Source: Lactiplantibacillus daoliensis
Lineage (GTDB): Bacteria > Bacillota > Bacilli > Lactobacillales > Lactobacillaceae
Assembly (NCBI RefSeq): GCF_005405005.1
Contig: NZ_BJDH01000001.1
Coordinates: forward strand, 1-64,000
DNA length: 64,000 nucleotides
Direction of reading: 5' to 3'
Of the stretch, positions 1-64,000 are shown piece by piece. Numbering within the stretch: position 1 is the first letter of the stretch; every line of letters begins with the position of its first letter. The notes below the pieces were generated by a model, which saw nothing but the letters and a program-made list of their open reading frames with translations, was not told the DNA's origin and did no database searches. The position numbers and the translations under genes were made by a program.

Positions 1-25
1 ACTATATTGACCGGACAACACAAAG

Positions 26-66
26 AAGCGGCTTCACCGCGGTAGAATACCGCGGCAAAGCCGCTT
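26..66 (-). terminator. Long two-part hairpin downstream of wecB-like gene
   Basis: Two nested perfect stems: AAGCGGCTT (26-34) pairs with AAGCCGCTT (58-66), and CCGCGGTA (37-44) pairs with TACCGCGG (48-55) around a GAA loop. On the minus strand it is followed only by a weakly T-rich stretch (CTTTGTGTTG), so it is not a textbook terminator. Position downstream of the minus-strand epimerase suggests transcription termination or 3'-end protection. Confidence 0.5.
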
Positions 67-150
67 AGACAGAACTCGAAAAATTATATTATTTCACCTG
101 TCAACTTGACAGGGACTAGTACACACAAAAATTGCGACGGGCTTTTTATA

Positions 151-1269
151 TCATCGATTAAAATGTTCCCAAATAGCTTTTAAAATATATTCAGCCGCAT
201 GTCCATCCCCATAAGGGTTTTTAGCTGTAGCCATGCGGTTATATTCAGCCGGATTGCCCAACAAACTTTCCATTGCGGAACGCACGACCTCTGGCTTAGT
301 CCCAACCAGCTTCAAAGTACCGGCAGTGACTCCTTCCGGCCGCTCCGTTGTCTCACGCAAAACGAGCACCGGTTTATTCAAGGAAGGTGCTTCTTCCTGC
401 ACGCCACCCGAATCTGTCATGATGAAGTAACTACGCGCAGACATATTGTGGAAATCTACGACATCCAGCGGCTGAATCAAGTGGATCCGCTCAGTATTGC
501 CTAAAATACGCTTGGCAACAGTTTGCACTATTGGGCTCAAATGAACTGGATAAACGACTTCAACATCTGGATGACTCGCGACAACTGCCTTGATAGTCTC
601 AAAAACAGCTACCATCGGTGCCCCTTGATTTTCACGGCGATGCATCGTGAGTAAGATCATGCGATGTCCAGGTTGAACAAGATCTAGCGCAGCATGCTGA
701 TAATCCTCGCGAACGGTCTGTTTGAGTGCATCAATGGCCGTGTTACCAGTCACCACGATCTGACTAGCGGGATGATTTTCTCGCAACAGGTTCGCTTCAC
801 TTAACTTCGTCGGCGCAAAGTACAAATCAGCTAACACATCCGTCAACTGCCGATTCATCTCTTCGGGGTAAGGTGAATATTTGTCCCACGTTCGTAAGCC
901 TGCTTCGACATGACCAACTGGAATCTGATGATAAAATGCCGACACACTTGCCGCGAAGGTCGTCGTCGTATCACCATGGACAAGAACAATATCTGGCTTG
1001 GCTTCGTCCATGATGGCATCGAGTTTTGTCAACACCCGACTGGTAATGCCTGCAAGGGTCTGATTGGGCTTCATAATGTTTAGGTCGTAATCTGGTTTTA
1101 GCTTAAAGATAGCCAATACTTGATCAAGCATCTCTCGGTGTTGCGCCGTCACAACGGTAATCGGAATAAACTTATCGGTCTGTTGTTGCAATTGCAACAC
1201 AATTGGCGCCATTTTGATGGCTTCGGGCCGGGTGCCAAAAATCGTCATTACTCTTAATTTTTTAGTCAT
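151..1269 (-). CDS. wecB: UDP-N-acetylglucosamine 2-epimerase (non-hydrolysing)
   Basis: Cytoplasmic enzyme interconverting UDP-GlcNAc and UDP-ManNAc, the entry step for ManNAc-containing wall or capsule polymers. About 372 aa, the usual family length. Visible family signatures: GTRPEAIKMAP near the N terminus, VHGDTTTTFA around residues 90-105, GHVEAGLRT followed by PEEMNR (120-145), and the UDP-binding SGGVQEEAP with LRETTERPE in the C-terminal half. The ATG at 1269 is preferred over an upstream GTG at 1278 because AGAAAG lies about 10 nt before it. No partner sugar gene lies within the window, so the polymer it feeds is unknown. The name mnaA would serve equally well. Confidence 0.93.
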   Translation of the reverse strand: MTKKLRVMTIFGTRPEAIKMAPIVLQLQQQTDKFIPITVVTAQHREMLDQVLAIFKLKPDYDLNIMKPNQTLAGITSRVLTKLDAIMDEAKPDIVLVHGDTTTTFAASVSAFYHQIPVGHVEAGLRTWDKYSPYPEEMNRQLTDVLADLYFAPTKLSEANLLRENHPASQIVVTGNTAIDALKQTVREDYQHAALDLVQPGHRMILLTMHRRENQGAPMVAVFETIKAVVASHPDVEVVYPVHLSPIVQTVAKRILGNTERIHLIQPLDVVDFHNMSARSYFIMTDSGGVQEEAPSLNKPVLVLRETTERPEGVTAGTLKLVGTKPEVVRSAMESLLGNPAEYNRMATAKNPYGDGHAAEYILKAIWEHFNR

Positions 1270-1400
1270 CGTCCACACACTTTCTACAAAATTCTCATTA
1301 TACCTATCATAACGTTAAACCGCTTGTGTCGCTAACTTTTCCATCATTTTAAAAAAGTTCTAAAAAAAGGCCCACATCGCTGCGAGTCTCATCGAAATAA

Positions 1401-3434
1401 TTATAACTGTTCATTGGTATTAACCAACTTTAAAATTTGTTTAGCCGCATTGTTTGCTGCCGTCCAACCACTTTGATTGGTAAAGAGTACTACCCCCACA
1501 CGACCATCATTAGTGCCGACATAAACTGTATGGAATGAGTTATCCGCTCCACCAATTCGAACCAAATTACCGGCTTGATAATAAATCCCACCGGAATACT
1601 GCAACGCATAATCATCCGCCAATTGGTTAATACCAGCCCGTCCATCCAGTTTCCCGGATAGTAAACTATTAATCACGGTATAGTAATCACTGACACTAGC
1701 ATACAAATTACCGCAACCTAACTCACTAGAAAGCAAGACCAACGAAATCGCATCCGCCTTAGATCCCGTCGCTTCATACGTGTACGAAGCTGGCGTGATT
1801 GCACCGGTTGGCACTTGATTATACAAATACATATTTTTCAATTTTAACGGCGCAATAATCCCAGTCTGCACGTTATGCCAATACGACTGCCCCGTGACTT
1901 GGCTAATAATGCCCGCGAGTAACGTGAAATTAGCATTCGAATAACTCCAAACGTGCTGATTCGTTGACGTCAAATGACTCAAGGTAAACGCAACTGCTGC
2001 CGCTTCATCTGGCAGAATAGTCGCTGGCACCGGCTCTCCCATCCGAATACCGGACGTATGATCAAGTAATTCTCGAATCGTAATCTGAGAAGCATACGGC
2101 ACGGTTGGATAAAATTTAGCCAACGTGGTTGACATCGTCAGTTTGCCACTATTAATCAGCTGCTGGACGAGTGCGCCAGTCACTGCCTTTTGTAACGACG
2201 CTAACGGGTAGGCTTCATCAGTCGTATTTGCGACCTTATCAGCGACATTTGCATCGCCAAATGCTTGAATCTTAACCCCGCTTGGTCCACTATTCGTCAC
2301 CAACAACGTCCCCATAAAATGGTTTTGCGTCATAATCGCATCGATTTTAGCCATTGTTGGCGAGAGCTTCGTCGGTGCAACGGCTGGCGTGATTGTTGAT
2401 GTAGGCTTGGCAGGTGCTGTTGTCGGTTGCGTGGTTGGCTTCACGTTCGTTGCCGTCACTGGCTTGCTCACAACTGGGTTCGTCTTTACCTGCTTGGTCG
2501 GCACAGCCGTTTGAACTGTTGACTTTTGATTGGCCGTTTTAACTGGTGTCGCTGGCTTGGTAGTTGCTGGTGTCACCTTTTTGACCACGATTGGTTGTGG
2601 CTTGAGCTTATTTCGTAAAGCTGGCTTCGAAACAACATCTGGTCGTGCCACTAGTTTAACTTTTACCGGTATTGGTCGGGTAACCGTTTTGGCCGTCACA
2701 CGCGTCTTAGTTGCGACACTTACTTGGCGCACCGGCTTGACATAGATGGTGCCACGATGATTAACCTTTTCCGTTTTAACCAAACTCTTCTTTTTAGCTG
2801 AGACAGGCACTTTTTTAGTTGGCTCGACAACTCGTTTAGTAACCCGGACCGCTTCGCGTTTGATCACAGGCTTTAGCCGTAGTTGACTCGCATTGACCCA
2901 GCCAGCGACCTGCCGACCTTGTAACCAATAAAACTGGCCAAAATCAGTCCAGGCGACCTTGCTAACATGAACGCCGTCGCGTTGTAATTGTGACCGCTTC
3001 AACTCCCGATAATTTGTGTGCGTTTGCGTGGCAATGGGACCATTAGTCGTTAAACTAATCGATTGACGACCATTTAGACTCGCAATCTGGGCCGTCAATC
3101 GTTGCTGCTTAACAATCGACAAAGTCCCGTTTGATTTCACGTGGGTTAATTTTACCGTGGCAGCTTTGGCTACCCAGCCGAAGTGAGCTAAGTCCAAATA
3201 GACACCATGCACCCCCGACTGCTGCTGAATGACTCGAAAAACTGACGTGCTGGAAACCCGCTTTTCATGTGGTTTACTAGCTGACTTACGCGGTAATTCT
3301 GAATAGACCGCCACCTGCCCAGAGTCAGCCTTAACCCAAACAAAATTTGGTATGCTCGCAGCCGTCGCGGTCATCGGCCCACCAATTAACAGACTCATTC
3401 CCCCAAGATAACCTAACAGTTGTAATCGTCGCAT
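1401..3434 (-). CDS. Secreted serine hydrolase (beta-lactamase/class C PBP fold) with SH3-like N-terminal repeats
   Basis: About 677 aa. An N-terminal signal sequence (hydrophobic segment ending near ATAASIP) is followed by SH3/GW-like segments that repeatedly place W in contexts such as FVWVK, FGWVAK and VAGWVNASQL (residues ~30-185). Next comes a Lys/Pro/Thr/Val-rich linker of about 170 residues, probably a wall spacer, then a catalytic domain from ~365. That domain has the SxxK nucleophile (SLQK), the YxN motif (YSN) and a late H-T-V-Y-V-G segment. Family members are D,D-peptidases, esterases or pseudoenzymes acting on cell-wall or small ester substrates; the substrate here is unknown. ATG 3434 follows GAGGGGGAG. 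Paralogous to the gene at 3584-4717, whose catalytic domain is closely similar. Confidence 0.85.
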   Translation of the reverse strand: MRRLQLLGYLGGMSLLIGGPMTATAASIPNFVWVKADSGQVAVYSELPRKSASKPHEKRVSSTSVFRVIQQQSGVHGVYLDLAHFGWVAKAATVKLTHVKSNGTLSIVKQQRLTAQIASLNGRQSISLTTNGPIATQTHTNYRELKRSQLQRDGVHVSKVAWTDFGQFYWLQGRQVAGWVNASQLRLKPVIKREAVRVTKRVVEPTKKVPVSAKKKSLVKTEKVNHRGTIYVKPVRQVSVATKTRVTAKTVTRPIPVKVKLVARPDVVSKPALRNKLKPQPIVVKKVTPATTKPATPVKTANQKSTVQTAVPTKQVKTNPVVSKPVTATNVKPTTQPTTAPAKPTSTITPAVAPTKLSPTMAKIDAIMTQNHFMGTLLVTNSGPSGVKIQAFGDANVADKVANTTDEAYPLASLQKAVTGALVQQLINSGKLTMSTTLAKFYPTVPYASQITIRELLDHTSGIRMGEPVPATILPDEAAAVAFTLSHLTSTNQHVWSYSNANFTLLAGIISQVTGQSYWHNVQTGIIAPLKLKNMYLYNQVPTGAITPASYTYEATGSKADAISLVLLSSELGCGNLYASVSDYYTVINSLLSGKLDGRAGINQLADDYALQYSGGIYYQAGNLVRIGGADNSFHTVYVGTNDGRVGVVLFTNQSGWTAANNAAKQILKLVNTNEQL

Positions 3435-3531
3435 CAAAATCTCCCCCTCATCCTTTGACTGCCGCTAGTTTAGTCGCTATAAATTTCAAAGTCACTCAAT
3501 ATTAATAACTCGTTAATCTGACAAACCAAAG

Positions 3532-3561
3532 AAAAACACCAAGCCAGTTTTGCACCGGCTT
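3532..3561 (-). terminator. Rho-independent terminator
   Basis: On the minus strand the stem AAGCCGGT...ACTGGCTT is followed by a T-rich tract (GGTGTTTTTC). It ends the serine hydrolase gene at 3584-4717; the same hairpin is also followed by GATGTTTTT on the plus strand. Confidence 0.75.
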
Positions 3562-3583
3562 GATGTTTTTCTGCCTGCTCCAA

Positions 3584-4717
3584 TCAAAACGGATCAGATT
3601 TGGCAAGAATCGCTTGAATCGCAAAACCCACGCTATTGTCACCATTAAATACCCCTTGATTATCAAATAAAACAACCCCAATCTTCGCATCCGTTGTTCC
3701 CATAAAGTATGTCTGAAACGAATTGTCGCTGCCACCAATGCGTACATTGCCATGACCCAAATAATAAATCCCGCCAGCATAGCTAATTTTTTGATCAGCA
3801 GATAATTCGTTAAACCCAGCTCTTCCCACTAATTTTCCCGTGAACAATCCGTTAATAAATTTATAATAATCCCCGACACTACTGTATAAACTACCCGCCC
3901 CTAATTCGCTCGACTGCAACGACTTTGAAATCACTGCACTCTGAGAATAGCCTTTCGTCAACTGGTAAGAATTAGGATCAATGATATTAATCGGGATCTG
4001 GTTATAATTATAGGTGTGATGCATGCCGAGTGGCTTCAAGATCATTGTCTGTACATTTTCCATATAAGACTTCCCAGTAGCTTTCCGGATCACCCCGGCC
4101 AGCATCGTGAAGTTTGCATTAGAATAGGCGAAAGCATGATTATTAGTCGACCTTAAGTGGTTAACGGTGTAGTTAATCTCTGCTGCCTCATTTGGCAAAA
4201 TTGAGGCTGGCACGGGTTCTCCCATTCGCAACCCCGAGCGATGGTCCAACAAATCACGTATCGTAATATTCTTGGCATAAGGAATTCGGCGGAAATACAG
4301 ACTGAGCGGCGTTGTCATTTTTAATTTGCCTTGATTGATCAAGCCTTGAATCACCGTGCCAGTGATTGCCTTTTGTAGTGACGCCAAGGGATAGACCTCA
4401 TCAGCGCTATTTTTCTTAGCACTAGCCACATCAGCATAACCGTATGACCGTGTCATCACACCTGCAGTCCCATTGTTAGTTACCAACAGTGTGCCCATGA
4501 TGTGCGCGTTTTTCATCACAGTATCAATTTTTGCGAGTGCTTGTGCCTTCGTGTAATTGCCGGCACGATGTTGTGACTTTAAAGTAGCAGGCTTTTTCAC
4601 GACAATTGCCACACTATCGCTTGTCCGTTGAATCATTTTAGGCGCAAGGGTTCTCTTCACCGCCCAACTACTTAGTCCAATCATCACCAGCAAGCCCGTA
4701 ATTACAGTTATCACCAA
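3584..4717 (-). CDS. Membrane-anchored serine hydrolase (beta-lactamase fold), probable start-proximal frameshift
   Basis: The open frame gives 377 aa from a TTG at 4717: one N-terminal membrane segment (ITVITGLLVMIGL), a short linker, then a catalytic domain with SxxK (SLQK), YxN (YSN) and HHTYNYNQ-like regions closely matching the neighbour at 1401-3434, but without its SH3 repeats and linker. The start is odd. A strong ribosome site GGAGGGGAG sits properly before ATG 4734, but that ATG is one base out of frame and stops after seven codons. Restoring one A in the ATGAGAAACG run would give M-R-K-R-Q-P-L-V joined to the membrane segment. So either this allele is frameshifted, the assembly lost a base in a homopolymer, or TTG 4717 is used. 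Substrate unknown. Confidence 0.75.
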   Translation of the reverse strand: MVITVITGLLVMIGLSSWAVKRTLAPKMIQRTSDSVAIVVKKPATLKSQHRAGNYTKAQALAKIDTVMKNAHIMGTLLVTNNGTAGVMTRSYGYADVASAKKNSADEVYPLASLQKAITGTVIQGLINQGKLKMTTPLSLYFRRIPYAKNITIRDLLDHRSGLRMGEPVPASILPNEAAEINYTVNHLRSTNNHAFAYSNANFTMLAGVIRKATGKSYMENVQTMILKPLGMHHTYNYNQIPINIIDPNSYQLTKGYSQSAVISKSLQSSELGAGSLYSSVGDYYKFINGLFTGKLVGRAGFNELSADQKISYAGGIYYLGHGNVRIGGSDNSFQTYFMGTTDAKIGVVLFDNQGVFNGDNSVGFAIQAILAKSDPF

Positions 4718-4959
4718 TGGTTGACGTTTCTCATGAGTCTCCCCTCCAATCTTTTATGCCGCTAGAATACGACGGTCACAACGGAAATGCACGTAAAACC
4801 AAACTTATGTTAAGCCAGCGAACAGATATTTATCATTAAATATGTAAACATTATTATTTTTATCGAAATATTGCACAATCAACAAAAATTCAAGGAAAGT
4901 TGGTCAATTTAACTCGTGCAATTACCGAACAAAACCATTAGAATATGAATCATAGTTAA

Positions 4960-6336
<1,377 letters not shown>

Positions 6337-6350
6337 CTGCAACCAGCACA

Positions 6351-6398
6351 AAAAGAACCGTTTGCCAAGTCGATTATGACTGACAAACGGTTCTTTTT
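6351..6398. terminator. Bidirectional rho-independent terminator
   Basis: AAAAGAACCGTTTG pairs with CAAACGGTTCTTTTT. The A-tract before and T-tract after the stem let it serve both gdhA (plus) and the convergent gene at 6415 (minus). Confidence 0.9.
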
Positions 6399-6414
6399 AT
6401 ATTTATAGCAACCA

Positions 6415-6978
6415 TTAAACTTTAGAATTAGGATAACCGGTATGTTCAACTAACTGTGCATAGGTTTCATGCAACGTCACCGCAGCGACCTGCCAGCCAA
6501 GTTTCAATAATGGTAATAACCGTAATGGATCTTCAACTGGAATCTGGTGCTTGTGTGCGAATTTAAAAATAGCTGGTAAGACTTCCATATCAGAATTTGC
6601 AAAATAATAATTTCCTTTATCAGTCACTACAAAAATCGTCGCCCGAAAGGCATGTCGTGGATCGAGTCGCTGTGTCACATGCCAGCGAATGGCGCCGAGT
6701 TGAATCAATTTCACATCAGCCAACGCCATCTCACCTAAATTACGTTGTTCTGGTGACCATAACACGACCTTAGTCGGCGTCAATTCGACCACGGCATGCT
6801 TTTCACTCTGAGTCCCTGATAAGCGCCGCAACCAATTACGCTCAGGGGCTGGTTTGGGATATTCGACCCCTTGAATTTCAAAATGAAACGGCACAATACA
6901 CTTTTGAGCCCGATCAATAGCCCGGTAATGTCCGGCGATTTGATGATTGGTAAATACAGATGCCATTGGTTTAAACAT
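6415..6978 (-). CDS. Hypothetical protein, possible PH-like fold
   Basis: 187 aa from ATG 6978, chosen because GAGGGGAG lies 8 nt upstream; the frame is open six codons further. No signal peptide or membrane helix is evident. The middle (residues ~75-160) alternates hydrophobic and polar residues with Trp/Tyr at intervals (VLWSPEQR, IRWHVTQRL, NYYFANSD), then a helix-like DMEVLPAIFKFAHK. This pattern fits a beta-rich domain closed by a helix, such as a PH-like domain, but that is inference from pattern only. Family not recognised. It is transcribed towards the gdhA terminator and separated from the upstream RNA gene by that RNA's own terminator, so it needs its own promoter near 6990-7050. 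Confidence 0.7.
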   Translation of the reverse strand: MFKPMASVFTNHQIAGHYRAIDRAQKCIVPFHFEIQGVEYPKPAPERNWLRRLSGTQSEKHAVVELTPTKVVLWSPEQRNLGEMALADVKLIQLGAIRWHVTQRLDPRHAFRATIFVVTDKGNYYFANSDMEVLPAIFKFAHKHQIPVEDPLRLLPLLKLGWQVAAVTLHETYAQLVEHTGYPNSKV

Positions 6979-7058
6979 GTCGGTCACTCCCCTCACGATT
7001 AAGTATACGCTTTCACGATTCAGTTTTCAGCTATTTTAACGCGCTGAGTTCAGCAACT

Positions 7059-7316
7059 AAAAAACGGTGCAGAATTACGCAAAATCCGTAATCTCACACC
7101 GCTACTTGATCGTCGTTTGGTTGTCAATTCTATGTGCGCATTTGTGAAATGAAAAAGTATGTGTGCTGACGGCTCAACTTCACTCAAACCGCCACCCCCA
7201 ACTTTGACAAAACCATTTTGGCGCGACGAACCAATTCGATAATTGCAAACCCTCCAAAAACCTTTTGACACTTCCAACTGATCACCAATGCAAGCTAACA
7301 GTTCTTATCTAGGCTT
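7059..7316 (-). ncRNA. Candidate standalone small RNA (~258 nt) with promoter, cre site and terminator
   Basis: A minus-strand unit with no convincing reading frame. The -10 TATAAT is at 7323-7328 and the -35 TTGTGT at 7347-7352, so a start near 7316 is expected. It ends at a strong intrinsic terminator (stem CGGTG..ATTACG / CGTAAT..CACCG followed by six T). Internal pairing is extensive: AACTG/CAGTT, CAATT-ATCG-AATTG, TTGTCAA with TTGACAA, and GGCGGTTT with GAGCCGTC. A G-rich segment GGGGGTGG lies between stems. It lacks the signatures of RNase P RNA, tmRNA and SRP RNA; a divergent 6S RNA cannot be excluded. A 75-codon frame crosses it but starts at TTG without a ribosome site and reads through the terminator. 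Confidence 0.65.
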
Positions 7317-7322
7317 AAACTT

Positions 7323-7352
7323 ATTATACCATTCATGTTAACGGTTACACAA
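7323..7352 (-). promoter_or_regulatory. Promoter of the small RNA with an overlapping perfect cre (CcpA) site
   Basis: Read on the minus strand: TTGTGT, 18 nt, TATAAT. Bases 7336-7349 read TGTAACCGTTAACA, which fits every fixed position of the catabolite-responsive element consensus TGWAANCGNTNWCA and overlaps the -35 and the spacer. That position predicts repression by CcpA-HPr(Ser-P) when preferred sugars are present. Confidence 0.7.
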
Positions 7353-7394
7353 ACTAAACAGATGTTTTCCATACTCAACTAATTAACTTATCCA

Positions 7395-7796
7395 ACTAAA
7401 GGTTGCAAGTTAAAAATTGCCAGTCTGCACCACTACGTCAACAATCAGGTGATGGCAGACAGATGATCACTGCTGCTTCCGGTTGTTGCCGCTAACATGC
7501 AGACGAGGGACCGGTTCAAGCCTCAGAAACGTCTTGAACCTCGCCCGGAAACTTTGCCAAAACTGCAAATCTCCCAGACCGTCCGTGGTGTAAGGCCGGC
7601 AAAAGAACGCCGGTCTAACGCCACCTGCACGTCCGAAGCTATCAGCAACAGACTCCAGCTAATCAGTGGTCTGGAGTGATTGACAAATTATTTACATTTG
7701 ACTGACGGAGCGCTAAATTTAGACAAGTCTACTTTAGACGTACTGGCTACTGGTACTGCGACATTTGTAATGTTTTTAAATCTTTCACCCTTTACT
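7395..7796 (+). repeat. MITE-like element, copy A (~402 bp)
   Basis: Begins ACTAAAGGTTGCAAG and ends CTTTCACCCTTTACT, matching the family's terminal inverted repeats. It holds the hairpin GGTTCAAG...CTTGAACC, the shared core CCACCTGCACGTCCGA (7621-7636) with ATCAGCAAC and CTCCAGCTAATCAGTG, and the right module TTTGACTGACGGAGCGC. Possible degenerate target duplication TATCCA/TATTCA at 7389-7394 and 7797-7802. Open frames across it are by-products of the repeat. It lies between the small RNA promoter and the terminator of the gene at 7853. Confidence 0.85.
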
Positions 7797-7804
7797 TATT
7801 CAAA

Positions 7805-7839
7805 CTAAAAACGACCTGCAAGAAGCTGCAAGTCGTTTT
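7805..7839 (-). terminator. Rho-independent terminator of the DUF1149-like gene
   Basis: Minus strand: ACGACTTGCAG-CTT-CTTGCAGGTCGT followed by TTTTTAGTTTG. Eight bases beyond it begins the right end of repeat copy A. Confidence 0.85.
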
Positions 7840-7852
7840 GGTGATGGCTGAA

Positions 7853-8299
7853 CTATTCAGCGTCGGGATCGTTTGCTTGTTGGTTATCAAAGTCGGCTGG
7901 CATAATGGCAAAATTGCTAGCTTCAGTTGAAAGCAAGGCAGCGTAAGCACGGGCTTTGGCCGAAAGAGCTGGAATGATGGCATTGTTCAAGTTATCTAAC
8001 ATTGCTTGTTCATCATCTTCAACTTTTTTATCCCCTGATTGACGTTCAATAATACCGACCATTTCACCACTCAAACGCACGATAGCGAAAACAGTCGCAG
8101 AAAGATCATACATCTCTTCCTTATAGGTCACTTCTAATTGAGCTTGAACGATATCATCACCGAAAGTCTTCTTAACATCTGGATTAGCCGGGGTATAACT
8201 GAATTTACCCTTGCCAGGTTCATCCTTACTTTCGTCTCGATCGTAAACGATTTGGAAATGGAGATCTTGAATCGCTGAGTTTAAGATTTCAATATTCAT
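7853..8299 (-). CDS. DUF1149-like small cytoplasmic protein
   Basis: 148 aa from ATG 8299, which follows AGGGAGTT; 20 upstream in-frame codons lack a ribosome site. Acidic, no signal peptide or membrane segment. The N-terminal half (MNIEILNSAIQDLHFQIVYD..., then QAQLEVTYKEEMYDLSATVFAIVRLSGEMVGI) alternates strands in the manner of SecB-like folds, to which DUF1149 proteins of Firmicutes have been related. The C-terminal part is helical and ends in an acidic tail. Function unknown; a chaperone-like role would be inference only. Single gene with its own terminator. Confidence 0.65.
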   Translation of the reverse strand: MNIEILNSAIQDLHFQIVYDRDESKDEPGKGKFSYTPANPDVKKTFGDDIVQAQLEVTYKEEMYDLSATVFAIVRLSGEMVGIIERQSGDKKVEDDEQAMLDNLNNAIIPALSAKARAYAALLSTEASNFAIMPADFDNQQANDPDAE

Positions 8300-8376
8300 G
8301 TTGTGTAACTCCCTTTTTGTTAATATCTTCACCTTAAAGGAAAGCCTGCTAAAATACAATCATATTTCGCTGGTTT

Positions 8377-8397
8377 TCGTTAATTCTTTATTAACGA
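8377..8397. promoter_or_regulatory. Perfect inverted repeat between divergent genes
   Basis: TCGTTAAT, 5 nt, ATTAACGA. It lies in the intergenic region between the divergent genes at 8299 (minus) and 8493 (plus), where an operator would be expected. No regulator is identified. Confidence 0.35.
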
Positions 8398-8492
8398 CGC
8401 GTAAAAGTTTGGTAAATATTCGTTCACCTCGCATTGACCAGCTGACGACAAACAGCTAACCTTAACTTAACTCATCAAGGAGGTAAATGACG

Positions 8493-8693
8493 TTGAAGTT
8501 TAGAAAACTCGGAATCATGGGCTTAACTTTGGGAATCATGACGAGTCTAGTCGTCACACCAATCATGACTGCTAAGGCATCACGACGACCCGCACCGCGC
8601 ACAATGATGCGTCTGCGTCTAAAAGTTAAGCATACTGCTAAGCGATATAAGGTAACTAATCCTAAACGTCACCGCGTCAACCATCACCGTTAA
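8493..8693 (+). CDS. Small secreted cationic protein
   Basis: 66 aa from TTG 8493. AAGGAGG at 8476-8482 is 9-10 nt upstream of this TTG, whereas ATG 8487 is too close to it. An N-terminal basic segment and hydrophobic core (LGIMGLTLGIMTSLVVTPIM) end in TAKA, a signal-peptidase site. The predicted mature chain is about 37 residues and strikingly basic, rich in Arg, Lys and His with no acidic residue, ending RVNHHR. Such a chain could bind wall teichoic acids or membranes; antimicrobial activity is only a possibility, and there is no immunity or export gene beside it. Followed by a strong terminator. Confidence 0.7.
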   Translation: MKFRKLGIMGLTLGIMTSLVVTPIMTAKASRRPAPRTMMRLRLKVKHTAKRYKVTNPKRHRVNHHR

Positions 8694-8698
8694 ACCAA

Positions 8699-8746
8699 GC
8701 GCCGATCATTCAGACTGAAAATTCAGACTAAATGATTGGCGTTTTT
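8699..8746 (+). terminator. Rho-independent terminator
   Basis: CGCCGATCATT pairs with AATGATTGGCG and is followed by TTTTT; it ends the small cationic protein gene. Confidence 0.85.
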
Positions 8747-8748
8747 GC

Positions 8749-9612
8749 TCAATTTCTCGGTTGTTGCTGATTTTGCTTTCGAATTTTACTTGGGACATTT
8801 TCATCCAAGAGATACTGCCGAATCAAACTAACAATCTGCTTATTTTGCGGTAAATCGGAATGGGCCGTATTGGCACCAGTGACCGTAATTTCCGTAAAAT
8901 GCTTAATTTCATCTTGAAAAATATACTTGCCATAGTTAACACTATTGTAGGGTACCGTACCATCACTCGTATAATTTTCAGTTCCCGCAATCGAATACGC
9001 CGTTAACCCATTAGGCAATCCGCTACGATACTGATAGAGCTCTTTAAACATGCTCGTTTTAGTCGTAGTACTGGTTGATTCCATATTAAACGGCGCGGCA
9101 ATCGTCATCAACCGATCAATATGCACTTTTGGTGATTGTTTCAGATAACGCTCTAAGAATAAGGTCCAGATCAACCCACCGTTCGAATGTCCCAGGGCGC
9201 GAAAGTGATTGAATTTATACGTCTTCACCAAATCCTTGAAGGCGATATTCAGCCAAACGGCTTGCTGATCAATATTTGCTTTGCCATCCTTATTATTCCC
9301 AAAGGCCACAATAATAAATGGTTGATTGTCATTCCGACCGATATTACCACTATATTTGATTTTTCCGCTTGTCTGCACGGTCAACTTCAAAACGCTATGT
9401 TGCTGTGGCGTTTCCTTACCTAATTCCGTAATCAAATCATCAAAGCGATTCTGACTAGCACTGGAACCTGGCACCATGATAACCGGAGCCATGCGTGTCC
9501 GACCGGCTGTTTTGAGTGACTTGATATTTGCTTTAGACCAAGTATAGGCCGGCCAACAAATCCCAATCAACACGAGCACACCGAGTGCCCATCGCCACCA
9601 ATTACGTTTCAT
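8749..9612 (-). CDS. Membrane-anchored/secreted alpha/beta hydrolase, DUF915 family (copy 1)
   Basis: 287 aa from ATG 9612 (GAGGGGAGG 7 nt upstream). One N-terminal hydrophobic segment (WALGVLVLIGICWPAY) anchors or exports it. The hydrolase domain starts with VIMVPGSSASQNRFDDL (oxyanion region). The nucleophile Ser sits in GHSNGG, the likely acid Asp in SDGTVP and the His in AHSDLPQN, a complete Ser-Asp-His triad. DUF915 proteins are lipase/esterase-like with unknown substrates. The gene overlaps the EIIC-like gene upstream by 11 nt, so the two are co-translated; the same overlap recurs in the second pair at 19095-21288, which argues for a functional link. Confidence 0.88.
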   Translation of the reverse strand: MKRNWWRWALGVLVLIGICWPAYTWSKANIKSLKTAGRTRMAPVIMVPGSSASQNRFDDLITELGKETPQQHSVLKLTVQTSGKIKYSGNIGRNDNQPFIIVAFGNNKDGKANIDQQAVWLNIAFKDLVKTYKFNHFRALGHSNGGLIWTLFLERYLKQSPKVHIDRLMTIAAPFNMESTSTTTKTSMFKELYQYRSGLPNGLTAYSIAGTENYTSDGTVPYNSVNYGKYIFQDEIKHFTEITVTGANTAHSDLPQNKQIVSLIRQYLLDENVPSKIRKQNQQQPRN

Positions 9613-10918
9613 CAGTAGGCCTCCCCTCAACAACGCGATTTTCTAGTAAGATGAACGGTAAATAAATGGCCGTTGCCACTGACAAATTCACCAAACTGAC
9701 CAGCAAAGCTCGCCAATCACCACCGCTCCCTAACCAGCCAACCAAAAATCCCGGCATAGTTCGACCAACCGGATAGACCACTGGTGGCATGACTCCCAGT
9801 TTCAGCGCACTCCAAGTAATCAATAGACTAGCTAATGGCGCCATTAAAAATGGTATTGCTAAAATAGGACTAAACATAATCGGCAAGCCCACTAACAACG
9901 GTTGATTAAAATTAAACAAGCTAGGCAGCCAACTCGCTTTGGCTACCGTGCGAAAGTCTGCATTGTGAGAACGCCACAGAATCGCAATCACCAATGCCAA
10001 CGTCATCCCTGGCCCACCAACGTTGGCAAAGCTATCGAAGATCGTATGTAGTGTGATTGGATTTGGTGCGCCCCAAGCTGAACCATGTTGCAGTGCATAT
10101 TCCAAATTTTGAACCGTACTGACTGAGCTATTACCACTAAAATCAATCGGACCAATAATCCCAATCACCCAGAAAAAGTTACTCAAAAAAGTCACACTCA
10201 CGATGTTCAGAAAAGCGCTGCCCGGATTGAAAAATGGCAACCGGAATACCGTATAGAATAGCCCATTGAGCCCATTTTTGCTTACAAAACTAATCCCATA
10301 GCTTAACAAACTAAAGCCTAATAAAGTGACGGTCATTGGCAACCAGTTCTCTTTTGCTCGACTCAATAAGTGCGTGCGAGTCTCAATCAATTGATGAGTA
10401 TGTGTTTTGAACGCCAGGTGATTGAATAGCCAGCCAGTAATCAGGCCAACTAATAAGGCAAGGAAAATTCCTTGCGAACCTAAATTTTGCTCAAGGAATC
10501 GTGAACTCGTTGGTTGATTTTGTTTAGTGAACGCAGCGTAATTAAAATTTAACAGACAAAAACTCACTGCCGCCGTTAATCCCGCCAATAAGTTATCTCG
10601 TCGTTGCGCCCGGACCGCAAAATTAGCTGCCGTAAATGCTGCGACCACAGCAATCACCCCGTTGAGCGTCAAACTCAACATGGTAGTATAAGTCGTCAAT
10701 GCTTTGAATCCTGGAAACCAACGATTTAAGTGATAAATTTGGGCGATGAAGCCACTTTTCTGAAAAATTGCTTGGTTAAAAACATTGATAAAAGCGCCAA
10801 TCAATACTAATGGAAATAGCAAGGTTAAGGTGTCCCGTAATGCGTGAAAATAGCGACGCCGATTCAGCCACGTTTCCCAGTTCAATAATTGATTTGCAAA
10901 TTGCTTAATCAAACTCAT
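9602..10918 (-). CDS. PTS EIIC-like membrane protein (lactose/cellobiose family) lacking catalytic His and Glu (copy 1)
   Basis: 438 aa with about ten hydrophobic segments and the general EIIC plan. In true EIIC proteins of this family a FGIHG motif and an N-x-N-E-P-x-x-F-G motif carry the His and Glu needed for sugar binding and phosphotransfer. Here the corresponding stretches read WVIGIIGPIDF (no His) and NFNQPLLVGLPI (Gln for Glu). No EIIA or EIIB gene is adjacent. It is therefore doubtful that it phosphorylates sugar; facilitated transport, sensing or partnership with the overlapping hydrolase are alternatives. The start at ATG 10918 abuts AGAGGGG; TTG 10912 has better spacing. Paralogue at 19963-21288. 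Confidence 0.82.
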   Translation of the reverse strand: MSLIKQFANQLLNWETWLNRRRYFHALRDTLTLLFPLVLIGAFINVFNQAIFQKSGFIAQIYHLNRWFPGFKALTTYTTMLSLTLNGVIAVVAAFTAANFAVRAQRRDNLLAGLTAAVSFCLLNFNYAAFTKQNQPTSSRFLEQNLGSQGIFLALLVGLITGWLFNHLAFKTHTHQLIETRTHLLSRAKENWLPMTVTLLGFSLLSYGISFVSKNGLNGLFYTVFRLPFFNPGSAFLNIVSVTFLSNFFWVIGIIGPIDFSGNSSVSTVQNLEYALQHGSAWGAPNPITLHTIFDSFANVGGPGMTLALVIAILWRSHNADFRTVAKASWLPSLFNFNQPLLVGLPIMFSPILAIPFLMAPLASLLITWSALKLGVMPPVVYPVGRTMPGFLVGWLGSGGDWRALLVSLVNLSVATAIYLPFILLENRVVEGRPTDET

Positions 10919-11056
10919 CCCCTCTATATGCCTGCTTAATCATAATATACACGCTCAACCGTTAATTGGCGACTAGACTTACTTTAAAGGTGCATTTAGC
11001 TTCCTAAGCGTTCATAAATCAGTTATGATTAAAACAAATTAATGGAGGTGGTCATG

Positions 11057-11497
11057 ATGCCAAACACTTATCAGCACGTCTTAATTCCAGTGGACAGTTC
11101 AACTGCTGCACAAGCCGCATTCAACGAAGCCGTGATCATTGCCCAACGCCATCAAGCGGCTTTAACGACGCTATATGTCGTCGATGATAGTGCCTACCAT
11201 ACACCCGCGTTAGATCCAGTTTTGAGTGAATTATTAGATGCCGAAGCAGCACATGCACAGGCCGCCATGGCCGATCGACGCCAGTTCGTTCAAACAACGA
11301 CAGTGACGGCCTTCAGAACCGAAGTCGCTTATGGTAATCCCAAGCGCCTAATTATTGATTATGCGAAACAACATCCTGAAATTGATTTAATTGTCCTTGG
11401 TGCAACTGGCAAAGACTCCCCACACCGCGTGGCCGTTGGATCGACAACGAGTTACGTGGTCGATCATGCTCCATGCAATGTTATTGTGATTCGCTGA
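11057..11497 (+). CDS. Universal stress protein, UspA family
   Basis: 146 aa from ATG 11057, behind GGAGGTGG (11044-11051). The first in-frame ATG at 11042 lies before the ribosome site and is excluded. Single Usp domain: N-terminal HVLIPVDSS strand, and the ATP-binding signature G-2x-G-9x-G-S/T near the C terminus (GATG...VGST), so it should be the ATP-binding type. Such proteins are induced by starvation, acid or stationary phase. Monocistronic, divergent from the EIIC-like operon, with its own terminator. Confidence 0.92.
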   Translation: MPNTYQHVLIPVDSSTAAQAAFNEAVIIAQRHQAALTTLYVVDDSAYHTPALDPVLSELLDAEAAHAQAAMADRRQFVQTTTVTAFRTEVAYGNPKRLIIDYAKQHPEIDLIVLGATGKDSPHRVAVGSTTSYVVDHAPCNVIVIR

Positions 11498-11505
11498 GCG
11501 ACACC

Positions 11506-11544
11506 AAACGCCACTACCGTTTTTGGGGAGTGGCGTTTTATTTT
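11506..11544 (+). terminator. Rho-independent terminator of uspA-type gene
   Basis: AAACGCCACT pairs with AGTGGCGTTT, followed by TATTTT. Repeat copy B begins at its 3' edge. Confidence 0.85.
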
Positions 11545-11545
11545 G

Positions 11546-11680
11546 GTCCTTTGCAAGTTAGAGTCTCCCCTAGCACGCCGATTTTGACTGACGGCGTACT
11601 AAATTTGGGTACATCTAATGACGTGACGGTTACTGGTAATCCTTCAGTTGTAATGTTTTTGAGACTTTCGCCCTTCAGCT
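11546..11680 (+). repeat. MITE-like element, copy B (internally deleted, ~135 bp)
   Basis: A degenerate derivative: TTGCAAGTTAGA resembles the left end, then the element jumps to the right module ATTTTGACTGACGG, GACGTGACGGTTACTG and the end CTTTCGCCCTTCAGCT. Its last bases overlap the TAG stop of the minus-strand DUF1697 gene. Left border approximate. Confidence 0.65.
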
Positions 11681-12215
11681 ATGGCTCAAATAATTGGGCC
11701 AATTTCATCGTGGTATTGAAATTGCGAGCACTAGTCTGTTGATAAAAAAGTGTACCCAGCAATTTAGAATAGAACGACTTACTATAGTTCACGCGTAACG
11801 TCGAGGTCCAAAAGATGATATTCGGGGTAATTAACACTTGATCGTATGCGGTTAACTTGGTTGGTAACCAATCATCATGTGCTCGATCATACGATTGTAA
11901 TTTAAACAGCGCATTATGTCGCAAAGTTGCATCCGCGCCCCACCAACTTGGTGCTAAGGCCAAATCTGCTTTGAATTCTGTCTCAGTCAACACCCGAAAA
12001 TCAATCGGAAAGTCAAAGTTAGTCGTCAAAATCGCCATCACTAAAGCTTCGATTTCGGGACGGGCAAGTCCACTGGTAAAAAACAAATTGCCGCTATTAA
12101 TATATGAATGAACTTGCGTACAACCAGCAACGGTAAACAATTCACGCAATGTCGCCATTGGCACACGATGATTGCCACCCACATTCACACCACGTAATAA
12201 TAATAAATAGGTCAT
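11679..12215 (-). CDS. DUF1697 family protein
   Basis: 178 aa from ATG 12215, 6-7 nt after GGAGGG; six extra upstream codons lack a ribosome site. Begins with the family hallmark LLLRGVNVGGNHRVPMATLR and continues with the conserved YINSGNLFF and a closing NFNTTMKL region. DUF1697 proteins are cytoplasmic, widespread and of unknown biochemical role. The stop codon lies at the very edge of repeat copy B. Confidence 0.88.
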   Translation of the reverse strand: MTYLLLLRGVNVGGNHRVPMATLRELFTVAGCTQVHSYINSGNLFFTSGLARPEIEALVMAILTTNFDFPIDFRVLTETEFKADLALAPSWWGADATLRHNALFKLQSYDRAHDDWLPTKLTAYDQVLITPNIIFWTSTLRVNYSKSFYSKLLGTLFYQQTSARNFNTTMKLAQLFEP

Positions 12216-12342
12216 TAGCACCCTCCATTTCATGAATATGCCATAAATTCAGAAAGAAAAACAGCTATCAATCAGATCGGTTCTAGACGTTTACTCTGTG
12301 CCAGTGTCATTATCAGGGTTAATCATTCCAACCGGTCCTGAC

Positions 12343-12387
12343 AAAAATCGCTTCACACTACCCTTATCGGCAAGTGTGAAGCGATTC
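12343..12387 (-). terminator. Rho-independent terminator downstream of tRNA-Arg
   Basis: Minus strand: AATCGCTTCACACT pairs with AGTGTGAAGCGATT, followed by TTTGTC. Confidence 0.85.
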
Positions 12388-12401
12388 AATAGTTATCAGA
12401 A

Positions 12402-12474
12402 TGACCCCATCCGGACTTGAACCGGAATCAACCGCTTAGGAGGCGGGTGCCCTATCCAGTTGTGCTATGAGGCC
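12402..12474 (-). tRNA. tRNA-Arg (anticodon CCT)
   Basis: 73 nt. The acceptor arm GGCCTCA pairs with TGGGGTC, discriminator A. The anticodon stem CCGC/GCGG encloses loop CTCCTAA, giving anticodon CCT, which reads AGG. The T arm contains GGTTCAAGTCC. CCA is not encoded. It lies 51 bp downstream of the DEAD-box helicase gene on the same strand and ahead of a terminator, so co-transcription with the helicase is possible. Confidence 0.93.
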
Positions 12475-12524
12475 AAACTCAATCCGTAAGATATCATCTC
12501 ACGGATTGAAAAATTTTTCAATTC

Positions 12525-13871
12525 TTACTTGGTGAAACGGTCACGATTCTTCTTCCGCATGCCTTTTTTCTTGGAATGCTTGTTGTGCCCTTTATGCTTC
12601 TTTGGCGCATTAAATTCGTCGGGTTTAACTGGCACTGCTCGACTAGGTGTGGCACCACGTTTAACCGTGTCCGGATGACCAGCACCTTCGACACGATGCC
12701 GTCCGGTCGCCGCTGCCGTCACACTACTTGGATGATCAAAAGTTAGCGGAGGCTTGACCTTGTCTGGCTTCGTATCAACGATTTGATAATCGACCAAATA
12801 ACCCGGTTTGAGGTCGTATTCAGTCGTTTTCATCATTTTCTTGAAGTCTCGAATATCATGATCATCACCGAGCGTCAAAACTAACCCTTCAGCGCCCATC
12901 CGCCCCGTTCGACCGCTACGATGAATATAAGTCGTAACATCTTTCGGCAGTTGATAATTAATAACCGCTGGCAATTCTGGCACATCTAATCCCCGAGCAG
13001 CCAAATCAGTCGTTAACAAAAGTTCTACCTTACCTTGCCGGAATAAGCGTAATGCCTTTTCTCGTTCAACTTGGCGTTGATTACTCGTTAACGCGACATA
13101 GCTCACATGTTGATGCCGTAGTTCGAGCGCAACATGCTGTAGTTCTTGCATTTTATTGAAGAAAACTAACGCTCGCATTCGATCCACACGACTGATTCTT
13201 TTCAGTAGATCCACACGATGTCGATTGCCGACTTCCATCGTGCGGTGCCGAACGATCCCCTGTGTTTGATCAATTGCGCGCACGTCAATTTTTTCGACCT
13301 CTTGACCAAACCAACGTGGCAATTCATCTAAAATTTTGGTTTCCGTGGCTGAGAAGAAGCCTAATTGTAACGTTTCAGCAAAGGTCGCATCCAAGATTTC
13401 ACGAATTTGATCTAACGTTTCATCCGTCAGCAATTCATCCGCTTCGTCGACAATCATCAATTTCAAATGACCCAGCTTAAGCTTGCCATCCGCAATCATA
13501 TTCGTCATTCGCCCAGGCGTCCCAACGACAATTTCCGGATGCTTCTTCAACTTTTCAGTTTGGCGTTTAACATTGGCGCCACCAGTAATCGCCAATACCT
13601 TGGCATCAATTAATTTTGCCCAGTCACGCACCACGTTCGTCGTCTGCATCGCCAACTCTTGTGATGGTGCCAGAATCATTGCTTGGGTGCCTTCACCAAC
13701 CCGAATATTGGCTAACATCGGCCAAGTGAACGCCAACGTCTTACCAGAGCCAGTTGGGGCTAAACCAAGCACAGAGGTGCCTTCAGCCATCGGTGTTGCC
13801 ACTGCCGTTTGAATCGGCGAAAATTCTGTAAAGCCCGCCGCGGCAAATTTTTCCTTAAATACGTCTAACAT
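12525..13871 (-). CDS. DEAD-box ATP-dependent RNA helicase
   Basis: 448 aa. All core motifs are visible in order: Q motif (FTEFSPIQ), motif I APTGSGKT (~39-46), Ia PSQELAMQ, Ib TPGR, II DEAD, III SAT, IV region LVFFNKMQEL, V LAARGLDVPEL, VI HRSGRTGR. A basic tail follows (lysine/arginine/histidine-rich, ~395-448), as in helicases that bind structured rRNA. Likely role in ribosome assembly or RNA decay and cold adaptation. The preceding oxidoreductase gene ends 12 bp upstream, and the ribosome site GAGGAAC lies between them, so they form an operon. Which csh-type paralogue it is cannot be decided here. Confidence 0.93.
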   Translation of the reverse strand: MLDVFKEKFAAAGFTEFSPIQTAVATPMAEGTSVLGLAPTGSGKTLAFTWPMLANIRVGEGTQAMILAPSQELAMQTTNVVRDWAKLIDAKVLAITGGANVKRQTEKLKKHPEIVVGTPGRMTNMIADGKLKLGHLKLMIVDEADELLTDETLDQIREILDATFAETLQLGFFSATETKILDELPRWFGQEVEKIDVRAIDQTQGIVRHRTMEVGNRHRVDLLKRISRVDRMRALVFFNKMQELQHVALELRHQHVSYVALTSNQRQVEREKALRLFRQGKVELLLTTDLAARGLDVPELPAVINYQLPKDVTTYIHRSGRTGRMGAEGLVLTLGDDHDIRDFKKMMKTTEYDLKPGYLVDYQIVDTKPDKVKPPLTFDHPSSVTAAATGRHRVEGAGHPDTVKRGATPSRAVPVKPDEFNAPKKHKGHNKHSKKKGMRKKNRDRFTK

Positions 13872-13883
13872 AGTTCCTCATTT

Positions 13884-14894
13884 CTATTTAGCGGACAACT
13901 GCCGTTCAGCATCATTAAAGTAAATGTGACCGGATTGCCGTAAATTAAATAATAATTGATTAACATCGCGGCTCAATTGCCGCCAATTTTGATAATCTGT
14001 TTTGTGACCAGTTGGATCATTGATGACCGCCGCAAAATCACGGGCTTCCGCCAACATGGGATTAGCGTCGGGTTGCACCCCAATTGTTTTGACTTGTCCG
14101 GTTACATCATGATAAGCGACTTGTGCGAGCTCAGCCGGATTGTTCATTACAATTGCATCACGCAACCCATTGATCTCAGATGGCAAAAATGAATTACTCG
14201 TCTTACCGACATTCAAAGTAATTGTAAAGTTTGGATAATTTAAGATTGCGATCCCTTTGCCATCAACATTAGTCCGTGTCAGCGTCGGCACATAAGTCTC
14301 CTTAACCGGTAACCCAAACCACCCAACCGCATCATAAACTAAGTAAACACCCAAGTCCTGCAAGGCACCACCCGCAAAATCTAACGAGAAGATGTTTGGC
14401 GTTTTACCGGCCAAAACAGCATCATACCGTGAAGAGTACTTCATATAGGTCAAGGTGGCCCCTTGAATCTGTGTCATTTTAGCAATTTGGTCTTTAACTC
14501 GCTTGAAGTTCACTTCATGAACCTGGCGTGCCGCTTCAAACAACAGACAGTTCGGATGGGCAGCCAAACAAGCGTCTAACTGTGCAAATTCAGCTGGATT
14601 TGCAACCGCCGGCTTTTCGACGATCACGTGCTTTTCATACTGTAACGCCAACTTAGCCTGTTCAAAATGCAAGCTATTTGGTGACGCAATGTAGACCGCG
14701 TCAAAGCTTCCTTGACTAAAAAACTGTTCTAAATCATCAAAAGTTTCTGCCACCTGATTCGTTGCGGCAAATTCTTTGGCCCGAGCCAACTGTCGTGAAT
14801 AGACCGTCGTCAACTGCCACGCACCAGACGCTTGCGCGGCATCAATAAATTGCTGCGTAATCCAGTTCGTTCCAATGATTCCTAATTTTAACAT
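13884..14894 (-). CDS. Gfo/Idh/MocA family NAD(P)-dependent oxidoreductase
   Basis: 336 aa from ATG 14894, 8-9 nt after AGAGGAG. N-terminal Rossmann domain KLGIIGTNWITQQF, the conserved VYIASPNSLH and the EKP signature (VIVEKPA) with its catalytic-site Lys, then a C-terminal sheet domain including DLGVYLVYDAVGWFG. Members act on sugars, inositols or related polyols; the substrate is not evident. It is the first gene of a two-gene unit with the DEAD-box helicase. A distinct family member is at 45101-46075. Confidence 0.88.
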   Translation of the reverse strand: MLKLGIIGTNWITQQFIDAAQASGAWQLTTVYSRQLARAKEFAATNQVAETFDDLEQFFSQGSFDAVYIASPNSLHFEQAKLALQYEKHVIVEKPAVANPAEFAQLDACLAAHPNCLLFEAARQVHEVNFKRVKDQIAKMTQIQGATLTYMKYSSRYDAVLAGKTPNIFSLDFAGGALQDLGVYLVYDAVGWFGLPVKETYVPTLTRTNVDGKGIAILNYPNFTITLNVGKTSNSFLPSEINGLRDAIVMNNPAELAQVAYHDVTGQVKTIGVQPDANPMLAEARDFAAVINDPTGHKTDYQNWRQLSRDVNQLLFNLRQSGHIYFNDAERQLSAK

Positions 14895-15189
14895 ACTCAG
14901 CACTCCTCTAAGTGAATGGTACCGTTTTAAATTTCACGAAACGCAATTAATCACTAATGCTAGTTTACCCCTTTTGAGCGTTATTTCGGACATTTCAACC
15001 TTAAAATAAAAAAGATTGGTCCATCTAAAAAATAGCAGTAACCTGCACAAAATTTTACGAAATATTACTTTCATTACCAACAGGTAACAGTGGTCTAAAA
15101 GCTTTGCTAAGAAACAGGTTATTGCGTGACGTTCGCCTTTCATTAGTGGTATATTTTAAGAGTAAACTTAATGAAAGAAGGTTGATCCG

Positions 15190-15573
15190 GTGAAGCGACG
15201 TGGCGCCATCTTATTTGGCTTATCATTATTGGCAGGACTCTCAAGCACATTTCTCCGCAAGCAGCACCCCTCAAAAACGGCAACTGGCGACTTAGCCGTC
15301 TTTTATGCTGGGACTTGGACCTATCGCGACGAAGAACATCACCGGGATCACAAGCTCGAAATTGATCCAAACATGATCATTCGCATCGATGGTCGGGCCA
15401 TGCCAGCAACGGTGGAATCAATTTCACCTAGTGAACTAGTTTTACTTGATAAATACGGTTTTCACTTACAAGTGCGAGCCAATGAACAGCGACCAGTGAG
15501 TTTATTCGACGAAGCGGACAATCGCAACTACGTGATTCTCTCCCCGAGTAGCCTCAATAAAGCTGCCAACTAA
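15190..15573 (+). CDS. DUF4828-type membrane-anchored small protein
   Basis: 127 aa from GTG 15190, with AGAAGG about 9 nt upstream. A basic start and short hydrophobic stretch (MKRRGAILFGLSLLAGLSS) act as signal or anchor. The remaining ~100 residues form a compact beta-rich domain: FYAGTWTYRDEE, LEIDPNMIIRIDGR, ELVLLDKYGFHL, NYVILS. This resembles the DUF4828 family of lactobacilli, function unknown. Single gene with its own promoter region (extended -10 TGGTATATT near 15150) and terminator. Confidence 0.7.
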   Translation: MKRRGAILFGLSLLAGLSSTFLRKQHPSKTATGDLAVFYAGTWTYRDEEHHRDHKLEIDPNMIIRIDGRAMPATVESISPSELVLLDKYGFHLQVRANEQRPVSLFDEADNRNYVILSPSSLNKAAN

Positions 15574-15576
15574 AAA

Positions 15577-15607
15577 ATTGCGACCAATTAACGGTCGCAA
15601 TTTTTTT
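15577..15607 (+). terminator. Rho-independent terminator
   Basis: ATTGCGACC pairs with GGTCGCAAT, followed by seven T. Repeat copy C begins about 10 bp later. Confidence 0.9.
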
Positions 15608-15616
15608 ATCTCATTA

Positions 15617-15719
15617 ACTAAAAGCTACAAGACTAAAACGCATCACAAATATAGCAGTATCAGTGACCGTTACGGCTAAAGTAGACCTTTCCAAATTCAG
15701 CGCTCCGTCAGTCCTTAGT
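15617..15719 (-). repeat. MITE-like element, copy C (103-bp deletion derivative)
   Basis: Read on the minus strand: it begins ACTAAGG, jumps straight to ACTGACGGAGCGC, continues TGAATTTGGAAAGGTCTAC and ends GTAGCTTTTAGT. Both termini are present with almost all of the interior deleted. Its first bases supply the last codon and TAA stop of the GH25-like gene. No clear target duplication. Confidence 0.7.
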
Positions 15720-16491
15720 TTAAACCGGCAGCGACTAAATCTTGATAATCCTGATTGGTTCCGTTGAAAACGACTCCTGTGAATTCCTGAGTTGTACCAT
15801 TTTGGCGATAAACCGCTCGATCAGAATAGTTCATGAAGATAACCCGCTGTGGCCGTTTATGTGTCTCACTCGTTGCCAACCACAGTGGCGATTTAGTAAT
15901 GACTGGCGCCACCAACTGCTTAGCAACGGCTGGTGTGGCCCAAATCACACACGTGCGATCATAATGCTCAGTCAGCTTCAACACTAATGCCCGCAATTGT
16001 GTTTGCGCGGCTCGCGTATTGACCGTTTTGGCCGTGTAATCACCATAATACTGGACTTGAATCGCAATTGGCAGATTCCCAATATTCTGATCCACGACTT
16101 TTTCAAAATAGGCCGCTTGCGCCTTACCAGAACTAGAAAAGCTGAAGACCTGTGAAACGCCCACGCCTAGACTAGTCCCCAAAACACGTGAATAATTGCT
16201 AGAAAAATTGTCATCCGTATAGCTAGCCCCTTGCGTACTTTTGAGATACACAAATTTGAGTCCATCATGTTCCAACGCATCAAAGTCTAAATAACCATCA
16301 TTTTGCGTGACCGCGATGCCACGGACATCAAAACCTTTAACTACCTCTGCCTGGCGATTGTGCAGCCACTGCAAGCCGCTCCACACCAGCCCAACGATTA
16401 GCAACACAAGGAACAGCCAGCTCAATCGACGACGCCATTTAGCACCGCGAGTCTGCGCATATACTGGTCGAAAATGCTGTCGTTTTGTCAT
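15715..16491 (-). CDS. GH25 (lysozyme)-fold membrane protein lacking the catalytic acids
   Basis: About 258 aa. A basic N terminus and one membrane helix (LSWLFLVLLIVGLVWSGL) are followed by a domain with the GH25 plan: KGFDVRGIAV (first conserved Asp kept), YLDFDALEHDGLKFVYLKSTQGASY, and a closing FNGTNQDYQDL. In active GH25 muramidases a P-x-x-x-D-x-E motif carries the catalytic residues; here the matching stretch is LPIAIQVQYYGDY, with Gln at both acidic positions. It is therefore probably not an active muramidase and may bind peptidoglycan instead. The start is ambiguous (ATG 16491 or 16500; weak ribosome site). Its stop codon lies in repeat copy C. Confidence 0.78.
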   Translation of the reverse strand: MTKRQHFRPVYAQTRGAKWRRRLSWLFLVLLIVGLVWSGLQWLHNRQAEVVKGFDVRGIAVTQNDGYLDFDALEHDGLKFVYLKSTQGASYTDDNFSSNYSRVLGTSLGVGVSQVFSFSSSGKAQAAYFEKVVDQNIGNLPIAIQVQYYGDYTAKTVNTRAAQTQLRALVLKLTEHYDRTCVIWATPAVAKQLVAPVITKSPLWLATSETHKRPQRVIFMNYSDRAVYRQNGTTQEFTGVVFNGTNQDYQDLVAAGLN

Positions 16492-16521
16492 CCAATCCAT
16501 CCCATCTTACAAAAATCAGTA

Positions 16522-17397
16522 CTAGAGTTCTGTCCGAGTGCGACTTATCGTCTGCCGGACGCGCCCTAGACTAGCTGCCATCTGACCGTTACCATGGACA
16601 GCTGTCATTAAAAATAAACTATCAATAATACTCATTTGCGCAATTAACGAGGTAAGCCCCTCGGAACGGTAGTTGACCTCTTCCGCCACTGAAATAAATG
16701 CCACCGTACTAGCTTGTGCCAACGGAGAGTTGCCAAAGCTGGTCAGCGCGATGACCGGCACTTTTTGTGCGACCAACGTCGACAACAGCTGCAACGTCTG
16801 TTGATTCCGACCGGTGTGCGAAATGACAACCGCCACGTCTTTAGTGGTCATTTGTGCTGCTTGCATTAGTTGCATATCATAGTCACTATTTTGCGCACAA
16901 AAAATACCCGTCCGCACGAACTTATGATAACCATCTAGTGCCGCCACAGCTGATCCACCGAGTCCATAGAAGCCTATCGTATGGGCAGTCGTTAACAAGT
17001 TGACGGCCTTGGCTAGATCAGCCTCGGTCATGACTTGACTCGTCTGGTCCAAGGAACTGCGGATACTATTAAACGTTGAATCCGCAATACCTTTCAACGT
17101 TGTCTGTTTTTCAACATCCTGAAAGGCTTCCGCATTTGTTCGTTCCAGCGGTTCAGCCGCCGTTAATTCCCGTGAAAAATCTCGGAAGCTATTAAAACTA
17201 ATTCGTTTAACAAAACGCGAGACAGTGGCCGTCGATACGCCCACTGCCGCTGCTAAATCTGAAATTGATTGGGCCGCCGTCTTGACGGGGTCCTGAATGA
17301 TATAATCCGCAATTTTGCGATCCGTGTGACTTAAATTAGGATAGTACGACCGAATCAAGGTCAAAACGCGATTACGATGTGTGGCTTTTGCAGACAC
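16522..17397 (-). CDS. MurR/RpiR family transcriptional regulator
   Basis: 291 aa from GTG 17397, 5-6 nt after GGAGGTGG. N-terminal helix-turn-helix of the RpiR type (LSHTDRKIADYI, then SDLAAAVGVSTATVSRFVKRISF) and a C-terminal SIS sugar-phosphate binding domain (IGFYGLGGSAVAALDGYHKF; VAVVISHTGRNQQTLQLL). It is divergent from the gluconokinase gene, which it most likely controls in response to a phosphorylated sugar acid such as 6-phosphogluconate (inference from context and family). Confidence 0.9.
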   Translation of the reverse strand: MSAKATHRNRVLTLIRSYYPNLSHTDRKIADYIIQDPVKTAAQSISDLAAAVGVSTATVSRFVKRISFNSFRDFSRELTAAEPLERTNAEAFQDVEKQTTLKGIADSTFNSIRSSLDQTSQVMTEADLAKAVNLLTTAHTIGFYGLGGSAVAALDGYHKFVRTGIFCAQNSDYDMQLMQAAQMTTKDVAVVISHTGRNQQTLQLLSTLVAQKVPVIALTSFGNSPLAQASTVAFISVAEEVNYRSEGLTSLIAQMSIIDSLFLMTAVHGNGQMAASLGRVRQTISRTRTEL

Positions 17398-17418
17398 GCT
17401 GCCCACCTCCATGACCAA

Positions 17419-17465
17419 ATTTTACCACAGTTTCTCAAATCCCCGTAGATTTCTCATTGCGACCG
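17419..17465. promoter_or_regulatory. Possible RpiR operator upstream of gluconokinase
   Basis: The 101-bp divergent region has a direct repeat TTTCTCA spaced by 12 nt (TTTCTCA-AATCCCCGTAGA-TTTCTCA). Direct-repeat operators occur among RpiR proteins, but no promoter box was clear, so this is tentative. Confidence 0.3.
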
Positions 17466-17518
17466 CTACCAAAGTTGACTAAACTAAGAGTATTAAAGGC
17501 TTTGAAAGGATTACGCTT

Positions 17519-19018
17519 ATGACAGAAATTATTGGTGTCGACATCGGCACTACCAGCACTAAAATCGTGTTATACGATCAGACGGGCACCGCTATCGCTA
17601 GTGCCAATCATGGCTACCCCCTTTATCAAACCGAAGTTGGCATGGCTGAAGAAGATCCGGCGGCAATTTACGACGCCGTCATCACAGGTCTAACCGAAGT
17701 AACGGCTAAAGCTACCCAACCAATCGCCGGGATCAGCTTCTCGGCGGCCATGCATAGTTTGATTCTGCTTGATGACCACTTTGCGCCATTGACCCGTATG
17801 TACACTTGGGCAGACAACCGGGCTGCCTCCGCTGCCCAACAGTTACGCGAACGGCCAGATGCACACGCATTATACTGGCGCACGGGAACTCCCATACATC
17901 CGATGACGCCATTGTCAAAGTTGGTCTGGTTAGCCCAAACGCAGCCCGCCTTGCATCAGCAAGCACGCTGGTTTGTTGATATTAAAGCTTACGTGTTACA
18001 GCGTCTATGTGGTCAACTCGTCACCGACTATTCAATCGCCAATGCGACGGGATTGTTTGATCTCCATCAGCTCAAGTGGGACTCACAAGCATTACAATTG
18101 GCCCAAGTCCGCGCCGAACAACTACCACAACTAGTAGATACGACGACCCAACTAACTGGCTTAACACCACAGCTTGCCAAACAATTGGGACTGTCACCTA
18201 ATACACCATTAATTGTCGGCGCCAGTGATGGTTGTCTGGCTAACTTAGGCGTTAATGCCATCGAACCCGGCGTTGCCGCCATCACGATTGGAACTTCCGG
18301 AGCTGTGCGAGTCGTCACTGATCAACCAAAACTTGATCCACAAGGCCGTCTATTCTGCTATTATCTGGCGCCAAACCGTTGGGTCATTGGTGGACCAGTC
18401 AATAATGGCGGTAACGTTTTACATTGGGTCCAAACAACGTTGTTCGCCACGGAAAATCCTGATAAACCGCTGACCTATGAACAGATTACTCGTCTGGCTA
18501 CCCAAGTTCCTGCTGGTAGCCACGGGTTACTCATGCACCCTTATCTGAATGGTGAGCGTGCCCCACTTTGGGATGCGAATGCGCGTGGCGCCTACTTTGG
18601 CTTAACCGCTCGGCATTCGCGCGCAGATCTGGCCCGAGCTGCTCTAGAAGGAATCTGCTTCAATCTGGCCCATGTCGCCAAAATGGTGCAAGCACTGACT
18701 GGCCCCTTCACAAACTTACAGGCCAGCGGCGGTTTTACCCGTTCCGAAACTTGGCGTCAAATCTTAGCTGATAGTTTTGATACGACCGTAACCATCCCGG
18801 CGAGCTTTGAGAGCTCAAGTTTAGGCGCTGCCGTGTTAGGTTTAGCAAGCTTAGGGTTGATCCCTGACCTCAGCGCAGTTCAGACAATGGTTGCTAACGA
18901 CCAACAACAGCTCCCGAAAGAGACCAACGTTGCCATCTATCGCGAGTTATATCCAATTTATGAACAACTCGCCACTGCTTATCAGCCCATTTATCAGCAG
19001 TTAGCCAAATTTAAGTAA
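17519..19018 (+). CDS. gntK: Gluconate kinase, FGGY family
   Basis: 499 aa from ATG 17519 (GAAAGGA upstream). Phosphorylates gluconate to 6-phosphogluconate for the phosphoketolase or pentose phosphate route. The FGGY carbohydrate kinase fold is visible: phosphate-binding GVDIGTTSTKIVLYD at the N terminus, ISFSAAMHSLILLD, the adenosine loop GASDGCLANLGV and TIGTSGAVRVV, and the second-domain signature ASGGFTRSETWRQILAD followed by ESSSLGAAVLGL. Family members also act on xylulose or glycerol; gluconate is favoured by overall resemblance to Gram-positive GntK and the divergent RpiR regulator. No gluconate permease is adjacent. Confidence 0.85.
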   Translation: MTEIIGVDIGTTSTKIVLYDQTGTAIASANHGYPLYQTEVGMAEEDPAAIYDAVITGLTEVTAKATQPIAGISFSAAMHSLILLDDHFAPLTRMYTWADNRAASAAQQLRERPDAHALYWRTGTPIHPMTPLSKLVWLAQTQPALHQQARWFVDIKAYVLQRLCGQLVTDYSIANATGLFDLHQLKWDSQALQLAQVRAEQLPQLVDTTTQLTGLTPQLAKQLGLSPNTPLIVGASDGCLANLGVNAIEPGVAAITIGTSGAVRVVTDQPKLDPQGRLFCYYLAPNRWVIGGPVNNGGNVLHWVQTTLFATENPDKPLTYEQITRLATQVPAGSHGLLMHPYLNGERAPLWDANARGAYFGLTARHSRADLARAALEGICFNLAHVAKMVQALTGPFTNLQASGGFTRSETWRQILADSFDTTVTIPASFESSSLGAAVLGLASLGLIPDLSAVQTMVANDQQQLPKETNVAIYRELYPIYEQLATAYQPIYQQLAKFK

Positions 19019-19023
19019 TTCTA

Positions 19024-19078
19024 AATAAATAGCAGTCAATTGATTTTTCTAAACGAGAATCAATTGACTGCTATTTTA
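19024..19078. terminator. Bidirectional rho-independent terminator
   Basis: AAATAGCAGTCAATTGATT pairs with AATCAATTGACTGCTATTTT. It serves gntK (plus) and the convergent hydrolase gene at 19095 (minus). Confidence 0.9.
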
Positions 19079-19094
19079 CTTCACTAACGCCTAA

Positions 19095-19973
19095 CTAGTT
19101 TGCGCCCATCAAGGCTTTCGTCGGCGTCTTCTTCTTGCTGTCTAAAATATACTCTTGAATCAAACTCACGATTTGTTCATTTTGTGGCAAATCCGAATGT
19201 TGCGCATTGTCACCCGTCACCGTGACTTCTGTGTAGTGCTTAACTTGTCCTTGATAAACATATTTACCGGCTTCAACACTACGAGCAGGCACTAATCCAT
19301 CTGAATCATAATTTTCAGTCCCGGCAACTGAGAACACGGCCAGTTGCTTTGGTAGCCGATCGCGATACTTAATAAAATCAGCTAACATTTGGGTTTTATG
19401 ACTAAGGTTTGCTTCTGAGAAATTATACGGCGACCCAATCGTCATCAATTTTTTCACCGTAATATCATCACGAGTGAAGTAGTGTTCGAAAAAGTAAGTG
19501 TAAACCAACCCACCGTTCGAATGACCAATCGCCTTAAAATTATTAAATTGGTACCGACGAGCGAGCAGCTTGAATGCCAATGAAAACCATTTGGCTTGTT
19601 TCTGAATATTACCATAGCCGTCTTTATTATTTTCAAAACCGACGACAATAAACGGTTCATTATCCCGTGGACGCAACGTTCCGGTTGACTTGATTGTCCC
19701 ATCCGTTTTAACCGTCAGCTTAATCAAGCTATGCCGTTGCTTATCTGCCTTGTTCAACTGGGTCACGAGTCGATCGAAGCGATTTTGTGTCGCACTGCTA
19801 CCAGGTATTAAGATCACTGGCGACATTCGTGAGTCATGGCGACCAGCCATTGACTTAACGTTGGCCTGGGTCCATTGATAAGCTGGAAAAATTAACGCGG
19901 CTAAAAAGACAGCTACGAGGACCAGCACCCATAAACTGTTGCGCCGACGCTGTTGCCATAAATTAATTTTCAT
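19095..19973 (-). CDS. Membrane-anchored/secreted alpha/beta hydrolase, DUF915 family (copy 2)
   Basis: 292 aa from ATG 19973 (GGAG about 9-10 nt upstream). Paralogue of the 8749-9612 product throughout: N-terminal anchor (LWVLVLVAVFLAALIFPAY), PVILIPGSSATQNRFD, nucleophile GHSNGG, acid in SDGLVP and His in QHSDLPQN, so the triad is intact. It ends in a Lys/Thr-rich tail. It overlaps the EIIC-like gene by 11 nt (19963-19973), exactly as in the first pair. Lipase/esterase-like family; substrate unknown. Confidence 0.88.
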   Translation of the reverse strand: MKINLWQQRRRNSLWVLVLVAVFLAALIFPAYQWTQANVKSMAGRHDSRMSPVILIPGSSATQNRFDRLVTQLNKADKQRHSLIKLTVKTDGTIKSTGTLRPRDNEPFIVVGFENNKDGYGNIQKQAKWFSLAFKLLARRYQFNNFKAIGHSNGGLVYTYFFEHYFTRDDITVKKLMTIGSPYNFSEANLSHKTQMLADFIKYRDRLPKQLAVFSVAGTENYDSDGLVPARSVEAGKYVYQGQVKHYTEVTVTGDNAQHSDLPQNEQIVSLIQEYILDSKKKTPTKALMGAN

Positions 19974-21288
19974 TGCCGGTCATCTCCGATCGCAAAATTT
20001 CTTCATGAGCGGCGTGCAGTGTGGCCTCGGCCAAGTGCATAAACGGCAAATAAATCAAAACGGAGATCGCCAAATCTAGCATCCCAATCACGAGGGCCAT
20101 CCAATTCCCGTTGGTTCCAATGAATGCAATCAATGGCCCCGGTGTCCCCAATGGCACTGGATAGACCATTGGTGGCAACCAGTGTAACCAAATTGCCAGT
20201 GCGGCAACGGCCATATTAATCAAGGGTGCCAACACAAATGGGACGGCATAAATCAGGTTATACAAAATCGGTAACCCCGTCATCATTGGGCCATTACTAT
20301 TAAACAACGCTGGTACAAGACTCCAACGTGCAACCACGTGATAATTATGATTATGACTGCTGATAATAATGGCAATAATCAACGCCAGTAGCATCCCCGT
20401 CCCGCCAAAGGTCCCAAACGCCTCATACAAAGTATGGGCCGTATATGGATATGGCACGTGATACGCCGAGTGATGGCTGAGCGCATAATTTAAATTAGTC
20501 GTCATCGACGGCGTATTAGCAAGAATCCGTTGTTGAAAAGGTCCCGCAAAGCCTAAAATTTCCATGATTAACGATAATGCCGCCACACCGAACATCAGAC
20601 CAACACTGTGGCTAGTCATTGCTATCTTTTGTAATTGTTCCAACGTCTGTTCCGAATAATCCAATAACATCAACCAATTAATCGCCAATCCAGCACCGAC
20701 CGCAAGTAAAAAGCTCAAGGTCATTGGCAACAGCGACGCAAATGTCCGATCCAAGATTTGCGTTGTATGGCTTTGGCGCGGCGTATCCGTCGATTTACCC
20801 AATAAACGAAAAAAGACGCCCACAATCATACCAATGATAATCGCACTCGTTAGCCCATTCGTCCCAATTAAGACCGGATTAAATGATCCTTGACCTTGAT
20901 CCGAGTAGTCATAGGCCACTAGCAGTAGTGCAATTGCCCCAGTTAGTCCAGCCAACTGATCATCGCGATGATAAATTTTGGCGTAATATTTGGCTGCGCC
21001 AAACGCTGCAATAATCGCCACGCTATTCAGTGTCAAGTCAGTGAGACTGTCAAACGGATAATGTAAATATTTATAATATGGCACCCAAGTCGACAAATGA
21101 AAAATACTCGCCAAAAAGCCCGTTTTTGTCAATAAAGTTAGTTGGATAATCTGGCTAAAACTGCCAATCAAGACAAATGGAAAAGTTAGCATTACTGTTC
21201 GCTGGATGACACGATAAAAATCGGTCTGTCGTACCCGTAAAAAAGTTGGTACCAACCGATTAATTAGTTGTTGTTCACTGATTGCCAT
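19963..21288 (-). CDS. PTS EIIC-like membrane protein lacking catalytic His and Glu (copy 2)
   Basis: 441 aa from ATG 21288. An upstream in-frame ATG at 21318 lies within about 10 bp of the -10 box TATAAT (~21327), so it would sit at or before the RNA start. About ten membrane segments in the lactose/cellobiose EIIC arrangement. The two functional motifs are altered even more than in copy 1: MEILGFAGPF where FGIHG is expected (no His), and NSNGPMMTGLPI where N-x-N-E-P is expected (Gly for Glu). No EIIA or EIIB is nearby. The glycine-rich loop GTFGGTGMLLAL typical of EIIC is kept, so the scaffold is maintained while phosphotransfer residues are gone. Confidence 0.82.
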   Translation of the reverse strand: MAISEQQLINRLVPTFLRVRQTDFYRVIQRTVMLTFPFVLIGSFSQIIQLTLLTKTGFLASIFHLSTWVPYYKYLHYPFDSLTDLTLNSVAIIAAFGAAKYYAKIYHRDDQLAGLTGAIALLLVAYDYSDQGQGSFNPVLIGTNGLTSAIIIGMIVGVFFRLLGKSTDTPRQSHTTQILDRTFASLLPMTLSFLLAVGAGLAINWLMLLDYSEQTLEQLQKIAMTSHSVGLMFGVAALSLIMEILGFAGPFQQRILANTPSMTTNLNYALSHHSAYHVPYPYTAHTLYEAFGTFGGTGMLLALIIAIIISSHNHNYHVVARWSLVPALFNSNGPMMTGLPILYNLIYAVPFVLAPLINMAVAALAIWLHWLPPMVYPVPLGTPGPLIAFIGTNGNWMALVIGMLDLAISVLIYLPFMHLAEATLHAAHEEILRSEMTGNEN

Positions 21289-21424
21289 GCTGCAACGCCC
21301 CATTTTCCGTTTACTCATTGATTTGATTATAGCCTTTTACGACCCCAGACGAAAAGAAAAACTGACCGTTATTTTCAGAAAAAAAGACGCGCCCCTATTT
21401 TCAAGGTCGCATCTTTGATTTAGA

Positions 21425-21791
21425 ACTAAAGGTTGAAGGTTAAAAATCGCCGGTCAAACGCCACCTGCACGTCCGATGTTATCAGCAACAACCTCCAGCT
21501 AATCAGTGTTTTTTAACAGATAAACCAGTTGTTTATTGCTTAGCGGAGTCAGTCGGAATTGGTGTGCAGTGTCAGCAAGATTAGTCGATGTTCTTGTCTG
21601 ACCAATCTTGCGGGGCAATTCAAAGACGTGTTTTGTCGGCTTGGAATTGAGGTACCAGACCGTACTTCAGCTGGCGCCGTCCCCCACAGCACACCGATTT
21701 TGACTGACGGAGCGCTTAATTTGGATAAGTCTACTTTAGATGTGACGGTTACTGCTATAGTTGTGATATTTTGGAGTCTTTCAACCTTAGT
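21425..21791 (+). repeat. MITE-like element, copy D (367 bp) with 5-bp target duplication TTAGA
   Basis: Starts ACTAAAGGTTGAAGG and ends CTTTCAACCTTAGT, flanked by TTAGA on both sides (21420-21424 and 21792-21796). It has the core GCCACCTGCACGTCCGATG and CCTCCAGCTAATCAGTG but lacks the GGTTCAAG hairpin module. It carries extra interior sequence (~21550-21680) not seen in copies A or E and the right module TTTTGACTGACGGAGCGC. No coding capacity. Confidence 0.88.
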
Positions 21792-21843
21792 TTAGAATTA
21801 AAAAAAACAAGTTCCAACATAGGAATATCAATCTTGAAAACCT

Positions 21844-23211
21844 TTAATATAGCCGAATTGAACCAGAAGTCGTTCGACCTTTGACGGTATACTTAGCCGT
21901 TGTCCCGACTCGCCCCGTTTGATAGCCATCCGCAATATGTTCTGGTTGCGAATTGGCGGGAGCAATCACCCGACCACTACGCGCTTCCAATTCATAACGA
22001 TAACTAGCGTCGCGTGGCAAGCCAAACTTAATCGAACCACTCTTGTCACTGAGGTTCAAATCACCAGTCAAACGCTCAAATGCGAGTTTCATTGACCCGG
22101 ATTTCGCCGTCCAACTTCCCCCACCAACCAGCTCGTTGCCTTGGATACTACCACTGGTCACATTGACCGTGAATTGACCAGCTTGAACCTTAGCCAACTT
22201 GAGCCGGCCACTTTTGACTAACATCCCAAATTGATCCGTCACGTGAACACTGCTCATCACCAGACTGCCAGAAACGACCTCTGTACTCAACGCTTGCGCC
22301 GTGACGGTATCCAGTTTGCAACTGCCACTAGTCACCCGTAGATTAACCACGTTTAAACGAGTTAAGCCAGCCATTAAAACTGTTCCCGAAGCGCTGGCCA
22401 ATTGTAAGTTGCCGAGATATTTAGTAGGAACCAAGATTTGCACATGCACCCGCAATGGAATTAGAAATGGCACCTTACCCTGTTCAATCGTCAAGGTCGT
22501 GCCAGCCTGAACCGTTGTGGCCTGATATGTCGTGTTATTGTGATTCATATATTCCCGAATAATAATCTCGTCATCGCCACCGACTGTCGGCAAAACCTTA
22601 ACTCGCGCCGACCGGTAACTAATCGACAGGTCATCAAGGCCAGCCATGGCAAACCGTTGTTCATTCACTAATGGCAAATTATCGTGATATTCCCCAGCTA
22701 AATTCAACGGTTGTACCGGTGTACCAAAGTTAGGTTCCGCTGCTGCCTGCGTGTGTTGATGAATCCCCTCATCATTGATGATCAAATCACCAAGTTTTAA
22801 GCCATTTTTGTCAGCTTTAATGGCACCATTGTTGATTGAAACGCCCGTCGCATCTGCACTAAAGACCCGACCATCCTTGACGGTAATACCGTCAGAATTA
22901 ATTTTTAACGTGTCACCGTCATCAATCTCCAGACCATCACTATCCATAACAACATGATGGGCATGCAGGTTAGTCTCGTTACCGTTCTCATGGTTGACCT
23001 GCTGAATCAGCTCATTGATATCGCCAAAGTCACTAAAAGCTTCCGCGACAGCGGCCTCCGCATCCAGACCACTTTCTTTTTTATCATTAGCAGCCTCGTT
23101 TAAGTCCGTTGCTAACTCCGTTTTTAACTCAGTCATCGCTGGCGTCATGGTTTGCGTTTTAAAATAAGTGCTAAGCCGCATCGCGACCAATTGTTCAATC
23201 TTTTCTGACAT
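21844..23211 (-). CDS. HAAS-domain/DUF4097 protein, PadR-linked
   Basis: 455 aa from ATG 23211 (GGGAGG 10 nt upstream). The first ~80 residues are helical and resemble the HAAS domain found beside PadR genes (AVAEAFSDFGDINELIQQV). Short beta segments with GLEIDDG, NSDGITV and NNGAIKADKNGL follow. From ~190 there are many short strands rich in Gly, Ser, Val and Thr (LASASGTVLMAGL, VTSGSCKLDTV, VKSGRLKLAKV, TSGSIQG), a right-handed beta-helix of the DUF4097 type. No signal peptide or membrane helix is obvious, unusual for an adhesin annotation. Overlaps the PadR gene by 17 nt, so they are co-expressed. Envelope-stress role is inferred from such pairs elsewhere. Confidence 0.8.
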   Translation of the reverse strand: MSEKIEQLVAMRLSTYFKTQTMTPAMTELKTELATDLNEAANDKKESGLDAEAAVAEAFSDFGDINELIQQVNHENGNETNLHAHHVVMDSDGLEIDDGDTLKINSDGITVKDGRVFSADATGVSINNGAIKADKNGLKLGDLIINDEGIHQHTQAAAEPNFGTPVQPLNLAGEYHDNLPLVNEQRFAMAGLDDLSISYRSARVKVLPTVGGDDEIIIREYMNHNNTTYQATTVQAGTTLTIEQGKVPFLIPLRVHVQILVPTKYLGNLQLASASGTVLMAGLTRLNVVNLRVTSGSCKLDTVTAQALSTEVVSGSLVMSSVHVTDQFGMLVKSGRLKLAKVQAGQFTVNVTSGSIQGNELVGGGSWTAKSGSMKLAFERLTGDLNLSDKSGSIKFGLPRDASYRYELEARSGRVIAPANSQPEHIADGYQTGRVGTTAKYTVKGRTTSGSIRLY

Positions 23212-23554
23212 CTGCGTCAATCCTCCCTAAGATCAATTCATCAATAACTTGCTTGGCAAAATGCCATTCCGCCACATTATGTTCTAGCGTTTGTTGGCCT
23301 TGCGCGGTAATCTGATAATATTTGCGGCGACCGCCCTGGGTTTCATTGCCCCAATAACTTGCAATCTCACCATTTTTTTCTAAACGGCGAAAAACAGTAT
23401 ACAAGGTCGCTTCATTGATATCATAAGCCCCATGGCTCAGCGACTTAATGGTCTTCGCAATCGCATAACCATAGCTATCCCCTTGATTCAAAATATTCAG
23501 CACAATCGTGGTGGTATGACCACGGATTGTCTCTTTTGAAATTTCTGGTTGCAT
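23195..23554 (-). CDS. PadR family transcriptional regulator
   Basis: 119 aa from ATG 23554 after GAAAGGAAGG. Winged helix domain of the PadR type: TTIVLNILNQGDSYGYAIAK, INEATLYTVFRRLEKNGEI, and the wing GGRRKYYQIT, with a C-terminal helix. First gene of the operon with the HAAS-DUF4097 protein. Probably autoregulated through the inverted sequences around its promoter. Confidence 0.92.
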   Translation of the reverse strand: MQPEISKETIRGHTTTIVLNILNQGDSYGYAIAKTIKSLSHGAYDINEATLYTVFRRLEKNGEIASYWGNETQGGRRKYYQITAQGQQTLEHNVAEWHFAKQVIDELILGRIDADVRKD

Positions 23555-23587
23555 GCCGACCTTCCTTTCAGATTTAGTATTGTGTGT

Positions 23588-23649
23588 CACATAGTAATTT
23601 CAATAATCATAATTTACCACCAATTACTGTGTGTGTCAAAGTAATGTGT
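23588..23649 (-). promoter_or_regulatory. PadR-operon promoter with candidate PadR operators
   Basis: Minus strand: TTGACA, 17 nt, TAAATT. Imperfect inverted elements CACATAGTAAT (23588-23598) and ATTACTGTGTG (23623-23633), plus a further GTAATGTGT, surround these boxes, as expected for PadR autorepression. Confidence 0.55.
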
Positions 23650-23757
23650 CTAAAAAAAATCCAATTGGTAAACTGGCGTTTTTTTATCAGAATACTGATT
23701 TTTATTTTTCGTCGTGACTCATTATTCTTAAGCTATTAATCAGAGGAGGCATCCATC

Positions 23758-24687
23758 ATGGAACTCATTCAGCAAACTGACTTCAACGGTGACGCAGGCA
23801 TTCAACTCACCACGGTACCTGCCGTCCAACCAACTGCCACTCAAGTTCAAGTTCAAACTGCCTATACCCCCGTCTTACCATGGGATTGGCGAAGTGCTAC
23901 CGGTGAACTTACTCATCTCAATGCCGCACGCCCACCCTATGTCCCTAGTTATGCGCTCACTGGAATCGTCACCGCAGTTGGTCAATTAAGACAGGCAAAA
24001 CTAGTCGGCCAACGTGTTTTAACGGTTAACTTTCATGGCGCTGCCCGGGAACAAAACTTATTAGGACCCACACCGCTATTACTAACCGTGCCGACTCAAG
24101 TTTCGTTAGCTGCCGCGACCACTTTAATTGGCGGTGCGGATGCGGCTGTTAAACTCATCCAAGCCGCCAAGGTCCAGGCCGGAATGACAGTCCTCGTGAC
24201 GGGTTCAGCTGGCGGGGTTGGCAGCTATTTAATTCAATTATTGCATCAGCAAGGCGTGACAGTCATCGCGCTAAGTCGACCAGCAAATCGCAACTGGTTA
24301 TTGCAACTTGGGGCAGATTTTACGGTAGATTACACGACAACCTTAGATGAACAACTAGCAGTCCTACCCAAACCAACCGTTCTATTAGATACAGTCGGCA
24401 ATACCCAACTGCTAAATCTGCTGGCAGCTGGGCGACCACAACTAAAACTTTGGTCAATTGGCCTACCACAATGGCAACCGCATGATGCCACACAATCCTT
24501 TCACTTCGTCAGTGGTCCAATCTGGCCACAGACGTATCGCCGCCTGCTTGAACAGCTGGCAACGGGACAACTTACCGCCGCAATTGCTGGCACTTATGAT
24601 TTTCATGCCGTTGTACAAGCCCGACATGCCGCTCAGCAAGCTGGTCGACGTGGACGGACATTGCTCAGCTATACCAGTCAAAATTGA
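23758..24687 (+). CDS. Zinc-independent MDR-family NADPH oxidoreductase (quinone reductase-like)
   Basis: 309 aa from ATG 23758 behind GAGGAGG. Medium-chain dehydrogenase fold: an N-terminal GroES-like part (residues 1-120, with PYVPSYALTGIVTAVG) and the nucleotide site TVLVTGSAGGVGSYLIQLL followed by GADFTVDY. It lacks the zinc-binding Cys/His set, so it fits the quinone oxidoreductase/enoyl reductase branch. Substrate unknown. The last 10 nt overlap the convergent regulator gene. Confidence 0.87.
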   Translation: MELIQQTDFNGDAGIQLTTVPAVQPTATQVQVQTAYTPVLPWDWRSATGELTHLNAARPPYVPSYALTGIVTAVGQLRQAKLVGQRVLTVNFHGAAREQNLLGPTPLLLTVPTQVSLAAATTLIGGADAAVKLIQAAKVQAGMTVLVTGSAGGVGSYLIQLLHQQGVTVIALSRPANRNWLLQLGADFTVDYTTTLDEQLAVLPKPTVLLDTVGNTQLLNLLAAGRPQLKLWSIGLPQWQPHDATQSFHFVSGPIWPQTYRRLLEQLATGQLTAAIAGTYDFHAVVQARHAAQQAGRRGRTLLSYTSQN

Positions 24688-25511
24688 TACAACTGCAACT
24701 TAAACAGATCGGCCAACAGCTGACCTTCCGTCTCAGCCGTTTGGGCCGCCCCACTGTCACCCAGTTGATCCAAGCAGGCCGCCATTAAAACCAACGTATC
24801 CGCTAATAAATAGTGTGACTGCTGAGCGGTAATGGCTGTGACACCCGCTTGCAAGGTTTGAGTCGCGCGCGCAAACTTACCCGCTTTAAATTGGCACAAG
24901 CCCATTTGATAGGCGACACAGTTGAAATTTTCATCATAGGGCAACTTTTTGACCAGCTGTTGGGCGTTATCAAACCATTGCTGCGCTAATTTCAACTGAC
25001 CGGCTTGTGACTCAAAAACGCCAGCCGCACTAAGAATTAGTGGTCGCAAGCTATCCTGCCCGCCCACCAAAGCTAAGCTCAATTTCAAATCACGTTGAGC
25101 GTCAATTACAGCGTGTCGCCCCTGGTAACTCGCAACCGCGCGATAATAGTAGAAAATTGCCAAATCATGGTCGGTTAACGCGGTCATCGTCCGTTCGAAT
25201 TCGTCCAAATAGTCAGCTAAGTCGGCGTAGGCATGCTGATTACACAGTGCTTCAACTTGGCGATTAAACACCGTTTGTTCCGCAATTTGAGGATAATGTG
25301 CCAAAACCGCTTGATCCATTGATAACCCAAGCCGTTGACAGAGCTGGGCAAACACCGTGGCATTTGGTAAATACTGACCCAGCTCAATGGCGCTGATCAA
25401 TGACTGCGCGCAGATTCCCGTTGCAAGTTGCTTTTGTGTCAAGTGTTGCGCTTTGCGTGCTTGTTTTAAAGTCTGTCCCAACCGTGCGAGAAAAGTTTTT
25501 TCGTCACTCAT
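24678..25511 (-). CDS. XRE-family regulator with TPR-like C-terminal domain (Rgg/PlcR-like)
   Basis: 277 aa from ATG 25511 (GGGGA about 10 nt upstream). N-terminal helix-turn-helix: FLARLGQTLKQARKAQHLTQKQLATGICAQSLISAIELG. The remaining ~210 residues are repeated helix pairs with TPR-type spacing (YYYRAVASYQG, AAGVFESQAGQLKLAQQWF, YQMGLCQFKAGKFARATQTL). Such proteins respond to short peptides or other small ligands in Gram-positives. No obvious pheromone gene is adjacent. On the opposite strand a tiny membrane-protein frame starts 36 bp from this start codon. Confidence 0.87.
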   Translation of the reverse strand: MSDEKTFLARLGQTLKQARKAQHLTQKQLATGICAQSLISAIELGQYLPNATVFAQLCQRLGLSMDQAVLAHYPQIAEQTVFNRQVEALCNQHAYADLADYLDEFERTMTALTDHDLAIFYYYRAVASYQGRHAVIDAQRDLKLSLALVGGQDSLRPLILSAAGVFESQAGQLKLAQQWFDNAQQLVKKLPYDENFNCVAYQMGLCQFKAGKFARATQTLQAGVTAITAQQSHYLLADTLVLMAACLDQLGDSGAAQTAETEGQLLADLFKLQLYQF

Positions 25512-25546
25512 TTTTAAAAGTCCCCATTCTGAAAGGTGGTGGTTAC

Positions 25547-25672
25547 TTGGCATTAACTGCCTGGTTTCAGCTCATTCTGACTATACTGTTGACCGGTTGG
25601 CTCATTCGCGCAATTCTCATCGTTGGATTAGTATTGATAGCTTATCATATTTATCGACAACAGCAACGCTAA
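25547..25672 (+). CDS. Predicted 41-aa membrane protein divergent from the XRE-TPR gene
   Basis: Frame from TTG 25547 to TAA, preceded by GAAAGGTGGTGG at good spacing and followed within 10 bp by a strong terminator. The product is almost one hydrophobic span (FQLILTILLTGWLIRAILIVGLVLIAY) ending HIYRQQQR. The same frame is open further upstream on the antisense of the regulator but without ribosome sites. Coding status rests on the ribosome site, the hydrophobic pattern and the terminator. Its promoter would have to lie within the 5' part of the regulator gene. Confidence 0.5.
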   Translation: MALTAWFQLILTILLTGWLIRAILIVGLVLIAYHIYRQQQR

Positions 25673-25678
25673 CCGAAT

Positions 25679-25724
25679 CAAAAAATGACTGTTTCCTCAA
25701 ATTAGGAGAAACAGTCATTTTTTA
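25679..25724. terminator. Bidirectional rho-independent terminator
   Basis: AAAATGACTGTTTC pairs with GAAACAGTCATTTT, with A- and T-tracts on both sides. It serves the small membrane protein (plus) and the TetR gene (minus). Confidence 0.9.
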
Positions 25725-25726
25725 GG

Positions 25727-26284
25727 TTAGGCAATATTTTCTTCATCAATCGCTAATTGCATGACCTGCGTAAAACGCGTGTCCAATTCTGCAGTTGATA
25801 ATGTGAAAAAGCCACCGATTTCTTGAATAATAAAACCAAACAAGGTTGATCGATAGAGCGTATTTTCAACTCGCGAACTATCATCTAATTGTAATGGTCG
25901 GAACATATCTTGATATAACTTGATCAATGCTTTCTGGGTCTTCGGACTCTTAACTGAATCCGTCATACTCAATAGCAACGGTGCTAGTCCCACATGACGT
26001 TTGCAAGCGTCACGAAATTCTTGTGCAAAGACCATTAGCTTTTCTTCCTTACCGGCATCATTCAACTTTTCAGTCAATCGATCCGATACCCCCTGGACGA
26101 ATTGCAAGCCAACTTGATCCAACAAATCACTCAAACTATCAACATAATTATAAATAGATTGTGGCCGCACGTCTAAAGCAACTGCCAAATCTCGAATCGT
26201 CAAGCCATTTAAACCATTTGTTTCGATTAGTTGGTTAGCCGTTGCTAACACTTTCGCTTGGGTTAGTGTTCTTCTTTTAACCAT
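25727..26284 (-). CDS. TetR family transcriptional regulator
   Basis: 185 aa from ATG 26284 (GAGGGG upstream; nine extra in-frame codons before it lack a ribosome site). N-terminal HTH: GLNGLTIRDLAVALDVRPQSIYNYVDSLSDLLDQVG. The C-terminal part (ARDACKRHVGLAPLL..., YRSTLFGFIIQEIGGFFTL) is typical of a TetR ligand domain. Divergent from the DHA2 efflux gene, which it probably represses; two palindromes lie between them. Confidence 0.92.
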   Translation of the reverse strand: MVKRRTLTQAKVLATANQLIETNGLNGLTIRDLAVALDVRPQSIYNYVDSLSDLLDQVGLQFVQGVSDRLTEKLNDAGKEEKLMVFAQEFRDACKRHVGLAPLLLSMTDSVKSPKTQKALIKLYQDMFRPLQLDDSSRVENTLYRSTLFGFIIQEIGGFFTLSTAELDTRFTQVMQLAIDEENIA

Positions 26285-26325
26285 GTTATTCCCCTCACCC
26301 TCAAAATTCATTCACTAGTCATTAT

Positions 26326-26343
26326 AACCTATTTTATTAGGTT
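26326..26343. promoter_or_regulatory. Palindrome AACCTA-N6-TAGGTT, candidate TetR operator 1
   Basis: Perfect inverted repeat with 6-bp arms 42 bp upstream of the tetR start, on the tetR side of the divergent region. Confidence 0.5.
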
Positions 26344-26389
26344 AGCTATGCGAACACCACCCCTTGTTTGTTTTTTTTTAGAAAAAGCC

Positions 26390-26423
26390 TATAATAGCTT
26401 TAAACTGATTTAGTCAGTTTAAA
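26390..26423 (+). promoter_or_regulatory. Efflux promoter -10 box and 25-bp perfect palindrome, candidate TetR operator 2
   Basis: TATAAT at 26390-26395 is followed at 26399-26423 by TTTAAACTGA-N5-TCAGTTTAAA, which would cover the transcription start of the efflux gene. The -35 is indistinct within a T-rich run. Confidence 0.6.
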
Positions 26424-26450
26424 ATCAAGATTAAATGGGGCTTAAAAATA

Positions 26451-27893
26451 ATGGATACGAATGGTAAACGTTATAGTCAACTTTGGCTAACGATTACATT
26501 AGTTTTAGGAACTTTCTGTACCGCGCTCACGACGAATATGCTGGTCACGGCCTATCCAACGATGATGTCGCGTTTTTCAATTTCCAGTGCAACGGTTCAA
26601 TGGCTGACAACTGGCTCATTACTAGTCATGGGAATTATGATTCCCGTCAGCGCGTGGTTATTGAATAACTTTAGCTTACGTCTGATCTATACGGCCGCAC
26701 TGAGTTGCTTTTTGATCGGGCTAATCATCAGTTACACAGCTAACAATTTTCAATTGATCTTACTCGGACGACTCGTACAGGCAGTCGGAATCGGGGTAAC
26801 TTTCCCAACGATTCAAACAGTCTTGCTCGTCATCTATCCACCTGAAAAACGTGGCACCATGATGGGATTAGGCGGCATCGTGATCGGTTTAGCGCCTGCT
26901 TTAGGACCCACGGTTTCCGGTTGGATTTTAGACAATGCCAGCTGGCGTGACTTATTTGGCCTCATGATTCCACCAGTTGCCATCGTCTTAGCGCTGGCTT
27001 GTTACACGGTACGACCAGTTATTCCACTGAAAAAATCCGCGATTGATGGTTGGGCCATTGCTTGGTCGACCATCGGTTTCGGCAGTTTATTGTACGGCTT
27101 TTCATCCGTTGGTAAGGATGGCTGGGCGTCAAAAATCGTCATTATTAGTATCCTAATCGGCCTATTATTCATTGGCTTTTTTGTCCACCGCGAATGGCCC
27201 CAAGCCGAGCCCTTGTTAAACATCCGTTTACTAAAAATTCCATCATTTACGATAGCTTCGATGATTACTGCCTTAGCTAATACCGCCATGATTGGGATTC
27301 AGGTTGTCCTACCGATGTATTTGCAAAATGTTCGTGGCCTAACACCACTGCAATCGGGGTTAACAATCTTACCTGGAGCGCTACTATACGGCATTATCAG
27401 TCTAATCAGTGGCCGTGCGTACGATCACATTGGTGGCCGTCGTCTCGCCCTGATGGGAACGTTTCTCTTAACACTTGGTACGTTGCCGTTTGCATTACTC
27501 ACACAGCACACGCCCTATTCATATATCGTTATGGAGTATATCGTCCTAATGAGCGGTGTCGCGTTGGTTGCAATGCCTCTAACCGCAGCTAGTTCCGTTG
27601 ATTTGACCGGCATTCAGCTCAGTCATGGGACCGCAATCAATAGCACGATGCGTCAGATTATGACCTCCATGGGGACCGCCATTCTTGGGAGTGTGCTAGC
27701 AAACGTCATGGCTGCTGCTAAACCAGCTAAGGCACTGTTGACCAGTGCCCCACTGGCTTATCGTGACCAAAGCTACGCAGCGGCCATGCAAGGATTTCAC
27801 GCGGCTTTTCTAGTTGCCACTGCAATGGGCATCCTCGCCATGATCTTTGCGTTAATGGTTAAACGAACTCCGAAAGCTGGTGATATTCAATGA
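26451..27893 (+). CDS. MFS multidrug efflux transporter, DHA2 (14-TM) family
   Basis: 480 aa, about 14 hydrophobic segments. DHA2 features: GTFCTALTTNMLVTAYPTM in TM1, motif A-like LGRLVQAVGIGVTFP, motif C GGIVIGLAPALGPTVSGWIL in TM5, and a second-half GRAYDHIGGRR loop. Proton-driven drug or bile-type export at the membrane; substrate unknown. The ribosome site is weak (GGGGC). The stop overlaps the next start as ATGA, so the DUF4811 protein is translationally coupled. Controlled in all likelihood by the divergent TetR. Confidence 0.9.
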   Translation: MDTNGKRYSQLWLTITLVLGTFCTALTTNMLVTAYPTMMSRFSISSATVQWLTTGSLLVMGIMIPVSAWLLNNFSLRLIYTAALSCFLIGLIISYTANNFQLILLGRLVQAVGIGVTFPTIQTVLLVIYPPEKRGTMMGLGGIVIGLAPALGPTVSGWILDNASWRDLFGLMIPPVAIVLALACYTVRPVIPLKKSAIDGWAIAWSTIGFGSLLYGFSSVGKDGWASKIVIISILIGLLFIGFFVHREWPQAEPLLNIRLLKIPSFTIASMITALANTAMIGIQVVLPMYLQNVRGLTPLQSGLTILPGALLYGIISLISGRAYDHIGGRRLALMGTFLLTLGTLPFALLTQHTPYSYIVMEYIVLMSGVALVAMPLTAASSVDLTGIQLSHGTAINSTMRQIMTSMGTAILGSVLANVMAAAKPAKALLTSAPLAYRDQSYAAAMQGFHAAFLVATAMGILAMIFALMVKRTPKAGDIQ

Positions 27894-28639
27894 TTATCAT
27901 TATTTTAAGTCTAGGGCTAATTGGTTTTATTGTCGGTTACCTAGCCTTCAAGCAAGGTTGGAAACGACATCTCATCGGTGATTTAGGTTTGATTTTATTG
28001 GTCAGCGCCGCGGTATTGATGATTGGCAATGATACCAAGCATTGGGGCATGCGGCAAACTACGACTAGCCAAACGACCACCTTAAAATCTACCGTTGCTA
28101 ATCCCTATGTTAAACTGTTACTTTTTGAACCAGTTAAAAAATCTGATACAGAAAAAGTCTATGTCTATCGCACCACCACTAACCATCAACGGCAACATAC
28201 CGCAGTTAGTTTAAAAACCGTTAATCGTGTGAAAACAGCCCATATCAAAACGGCCCGCCTGACGACGAAAACAACCCGTTGGACTTATAAAAATAATTTC
28301 TGGCGCTGGCTATATGCTGGCACAGGTAGTCATAAAACCCTCGTCAAACGGCAGAACACCTTTACACTACCCAAGACCTGGGCAACATTAAGTGTTAGCC
28401 AAGCAAAATGGCTTGATAACCAAGCTAAGTCTGAATCAACCAAAGCTAATGCGACCATCAAGGCAACGGTCACTGCTAAAGTTCAAGCGGCGCGAATCGC
28501 TGACCCTAGCCTTTCCACCAAACAAGTCGCCGCATTGACTAAAAATATTGAGCAGGCAGCTTCTGCGCAAGCAAAACAGCAAGAACCAGTGTTGATTGCT
28601 AAATTAATCAAACAAGCCCAAGCACGCTCAATCCATTAA
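27890..28639 (+). CDS. DUF4811-like membrane protein coupled to the efflux gene
   Basis: 249 aa. Two N-terminal membrane helices (IIIILSLGLIGFIVGYLAF; LGLILLVSAAVLMIGN) are followed by an extracytoplasmic or cytoplasmic region rich in Lys, Thr and Gln, with VYVYRTTT and WTYKNNFWRWLYAG, and a long helical C terminus (residues ~175-249: AKVQAARIADP..., QAASAQAKQQEP). It resembles DUF4811 proteins found behind MFS transporters in lactobacilli. The ATGA overlap and shared terminator indicate it works with the transporter, perhaps as an accessory subunit (inference). Confidence 0.72.
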   Translation: MIIIILSLGLIGFIVGYLAFKQGWKRHLIGDLGLILLVSAAVLMIGNDTKHWGMRQTTTSQTTTLKSTVANPYVKLLLFEPVKKSDTEKVYVYRTTTNHQRQHTAVSLKTVNRVKTAHIKTARLTTKTTRWTYKNNFWRWLYAGTGSHKTLVKRQNTFTLPKTWATLSVSQAKWLDNQAKSESTKANATIKATVTAKVQAARIADPSLSTKQVAALTKNIEQAASAQAKQQEPVLIAKLIKQAQARSIH

Positions 28640-28647
28640 ATTAGCAG

Positions 28648-28685
28648 AAGACATAAACTCAATTGAGGGTTTATGCCTTTTTTTA
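28648..28685 (+). terminator. Rho-independent terminator of the efflux operon
   Basis: CATAAACTC pairs with GGGTTTATG around a short AT loop, followed by CCTTTTTTT. Repeat copy E starts 6 bp downstream. Confidence 0.8.
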
Positions 28686-28690
28686 AAATA

Positions 28691-29045
28691 ACTAAAAGTT
28701 GAAAGTTAAAAATTGCCGGTCTACACCGCTACTTCAACAATCAAGCACTGAAAACTAGTCGATTACTGCCGCTTCCGGTTGTTGCTGATAACATACGGAC
28801 GAGGGAGAGGTTCAAGCCTTAGGAACGTCTTGAACCTCTCCCAGAAGCTTTGCTAAAACCGCAAATCTCCCGAACCGTCCGTGGTGTATGGCCGGTAAAA
28901 ACACCGGTCAAACGCCACCTGCACGTCCGATGCTATCAGCAATAACCTCCAGCTAATCAGTGATTATCAGTTGATTACGTTTAACGGAGGCAGTCAAAAT
29001 TGGCAAGTCTACTTTAGGTGTGATGGTTTTGAGTCTTTCTTTAGT
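28691..29045 (+). repeat. MITE-like element, copy E (355 bp) with 5-bp target duplication AAATA
   Basis: Starts ACTAAAAGTTGAAAG and ends GAGTCTTTCTTTAGT, flanked by AAATA (28686-28690 and 29046-29050). Contains the GGTTCAAG...CTTGAACC hairpin, CGGTCAAACGCCACCTGCAC core and CTCCAGCTAATCAGTG. The right part is shortened compared with copy D. No coding capacity. Confidence 0.9.
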
Positions 29046-29124
29046 AAATAATAGCCTTGCCTAACTTTAACCTGAAGCCTATGTTTCATTATTGATAACA
29101 CGGTTAAAATTACATTTGCCATCT

Positions 29125-29170
29125 ATATGCAATCTTTTGAATTGCATATCATCAGTAATGATGATAATAT
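29125..29170 (+). promoter_or_regulatory. Toxin-antitoxin promoter with two operator palindromes
   Basis: -35 TTGCAT (29142-29147), 17 nt, -10 TAATAT (29165-29170). ATATGCAAT-N7-ATTGCATAT (29125-29149) covers the -35, and ATCATCA-N4-TGATGAT (29148-29165) fills the spacer. This fits autorepression by the antitoxin or the complex. Confidence 0.75.
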
Positions 29171-29202
29171 TATCCTATTCTACAAAATAGAGGTGATGTA
29201 TT

Positions 29203-29502
29203 TTGCCAACTGAAATAAAAAAAACGACTAGTATTTATACACGCGTAACCCCAGAATTAAAGGCTCAGGCCGAAACTGTCCTTAATCAGTTGCAGATTCC
29301 AATGTCCACGGCACTAAATATGTTCTTACAACAAGTTGTGATTCAACGTAAAATTCCATTTGAAATCAAGCTACCTGACTTGCCACTTAATTACGACAAT
29401 ATTTCTAAGGCGGATTTTGATGCCGCTATTCAAAAAGGACTCGATCAACACCAAACCTTTTCATCCGCTCAGATACGAGCTGAAATGACTGAGGACAACT
29501 AA
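29203..29502 (+). CDS. RelB/DinJ family antitoxin
   Basis: 99 aa from TTG 29203 after GAGGTGATG. The N-terminal half has the ribbon-helix-helix pattern of RelB/DinJ (TTSIYTRVTPELKAQAETVL, then the second helix region MSTALNMFLQQVV). The rest is a flexible toxin-binding tail (PFEIKLPDLPLN...). The toxin gene follows after 3 bp. Expected to bind the two upstream palindromes and neutralise the toxin. Confidence 0.9.
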   Translation: MPTEIKKTTSIYTRVTPELKAQAETVLNQLQIPMSTALNMFLQQVVIQRKIPFEIKLPDLPLNYDNISKADFDAAIQKGLDQHQTFSSAQIRAEMTEDN

Positions 29503-29505
29503 ATA

Positions 29506-29838
29506 ATGAGTGAAAACTGGCATATTAATTATTCCAAGGAAGCAAGACAAGATATTTTAAGCATCAAAAACTATTTTTTGCTTAAATCACTATCACACAC
29601 ACTAATTAACTCAAAAGTTAAGAAAATTCTTGATACCATTGACACACTTACTACTTTTCCAAACAGACATCAGCGTTATATGGATGAGCCTTGGTATAGT
29701 TACGGCATCCGCTTTATGCCAATTGATAACTTTATTGTCTTTTACTTGCCCGACAACCGTTCAAAAAACATTCTGATTAGCCGCATTATGACTAGCAAAA
29801 ACAATTTCAGCCAGTCACTCTCTTTGAATCATCCGTAA
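29506..29838 (+). CDS. RelE/ParE family toxin
   Basis: 110 aa. Typical fold markers: INYSKEARQDILSIKNYF at the start, a middle helix with LDTIDTLTTFPNRHQRY, then YGIRFMPIDNFIVFYLPDN and a closing basic strand KNILISRIMTSKNNF. RelE members cleave ribosome-bound mRNA and ParE members poison gyrase; sequence alone does not decide which applies here. Second gene of the pair, 3 bp after the antitoxin, with its own terminator behind. The locus sits between a MITE copy and the rlmCD gene, a plausible acquired insertion. Confidence 0.85.
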   Translation: MSENWHINYSKEARQDILSIKNYFLLKSLSHTLINSKVKKILDTIDTLTTFPNRHQRYMDEPWYSYGIRFMPIDNFIVFYLPDNRSKNILISRIMTSKNNFSQSLSLNHP

Positions 29839-29847
29839 TTGACGACA

Positions 29848-29892
29848 TAAAAAAGCAGCGCGAAAATCAAATCGATTTTCACGCTGCTTTTA
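29848..29892. terminator. Bidirectional rho-independent terminator
   Basis: AAAAGCAGCG-C-GAAAATC pairs with GATTTTC-A-CGCTGCTTTT. It serves the toxin gene (plus) and the methyltransferase gene (minus). Confidence 0.9.
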
Positions 29893-29900
29893 ACTTAAAT

Positions 29901-31271
29901 TTAGTCTTTAACTAACACGGTAACACTTTCAATATGTGGTGTTTGTGGGAATTGGTCCACTGGTTGTACTGGTGCGGCAATATGATAGCCATGTTCGCCA
30001 AAACGTTGGACGTCACGAACTAACGTTGATGGGTTACAACTAATGTAAACCACACGCTTTGGCCCCATTTCAGCGGCACTTTCGATAAAGGCTTCGTCTA
30101 AGCCCTTACGTGGTGGATCAACAACGACAACATCTGGTTTGATGCCATCTTCGGCCCATTTAGCCATGGCTTTTTCAGCACTATCCAGAACAAACTTAGC
30201 ATTCTTGATGCCATTTTTGTCAGCATTTTGACGCGCATTATCAATCGCAGCTGGCACGATATCAACACCATAAACTTGCTTGGCATGTTGCGCCATGGTT
30301 AATGAAATTGTCCCAATCCCGGAATAAGCATCAATGACAGTTTCATTACCGGTTAAACCAGCTTGGTCAATTGCCAATTGATACAATTTTTCGGTTTGTT
30401 GTGGATTCACCTGATAGAATGATTGTGCAGAAATTGCAAACGTTAAGCCCAATAATTGGTCATTAATGGTTGACTTACCAGCTAACACGTTGTTAACCGG
30501 TCCTAAGATGACGTTAGTTCGCTTTTGGTTCACATTCTGAATCACTGAGACGACTTCAGGTAAAGCCGCTTGAATCTCTTCTACAACGACATCAGCCATT
30601 GGTAAATGTTTCGTCCGCGTCACGATGACAACCATCATTTCATGACTGTAGTAACCACGACGAACCATAATTGTCCGAATCGTCCCACTGTGATGAAATT
30701 CATCGAAGGCCGCTTCATGATATTTACGTAAAATGTCACGCACCACAATGATGGCATGATCAATCGCTGGATCTTGAATGTAGTAATCTTCAATCGGCAT
30801 CAATTGATGACTGCTCTTCTTAAAGAAGCCAGTCGTTAACTTGCCTTGTACTTGGCGCACTGGGACTTGAGCCTTGTTCCGATATTGGGTAGGATTTTCC
30901 ATCCCGATAGTTGGCAAGACTTCCACATCATCCATATGAACCTTCGCAAATAATTCAGCAATTTGATGTTGCTTGAACTTCAATTGTTCAGAGTATTCCA
31001 GATGTTGTAATGGTGCGATCCCGGTTTGGCGGTATACACGGCCTTTAGGGTTGACCCGATGAGGACTAACTTGTTCAATCTTTTCAACTTCACCAAATGC
31101 AAAGTTTTTGGTTGTCTTGGTGACCTTAACCGAAATCTTTTCTTCAGGTAAAGCATTTTCAATAAAGATTGGGTAGTTGTCAACTTTAGCAACACCCATC
31201 CCTTGATAAGTTAAGTCCATGATGGTCACATCTAAGACTTCGCCTTTATAAACTGGTAAATCAACTTTCAT
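29901..31271 (-). CDS. rlmCD: 23S rRNA (uracil-5-)-methyltransferase, RlmCD/RumA type
   Basis: 456 aa, TrmA/RumA family. N-terminal TRAM domain (GEVLDVTIMDLTYQGMGVAKVDNYPIFIENALPEEKISV region), then the SAM domain with NPQQTEKLY, VIDAYSGIGTISLTMA, VVVDPPRKGLDEAF and the catalytic Cys region YISCNPSTLVRDV. The Cys cluster for an Fe-S site seen in E. coli RumA is not evident, as in other Firmicutes members that modify two uridines of 23S rRNA. AGAGGAAACC precedes ATG 31271. A family-2 structured repeat lies 46 bp upstream. Confidence 0.92.
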   Translation of the reverse strand: MKVDLPVYKGEVLDVTIMDLTYQGMGVAKVDNYPIFIENALPEEKISVKVTKTTKNFAFGEVEKIEQVSPHRVNPKGRVYRQTGIAPLQHLEYSEQLKFKQHQIAELFAKVHMDDVEVLPTIGMENPTQYRNKAQVPVRQVQGKLTTGFFKKSSHQLMPIEDYYIQDPAIDHAIIVVRDILRKYHEAAFDEFHHSGTIRTIMVRRGYYSHEMMVVIVTRTKHLPMADVVVEEIQAALPEVVSVIQNVNQKRTNVILGPVNNVLAGKSTINDQLLGLTFAISAQSFYQVNPQQTEKLYQLAIDQAGLTGNETVIDAYSGIGTISLTMAQHAKQVYGVDIVPAAIDNARQNADKNGIKNAKFVLDSAEKAMAKWAEDGIKPDVVVVDPPRKGLDEAFIESAAEMGPKRVVYISCNPSTLVRDVQRFGEHGYHIAAPVQPVDQFPQTPHIESVTVLVKD

Positions 31272-31317
31272 GTATTGGTTTCCTCTTTTTACTTTCTTTG
31301 GTTACGCGAACTGTTTA

Positions 31318-31439
31318 TTTTTTAAAACGTGCTCATGATGGGCAGTTGGCTTCGTAGACTACACGACCAACTCAATGCACAAACCGCATTAAGTCAACCG
31401 TTAGGCCTTGCTCACCAACTACCGCCCATCAACGCACTC
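31318..31439 (+). repeat. Structured 122-nt intergenic repeat, copy 1
   Basis: Left flank AAACGTGC, right flank CGCACTC. The outer stem GATGGGC pairs with GCCCATC and is extended by AGTTGG/CCAACT. It sits between the dagK terminator and rlmCD, so it would lie in the rlmCD leader if transcription starts upstream. Same length as copies 2 and 3. Confidence 0.75.
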
Positions 31440-31440
31440 T

Positions 31441-31481
31441 AAAAAAATTACCGTCCACCATTGTATCGGTAAACGGTAATT
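31441..31481 (-). terminator. Rho-independent terminator of dagK
   Basis: Minus strand: AAATTACCGT pairs with ACGGTAATTT around a 20-nt loop, followed by TTTTT. Confidence 0.75.
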
Positions 31482-31489
31482 TAAGCAAG

Positions 31490-32500
31490 TTATTCAGTTT
31501 CTGATTCGGCTTTTGCTTCTGGCAATTGATCGACTGCTGACACAAAATTACGTTCGGCATTTTGTAATTCTGGGTCCGTAATCGCTTCATCTGGAATCCG
31601 ATCCGTGTCCGCATACATTTCAATATGTTGCTTCAAATCCCGGAACGTCATCGGCGCATCGCCACCATATTCCCCATCAATATTGATCATTAAACGATCA
31701 TCTAAAGCCCGAGCAACCACCTTACGTGTTTTCACGTAAATGATACTTGGGTCATTGATATGCTTCCCACCGTTTAAGACCAATGTCATCAAGTGTAGCA
31801 TCTTAGCCACGTTACTGGTTTTCACAATAATCATGGTAAACTTGCCATCATCCAATGAGGCATCCGGTACGATTTGTTCGAAGCCCCCGACCGAGTTCGT
31901 CAACGCCAAGAAGAACATCGAAGCTTTCCCAGTAAAATGACCCCCGTCATACTTCAGGTCCATTTCAACCGGTTTAACCCGTGGTAACAATTCAGCCCCT
32001 TTGGCCAAATACGCCGCATAGCCAAAAATGGATTTCAGTTGTGACGGCACATCATAAGTGAGTTCCGTCAACAAACCACCCGCTGCAATATTAATAAAAT
32101 ACTGCTCGCCAGCTTGACCAATATCCATATTGACCGTTTGATTCTTCAAGACGACTTTCGCCGCCGCGACCGGATCATTACGCGGAATGCGTAGCGCCCG
32201 GGCATAATCATTGGTCGTACCAGCGGGGATGATTGCCATGCGTGGCCGCCGTTTTAAGCCGGCGATCCCGTTGACAACTTGATTGATGGTCCCATCACCA
32301 CCTGCCGCTACGAGTAACTCAAACCCGTCTTTGGCACACCGGCGCGCCTCATCAGCCGCTGAATTGGGCGCTGGCGTTGTTGCATAGGTACTGGTTTCGT
32401 ACCCAGCTTGTTCAAAAATTCCAAGAATTTCAACGAGGTCATGAGCTAAAGCTTCACGCCCCGATGTCGGGTTATAAATGATCCGTGCCCGTTTACGCAT
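31490..32500 (-). CDS. dagK: Diacylglycerol kinase (lipid kinase, DagK/YegS family)
   Basis: 336 aa. ARIIYNPTSGRE at the start, the glycine-rich nucleotide site VAAGGDGTINQVVNG, PAGTTNDYARALRIP, and C-terminal DDGKFTMIIVKTS and INIDGEYGGDAP are diagnostic. Phosphorylates diacylglycerol released during lipoteichoic acid synthesis back into the phospholipid pathway. Ends in an acidic tail. AGGAAAAG precedes ATG 32500. Downstream of gatB on the same strand but separated by a 122-nt structured repeat. Confidence 0.93.
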   Translation of the reverse strand: MRKRARIIYNPTSGREALAHDLVEILGIFEQAGYETSTYATTPAPNSAADEARRCAKDGFELLVAAGGDGTINQVVNGIAGLKRRPRMAIIPAGTTNDYARALRIPRNDPVAAAKVVLKNQTVNMDIGQAGEQYFINIAAGGLLTELTYDVPSQLKSIFGYAAYLAKGAELLPRVKPVEMDLKYDGGHFTGKASMFFLALTNSVGGFEQIVPDASLDDGKFTMIIVKTSNVAKMLHLMTLVLNGGKHINDPSIIYVKTRKVVARALDDRLMINIDGEYGGDAPMTFRDLKQHIEMYADTDRIPDEAITDPELQNAERNFVSAVDQLPEAKAESETE

Positions 32501-32555
32501 GTTTCTTTTCCTCCGCGTCTCGCAGTAAAGAATTAGTGACGCCGTTTCTAGCTAG

Positions 32556-32677
32556 ATAGCCGAAACGTGCTTATGATGGGCAGCGGCCTGCGCTTGCTAC
32601 GCCATAAGCACCATGCCAAACACGCATGATACTTATGGCTAGGCAATGCTCAGCAGCTCCCGCCCATCAACACACTC
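32556..32677 (+). repeat. Structured 122-nt intergenic repeat, copy 2
   Basis: ATAGCCGAAACGTGC at one end and ACACTC at the other. Outer stem GATGGGC/GCCCATC; apical stem GCCATAAG/CTTATGGC, unrelated in sequence to the apical stem of copy 3; conserved CGCTTGCTACGCC and TAGGCAATGCTC between. It lies between gatB and dagK, 56 bp upstream of the dagK start. Confidence 0.8.
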
Positions 32678-32684
32678 TTCTTGA

Positions 32685-34109
32685 TTACCGTGCTTTTAAT
32701 GATGTCATCAACAACTTGTTAACTACTTTAGGATTGGCTTGGCCATGGGTTTGCTTCATGATTTGACCCACTAAGTAACCAACTGCCCGGTCTTTACCAT
32801 TCTTAAAGTCATCAATTGATTGTTGATTGTTCTCTAAAACATTATCAATAATTGGTTGTAACTTGGCTGGGTCTGATAATTGGATCAAGCCCTTGTCATT
32901 AACCCACTTAACGGGTTCAGTTCCTTGCATGATGGCCTTGAAGACCTTCTTCGCGATTTTACTTGAAATCGTTTCGTCGGAAATCATTTTGATCATGCCT
33001 GCCAAATTGGTTGGGGTCAACTTCGTGTCTTGCAAATCAACTTTGTTCTCGTTCAAGAACGCGTTTACGTCCCCTTGCAAGTAGTTTGAAGTTAACTTCG
33101 GATCAGCCCCTTCTTTGACAGTTGCGTCAAAGAAGTCAGACATTTCCTTCGTCTGTGTCAAGACACCGGCATCATAAGCAGTTAAGCCAAAGTCATTCAC
33201 ATAACGGTCACGACGAGAACCTGGCATTTCTGGAATTGTCTTCTGAACGTCCTTGATCCAGTCATCACTGATTGAAACGGCTGGAACATCTGGTTCTGGG
33301 AAGTAACGATAATCGTCGCTACCTTCCTTGACCCGCATCAAAATAGTCTGACCGGAAACTTCGTCAAAACGCCGGGTTTCTTGTTGGACTTGACCACCAG
33401 ACATGAGCACGCGTTGTTGGCGTTGTTCTTCAAATTCGAGTGATTTCTTCACATAGTTGAACGAGTTCAAGTTCTTCATTTCGGTTTTAACACCGTATTT
33501 ATCAGAACCGGCTGGTCGGATGGAAATGTTGACATCGACCCGCATAGAACCTTCTTCCATCTTAACGTCTGAAACCCCAGTAAATTGAATCCGTTGACGA
33601 AGCGCTTCACAGTAGGCATAGGCTTCGGCTGGTGAATTGATTTCTGGTTTCGAGACGATTTCAATCAATGGCGTCCCTTGACGATTTAAATCGACGTAGG
33701 AATAGTCGTTTTCATGGGTGTTTTTCCCAGCATCTTCTTCAATATGCATTTCTTCGATACCGACTTTTTTCTTCTGACCATCAACTTCGATTTCAATCCA
33801 GCCATCATGCGCAATTGGTTTTTCGTGTTGCGTAATTTGATAGGCCTTGGGGTTATCAGGATAGAAGTAGTTCTTCCGGTCAAAATAAGTTTCGTGCTCA
33901 ATTTCAGCATGTAGTGCCGTTGCTGCCTTGATACCAGCTTCAACAACACCCTTATTCGCCGTTGGTAAGACCCCAGGATAGCCCCAATCGATCACGTTCG
34001 TATTGGCGTTGGATTCAGCGCCGAATTGAACTGGTGATGGACTAAAGATCTTTGAATTCGTTTTTAATTCAACGTGGACTTCAAGTCCAATAGTTGTTTC
34101 AAAATTCAT
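32685..34109 (-). CDS. gatB: Aspartyl/glutamyl-tRNA(Asn/Gln) amidotransferase subunit B
   Basis: 474 aa. Kinase/tRNA-binding subunit of the GatCAB complex that amidates mischarged Glu-tRNA(Gln) and Asp-tRNA(Asn). Signatures: [13 protein letters not shown] and the metal-site stretch [18 protein letters not shown], then [21 protein letters not shown] and [11 protein letters not shown]. The C-terminal YqeY-like domain is recognisable by [22 protein letters not shown]. Overlaps gatA by one base (TAATG), showing translational coupling. Confidence 0.97.
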
Positions 34110-35572
34110 TAATGCTGACCTCCTAAATCTGGGGTTGCTTGATGAAAATCAGTCGCTTGTTCAAAGGCATAACCCGCCTTATAAAGCGTGCTTTCATCAA
34201 ACGATTTACCGATCAATTGTAAACCGACTGGCATGCCATCGGCAAAACCAGCTGGAATTGACATCCCTGGCAAACCAGCTAAGTTCACTGGAATCGTCAA
34301 AACATCATTCATATACATTGTGATTGGGTCGGAAATTTCATCACCAATCTTAAATGCTGGTGTTGGTGCGGTTGGTCCGATAATCAAATCATAATCTTCA
34401 AAGGCTTTATTGAAATCATTGATGATCATGGTCCGAACTTGACCAGCCTTGTGGAAGTAAGCATCGTAATAACCAGCGGATAAGGAGAACGTCCCTAGCA
34501 TGATCCGGCGCTTAACTTCGTCACCGAAGCCTTCTGAACGACTGCGTACATAAACGTCTTCCAAGTTTTTGACATCTTTTGCCCGGAAACCATACCGAAT
34601 CCCATCAAACCGTTGTAAGTTTGAGGAAGCTTCAGAAGAAGCGATGATATAGTAAGCGGAAACCCCATAACGACTATGTGGTAACGAAACTTCTTCAACC
34701 GTTGCACCCAAATCTTCAAACTGCTTAACGGCAGCTTTGATGACTTCGCGAACCTTTGGATCAATCCCGTCATCCATATATTCTTTTGGTAAGGCAATCT
34801 TCATTCCTTTAATATCGCCAGTCAAACCAGCAGTAAAATCAGGTACTTCACGTTCAGAAGAAGTCCCATCATGAACATCGTTACCTGCAATCAGATTCAA
34901 GGCAGCGGCGTTATCTTTAACTGTGCGGGTCATTGGGCCGATTTGGTCTAAAGAAGACCCAAACGCAATCAAGCCCCAACGAGAAACCCGACCGTATGTT
35001 GGTTTCATCCCAACGATACCGTTAAAGGACGCTGGTTGACGAATTGAGCCACCAGTATCTGAACCATAAGCAACGGGGACAATCCCAGCAGCAACGGCAG
35101 CGGCAGAACCACCAGATGAACCACCTGGTACCCGACTAACATCCCATGGATTCTTAGTCACTTTGAAAGCAGAATTTTCGGTCGAACCACCCATGGCAAA
35201 TTCATCCATGTTCGTTTTACCGACGATGATCATGTCATTTTGGGTCATTTTATCAACGACCGTCGCATTATAAACGGGCACAAAGTTTTCAAGCATCTTG
35301 GATGCCGCGGTTGTAGTTAAGTCTTTGGTCACGATATTATCCTTGACCCCCACTGGAATCCCCGCTAAAACATTTTCAGCATTAATTCCTTTAGCATCTA
35401 AGGCCTTGGCCGCTGCTAAAGCCGCATCTTCATTTAAATTCAAGAAAGAATCGATTTTGGCATCCGTCTGCTTCAGATTCGCAAAAGTCGCCTTCGTCAA
35501 TTCTTCGGCACTCAGCTTTTTAGCCACTAAGTCACTGTGTAGACTAGTCAAATCTTGGTTGAAAAAATCCAT
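34109..35572 (-). CDS. gatA: Aspartyl/glutamyl-tRNA amidotransferase subunit A
   Basis: 487 aa amidase-signature protein that releases ammonia from glutamine for GatB. The Ser-cisSer-Lys triad is visible: VGVKDNI (Lys), and [29 protein letters not shown] (two Ser). Other family stretches: [16 protein letters not shown] and [13 protein letters not shown]. Overlaps gatC and gatB by one base each in the gatC-gatA-gatB order. Confidence 0.97.
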
Positions 35573-35886
35573 TATTCGCCGTCCCCACTTTCATCAATAA
35601 TTGCTGGCACTTTAATTAAGCCATTTGCCGTTTCAGGCGCATTGGCTAATAAAGCGGCCCGTTCGTCACTCTTGACTGCCACATCTTCACGCAAAGCGTT
35701 GTGACGATCGGTAACACGTGATGTCACAGGAACTCCTTCAGTATCAACGGTGCTTAACTCTTCAAACATGCCAATAATTTTTTCAAGTTGCCCAGTAAAG
35801 GTTTCTAGTTGGTCCGGCGTGAATTCAAGTTTAGCCAACCCAGCGACGTGGGCGACTTGTTCAGCATTAATGCGTTCTTCAGCCAT
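35572..35886 (-). CDS. gatC: Aspartyl/glutamyl-tRNA amidotransferase subunit C
   Basis: 104 aa, the small belt subunit that stabilises GatA-Gat[23 protein letters not shown] and the late LREDV stretch match the family. ATG 35886 preferred over the preceding ATG because AGAAGG is correctly spaced. First of gatCAB; it follows camS by 40 bp on the same strand. Confidence 0.96.
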
Positions 35887-35926
35887 CAAATTTCCTTCTT
35901 TCTACATTGCTTACTTAATCAATTAA

Positions 35927-41423
<5,497 letters not shown>

Positions 41424-41496
41424 GCTGTTCGCCACCCTTTCTAAAAATCAGTCAGTAAATATTATAGCAAATTTTGGGCGTTTATGCTCGGGACAA

Positions 41497-41618
41497 GAGT
41501 GTAAAAACCGGCGCTTCGACCATGAGTATTGCCTAACTAAGTCGTCAATGCGGGTTAGGCATTCACGGCCTAGCGTAGCAAGCGGAGTGGTCGGCCGATT
41601 TTTGCACGTTTCGGCTAT
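41497..41618 (-). repeat. Structured 122-nt intergenic repeat, copy 3 (inverted relative to copies 1 and 2)
   Basis: Read on the minus strand: ATAGCCGAAACGTGC, CGCTTGCTACGC, TTAGGCAATACTC and ACACTC match copy 2. The outer stem is different but paired (AAAAATCGGC with GCCGGTTTTT; CGACC with GGTCG), as is the apical stem (GCCTAAC/GTTAGGC). It lies in the probable pcrA leader, 74 bp before its start codon. Confidence 0.8.
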
Positions 41619-41665
41619 TTAATTCAACCTACGCTATCTGAGTTCAACCCCTACACACTAAGTTC

Positions 41666-41671
41666 ATTATA
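41666..41671 (-). promoter_or_regulatory. Probable -10 box of the pcrA operon promoter
   Basis: TATAAT on the minus strand, with weak -35-like sequence (TTTGTT, 16 nt upstream). The rest of the gap 41619-41757 holds nothing else recognisable. Starting here, the leader would be about 235 nt and include the 122-nt structured repeat. Confidence 0.5.
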
Positions 41672-41757
41672 ACCGTCCTCACTTCAGAACAAACCAATTG
41701 GACAACTAAAATCAAGGTCAATTGGGGGCAATCAGAATTGAGATCCCCTGGCGGTAA

Positions 41758-41803
41758 AAAAAAACGAAAAATAGCCGTCAACCATTTCAGGTTCAACGAC
41801 TAT
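41758..41803 (-). terminator. Rho-independent terminator of the purK-like gene
   Basis: Minus strand: ATAGTCGTTGAACC pairs with GGTTGACGGCTAT, followed by TTTTTCG and a long T run. It separates the purK-like gene from pcrA. Confidence 0.85.
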
Positions 41804-41822
41804 CAAAAAAAATCATTTTATT

Positions 41823-42995
41823 CTACTCACTCGTGGGCGTGGCATCATTGATGTTAATTGGACGATCAATTCGCCAAATCCCAGTATCATCAATCTGATC
41901 CAAGGCTTCCTTCACAGTTTCAGCTTCGACCAAGACATGGCCAGCAACCACTGCTTTTTCAGATTGTAACTTCGTTCGATGATAGAAATTAAAGAACCAG
42001 TTTGGTTTAATCTGCCATTGGGTTCGAATGCCATTCACCTGAGCCGTCGTGAAGTAGACCACAACAACTGGCTGTAATAACTTAATCGGCATCAACGGTA
42101 ATCCAGCGATTGCCCGCAAATGCTGCTCAGCCATGCTAATATTTGTCGCCCGGTCAAAGACATACCCAGCTTGATGCATCGCGGGTACCACCCGTTTAAC
42201 ATATAAGTTACCACTCTCAGTTAAGAAGAAGGCAACTTCAAACACGCCAGTGTAGCTGAGATTGTCACTGATTTCTTTCGTAATCCGTAAGATTTCATCA
42301 GCGACTGCTCCATCAATTTGAGCCGGTACAATCGTGGTCATCAGTTGATGATCACGGTACCGATTTTCAACTATTGGAAAATACTCTGTACTAGTCGGTG
42401 TTTTCGCAACAACAACCGAAAGTTCTTTATCATAGGGAATCAGGGATTCCAACAAATAAGTCCCCCAGTCGAGTAAATCGGCCGCTTTAACGATATCAGT
42501 TTGCGTCTTGATGGCAAGCTGGCGATTTTGACCCAGTCCCTTTTGGATTGGCTTCAAAATGCTTGGATAACCAATTGACCCAATCGCTTGATAAACATCA
42601 TCTAAACTTACAATGGTTGCGGAAGGCGCCACATTCAAGTTTAATTGACTAAAGAAAGCGCGTTCGAGTGAACGGTCTTGCATAATTTCTAAAGCATCTG
42701 CACCTTGTGGCACGGTCGTATGGCCGGCTAAAAAGTTAACCACTGACGCATCAACTGTTTCTGACTCATAGGTCACGACATCACAGCGTTCAGCAAAATT
42801 TTGTAACTGTTGTTGATCATTGAGGGCTCCGACAACACGAAAATCTGCCAGTTCCATGGTCTCAGTATTTTCGTCATCACCGTAAACCCCGACATTAATG
42901 CCAGCATTACGCGCGGCAATTACCAATCCAACACCGTTGGTACTATTCCCAATAATGCCTAAAGTACCACCTGGATTTAAAACCGAGTTGTCCAC
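41823..42995 (-). CDS. Divergent PurK-like ATP-grasp protein
   Basis: 390 aa from GTG 42995 (AGGG 8 nt upstream). Overall it resembles N5-carboxyaminoimidazole ribonucleotide synthase (PurK): N-terminal GGTLGIIGNSTNGVGLVIAA, DVVTYESETVD, QDRSLERAFF, SIGYPSILKPI. The functional ATP-grasp stretches have drifted: the Gly/Asp loop GGYDGKGQ is replaced by QKGLGQNRQ, and NEIAPRxHNSGH by KRVVPAMHQAGY, losing the metal-binding Glu and the Arg/Asn/Ser positions. True PurK activity is therefore doubtful, and no purE or other pur gene is adjacent. It sits apart from the pur pathway beside xpt. Confidence 0.72.
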   Translation of the reverse strand: MDNSVLNPGGTLGIIGNSTNGVGLVIAARNAGINVGVYGDDENTETMELADFRVVGALNDQQQLQNFAERCDVVTYESETVDASVVNFLAGHTTVPQGADALEIMQDRSLERAFFSQLNLNVAPSATIVSLDDVYQAIGSIGYPSILKPIQKGLGQNRQLAIKTQTDIVKAADLLDWGTYLLESLIPYDKELSVVVAKTPTSTEYFPIVENRYRDHQLMTTIVPAQIDGAVADEILRITKEISDNLSYTGVFEVAFFLTESGNLYVKRVVPAMHQAGYVFDRATNISMAEQHLRAIAGLPLMPIKLLQPVVVVYFTTAQVNGIRTQWQIKPNWFFNFYHRTKLQSEKAVVAGHVLVEAETVKEALDQIDDTGIWRIDRPININDATPTSE

Positions 42996-43059
42996 ATTCG
43001 TCCCTACTTTCTTCTCATTAAATCAATTTAAATTTTTTCGGAATTCTTATCCGTTTATA

Positions 43060-43088
43060 ATCATACGTTCCACACCGCGCGGTTGCAA
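43060..43088 (-). promoter_or_regulatory. Promoter of the purK-like gene
   Basis: Minus strand: TTGCAA, exactly 17 nt, TATGAT. Transcription would start near 43053 and give a leader of about 58 nt. Confidence 0.7.
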
Positions 43089-43096
43089 GCCCTAGC

Positions 43097-43642
43097 TTAC
43101 CTTTTTCCACGAGCATTTCGACGTTTGACTCGTTTTAACCAAAAACCACCAGAGATATAGCGAGGCTCATACGCAATAATAAAGGCGTTCGGGGCGGTTG
43201 TCTTGATCAAATCATACAACCGGCGTTCATTCTTACGGGGGGCTAAAATTTCTAGGGCTAACCGTTCACCCTCCAAACCATAGGCAACGTGCTGAGTGAC
43301 GCCAAACCCGTTACTTCTCAGGACAGCCGGCAACGGTGACTTCGGGTCCGGTAAGATAACCGAAATCATAGTGTAACCAAGTGCCAGCTTGTCTTCCAGC
43401 ATCATCCCAACGTAGACACCGACCCCATAACCTAGCGCATATACAATTAAATTAATCGGATTATCTAGTCGATTCAAGACTAATGATAAGCCGAGCACAT
43501 AAATTGTAATTTCTATCACTGACATGAATGCGGCAAAATAACGATACCCGCGCATGACCAGTAAAAAACGCAAAGTATTCAACGTAATATAAGCAAAATT
43601 AATGACAAAAATAAGGCCCAACATGCCAAAATCAATCTGCAT
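43097..43642 (-). CDS. UPF0316/DUF2179 family membrane protein
   Basis: 181 aa. Three hydrophobic segments in the first ~85 residues (LGLIFVINFAYITLNTL; FAAFMSVIEITIYVLGLSLVL; LIVYALGYGVGVYVGMML), then a soluble DUF2179-like domain with MISVILPD, YGLEGERLALEILAPRKNERRLYDLI and NAFIIAYEPRYISGGFW. Function unknown. Start at ATG 43642 is uncertain because the ribosome site is weak. It follows xpt by 22 bp on the same strand and is probably co-transcribed. Confidence 0.85.
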   Translation of the reverse strand: MQIDFGMLGLIFVINFAYITLNTLRFLLVMRGYRYFAAFMSVIEITIYVLGLSLVLNRLDNPINLIVYALGYGVGVYVGMMLEDKLALGYTMISVILPDPKSPLPAVLRSNGFGVTQHVAYGLEGERLALEILAPRKNERRLYDLIKTTAPNAFIIAYEPRYISGGFWLKRVKRRNARGKR

Positions 43643-43664
43643 CTTATCGCCAGCTTTCACTTAA

Positions 43665-44300
<636 letters not shown>

Positions 44301-44325
44301 TCATACTTAGTTAATTTTAACTGAC

Positions 44326-44967
44326 TTACTTCTTATCATACCGTTGTAAGTCATATTTTTGAATAATATTAATTAATTTTTGTGCATAACTCGGATCGGT
44401 CGCATAACCAGCAGTCACTAGCGCCTCGGCTGCAGTCTGATAATCAGTGGCCTGAATGACTGCCTGGTAGTGATTTTTGTCCCAAGTCGTCCCATACGCT
44501 AGCTTTCTTGCATGTCCCACCATCGACTCATGCCAACTGTCGTACACTCGAAAACGTTGCTTTTCATTGTGATAGTCCCCATCATGATATTCTTGAGTCG
44601 TCATCAGCTTTCCTTTTTCACCAGCGTTAGCCTTGACACCAAACAAGTTATTATTCTGAGTTGCATTCGTGCTCCGACCCCAATTTGACTCAAGAATGGC
44701 CTGACTCAAACTGATACTCGCCAACACATGATATTTCGCCTGCATCTCCTGCGCATCTGGTACTAATTTTTGAATAAACGCCGTGTGCGTCAAAATCGGT
44801 GTCGCGGGCTTGCTGACAGTCGTACTTGGCTCGGAAGTCGCTAATAGTTTAGCCTTGATTGACCAACCCAAACTGCCAAGAACTAAAATGGCAACTAAGA
44901 CATTCACCCATTGAATCCGCTGATTTCTGATTAAAATGCCTCTTGCTGGTTGCCGTTTTTTGGCCAT
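44326..44967 (-). CDS. Membrane-anchored GH73 N-acetylglucosaminidase (peptidoglycan hydrolase)
   Basis: 213 aa. A basic N terminus with one membrane helix (VNVLVAILVLGSLGWSI), a short linker, then a GH73 domain: LASISLSQAILESNWGRS with the catalytic Glu, NNNLFGVKAN, and YDSWHESMVGHARKL..., WDKNHYQAVI and YATDPSYAQKLINIIQKYDL. Cleaves GlcNAc-MurNAc bonds, probably for wall turnover or cell separation. No extra wall-binding repeats. The gene lies 76 bp upstream of xpt. Confidence 0.9.
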   Translation of the reverse strand: MAKKRQPARGILIRNQRIQWVNVLVAILVLGSLGWSIKAKLLATSEPSTTVSKPATPILTHTAFIQKLVPDAQEMQAKYHVLASISLSQAILESNWGRSTNATQNNNLFGVKANAGEKGKLMTTQEYHDGDYHNEKQRFRVYDSWHESMVGHARKLAYGTTWDKNHYQAVIQATDYQTAAEALVTAGYATDPSYAQKLINIIQKYDLQRYDKK

Positions 44968-45100
44968 GCGAGCGACTCCTTTCTACAAATCGTGATTACT
45001 TCCTATTTTAACGACTTTTCATCTAAATTAAAACGTTAAAAAAGTCATTTTTCTGCTAAAATGAACGTGTTCCTAAAACTAGGCTGAGGAGGATCTTGCT

Positions 45101-46075
45101 ATGCCTAAAACATTTCACTGGGCGATTGTCGGACTCGGCAATATTGCTCACAGTTTCGTTAAGTATTTTGATCAACCTGATGGTGAGATTTATGCAGTTT
45201 GTTCACGTTCACAAGCCAAAGCGGATGTATTTGCAGCAGAACATCACATTCCTAAAGCTTATGACCAGCTCGACAACCTACTTGCTGACCCCTTGGTTGA
45301 CATCATCTACGTGGCGACACCTCACAATTATCACATTGACACGATTATACCAGCACTTGAAGCCGGTAAACATGTTTTTAGTGAAAAGGCCATCACCATG
45401 ACAAGTGCCCAATTGACCGCAGCAACTGACTTAGCTACCAAAAATCAGCTAGTCTTAGCCGAAGCTATGACACTCTATCACATGCCACTATATCAAAAAT
45501 TGCATGACTTCGCGCGTGAACATGACTTAGGTCCTTTAAAAATGGTTCAGGCTAGTTTTGGCAGTTATAAGAAATTGGACCCAACCAATCGTTTCTTCAA
45601 TCCCGCACTGGCAGGCGGGGCATTATTAGATATTGGGGTCTATGCCCTCGCCTTTGTACGTGAATTTTTAACCGCAACGCCTTATATTACCGGCACGACC
45701 ATGCATCGCGCCGAAACGGGCGTCGATGAAGCCGAAACCATTAGCTTACGCACCGCCAATAACGAACTGGCAACCGTCGCACTGACCTTCCGGGCCAAGA
45801 TGCCTAAACAAGGAATTGTCGCCTACGAAAAAGGCTACTTTACCATTGAAAGCTATCCTCGCGCTGCTCAAGCGTTGTTCACGGATTCATCAGGTGAAAC
45901 AACTGTCATTCAGGCGGGTGACAGTAAACAAGCCATGAACTATGAAATTGCTGACATGCAGAAGATGGTTGCAGGCCAACTGCTAAATACAAGTTTGGTC
46001 AAAACCACGGATGTCATGGCTGTCATGACGGCAGCACGCAACCAATGGGATTACCAGTATCCATTTGAAAAATAA
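45101..46075 (+). CDS. Gfo/Idh/MocA family oxidoreductase
   Basis: 324 aa from ATG 45101, well placed behind GAGGAGG. N-terminal Rossmann fold FHWAIVGLGNIAHSFVKYF, VDIIYVATPHNYHIDT, and the EKxxxxT variant of the active-site motif (VFSEKAITMTSAQL), then the C-terminal substrate domain with GGALLDIGVYALAFV. The motif resembles dihydrodiol/sugar-dehydrogenase members. Substrate unknown. Monocistronic with a terminator. Confidence 0.9.
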   Translation: MPKTFHWAIVGLGNIAHSFVKYFDQPDGEIYAVCSRSQAKADVFAAEHHIPKAYDQLDNLLADPLVDIIYVATPHNYHIDTIIPALEAGKHVFSEKAITMTSAQLTAATDLATKNQLVLAEAMTLYHMPLYQKLHDFAREHDLGPLKMVQASFGSYKKLDPTNRFFNPALAGGALLDIGVYALAFVREFLTATPYITGTTMHRAETGVDEAETISLRTANNELATVALTFRAKMPKQGIVAYEKGYFTIESYPRAAQALFTDSSGETTVIQAGDSKQAMNYEIADMQKMVAGQLLNTSLVKTTDVMAVMTAARNQWDYQYPFEK

Positions 46076-46090
46076 ATAGTTATCACTAAG

Positions 46091-46116
46091 GAGTCTGAGA
46101 AATCAGGCTCTTTTTG
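46091..46116 (+). terminator. Rho-independent terminator
   Basis: GAGTCTGA pairs with TCAGGCTC, followed by TTTTT. Confidence 0.85.
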
Positions 46117-46126
46117 CTTTGAACAT

Positions 46127-46165
46127 CAAAAAAGCACGCCGATTATGACTCATCATCAGCGTACT
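46127..46165 (-). terminator. Rho-independent terminator
   Basis: Minus strand: AGTACGCTGA pairs with TCGGCGTGCT (two G-T pairs), followed by TTTTTT. Ends the gene at 46175. Confidence 0.8.
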
Positions 46166-46174
46166 TATCATTCA

Positions 46175-46651
46175 CTATTCAAATTTAGAAACTTCAATGG
46201 CAACACGTTGCCCAAATTTCGCCTGTAACGCTGCCTGAACTGTTGTAACCGTCCCACTAAAAACTAGACTGATTTCTCGATGTGAGTTTAAGATGAACTT
46301 CACGATTACGCGGGTCTTCTTCTCAAGGGCAGGAATCGTTGGGATCGCCGCAATTTCAATGCCAGCAATCTCATCAAACTTAATTGTTCGCCGAAACCAA
46401 GCACCAGGTAGAACAAGTCTGTGAGCTGCAACCCCACCGGTCCCCATCATAATATTGATCAACATAAATAATGACCAAAACAACAGGTCAGCAAAACTTG
46501 TCAACCCGCCAGTCGTGCCAGCACCAAAAATAACCAATAATCCAGCAACAACTAATTGTCCCCAACGATATTTTGAACGAATCTCCAATTGCGACTCAGC
46601 ACCGACGTTGCGGATCGCAATCAAAGCTAAAATTCCGTTTAAGATTAACAT
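46175..46651 (-). CDS. Hypothetical membrane protein
   Basis: 158 aa from ATG 46651 after GAGGTG. Two to three N-terminal membrane segments (LILNGILALIAI; LVVAGLLVIFGAGTTGGL; LLFWSLFMLINIMMG), then a ~75-residue soluble beta-rich part (FDEIAGIEIAAIPTIPALEKKTRVIVKF, ISLVFSGTVTTVQAALQ). The layout resembles small membrane proteins with a PH-like cytoplasmic domain, but no family is recognised. It lies 85 bp downstream of menA's 3' end on the same strand, so it might be part of that unit. Confidence 0.75.
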   Translation of the reverse strand: MLILNGILALIAIRNVGAESQLEIRSKYRWGQLVVAGLLVIFGAGTTGGLTSFADLLFWSLFMLINIMMGTGGVAAHRLVLPGAWFRRTIKFDEIAGIEIAAIPTIPALEKKTRVIVKFILNSHREISLVFSGTVTTVQAALQAKFGQRVAIEVSKFE

Positions 46652-46736
46652 GTGTCGTTCACCTCACTTCCACGTTATGACTCTTATTGTAACAATCATT
46701 GCCACAGAAGTAACCCCAGCTGTTTCAAATTACAGC

Positions 46737-47648
46737 TTAAAAAATCAACCCAAGACCCATGAATACTACGAATGACAAGCAAATAATGCTGGCATTCTTG
46801 ATTGCTAAGATAAAGGTTTCTCGTTTAACTTGCTTATGCATGAACTGACGCGTATTTTTCAACACTGGAATCACACTTAGTAAGGTCAACAAACTAAGCT
46901 TTGGTAAGACACCAATCCAAACCGCGACCATCAGACAAATATAACCTACAATGTAACTCCAAGCAAAAACTTGGAGCATTACTGGTTTACCAAAATAGGA
47001 GACGATGGTATGCCGACCCAACGCAATATCCTCATCCATATCACAAATATTGTTAGCCAGCATAATATTTGAAATCGCAAAAATTGCCAATCCCGCAGAA
47101 ACCAAAACATTCAATGTCGACTGCCAAGTAATTGGCGCAACATCATAAGTATTGATATAAACCGAAATCCAGAAGATCATAAATCCCATCGTGAAACCCG
47201 AGAAAAATTCACCGAAAGGCCCCGATGAAATTGGCTTGGGTCCGCCGGCATAAAAGTAACCCACAGCATAAGAATAAATTCCCATCCACAATAGCGGCAA
47301 ACCGGTCTGCGTCACTAGCCAAATTCCCAAAATCAGCGAGATACCACCCAGTCCAAAGGTCAATGTGCGCGCCTGTTTGATTGAAATCTGATTGGCACCG
47401 ACGACGTTAGTATCTTCCAAGAATTCTTGGTTGGCAGCGTCCCGTGGCGCATGTAAAAAGTCTTGATAATTATCATTGGCATTCGTTGCCATATGAAATA
47501 ATGAAGAAGCAATAAAAAATAAGATTAAATAACCCAAATGAACTTGATGATAATTATAAACAGCATACAAACTACCCAAGACAAATGGTAAGACACTCGC
47601 AATGAGTGATTTTATCTCCACGAACTCTAGAAAAACTTTCGGTTTCAA
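46737..47648 (-). CDS. menA: 1,4-dihydroxy-2-naphthoate polyprenyltransferase (MenA)
   Basis: 303 aa from TTG 47648 (AAGGAG upstream), about eight membrane helices. UbiA-family motifs: first Asp-rich site NANDNYQDFLHA and second DMDEDIALGRH. Attaches a prenyl chain to DHNA, giving demethylmenaquinone. Divergent from the polyprenyl diphosphate synthase gene that supplies its prenyl donor and near cydABCD. Many plantarum-group strains lack the upstream men genes and use external DHNA or quinone; none of those genes is in this window. Confidence 0.93.
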   Translation of the reverse strand: MKPKVFLEFVEIKSLIASVLPFVLGSLYAVYNYHQVHLGYLILFFIASSLFHMATNANDNYQDFLHAPRDAANQEFLEDTNVVGANQISIKQARTLTFGLGGISLILGIWLVTQTGLPLLWMGIYSYAVGYFYAGGPKPISSGPFGEFFSGFTMGFMIFWISVYINTYDVAPITWQSTLNVLVSAGLAIFAISNIMLANNICDMDEDIALGRHTIVSYFGKPVMLQVFAWSYIVGYICLMVAVWIGVLPKLSLLTLLSVIPVLKNTRQFMHKQVKRETFILAIKNASIICLSFVVFMGLGLIF

Positions 47649-47742
47649 GAATTGACTCTCCTTTTGATTGACAAGTTTTCAAGTGTTTTGTACCTTTAAG
47701 TTAGATTGTATTTTAGAATGCGTGGGGCTGCAAGTTTTGACA

Positions 47743-47761
47743 CACCCCCACCGACGGGGTG
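47743..47761 (+). promoter_or_regulatory. Hairpin sequestering the ribosome site of the prenyl synthase gene
   Basis: CACCCC (47743-47748) pairs with GGGGTG (47756-47761) around a 7-nt loop. GGGGTG is also the only ribosome-binding candidate, 7 nt before ATG 47769. Such an arrangement would limit translation unless opened. Confidence 0.5.
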
Positions 47762-47768
47762 AACAAGT

Positions 47769-48746
47769 ATGATTCAGAGTATCTGGCAACCAAATACACC
47801 AGTACATCAACAGTTAAAGGCGCTAAAACCGTACCTTTTAGCGCAAGTTCAAATAAACAACCCTGAGATTAACGATCGGGTTCACGAGCTTCTAGCTGCC
47901 GGGGGAAAATTTTTACGACCAGGATTTTTTTATTTATTTAGCACGTACGGCACCGACCAGAATCCTGAACGGTTACAAGCTGGTGCGGCAGCAATGGAGT
48001 TATTGCACGTTGCCACATTAATTCACGACGACGTGATCGACGAAGCGAAAGAACGGCGGCACGTTACGACCATTCATCAAGACTATGGACAGCGCAACGC
48101 CATCTATGCCGGTGATTTACTCTTCACCTGTTACTTTGACCAAGTGCTGATTGCAGCGCTGAGTCGCGACGACGTGACTCGCAACACTGCGGCCATGCGT
48201 GGTATCTTGCAAGGTGAACTTGACCAAATGGCACATAACTTTAATCCAAGCACCACACTGAACGATTACTTAGCCGTCGCTACTGGCAAAACCGCTCGTT
48301 TATTTAGTTTGAGCTGTGAACAAGGGGCCCATTTGGCCAAGGCTCCCGCAGAAATCGTTCAATTAGCGCGACAGATTGGACACCAACTTGGACTCGCCTA
48401 TCAAATGCTTGATGATATTTTGGATTATGCAGGCGATGAAAAGTTGACCCACAAACCGGTCTTGAGTGACCTGAAAGATGGTGTCTATTCACTCCCCCTA
48501 ATTTATGCCCTGCAAACCGATCCTAGCTTAGCTGAGCAACTTCCTATGCCAGGTGCTGAGATTAACAACGACCAGCTCCTGAACATTCGCGATCAAGTCA
48601 TTGCACTCGGCGGCGTCACACAGGCTCAACAGCTGGCGACTGGGTACACGCAACAAGCCTTGAGCTTAATTAACGACTTGCCCGCTGGCGCAACGCAGCA
48701 AACCATCCGCCGACTGGTCACACAACTCCTAGTTCGAAATCACTAG
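47769..48746 (+). CDS. Polyprenyl (heptaprenyl-type) diphosphate synthase component
   Basis: 325 aa trans-isoprenyl diphosphate synthase. First Asp-rich motif LIHDDVIDEA, GGKFLRPGFF at the N terminus, GDLLFTCYF, and second motif MLDDILDYAGD. Produces the long prenyl chain used by MenA for the respiratory quinone. Chain length cannot be read from sequence alone; heptaprenyl or longer is likely by analogy. It is divergent from menA, and translation may be restrained by a hairpin over its ribosome site. The following DUF3781 gene begins 17 bp after its stop. Confidence 0.9.
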   Translation: MIQSIWQPNTPVHQQLKALKPYLLAQVQINNPEINDRVHELLAAGGKFLRPGFFYLFSTYGTDQNPERLQAGAAAMELLHVATLIHDDVIDEAKERRHVTTIHQDYGQRNAIYAGDLLFTCYFDQVLIAALSRDDVTRNTAAMRGILQGELDQMAHNFNPSTTLNDYLAVATGKTARLFSLSCEQGAHLAKAPAEIVQLARQIGHQLGLAYQMLDDILDYAGDEKLTHKPVLSDLKDGVYSLPLIYALQTDPSLAEQLPMPGAEINNDQLLNIRDQVIALGGVTQAQQLATGYTQQALSLINDLPAGATQQTIRRLVTQLLVRNH

Positions 48747-48763
48747 TGCAAGTCAGTAAAGCC

Positions 48764-49012
48764 ATGTCAAAATTAACTGAACTCGAAAAAGCTGTTTGTT
48801 ACACTGAACTCGTCTATCAACGAGTGAATAAGAAGCTTGGAACCAATCTGAGTCCAGCCGAGATCCGAACATTGGTCGCCACAATTCTCACTGATATGAC
48901 CAGTTCAATTGAAAAGCGCGGTAAAAATTACTATGTCAGTAATCTGCGCCATCAAATCCAACTTGTCATTAATTCAAATAACACTCGCTTAATTACGGTA
49001 AACGCCCTTTAA
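48764..49012 (+). CDS. DUF3781-like small protein
   Basis: 82 aa from ATG 48764; a GTG at 48746 that overlaps the preceding stop is an alternative, since neither has a strong ribosome site. Soluble and helical at first (LTELEKAVCYTELVYQRVNKKLGTNLSPAEIRTL), ending in two short strands (KRGKNYYVSNLRHQIQLVINSNNTRLITVNAL), as in DUF3781. Function unknown. Probably co-transcribed with the prenyl synthase gene. Confidence 0.75.
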   Translation: MSKLTELEKAVCYTELVYQRVNKKLGTNLSPAEIRTLVATILTDMTSSIEKRGKNYYVSNLRHQIQLVINSNNTRLITVNAL

Positions 49013-49024
49013 GTTGCCTAATTA

Positions 49025-49482
49025 ACTAAAAGTTGAAAGGCTCAAAAACATCGCAAAGGTAGCAGTAACCATTACGTCTAGACTCACCTAAATTTAGCAC
49101 TCCGTCAGTCAAAGCCAGTGTGCTGTGGGGGACACCGCCAGCCACAGCACGGTCTGGTGTACTGCACACCGATTTTGACTGACTCTGCTAAACGTAATCA
49201 ACTGATAACCACTGATTAGCTGGAGGTTGTTGCTGATAGCATCGAACGTGCAGGTGGCGTTTGACCGGTGTTTTCTGCCGGTCTTACACCACGGACGGTC
49301 CGGGAGATTTGCGGTTTTGGCAAAGCTTCCGGGCGAGGTTCAAGACGTTGCTGAGGCTTGAACCGGTCCCTCGTTCGCATGTTATCAGCAACAACCGGAA
49401 GCGGTATCAATCGACTAGCTCTCACCACCTGATTATTGACAGCGTGGCGCAGACTGGTAACTTTTAGCTTACAGCCTTTAGT
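49025..49482 (-). repeat. MITE-like element, copy F (458 bp, longest) with 5-bp target duplication AATTA
   Basis: In plus-strand view it starts ACTAAAAGTTGAAAGG and ends CAGCCTTTAGT, flanked by AATTA (49020-49024 and 49483-49487). Minus-strand reading contains the left end, GGTTCAAG...CTTGAACC, the CACCTGCACGTTCGATG core, CTCCAGCTAATCAGTGG, and two inverted copies around GTGCTGTGG/CCACAGCAC. Right module TTTGACTGACGGAGTGC. A 233-codon open frame running through it from cydD is a shadow. Confidence 0.9.
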
Positions 49483-49491
49483 AATTAACTC

Positions 49492-49536
49492 AAAAACAGT
49501 GTAACGACTCGGTTGCGGGGTCGTTACACTGTTTTT
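49492..49536. terminator. Rho-independent terminator of cydABCD (bidirectional form)
   Basis: AAAAACAGTGTAACGAC pairs with GTCGTTACACTGTTTTT around a 10-nt loop. Ends cydD on the minus strand; also suited to plus-strand transcripts coming from the DUF3781 gene through repeat F. Confidence 0.9.
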
Positions 49537-49552
49537 GAAATTTAGAAAGACT

Positions 49553-51295
49553 TTAGTCGTTCCCTTGATCCAAATCATACAACCGTTTAAACCGAGGCGC
49601 GGTCGCATAAAGTTCCTGCGGTGTCCCCGCCATATCGAACTGCCCAGCTTCCAGGAAACGAACTTGATCGACATAATTAATTCCGGCCAAATGATGGGTG
49701 ACCCACAAGATTGTTTTATCCTGCAAGACTCGGAAAACAGTTGCCAACAAATGCGCTTCCGTAATCGGATCCAAACTGACCGTTGGTTCATCCAAGATAA
49801 TGATTGGCGCGTCTTGCAGCAAGATACGAGCCAACGCAATCCGTTGACGTTCACCACCAGAGAAACGCGCGCCACCTTCTTCGACAACCGTGTCATAACC
49901 GGCCGGCAAACTTTCAATCAGTGGCGCTAACTCGACCGATTTCAAGGCCGCTTTAACTTGTTCATCCGTCGCGTCTGGATTTCCCATCCGGACATTATTC
50001 ATAATCGACGTATTGAATAAGTACGGCTGTTGGTCGAGCACACCGAATAACTTGGCGCGTTCATTTTGTAGACGGCTAATCGGCACATCATTTAACTGAA
50101 TACTGCCATTGGTTGGTTGTAAATCGCCCAAAATTAATTTAAGCAACGTACTCTTCCCGGTACCCGATGGCCCTAATAGAGCTAGTTTTTCGCCCGCAGT
50201 CAAACTCAAATTCAAATGTTTAAAGATTTGACGATTGCCGGCCGTGTATTGGAAATCCAAATCTGCAACCTGCAAACTGCTAAAAGGCTCCGTCAAACTC
50301 GTCTGATCAGTTTCATCCGTCGGCGTCGTATCCAACGCGTTGACCCGCCGAATTGAGCGCTGATAACTTGGCCATTCACTGACCCCTTGACTCACAGATT
50401 GGAACGCATCCACTAATGGAAAGACCGATAAAACGAATGCCGCAATCCAATTCGAGCTGGCCTTGTCGGTCGTCCAATAAAAGCTACTCCAAATTAATAA
50501 TGCCAGACAAATCACTCCAAATAACAATTGAATTGTAAAGTCGCGCCACCACTGGAAACGGTGATCCGCACGCCGGATGGTCGCAATTTGGTCAATTGGC
50601 GCCGTTTGTCGATCGTTGAAATCAGCTTGACGACCAGAGATCAACCAGTCGCCTAAGCCCATCACAGCATCCGTTAACTGTGTATAAAACGTCTGTTGAA
50701 TCTTACGGCTCTGTGTTTCACGCGCGCCATTTAGCAATACCGACCACAATGGCATGACAATCACAATCAATCCAAGCATTAGTAACATCAATAACCCGAA
50801 CCACCAACTGAAGAAGCCCAGTGCAATCACAATAACCAGATACATCAGCCAGGCAATCACTGTTGGAAAAACGGTCCGCAGATAGAGATTTTCAATGTGG
50901 TCGATGTCATCCGCTAAAATACTGAGGACATCACCGGTTTGAAAGTTCTGGCGAATCGCTACAGCGTGCTTCGCAACTGCTTGATAGAGCTTTTTTCGGA
51001 AATCTGAAACGATACGCAGCACCCAATTGTGACTTGTGATTCGTTCTGCATAGCGAAAAGCAGGACGACCAATCCCAAAGGCACGGGTTAGCACAATCGG
51101 GACATAAATCATCAAAATATTATATGGATGGCGAGCCGCCTTACTGATCAGATAACCGGAGTTAAACATCAGTGCCGACCCACAGAAAAACGTCATTAGT
51201 CCCAGAAAGAGTGTTAATGTTAATAGTTTTTTATACTTACGCAGATAAGGCATTACCCAAGTATCATGCTTAAAAGTTTCAAAAAAGGCTTTCAT
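49553..51295 (-). CDS. cydD: ABC transporter CydD/CydC-type subunit (second exporter gene)
   Basis: 580 aa half-transporter: a membrane domain with six helices and a C-terminal ATPase with Walker A GPSGTGKST, Q-loop region FGVLDQQPYLF, signature FSGGERQRIALARILL and Walker B IIILDEPTVSLD. With the preceding subunit it forms the heterodimeric exporter of cysteine/glutathione (and perhaps haem) needed to assemble cytochrome bd. Starts one base before the end of cydC, so translation is coupled. Confidence 0.93.
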   Translation of the reverse strand: MKAFFETFKHDTWVMPYLRKYKKLLTLTLFLGLMTFFCGSALMFNSGYLISKAARHPYNILMIYVPIVLTRAFGIGRPAFRYAERITSHNWVLRIVSDFRKKLYQAVAKHAVAIRQNFQTGDVLSILADDIDHIENLYLRTVFPTVIAWLMYLVIVIALGFFSWWFGLLMLLMLGLIVIVMPLWSVLLNGARETQSRKIQQTFYTQLTDAVMGLGDWLISGRQADFNDRQTAPIDQIATIRRADHRFQWWRDFTIQLLFGVICLALLIWSSFYWTTDKASSNWIAAFVLSVFPLVDAFQSVSQGVSEWPSYQRSIRRVNALDTTPTDETDQTSLTEPFSSLQVADLDFQYTAGNRQIFKHLNLSLTAGEKLALLGPSGTGKSTLLKLILGDLQPTNGSIQLNDVPISRLQNERAKLFGVLDQQPYLFNTSIMNNVRMGNPDATDEQVKAALKSVELAPLIESLPAGYDTVVEEGGARFSGGERQRIALARILLQDAPIIILDEPTVSLDPITEAHLLATVFRVLQDKTILWVTHHLAGINYVDQVRFLEAGQFDMAGTPQELYATAPRFKRLYDLDQGND

Positions 51296-53028
51296 CAGAT
51301 CGCACCTACCATTTCATCACGTAATCGAACATACGCGCCGTTGTGCGCTACCAGTTCAGCTGGCGTGCCTTGTTCGACAATTTTACCGTGATCCAGCACT
51401 AACACATAATCCATTTGATTGATCCAATGTAACCGATGAGTCGCAAAAAAGACCAAGTGATTTTCAAAAACGGGTAAAATCGTCTGCTTTAATTCAGCTT
51501 CGGTTTCAATGTCTAGATGGGCTGTGGGTTCATCAAACAAGAGAATCTTCCGTGAGTTATCCAAGAATGCTCGGGCTAATGCAATTCGTTGGGCTTGTCC
51601 GCCACTGACCCCACGGGCACCTTCACCAATTTGCGTGTTTAAGCCATCTGGTAGTGTCTTGATCCAATCAGTCAAACCAGCCTTGGCTGCCGCCTGTCCA
51701 ATCGCACTCACGCCAGCATCTGGCTGATAAAAGGCAATATTTTCCGCCAGTGTCGCATGGAATAAATATGGACTTTGAGGAATATAGAAGAAACTCTGTT
51801 GCCAAGCGGTCTGATTCAGATGACTGACCGCTTGCCCATTCACTTCAATCGTGCCATGTTCAGGCATTGGTGATAAAAAGCCCCCCAGCAAGTTGATCAA
51901 GGTCGATTTACCTGAGCCAGACGCCCCGATAATCCCGATTCGCTGATAACCATGCGCGGTTAAATTCAGTTGCTTTAAAGCCGGTTGTTCGTCATCATAA
52001 CTAAAATCGACCTGACTTAAGCTCAAACGGCTGCCAGCTTGCCAATCCAATGGTTCTGTACCTAATTGATCACGATGAGTCGGTACCGGCAGCGCTAACA
52101 TCTTTTGCACATCCGCAAACGCATTTTTACCATTCAACGTCGCATGGTAGTCACTCGCAAACGTCCGTAATGGCAAAAAGTAATCTGGTGACAACACCAA
52201 GATGACCAACGCTGGCAACAACGTAATCGTGCCATTGATTAAACCAAAGCCTAAGAAGACTGCCACTACGGCAATCGATAGTGTTGTGAAGAAGTCCAAG
52301 GCAAATGTGGATAACATCGCAACTTTAATAACCGCCATCGTTTGCTTACGATAACCCTCGCTCACTTGATAAACATTTGAAGCATACTGTTTGCTGAGCC
52401 CCAATTGCTTCAGAGTTGGCAGTCCCCGTAACGTATCGACAAAATGATTCGACATCCGTTGGTACCCGACATATTGCTTGTCGGCTTTCGCTTGCGCTGC
52501 GTAACCAAGAATAATCATAAAAACAATAATTAATGGAAAGATAGCTAACAAGAATAACGCTTCACGCCAACGTAGCCACGCAATATAGATTAAAATCACC
52601 CACGGAATGATCATCATATCGATCACCTTGATGACCACCAGCATTAAGTAAGTCTGCACCTTATCAATGCCTTCTAACGCGGTGGTCACGACATTACCCG
52701 TCCCGGTCTTGGCAACGTAACTTGGTCCTAACCGATATAATTTTTGCATCACCTGACGACGCATGTCACCACTGGTTTTCTCAACAATGGGATACATCAA
52801 TCGGTTTTTAAAGACAACTAACAATTGACGAGCTGTCCAAGCAATTGCAAAGATTAGCATTGGTTGGACGATCGTTGCCAACGTCTTAAGTTGCCAAAGC
52901 CCGACAATCGCTAGGGATAGAAATTGAGCCTGGATAATAATACAAATTCCCTCAACCACGGCCAACAAGGCTAAAATCACTGTTAACCGCCGCATTCCGG
53001 GAAGTTTAAATAGCGCCGGATCAAACAT
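51295..53028 (-). CDS. cydC: ABC transporter CydC/CydD-type subunit (first exporter gene)
   Basis: About 577 aa from ATG 53028, 7 nt after GGGGGT; a GTG at 53037 is the alternative. Six-helix membrane domain, then ATPase with Walker A GASGSGKST, signature VSGGQAQRIALARAFL, Walker B ILLFDEPTAHLD and the H-loop ATHRLHW. Partner of the next gene in cytochrome bd assembly. It is separated from cydB by 117 bp that include a strong terminator-like hairpin. Assignment of C versus D follows gene order. Confidence 0.93.
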   Translation of the reverse strand: MFDPALFKLPGMRRLTVILALLAVVEGICIIIQAQFLSLAIVGLWQLKTLATIVQPMLIFAIAWTARQLLVVFKNRLMYPIVEKTSGDMRRQVMQKLYRLGPSYVAKTGTGNVVTTALEGIDKVQTYLMLVVIKVIDMMIIPWVILIYIAWLRWREALFLLAIFPLIIVFMIILGYAAQAKADKQYVGYQRMSNHFVDTLRGLPTLKQLGLSKQYASNVYQVSEGYRKQTMAVIKVAMLSTFALDFFTTLSIAVVAVFLGFGLINGTITLLPALVILVLSPDYFLPLRTFASDYHATLNGKNAFADVQKMLALPVPTHRDQLGTEPLDWQAGSRLSLSQVDFSYDDEQPALKQLNLTAHGYQRIGIIGASGSGKSTLINLLGGFLSPMPEHGTIEVNGQAVSHLNQTAWQQSFFYIPQSPYLFHATLAENIAFYQPDAGVSAIGQAAAKAGLTDWIKTLPDGLNTQIGEGARGVSGGQAQRIALARAFLDNSRKILLFDEPTAHLDIETEAELKQTILPVFENHLVFFATHRLHWINQMDYVLVLDHGKIVEQGTPAELVAHNGAYVRLRDEMVGAI

Positions 53029-53053
53029 CTCCGTCACCCCCGCTTAAAATATT

Positions 53054-53090
53054 AAAAGGCCGTGACTTGGCACTCGGCCAAGTCACGACC
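53054..53090 (-). terminator. Intra-operon terminator/attenuator between cydB and cydC
   Basis: Minus strand: GGTCGTGACTTGGC, 5-nt loop, GCCAAGTCACGGCC (one G-T pair), then TTTTAATATTTT. The long stem and T-rich tail should end part of the cydAB transcripts. A second small stem (CCACC/GGTGG) lies just upstream. Confidence 0.75.
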
Positions 53091-53145
53091 CTGTTCGTGC
53101 AATTTAATTGTACCACCGCTTTAATGATTTGGTGGGTAAAACTCA

Positions 53146-54141
53146 CTAGGAAGCTAAACGCTTGTAGAAAACCCAATAACTCCAAATGAAGTAAACCAAC
53201 ATAATTGGTAAGACACTCAAAGCAATCACAGTCATCAAGTGTAACGTGTATGGTGAGTTCGAAGCATCCTTAATTAAAATGCTGTTAACTGAATTGTTAG
53301 CGACCATGACCCGTGGGAACAAACCGTTAAATAACAGCACAACGACATCAATCAAAGATAACCCACTGCTGATAAATGATAACCATTCATGATTACCATA
53401 AACACCCCAAGTGGCTAAACAAGTCAAGACAACTAATACCACCACCAAAATCAAAGTTGAAATTGGTTTCTTCGTAAAGAAGTCAGTATTGAAGTACAAG
53501 AGAATGGCAAAGACCACTTCACCAGCAAACAATACCCAATATAATGGTTTAGCCCATTGTAAGGCCCGGGCACGCAATGTCCCGGTCGTCTTTAGGCGAA
53601 TAAAGTTTAACCCATGCAAGTAGCAGAGCAAAGTAACTGCAACCCCACCAACAATCGAGAATAGGTTGACGTAGTCAGTGAAGTGCGCGGTCATGTCGCC
53701 ATGCGCATTGATTGGCATCCCTTTGACCATCGCGGTGAACATCATCCCAAATAGGAAGGCTGCCAAGAAACTCCCAATCGCAGCTGCCCATTCCCAAAAG
53801 TTTCGACCGGCATCACTTTCCATCCGGCTTCGGAATTCAAACGAAACGCCCCGCATAATCAAGGCAACCAAGATCAAAAGTAAAATCAGATAAAAACCGG
53901 AGAATAAGCTCGCATACCACATTGGGAACGAAGCGAACATCGCCCCACCAGCAGTAATTAACCAAACTTCATTGGCATCCCAATGTGGACCAATGGTGTG
54001 AATCACAACATCTCGTTCAGCACGTGTCTGGGCCAAACTCTTAATCGTCATCCCAACCCCGAAGTCAAATCCTTCCAGGAAGAAGAAACCACTAAATAAA
54101 ACGCCAACTAGCACAAACCATAATAGTTGTAAGTTACTCAT
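53146..54141 (-). CDS. cydB: Cytochrome bd ubiquinol/menaquinol oxidase subunit II
   Basis: 331 aa from ATG 54141 (AAGGGGG 9 nt upstream; overlaps cydA by 8 nt). About eight to nine membrane helices. LWFVLVGVLFSGFFFLEGFDFGVGM at the N terminus and IGPHWDANEVWLITAGGAMFASFP are family hallmarks. With CydA forms the terminal oxidase reducing oxygen to water with quinol. Confidence 0.96.
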   Translation of the reverse strand: MSNLQLLWFVLVGVLFSGFFFLEGFDFGVGMTIKSLAQTRAERDVVIHTIGPHWDANEVWLITAGGAMFASFPMWYASLFSGFYLILLLILVALIMRGVSFEFRSRMESDAGRNFWEWAAAIGSFLAAFLFGMMFTAMVKGMPINAHGDMTAHFTDYVNLFSIVGGVAVTLLCYLHGLNFIRLKTTGTLRARALQWAKPLYWVLFAGEVVFAILLYFNTDFFTKKPISTLILVVVLVVLTCLATWGVYGNHEWLSFISSGLSLIDVVVLLFNGLFPRVMVANNSVNSILIKDASNSPYTLHLMTVIALSVLPIMLVYFIWSYWVFYKRLAS

Positions 54142-55573
54142 GACTGAGCGCCCCCTTACCATAAGGATCATATGGTGCGTCATCAGCGGCTTTCAACAAG
54201 TCATCTGGACCATGATGCAAAGCCCGTCGTGATAAGACAATCATGACAACGCCAAGACCACTGAAGACACAGAAGTAAACAATGTTGGAAATTAATAAGG
54301 ACGCCACGCTGACATTTGGTGAAACCGCATCAGCAATCGTTAACAACCCATAGACAACCCATGGATAACGACCTAATTCAGTAATCAACCAGCCAGTTGT
54401 ATTGGCAGCAAATGGTAAGAACGTGCAAATGCCAAGGACCCATAAGAACCAACGTTGACGCATAATCAAATCTGAACTGGCGCGATTAAAGATCAACCCG
54501 ACAATCGCAATTAAGGCGAATAACCCACCAGAAATCGTCATTACCCGGAAACTCCAGAACAAAGTCTTGGTTGGCACATAGTAGTTCATGTTCTTACCAA
54601 ACTTCTTATCATATTTCGCGTGGAATTCCTTATTGATCGTATTCTGACCTTTAACATTCCCAGATAGTTTGTGATAACTCAAGATATCCAAGACATATGG
54701 CACTTCAACAGACCAATTGGTTTTATGATTCTTGGTATCCATACCAGAAATAATGGACCAAGCGGCTGGCGAACCAGAGTCTTTGTATAAGCCTTCGGTT
54801 GCCGCAAACTTCATCGGTTGTTCTTTAATGATATAACGCGTTTGCAAATCACCGACAGCAACAACGCCTAAAGTTGCAACCAGGCCAATAATCAAACTGA
54901 CTTTGAGTGACTTACGGAAGAAGGTCACATTCTTCTTCCTGAGTAGTGAAAAGGCCGCCATCCCAGCAACCACAAATGATCCAGTCACAAAGGCACCGAA
55001 TAACACGTGTGGTAATTCGACCCAGAGCTGCGGGTTCTTGATAACTGCGCTAAAGCTGGTCATTTGTGCACGGCCAGTTTTAGCATTGATCATAAACCCG
55101 ACTGGATTTTGCATGAAACTGTTTGCCGCTAAAATCCACATCGCTGAGATCATAGTCCCAATCGATGTTAACCAAATAAATGCACAATGGATTTTGGCAT
55201 TGAAACGATCCCAACCAAACATCCAAAGCCCAATAAACGTGGATTCCATGAAGAACGCAACTAACGCTTCAATCGCTAGTGGCGCCCCGAAAATGTCACC
55301 CATAAAACGTGAATAATCAGACCAGTTCATCCCAAATTGGAATTCTTGAATAATCCCCGTCACAACCCCGACGGCGAAGCTAAGTAAGAAAATCCGTCCC
55401 CAGAATTGCGCCATATGTTTGTAAAGCACATCTTTCTTTACAACATAAATTGTTTCCATAATTGCAACAACTAATGCTAACCCAATTGATAATGGCACGA
55501 AGAAGAAATGAAACACCGTTGTCATCGCAAATTGGAACCGCGCTAAGGATAAAATACTTAATCCGAGATTCAT
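54134..55573 (-). CDS. cydA: Cytochrome bd ubiquinol/menaquinol oxidase subunit I
   Basis: 479 aa, about nine membrane helices, carries haems b558, b595 and d. LARFQFAMTTVFHFFFVPLSIGLAL holds the conserved His; the quinol-loop stretch is of the short (non-E. coli) type. WGRIFLLSFAVGVVTGIIQEFQFGMNWSDYSRFMGDIFGAPLAIE and GRYPWVVYGLLTIADAVSP follow. AAGGGGGG precedes ATG 55573. Function in this organism probably needs external haem and quinone precursors; no haem synthesis genes are here. Confidence 0.97.
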   Translation of the reverse strand: MNLGLSILSLARFQFAMTTVFHFFFVPLSIGLALVVAIMETIYVVKKDVLYKHMAQFWGRIFLLSFAVGVVTGIIQEFQFGMNWSDYSRFMGDIFGAPLAIEALVAFFMESTFIGLWMFGWDRFNAKIHCAFIWLTSIGTMISAMWILAANSFMQNPVGFMINAKTGRAQMTSFSAVIKNPQLWVELPHVLFGAFVTGSFVVAGMAAFSLLRKKNVTFFRKSLKVSLIIGLVATLGVVAVGDLQTRYIIKEQPMKFAATEGLYKDSGSPAAWSIISGMDTKNHKTNWSVEVPYVLDILSYHKLSGNVKGQNTINKEFHAKYDKKFGKNMNYYVPTKTLFWSFRVMTISGGLFALIAIVGLIFNRASSDLIMRQRWFLWVLGICTFLPFAANTTGWLITELGRYPWVVYGLLTIADAVSPNVSVASLLISNIVYFCVFSGLGVVMIVLSRRALHHGPDDLLKAADDAPYDPYGKGALSHE

Positions 55574-55640
55574 AAAGGTCCCCCCTTTTTATTAAACTAG
55601 TTGGTTCACCTGCGTAAGCGGAACCAATCGATTCACCCCT

Positions 55641-55669
55641 ATCATATCAACTGATAAGTGAAAATTCAA
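55641..55669 (-). promoter_or_regulatory. cydABCD promoter
   Basis: Minus strand: TTGAAT, exactly 17 nt, TATGAT, giving a ~60-nt leader to cydA. The 455-bp gap between cydA and the surface-protein gene also holds the inverted repeat at 55689-55715 and otherwise only AT-rich sequence and the plus-strand promoter near 55960-55990. Confidence 0.8.
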
Positions 55670-55688
55670 TCAATCTCAACTTTTATTC

Positions 55689-55715
55689 GAAAATTAGTCA
55701 AATACGCTAATTTTC
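55689..55715. promoter_or_regulatory. Inverted repeat upstream of the cyd promoter
   Basis: GAAAATTAG, 9 nt, CTAATTTTC, perfect arms. Located 20 bp upstream of the cyd -35, an activator or repressor position. It does not match cre or the Rex consensus. A loose Rex-like sequence (TTGTAAC...CACAA) occurs at 55863-55882. Confidence 0.45.
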
Positions 55716-55957
55716 AAACCCGCGTTGGTCCTGTTATTCAGTTTGTTAGTTGACAATCATTTTTGCCCAGATTGCTGCTAACAGTGGGATAACGGTAGAT
55801 TGAACAATTTTACACAAAAACGATATGAGCCAAATTCAATCAAATAGCGGTATATCAGTCTTTTTGTAACTATTTTTCACAATTAATCGTTTTAACTATG
55901 AACAACTTACCGGGTTCATTGAAAACCGCCTTATTTGTCGGTGAATCCTTGCGTAAA

Positions 55958-55988
55958 TTGAACTAAACGCATTTTCACATGGTATATT
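55958..55988 (+). promoter_or_regulatory. Candidate promoter of the surface alpha/beta hydrolase gene
   Basis: TTGAAC, 19 nt, TGG-TATATT; spacing is long but the extended -10 may compensate. Ribosome site AGAGGAG lies 7-8 nt before ATG 56030. Confidence 0.45.
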
Positions 55989-56029
55989 CATAATGTCGAA
56001 TAGAATAAATTATTAAGAGGAGTAAGTAT

Positions 56030-58390
56030 ATGAATCAAACAACTTCGGGGATTCCCACCACAACACATTTCAAGATGTTTAAGCCTGGCAGACGTTGGGT
56101 CTACGCCGGCATCACTGTCGCTGGGCTTGGAAGTGGCTTAATGTTGACCACAAATGCCATGGCGGCAACCAATGCCTTACCAACGCCCACAACCGTCTCA
56201 GAAACCGTTCAACCTACCACGGCAGCGCCGACGACACCAACTGAAACGGTCGAAGCACCGGCTACTCAACCAACAACCACAACGGCAAATATGCCTACCA
56301 CAGTCCCATCAGTTGTGACACCACCAGTCGAAGAGACACAACCGACGACAGTGACTAACGATGATGTCAAACCAACCACGCCGGCTGTGCCTGCTGAACC
56401 AGCTGCGAACACAACTGTCAACGATGGCACGCAACCAACTACGACGCTAACTGAGAAAGTTCAACCAACAACTGCCCCGGCAGTGCAGGCTAGTTCAGTG
56501 GTTGCTAACGAACATGGTCCCGTCTACACCACCGATGACACGACATTAGATAACCATGGCACCATCACGGTAACCAAGAACGGCCCTTACAGCGTGACTT
56601 GGAAGAGTGTTGACACCACAACTAAAACCGTCACTAAGACAGTCACCTTAGATGTAAGCGATATCGTGGCAGCCGTGAAAGATCTTGGGGCAACTGCAGA
56701 GAACAGTAGCAAATTCCCCGCTGTCAAAGCCAAATTAGACGAAATGATCAGCAACTTAAAAGAGTTGCCAACCGACATTGCCAGTTCACTGGTTGCCAAG
56801 GCACTGTATCAGGTTGCCTTTACCGGTTCTGGGTCGCAAGCCCTCTCTAAGTTCCGTACACTGCTTGATCCTAGCCGTTACGCGGTTTCAGACTTTTGGA
56901 CTGGTTTGGACCCAGTAGCATACGCTGCTGACCGTGCTGCTTCTGAGACCTATTATCCCGAAGCGGTCACTTGGTATAAAAATGTTAATAAAGAAACTTG
57001 GGAACTACCAGAATACAACAACCCAACTCAGCTCGTTCGGGCCACTTATATCCAAAATGGTGATTCAACTAAGACCGTGGTCATCGGACAAGGCTGGACT
57101 GAAGAACCCGATTGGATCGGCTATGTTTCTAAAATTTGGTATGACTTGGGCTACAACGTCTTAATGCCAAGTCAACGTGGTCAATTTTTAAGTGACGGCA
57201 ACGACATCACTTTTGGCTATCAAGATAAATATGACTGGCTCAACTGGGTTAAAATGGTTGACGCTCGGAACGGTGCTGATAGTGAAGTTGTCTTCTATGG
57301 TCAATCTCTAGGAGCCGATACCGTTATCGAAGCTGCATCCGTTCCTGGCCTATCTAAATCTGTTAAGGCGGTTATTTCTGATGCCGGTTATGCAACGATG
57401 CCAGGTTTGGGCAGTAGCCTTTACCAAAATGCCATCGGCGCAATCTCTGCTAAGTTACAATCGTTTGGTTTACCAGCCATTACTAGCTTGCCATTCCTGT
57501 CTTACGATAAAATTGTAGCCGACATTGATGCTGAATTACAGCAAAAGCAAGGCTTCTCATTGGCTGATATTTCTGGGACCACCGCAGCAAGCAAGGTCAC
57601 GGTACCATTGATGTTAATTCACACCGAAGATGACAACTTTATTCCTTATACAAATTCATTAGAATTGGCAGCCGCAAATAATTCTAAAATTAAGGACGTT
57701 TGGATTCTCCCTGGACAAGTTGGTGGTCATGCCATGGCCAATGGGGCGATCTTACAATACACCGACCATCTGAAATCATTTTTAGCTGAAGCACTTGGTG
57801 TTCCCGAAACACCAGTTGTCTTACCGGTAGTTGAAGATGACAACGACATTGATGGGGGTATTGCTCCTACCGATGTGGATACCGGTGAAGTCGTCACGAA
57901 CGACAACACCGCAGCGACGACCAGTGATTCTGAAACAACAACCAAAGAAGCTAACATTGACACAGACAATCACAACAATGCCCAGACGGTTGTCACCGAT
58001 GATAACCTCAACTCAGACCAAGCCGGTGGTACTACTTCTGAAGCAGCCGCAACGGCTAGCAAAAAAGCCACAATCAAGGCAGCTTTAGCTCAAGTTGATC
58101 AAAAATTAGTTGCCAATGATCATAGTGGTTCCGCAGTTACTGCCAGTCTATTACATGACACGACTCAGGCGGTTACCGTCGCACCTGTTCACGCCACGAT
58201 CAAAGCATTGGTTAATAATAATACCAATACCACAGTTAAAACGCAGACAACTGCTACTACAGCAACTGTCTTACCGCAAACCGATGATCAAGCGCACAAC
58301 GGTCTCGTTGCCCTAGGCGCCAGCATCATGACCATGACTACTGGACTCTTCCTCGGACTACGCCGTCGTTTTGCTAAAATCTTTGGTTAA
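56030..58390 (+). CDS. Sortase-anchored cell-surface alpha/beta hydrolase with KxYKxGKxW-type signal
   Basis: 786 aa. Long signal of the KxYKxGKxW type (FKMFKPGRRW, then a hydrophobic core to ANAMAATNA). Pro/Thr-rich spacer with TQPTT/VQPTT-like repeats (~45-155). Hydrolase domain (~290-610): VVIGQGWTEEPDWIGY, nucleophile Ser in GQSLGAD, acid in TEDDNFIPY and His in GGHAMA, so the triad is complete. A second acidic Thr/Asn-rich spacer follows, then LPQTDDQ, a membrane helix and RRRFAKIFG for sortase anchoring. Esterase or peptidase activity at the surface is likely; the substrate is unknown. Monocistronic. Confidence 0.87.
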   Translation: MNQTTSGIPTTTHFKMFKPGRRWVYAGITVAGLGSGLMLTTNAMAATNALPTPTTVSETVQPTTAAPTTPTETVEAPATQPTTTTANMPTTVPSVVTPPVEETQPTTVTNDDVKPTTPAVPAEPAANTTVNDGTQPTTTLTEKVQPTTAPAVQASSVVANEHGPVYTTDDTTLDNHGTITVTKNGPYSVTWKSVDTTTKTVTKTVTLDVSDIVAAVKDLGATAENSSKFPAVKAKLDEMISNLKELPTDIASSLVAKALYQVAFTGSGSQALSKFRTLLDPSRYAVSDFWTGLDPVAYAADRAASETYYPEAVTWYKNVNKETWELPEYNNPTQLVRATYIQNGDSTKTVVIGQGWTEEPDWIGYVSKIWYDLGYNVLMPSQRGQFLSDGNDITFGYQDKYDWLNWVKMVDARNGADSEVVFYGQSLGADTVIEAASVPGLSKSVKAVISDAGYATMPGLGSSLYQNAIGAISAKLQSFGLPAITSLPFLSYDKIVADIDAELQQKQGFSLADISGTTAASKVTVPLMLIHTEDDNFIPYTNSLELAAANNSKIKDVWILPGQVGGHAMANGAILQYTDHLKSFLAEALGVPETPVVLPVVEDDNDIDGGIAPTDVDTGEVVTNDNTAATTSDSETTTKEANIDTDNHNNAQTVVTDDNLNSDQAGGTTSEAAATASKKATIKAALAQVDQKLVANDHSGSAVTASLLHDTTQAVTVAPVHATIKALVNNNTNTTVKTQTTATTATVLPQTDDQAHNGLVALGASIMTMTTGLFLGLRRRFAKIFG

Positions 58391-58409
58391 ACCAGACTTG
58401 TTAGGTCAG

Positions 58410-58437
58410 TTGACATTCCGTTAATCCGTGCTATATT
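58410..58437 (+). promoter_or_regulatory. Promoter of the small KOW-like gene
   Basis: Consensus -35 TTGACA, 16 nt, TATATT; about 25 nt to the start codon region. Confidence 0.75.
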
Positions 58438-58468
58438 TAATGGCATTAACCAGAGAAGAGGCCAACGC

Positions 58469-58645
58469 ATGGAAATCGGCACAAAAGTGGCTTTCAAGCT
58501 TGAAGGGCAAGACTTTACAGGCGAGATTGCCAAAGCCTACGTCAATTCATATTTAATTACATTTGAAAGTACTGATCCAGAAATTGTGGATAAGTACCAC
58601 AACAAAGTCATCATTAGTCAAAAGCAAGTTAAAGCAATTGACTAA
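58469..58645 (+). CDS. Small DUF2187-like (KOW-type) protein, 58 aa
   Basis: Short frame from ATG 58469 preceded by AGAAGAGG, with a near-consensus promoter upstream and a strong terminator right after the stop, so it is a real single-gene unit. The product starts MEIGTKVAFKLEGQDFTGEI, the beta-strand and GxV/I pattern of KOW/SH3-like proteins, and ends VIISQKQVKAID, as in small DUF2187 proteins of Firmicutes. Nucleic-acid or ribosome binding is possible but unproven. Confidence 0.75.
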   Translation: MEIGTKVAFKLEGQDFTGEIAKAYVNSYLITFESTDPEIVDKYHNKVIISQKQVKAID

Positions 58646-58646
58646 T

Positions 58647-58686
58647 AAAAATGGATTCGGGGAAATAATCCTCGAATCCATTTTTT
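58647..58686. terminator. Bidirectional rho-independent terminator
   Basis: AAATGGATTCG pairs with CGAATCCATTT, with T run after and A run before. Serves the small KOW-like gene and the convergent ECF gene. Confidence 0.88.
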
Positions 58687-58705
58687 ATTGACAGCTTTAT
58701 TTAAC

Positions 58706-59296
58706 TCACTGCTTATGCCCACGATACCGTAACAACGGGCCACCAATCAGTGGCACTAAAATTCCGGCTAGAATCGCTTCTGGTACCCCATTTGTTCCGA
58801 TAATTCCTAGCAAATACGGCATCAGTTTGCTCAAATCAACCTGATAAAATCCGGCAGCAGCATGGCGATACAACGTGCCAATCAATCCAAGAACTAATAA
58901 CGTGTTTGTCAGCGAGCCCGCTACCCCGGCAAATGTTAAGCTGAGTGCCGGCTTTAGATGCTTCTTAAGTGCGATAAACACCCAACCAGCTACCACCCCA
59001 ATCAAGATTCTCGGGAGCACTGAAACTAAGGGATTCGTAAATACTAGCGGTGCCAAAGCGCTCGTTGGTGCGATAAATGCACGTAACCAGTCAATTAACC
59101 CCCAGGCACCACCGACTATCGCACCATCCTTCGGTCCAAGGACCACTGCCGCAATAATCACTGTAATATGAATCGTGGTTAGGCTTAATCCCAGAATTGG
59201 AATATAGCCGAAAAACGGGACCACATTTTGAACAATCACAATGGCAATCAAGACTGCCAAAATACTAATATGATACGCATTGGATCGTCGCTGCAT
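58706..59296 (-). CDS. ECF transporter S component (vitamin/cofactor-binding, PanT-like)
   Basis: 196 aa from ATG 59296 (GGGAGG upstream; 14 upstream in-frame codons excluded). About six hydrophobic helices, small S-component size. AVLIAIVIVQNVVPFFGYIPI at the start, LTTIHITVIIAAVVLGPKDGAIVGGAWGLIDWLRAF in the middle and a GxxxxTNxxxVL region resemble pantothenate- or riboflavin-type S components. The substrate cannot be assigned: no riboswitch or cofactor gene is adjacent. It would need the shared EcfAA'T module encoded elsewhere. Confidence 0.8.
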   Translation of the reverse strand: MQRRSNAYHISILAVLIAIVIVQNVVPFFGYIPILGLSLTTIHITVIIAAVVLGPKDGAIVGGAWGLIDWLRAFIAPTSALAPLVFTNPLVSVLPRILIGVVAGWVFIALKKHLKPALSLTFAGVAGSLTNTLLVLGLIGTLYRHAAAGFYQVDLSKLMPYLLGIIGTNGVPEAILAGILVPLIGGPLLRYRGHKQ

Positions 59297-59369
59297 TCGT
59301 GATTCCTCCCTGAAAGTTCGTCTTAATAATAGACTCAATTATAGCATTGGATGAAAGCTGACACTACTA

Positions 59370-59396
59370 AAAAACGAGCCGCTATTGGACTCGCTT
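59370..59396 (-). terminator. Rho-independent terminator of the amino acid permease gene
   Basis: Minus strand: CGAGTCC pairs imperfectly with GGCTCG around a short loop, followed by TTTTTT. Confidence 0.6.
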
Positions 59397-59405
59397 TGAC
59401 TGGCG

Positions 59406-60830
59406 CTATTTGGTCTCTTCTTCCCGCAATTGTTCACGAATGCGAGAATGGTGATAACTATAAACGAAATAAATAATAATCCCAATCGTAATCCAAATAC
59501 CAAACATCTGCCAAGTGAAAACTTGTAGATTGATCATCAGGTACAGACAGGCTAAGAATGAAACGACTGGTAATACTGGATAGAATGGCACTTTAAATGA
59601 ACTATTGATCTGTTGGAGGGTTTCATGCTTCCGCAAGAAAACGACCCCAATCGAAACCATTGCAAATGCAAATAACGTCCCAATGTTCACCAATTCAGCA
59701 ATTTTATCCAATGGGATTACCGCCGCGAAGATACTAGCAATAATGCCAAAGATCCAAGTACTTTTCACTGGCACTTTAGTCTTGGGGCTTAAAGTCCGAA
59801 ATGCTTTCGGTAACAAACCGTCCCGACTAATCGCAAATAACAGCCGGGTCCCACCATAGAGCATGACAATCAAAACAGTCGTCATCCCAACAACTGCACC
59901 TAACGAGACAATTCCGGCTGCCCAGTTTTGATGAATGACAGCTAAGGCATACGCCACCGGATCGCCAACGTTTAATTTCGTATAATGTACCACGCCGACC
60001 AACACGGCTGCCATGGCAACGTATAGAATTGAAGCCACGATCAACGAACCGATAATCCCAATTGGCATATCACGCTTGGGATTCTTAACTTCTTCTGAAG
60101 CCGTCGAAACTGCGTCGAATCCAATATAAGCATAAAAGGCTAATGACGCCCCTTTGACCAGGCCATGGACCCCATGCGGCATGAATGGATGGAAATTAGC
60201 AGGCTTGACAAAGAAGATTGCTACGCCAATAAATAAGACGATCACCATGATCTTTACCACAACCATAATTGAATTGACCCGTGTTGATTCTTGGACGCCA
60301 CCAACTAACAGTAACGAGATGGCTAAGACCACGATAAACGCAATCAAATTAAAGCCGGCATGTGGTGATCCCGCAGTCCCAGCCGCCGCTGATAAGAATT
60401 CCGGCAACTTAATGCCAAAACCACTGAGTAGGTTTTGAAAGTAAGCAGACCAACTAACCGCTACCGAAGAGACGGCAAATAGATATTCTGAAATTAAGGA
60501 CCAACCTAAAATCCACGCTAAGAACTCACCAAAAACCGTATAGACGTATGTATAGGCACTCCCTGCTAATGGAATCGTTGAGGCAAATTCAGCGTAACAT
60601 AATGCCGCCAACGAACAGACGGCCGCAGCAATCACGAATGACAGCATCGCAGCCGGACCAGCATATTTCGCCGCAATAATCCCAGGCGTGATAAAGATCC
60701 CGGAGCCAACAATCGCCCCAACCCCCATCATGGTTAGGCTAAAGGCATCAAGCGACTTTGCCAAACCACTCTTATTAAAATTTGCGGGATTCACTGGCTT
60801 TTTCACCAATAACCGCTGTGACGCTTTCAT
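59406..60830 (-). CDS. APC family amino acid permease (cationic amino acid transporter-like)
   Basis: 474 aa from ATG 60830, 10 nt after AGGAGG. Twelve-helix APC protein: SLTMMGVGAIVGSGIFITPG in TM1 (the helix-break motif that binds the amino group), AGPAAMLSFVIAAAVCSLAALCYAEFAS, GFDAVSTASEEVKNPKRDMPIGI in the TM6 loop. Closest in pattern to YfnA/CAT-type permeases. Substrate unknown; proton symport of an amino acid is likely. Monocistronic with its own promoter. Confidence 0.9.
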   Translation of the reverse strand: MKASQRLLVKKPVNPANFNKSGLAKSLDAFSLTMMGVGAIVGSGIFITPGIIAAKYAGPAAMLSFVIAAAVCSLAALCYAEFASTIPLAGSAYTYVYTVFGEFLAWILGWSLISEYLFAVSSVAVSWSAYFQNLLSGFGIKLPEFLSAAAGTAGSPHAGFNLIAFIVVLAISLLLVGGVQESTRVNSIMVVVKIMVIVLFIGVAIFFVKPANFHPFMPHGVHGLVKGASLAFYAYIGFDAVSTASEEVKNPKRDMPIGIIGSLIVASILYVAMAAVLVGVVHYTKLNVGDPVAYALAVIHQNWAAGIVSLGAVVGMTTVLIVMLYGGTRLLFAISRDGLLPKAFRTLSPKTKVPVKSTWIFGIIASIFAAVIPLDKIAELVNIGTLFAFAMVSIGVVFLRKHETLQQINSSFKVPFYPVLPVVSFLACLYLMINLQVFTWQMFGIWITIGIIIYFVYSYHHSRIREQLREEETK

Positions 60831-60876
60831 CAAATGAGTGCCTCCTAATTAAACTCTTATTAATGCAACGTTGTTA

Positions 60877-60935
60877 ATTTTATTGATTTTATCGACATTA
60901 GTCAAGTAAATCCGATTATTTTTTCAAATAATCGG
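60877..60935 (-). promoter_or_regulatory. Permease promoter with an upstream palindrome
   Basis: Minus strand: TTGACT (60900-60905), 17 nt, TAAAAT (60877-60882). Just upstream at 60912-60935 lies CCGATTATTT-N4-AAATAATCGG, a perfect palindrome in an activator-like position. Regulator not identified. Confidence 0.65.
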
Positions 60936-61017
60936 CAATGAAAACGTGTTATTATGCGATTTATCATCATTTAGCCATTTTAACTAAATCACCGTTGCAC
61001 ACCCAAAACATGATAAA

Positions 61018-61055
61018 CAAAAAAGAACTCAGCCAAAATGGCGAGTTCTTTTTTA
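61018..61055. terminator. Rho-independent terminator of mleS-mleP
   Basis: Minus strand: AAAGAACTCGCC pairs with GGCTGAGTTCTTT, with T tract after. Confidence 0.88.
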
Positions 61056-61069
61056 ATAAGGCTTTAATC

Positions 61070-62041
61070 CTAGATAAATTGAATCAATGACATCAAGATT
61101 GGTACCACGATGATGAACAAGACGGTACTGGTCGTGACCACATTTGTCGCGTATTCCACATCACCATGCGCTTCATTCGCCAAGATTGGCAAAACAGCGA
61201 GCATTGGCGTTGCCGATTGAACGATCAAGGTTTGCGAAGCCATAGTTGGGAAGCTAGCGCCAACATTACCAGCAACCATGATTACCGCAATCATCACGAT
61301 TGGTGACAAGACGAAGCGACCAATCAAGGCAACAATCGTATCACGGTCAAATTTGATACTGCCCAAACCAGCATCCGCTAATACGATCCCGATATAGATC
61401 AAGGAAAGCGGTGTAACCAAGTTACCAACGTAAGTTAACGTTGAGTTAATGAAGGAAACCTTCAAGATTGGAATATTCAATAACAAGAAGACTAAGGCAA
61501 CAATGAACCCAACTAGTGGCATTGGGATAACTTTCTTCCAGTCAATCTTATTGTGTGTCTTTTCCTTAGGCTTCGTTGGATCATCGTTCGAAATCAAGAA
61601 GACCCCAAACGCCCAAGTCGAAACAGTGTTCACAATATAATAAACTAAGAAGTAAGTCATACTCTTTTCGCCGAACAATGCGATGTTCAAAGGTAACCCG
61701 ATGAAAATCGTATTCGCGTTGACGACCGCGTTAATAAAGATTCCTTTACGACCGGGACGAATCTTCATAATCTTGACCAAGGCAAACGCAATCAAGTAAC
61801 CGATAATAACGGCGATGAAGGCATAAGCAAGATAGCCAGAGAATGAGCCTAATTGTCCACGAGTCAACCGACTCAAGACGGACACAAAGATTGATGCTGG
61901 CAAAGCAATATTCTTAATAAATTTTGAGATATTCCCCGCAAAACTATCTGCGAACCAGCCGGTACGACGTAAGATAAATCCAAGTACCATGATCAAGACG
62001 ACCACGAGCACACTTTGGATTGAATTCCATAAAACAGCCAT
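61070..62041 (-). CDS. mleP: Malate transporter, auxin efflux carrier (AEC) family
   Basis: 323 aa, about ten membrane helices in the AEC 5+5 layout: VVVLIMVLGFILRRTGWF, NAVVNANTIFIGLPL with the conserved Asn region in the first half, and a second half with GNVGASFPTMASQTLIVQSATPM. Imports L-malate, or exchanges it for lactate, to feed the malolactic enzyme encoded 66 bp upstream on the same strand. Start ATG 62041 after GTAGGACTG. Confidence 0.9.
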   Translation of the reverse strand: MAVLWNSIQSVLVVVLIMVLGFILRRTGWFADSFAGNISKFIKNIALPASIFVSVLSRLTRGQLGSFSGYLAYAFIAVIIGYLIAFALVKIMKIRPGRKGIFINAVVNANTIFIGLPLNIALFGEKSMTYFLVYYIVNTVSTWAFGVFLISNDDPTKPKEKTHNKIDWKKVIPMPLVGFIVALVFLLLNIPILKVSFINSTLTYVGNLVTPLSLIYIGIVLADAGLGSIKFDRDTIVALIGRFVLSPIVMIAVIMVAGNVGASFPTMASQTLIVQSATPMLAVLPILANEAHGDVEYATNVVTTSTVLFIIVVPILMSLIQFI

Positions 62042-62107
62042 AAGTTTTCAGTCCTACTTTCAACATTTTTTTAATTAATCAAATCGTCTCTCTTAGGCGA
62101 CCACTAA

Positions 62108-63739
62108 TTACTTATATTCAGGAACCCACTTCATGTCAGCAACGGCTTGCTTGGCACTTGTGATTGGTTCTTTGTTAAGCTTTTGGTCGATGACACTTTG
62201 CGCAACGACTTCAGCTAATTTTTGTGAAAATTCCGTAATCTTCGCGACAGGAGGCAATACGGCTGCCCCAGGCTTTGAAGTATCAACGATTCCACCTAAA
62301 GCATGGCAAGCTGCTGATAAGGTTTCACTGTTTAAAACTTTGGCAGTTGAGGCAATCAAGCCAAAACCAAGTCCAGGGTACATTAGAGCGTTGTTACCTT
62401 GCCCGATTTGATAAGTGACACCGTTGTATTCAACATCATCAGCAGGAATACCAGTAGCAACTAAGGCCCGGCCATCCGTCCACTTAATCAAGTCTTCCGC
62501 TTTAGCTTCCGCTAATTTGGTTGGGTTTGATAATGGGAAGATAATTGGCCGCTCAGTATGTGCAGCCATTTCCTTAATAATGCTTTCCGTGAAGGTTCCA
62601 GGTTGGGTTGACGTCCCAATCATAACGGTTGGATGAACAGCTTTAACAACAGCTTCCAAGTTTGTTAACTCATCCGCATTGCTAAATTCGCTACGTGAAC
62701 GCGTAAATTCTTTTTGAGCTGGTGTTAAGTCATCAGTATCGTCAAAGAGCAAGCCTTGCTTGTCGACCGCATAGAAGTGTTGTTTAGCTTCCGCTTCGGT
62801 CAAACCAGCTTGCATGAGTTCGTCCATGATTTGGTTAGCAATTCCCATGCCGGCAGTCCCAGCACCGAATGATAAGATCTTTTGATCCTTGATACTTTCC
62901 TTAGAAATGTTCAAAGCACCTAAGATCCCTGCTAAAACAACCATCCCAGTTCCTTGGATATCATCGTTAAACGTGGCGATATCATCCTTGTACTTGTCCA
63001 AGATGACTTGAGCGTTTGAACGACCAAAGTCTTCCCAATGTAAGAGTGATTCTGGGAACAACTTTTGTTCTGCTTTAACAAACTTGTCGATGACGTCGTA
63101 GTACTGATCGCCATAAACCCGTTTGTGACGATTACCAAGATACATTGGATCATCCAATAACTTTTGGTTGTTCGTCCCAGCATCAATGCTGACAGGTAAT
63201 ACTTGTGAAGGGTCGATCCCGGCAGCAGCCGTGTAGACCATTAATTTACCAACGGCGATATCAACCCCGTTGACACCCCAGTCACCCATGCCTAAGATAC
63301 CTTCCGCATCAGTCACAACGACTAAGCGAATATCACGGCCTTCAGCGGCGTTTTTCAACGTTGCTTCAACGTCTTCAGGTGCATCAACTGACACAAACGC
63401 AGCATTTTGTGGGTCTAAGAATAATTGATTGTATTGTTCGATTGAATCAGCAACCACTGGATCATAAACGATTGGCATGAATTCAACGACATGTTCATCC
63501 ATCAAATGGTAGAACAAAGTCCGATTTTCATTGAACAAGTTCATCAAGAAAATTCGCTTTTCCAAACGAGTTGCTTTGCTTTGGAATTGGCCATAAGCTT
63601 GAGTCGTTTGTTCTTCAATCGTTTGAACGGCACTTGGTAATGTCCCGGTTAAACCTAATTCTTGACGTTCAGCTTTCGTAAACGCCGTCCCTTTATTTAA
63701 AAATGGGTTATTTAAAATTGTATCTGCAGTTTGAGTCAT
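62108..63739 (-). CDS. mleS: Malolactic enzyme
   Basis: 543 aa, the standard length. Converts L-malate to L-lactate and CO2 with NAD+ and Mn2+, giving acid resistance and a proton gradient. Malic-enzyme family stretches: [16 protein letters not shown] (catalytic/NAD region), [20 protein letters not shown] (metal ligands), [14 protein letters not shown] (Rossmann loop), [21 protein letters not shown] and [11 protein letters not shown]. The start [20 protein letters not shown] follows a GGAGG site. The operon with mleP is divergent from the LysR gene. Confidence 0.97.
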
Positions 63740-63773
63740 CTTTATAATTCCTCCATTTTTTTAATAAGTTAGA

Positions 63774-63790
63774 TGACCAATCAATGGTCA
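63774..63790 (-). promoter_or_regulatory. Inverted repeat in the mleS leader
   Basis: TGACCA, 5 nt, TGGTCA, 34 bp upstream of the mleS start. It could be an operator or a leader hairpin. Confidence 0.35.
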
Positions 63791-63856
63791 TTAATCATGT
63801 GCGGTTAAACAAGCTTTATTAATTTACAAACAACAGTTTAGCGCCGGGTAAAACAT

Positions 63857-63870
63857 ATAGTCAAATCTAT
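63857..63870. promoter_or_regulatory. Candidate LysR (MleR) binding site
   Basis: ATAG-TCAAAT-CTAT, an inverted repeat with the T-N11-A form used by LysR proteins. It lies between the divergent mleS and mleR genes, next to a -10-like TATGATATAAAT. Confidence 0.45.
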
Positions 63871-63929
63871 GCTATGATATAAATAATATTTATAAGGTAG
63901 CTAAAAATGCCCGTTTCAAAGGAGTTAAA

Positions 63930-64000
63930 ATGAACACAAAAGACTTAGACTATTTTCATCAATTAATTTTACAAAAAAACTTTTCAAAAGTTGCAACTTT
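63930..64000 (+). CDS. mleR: LysR family regulator, probably MleR (5' fragment)
   Basis: Only the first 23 codons lie in the window. ATG 63930 follows AAAGGAG. The visible residues MNTKDLDYFHQLILQKNFSKVAT match the first helix and start of the helix-turn-helix of LysR proteins. Divergence from mleS-mleP, with a T-N11-A site between, indicates the activator of the malolactic operon. The rest of the gene runs off the window. Confidence 0.85.
   Translation, partial: MNTKDLDYFHQLILQKNFSKVAT

Follow-up and report, generated by a model that had tools for sequence, protein, structure and literature searches.

The window analyzed here, i.e. the whole stretch of 64,000 nucleotides from Lactiplantibacillus daoliensis, carries two pairs of genes, each encoding an EIIC-like membrane protein (hereafter E) and a DUF915 hydrolase (hereafter D). 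The ORF listing places both pairs where the sequence-only reading had located them, on the same (minus) strand and in the same order. In copy 1, E1 (9602..10918; 438 aa), assigned to the LacE/ChbC family from its ORF, Pfam, an alignment to ChbC and an AlphaFold2 model, is followed by D1 (8749..9612; 287 aa counted from the ATG, the mechanical ORF beginning at TTG 9633), an alpha/beta hydrolase with a hydrophobic N-terminal segment and then the hydrolase domain. In copy 2, E2 (19963..21288; 441 aa, or 451 aa from an in-frame ATG further upstream at 21318), identified by its ORF, Pfam and the ChbC alignment, is followed by D2 (19095..19973; 292 aa), an alpha/beta hydrolase recognized from its ORF, Pfam and solved relatives. 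Both E proteins match PTS_EIIC (PF02378) over the cut-off (9.7e-21 for E1 and 2.9e-15 for E2) and both D proteins match DUF915 (PF06028; 3.3e-59 for D1 and 8.9e-63 for D2, i.e. 201 and 212 bits compared to a cut-off of 22). The end of E overlaps the start of D by 11 nt in each pair (9602..9612 and 19963..19973, minus strand); these overlaps, previously described as identical, share their length but not their letters (ATGAAACGTAA and ATGAAAATTAA). The pairs count as duplicated only if old paralogues are meant: E1 and E2 share just 35% identity, D1 and D2 51%, and E1 and E2 fall in different parts of the E tree. All matches of the genome to PF02255 and PF02302 lie off the window's contig, in agreement with the earlier remark that no EIIA or EIIB is found near either pair.

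The histidine of the GIHG motif and the glutamate of the NxNEP motif, which we take to be the sugar/phosphotransfer site of LacE/ChbC-type EIICs, are replaced in both E proteins of the window, as had been noticed from the letters. In phmmer alignments to ChbC (3qnq), the residues opposite the histidine are Ile255 in E1 (10154..10156, minus strand) and Ala248 in E2 (20545..20547, minus strand), and those opposite the glutamate are Gln339 in E1 (9902..9904, minus strand) and Gly333 in E2 (20290..20292, minus strand). Neither the alignment nor a motif scan found an intact His or Glu elsewhere in these two proteins; the scan detected a GxHG string at another place only in a few other members of E. 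The replacement extends far beyond the window: among 107 distinct pairs (duplicates being collapsed to distinct D), the histidine is kept in none and the glutamate in 14, 12 of which belong to one group, so that both positions are lost in 93/107. A second set, which shares species with the first and was therefore counted separately, gave 0/81 for His and 3/81 for Glu. Near relatives with an intact site are found in beta-glucoside-type operons (L121, with IIB, ROK and IIA genes according to Pfam; L232-L237 and L239). Among hand-picked EIIC loci, D adjoins 0/9 of those with intact His and Glu and 10/10 of those in which His is missing; 18 loci had been picked for the EIIC-D association, some with D already known, and two of them (L242 and L245) repeat L092 and L110. 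One locus at a contig end (L247) and one fragment (L233_0) were set aside from the tree and from this association. It should be emphasized that loss of His alone does not prove the loss of PTS function, since an EIIC encoded in an IIB-IIC-IIA operon of the same genome as the window (L015) carries GISG in place of GIHG. This third low-scoring EIIC of the genome was considered as a further degenerate case and rejected, because it keeps Glu and has IIB-like and IIA-like genes alongside.

E shares sequence homology and a predicted fold with LacE, CelB and ChbC (TIGR00410, PF02378; 3qnq). The AlphaFold2 model of E1 has a pLDDT of 87.8 and a pTM of 0.86, and both E models find their closest PDB counterpart in ChbC 3qnq, which is also the best match by sequence; the likeness measured by Foldseek (probability 1.00, TM 0.43) is significant but modest. 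Unlike LacE/ChbC EIICs, E has lost His in every pair examined and Glu in most of them, is adjoined by D and occurs in genomes without detected Enzyme I; in addition, E1 and E2 (191 and 153 bits) fall below the curated TIGR00410 cut-off of 236 bits and IIA/IIB are absent from the contig of the window.

The Ser-Asp-His triad, previously read as complete in both hydrolases of the window, is indeed present in D1 (S143, 9184-9186; D217, 8962-8964; H251, 8860-8862; minus strand) and in D2 (S152, 19518-19520; D225, 19299-19301; H259, 19197-19199; minus strand), and is kept in 107/107 distinct paired D. An N-terminal hydrophobic segment was found in 97 of these 107 proteins and a lipobox-like motif in one. 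The solved relatives of D2 are 3lp5, 3ds8 and 3fle, the best match being 3lp5 from L. plantarum. D is a full member, triad included, of the DUF915 (PF06028) surface hydrolases grouped in LaCOG families in a passage of PMC3017865, which in 2010 described these proteins as present in nearly all lactic acid bacteria, which suggested to its authors an essential function, not assigned at that time. One DUF915 enzyme of a natural community, whose subfamily is not established, was captured by a serine-hydrolase activity probe according to an excerpt of PMC11145796. Ester hydrolase activity is the predicted function of D. Within DUF915, E adjoins the subfamily of D (at least 250 bits to A2), whereas 13 other DUF915 loci (L119-L131) are devoid of E.

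The pairing was surveyed in loci chosen by D and not by E (14 + 7 + 18 + 80, the 80 being the best 80 of 420 relatives). E adjoins D in 14/14, 6/7, 16/18 and 80/80 of them, i.e. in 116/119 loci and for 109/112 distinct D, so that the association first noticed in a single genome proves strong outside it. Some E in the best-80-of-420 set are fragments (L175, L204). For loci up to L150, 107/111 distinct strong D were found paired by script, plus one (L098) on inspection. The two genes overlap or are separated by at most 12 nt in 111 of the 116 paired loci, as calculated from mechanical starts. Three genes of the paired subfamily (L117, L149 and L150) are devoid of E, and D can therefore exist alone. 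A relative of D (E ≤ 1e-25) was detected in 211/301 Lactobacillaceae genomes drawn, the adjoining E being checked in part of them. Searches of plasmid and phage collections with D2 gave no sign of mobility of the D subfamily: the matches consist of four plasmid records (one of 760 kb from L. fermentum, 58%, and three from Listeria, 29%) and ten phage-labelled records from Listeria and Enterococcus (27-30%). A L. fermentum record annotates E as "PTS sugar transporter subunit IIC". Our literature searches gave no description of the E-D pair; lp_2737/lp_2738, considered as a possible pair in L. plantarum, was ruled out, lp_2738 being called an asparaginase.

The pair is also found where the PTS was not. 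In a set of 42 genomes, Lac EIIA was not found in 14; among these 14, EIIB was not found in seven and the N-domain of Enzyme I in four. The C-domain of Enzyme I gave no match over the cut-off in G028 or in any of the 13 genus g2 genomes, whereas controls matched in 14/14. Within genus g2, the searches for EIIA, EIIB and the N-domain of Enzyme I and the reading of adjacency covered G001 and G041, and the other 11 genomes have a D match. E-D pairs were read in G001, G041 and G028, in which EIIA, EIIB and both Enzyme I domains were not found, and in 12 loci that are Fructobacillus or near-Fructobacillus (among the best 80 of 420 relatives); across its domain, the D of G041 is identical to its F. 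papyriferae counterpart (L159). A passage of PMC4696137 reports none, or one at most, of the PTS genes in Fructobacillus. In those of the genomes read that are devoid of the PTS, E has diverged beyond recognition by Pfam PTS_EIIC at an E-value of 0.01. G017 was initially taken as devoid of Enzyme I and was dropped since the C-domain search gave a match. Twelve of the 14 genomes without detected EIIA were seen to carry the pair (from a locus or from coordinates), including G294, which has a stop in E. In the 42-genome set, D is unpaired in G018 (L149) and broken in G004 (L078); adjacency was inspected in genomes other than G017, G048, G061 and G068. Because genomes with no detected EIIA, EIIB or Enzyme I, above all those of Fructobacillus, still keep the pair, it appears to work without the PTS, and we consider it very probable that E is PTS-independent and functionally tied to D.

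In a tree of 134 rows (132 of them differing), all 117 paired E rows lie on one side of a branch and 17 others on the opposite side, pointing to an old family rather than a recent duplication. The distances between E proteins are strongly correlated with those between D proteins (r = 0.89, compared to 0.09 for the highest of 500 permutations). E-D is an old family across Lactobacillaceae and relatives, and the genome of the window holds two distant members of it. The earlier idea of a transporter scaffold repurposed alongside an esterase holds as regards its uncoupling from the PTS (His 0/107, Glu 14/107), its tie to a hydrolase whose triad is complete and the wide occurrence of the pair; its scope was too narrow.

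We propose that E and D form one cell-envelope unit that makes no use of the PTS. E would be a member of the LacE/ChbC fold that has lost its coupling to sugar phosphorylation and most likely continues to act as an elevator, moving a substrate or a product across the membrane in unphosphorylated form. D, encoded by the overlapping gene and held by its single N-terminal hydrophobic segment, would be exposed on the outer face of the membrane, presumably in physical contact with E, and would act as a serine ester hydrolase or transacylase that makes or consumes the cargo of E. Natural candidate substrates are envelope glycolipids or acylated envelope sugars. Taken as a whole, this picture of an elevator uncoupled from the PTS that serves an extracytoplasmic serine esterase anchored in the membrane is an interpretation that we hold to be only slightly more apt to be right than wrong.

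The main rival to transport is a non-transporting scaffold, in which E would be an anchor, a chaperone or a regulatory subunit that places D or feeds it bilayer lipid, all the chemistry being that of D; we consider it possible but distinctly less probable. Among positions conserved at 90%, only 4/23 are polar in E compared to 32/66 in D, and at matched divergence the conservation of the NxNE loop is lower in paired E (0.429) than in the other EIICs (0.493); a shared small-sugar site is therefore not visible in E. The two sugar-site columns of paired E hold many different residues, and divergence is faster in E than in D (median distances of 0.72 and 0.53, respectively), as would suit a scaffold. 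However, it is mainly the substrate-carrying half of EIICs that is constrained in E, more than in the eight EIICs that make up the whole control: at matched divergence, conservation reaches 0.338 in the C half and 0.225 in the N half of paired E, compared to 0.308 and 0.263 in these other EIICs. Furthermore, the glycines and prolines of the C (transport) half are kept, and D likely has an anchor of its own in 97/107 pairs.

Some transporter-derived sensors have lost their coupling residues and kept their fold, which could speak for E as a sensor of a ligand, controlling D or signalling through it. This nevertheless seems improbable to us: E, at 427-469 aa in 58 loci, leaves little space for an added signalling domain, and we found no constant third partner over 36 neighbourhoods (neighbours being partly read by eye), the commonest being ABC ATPases (12 loci) and a two-gene cluster, c3+c4 (6). 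We saw no evidence of sensing, and the pattern of constraint in E fits a presumed transport role better. That E is still a PTS porter, with a dispensable His and EIIA/EIIB borrowed in trans, would suit the PTS operon of L015 and the 14 pairs that keep Glu; however, it is strongly disfavoured, and we regard it as very unlikely, given the loss of both site residues in 93/107 pairs and the presence of the pair in G001, G041 and G028. Lastly, the view that E and D are mere neighbours without any functional link, which the three lone D genes could favour, is contradicted by how widely the pair is conserved amid otherwise changing neighbours, by its tight spacing and by the correlated divergence of its members, and is the least credible of all.

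The hydroxyl on C6 is the one normally phosphorylated by such PTS porters. In a bolder reading, the PTS porter fold would now act as a flippase or exchanger, its cargo being an acylated glycan or an envelope lipid with a sugar head, and D, a serine esterase/transacylase at the outer face, would add or remove a fatty acyl group on the sugar. This reading is rather unlikely in our opinion; if it is true, we know of no earlier lipid-linked transporter of PTS origin. A glycolipid carrying a fatty acid on C6 of glucose is mentioned for L. casei and L. plantarum in an excerpt of PMC5328823. The Dlt machinery, another combination of a transporter and an extracytoplasmic esterase, includes a surface carboxylesterase, DltE, which a passage of PMC10241514 presents as a D-Ala esterase acting on lipoteichoic acid in L. 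plantarum; this likeness between envelope machineries is by analogy alone and no homology is claimed.

EIICs are usually annotated as parts of sugar-uptake systems, and this is also the case for E. Counts of "incomplete PTS" in lactobacilli (e.g. those given in a section of PMC2848229) may consequently include proteins that do not belong to the PTS. Our results describe an old EIIC branch that has left the PTS and constitutes half of an apparent surface system of lactic acid bacteria. Since this unit is kept in species without a PTS uptake system, its job is probably different from PTS sugar uptake, and the E partner offers a direct test of the old question of DUF915 function.

Both E genes of the window, E1 (9602-10918) and E2 (19963-21288), which encode EIIC-like membrane proteins, match Pfam PTS_EIIC, and both D genes, D1 (8749-9612) and D2 (19095-19973), match the hydrolase family DUF915 and carry the Ser, Asp and His of the triad. 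All four lie on the minus strand, at the coordinates given in the sequence-only reading, and D starts within the final codons of E, with an 11-nt overlap in both pairs (ATGAAACGTAA and ATGAAAATTAA). Its claim that E1 and E2 have lost the sugar-porter residues while D1 and D2 keep the triad was borne out by reading the D residues and by alignment of E to the solved ChbC structure 3qnq (Ile in E1 and Ala in E2 at the GIHG His position, Gln and Gly, respectively, at the NxNEP Glu position). E1 and E2 score 191 and 153 bits with the LacE subfamily model, both below its 236-bit cut-off, and D2 finds its best match among solved structures in 3lp5, a cell-surface hydrolase of L. plantarum. The whole genome shows DUF915 matches at ten places (11 rows, two of them for one gene) and LacE-family matches at nine (10 rows, two for one gene); no D-like gene was found in the 1.5-kb flanks read on either side of its other seven EIICs. 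Another DUF915 gene (C1:412906-413649) lies, by sequence reading, between nusG-like and ribosomal protein L11/L1-like genes, an odd position for a surface hydrolase. Upstream of the second pair (21844-23590), the gene of a DUF4097 (toastrack) protein overlaps one that, read from the sequence, resembles a PadR-type regulator.

Among the best EIIC-like matches in 301 Lactobacillaceae genomes, the own genome excluded, all 58 loci picked by E have a same-strand D match after E, in pieces in two cases (L067 and L078). Since these loci were chosen by E, the search was reversed and loci were chosen by D. E directly precedes D in 14/14 loci of a first set, ten of them from genomes without a match at 1e-40 in either E search. 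Six of seven strong D loci from f4, another family of the order, are also paired (in one of them D is split in two), as are 16 of 18 further loci (one with a broken D) and all 80 named loci of a genome_contigs scan, the best 80 of 420 relatives. Recounted under one rule, and including these best 80 of 420 relatives, 116 of 119 D-picked loci are paired (109/112 distinct D). This survey, proposed as a check in the sequence-only reading, shows that it was right to tie E to D but too narrow in scope: the pair is present in the window, but it is a family trait across many genera. Named hosts include Fructobacillus, Convivina, Leuconostoc, Weissella, Lactococcus piscium, L. chungangensis, Limosilactobacillus, Lacticaseibacillus, Ligilactobacillus, Levilactobacillus, Lactobacillus, Pediococcus and an Enterococcaceae MAG. 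In a class-wide draw (299 genomes, 119 genera), matches with an E-value of 1e-50 or lower occur in 12 genomes, from families f1 and f4 only.

Three D-picked loci lack E (L117, L149 and L150); in the first, from f4, the place of E before a paired-type D is taken by a gene that reads as serine beta-lactamase-like (4411-6445). None of thirteen DUF915 loci scoring below 250 bits to A2 (L119-L131) is paired. In 5/36 neighbourhoods of the pair, a beta-lactamase-like cluster (c7) was seen at a distance of a few genes. Six of the 36 (L084, L086, L093, L095, L096 and L098) carry nearby a two-gene cluster, c3+c4 (about 150 and 250 aa), which by eye resembles a split threonine/serine exporter; a similar-looking gene couple adjoins an unpaired DUF915 gene of the own genome (L002). 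In L067, L078, L132 and L148, the D copy is interrupted and the adjoining E is open.

Aligning the His and Glu columns, another check proposed earlier, gave no His in 107 distinct pairs (Ile in 39, Ser in 24, Ala in 16, and eleven other residues) and Glu in 14/107, 12 of these 14 coming from one related group, while the hydrolase triad is intact in all 107. A second, overlapping set gave His in 0/81 and Glu in 3/81. Eight comparison EIICs with no directly adjoining D keep His in 7/8 and Glu in 8/8. Among eighteen hand-picked loci, with one contig-end EIIC set aside, none of the nine EIICs that keep both GIHG and NINEP is beside D and all ten without His are, two of the ten repeating loci already counted. 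His loss alone is not proof, because the one exception among these eight, a LacE-type EIIC of the own genome (C3:276561-277748), has GISG instead of GIHG, keeps NINEP and sits in an IIB-IIC-IIA operon, where its neighbours are IIB-like, IIA-like and glycosidase-like. Therefore, His is not universal even among apparently working PTS porters.

The nearest relatives with intact His and Glu lie in beta-glucoside-type operons, with IIB, IIA and ROK (Pfam) in L121, where the opposite strand carries two unpaired-type DUF915 genes nearby, and with GH1-like and ROK-like genes in L232 and L236 (sequence reading). In a quick maximum-likelihood tree, one branch parts the 107 paired E from the eight others (SH-aLRT 99); in a larger one (134 rows, 132 different), 117 paired E are split from 17 others (SH-aLRT 100), finer placement being unsure owing to many long branches. 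E1 and E2 fall in separate regions of the paired group. Therefore, the duplication noted earlier is old, not recent. Distances between E correlate with those between D (0.89, against at most 0.09 in 500 permutations), as expected of co-inherited genes; the correlation says nothing about contact.

Lac-type EIIA was not found in 14 of 42 genomes searched, a set spanning genera with D; among these 14, the EIIB domain was not found in seven and the Enzyme I N-domain in four, and an adjacent pair was seen in 12. A search of 16 genomes for the second Enzyme I domain found none over the cut-off in 13/13 genomes of genus g2 nor in G028, with 14/14 control genomes positive and one sub-threshold match in G073. 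G017 was dropped as an Enzyme I-less genome after a second-domain match. Since G028 is incomplete (91%, 110 contigs), genus g2 carries the argument. The pair was read in two of its genomes (G001 and G041), whose D domains match those of Leuconostocaceae bacterium ESL0958 and Fructobacillus papyriferae exactly; the pair is also present in 12 Fructobacillus or near-Fructobacillus loci. PMC4696137 reports a single PTS gene at most, or none, for Fructobacillus. The E-D pair very probably needs no PTS, and the earlier claim of lost PTS coupling is right: paired E lacks His throughout and Glu in most cases, and the pair persists in genomes in which no Enzyme I was found. E of G001, G041 and G028 (L145, L146 and L147) escapes Pfam PTS_EIIC at E 0.01, but the family profile detects it at 115-350 bits. 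Annotation will therefore undercount the pair. For the G028 protein, too, the best match of the predicted model (pLDDT 82.7, pTM 0.80) is ChbC (prob 1.00, TM 0.44).

In 97/107 pairs, a hydrophobic stretch lies close to the N-terminus of D, and one D carries a lipobox-like motif; we infer from these sequences that it is probably a membrane-anchored enzyme facing outwards. A DUF915 enzyme of a natural community reacted with a serine-hydrolase probe (PMC11145796), which favours real catalysis in this family. The confident EIIC-type model of E (pLDDT 87.8, pTM 0.86) has ChbC as its nearest structure, though at a modest TM (0.43), and reaches 0.53 with MalT, a difference that may reflect another elevator position. 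The C half of EIICs holds the sugar. In divergence-matched comparisons, it is more conserved than the N half in paired E (identity 0.338 vs 0.225), by a wider margin than in the eight other EIICs (0.308 vs 0.263). Selection therefore still guards the moving part of E, which argues against a mere anchor and favours continued transport. The facilitator or sensor role proposed in the sequence-only reading remains hypothetical. E may instead have a lipid-facing or scaffold role: the NxNE loop is less conserved in paired E than in the other EIICs (0.429 vs 0.493) and only 4/23 of the 90%-conserved positions of E are polar (32/66 in D), so that no common polar sugar site can be made out.

According to PMC11878206, the function of DUF915 is unknown, and PMC3017865 describes two DUF915 groups of unknown function as ubiquitous in lactic acid bacteria. 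The former lists 6-phospho-beta-galactosidase and PTS EIIC and IIA genes as staphylococcal DUF915 neighbours, presumably a different setting from the E-D pair. No description of the pair was found in the open-licence papers searched, where absence is no proof. The best reading is an elevator uncoupled from the PTS that would supply or clear the substrate or product of D, a putative surface esterase. As far as we found, E-D is a conserved and apparently undescribed system of two proteins, probably of the cell surface, that combines two known folds.
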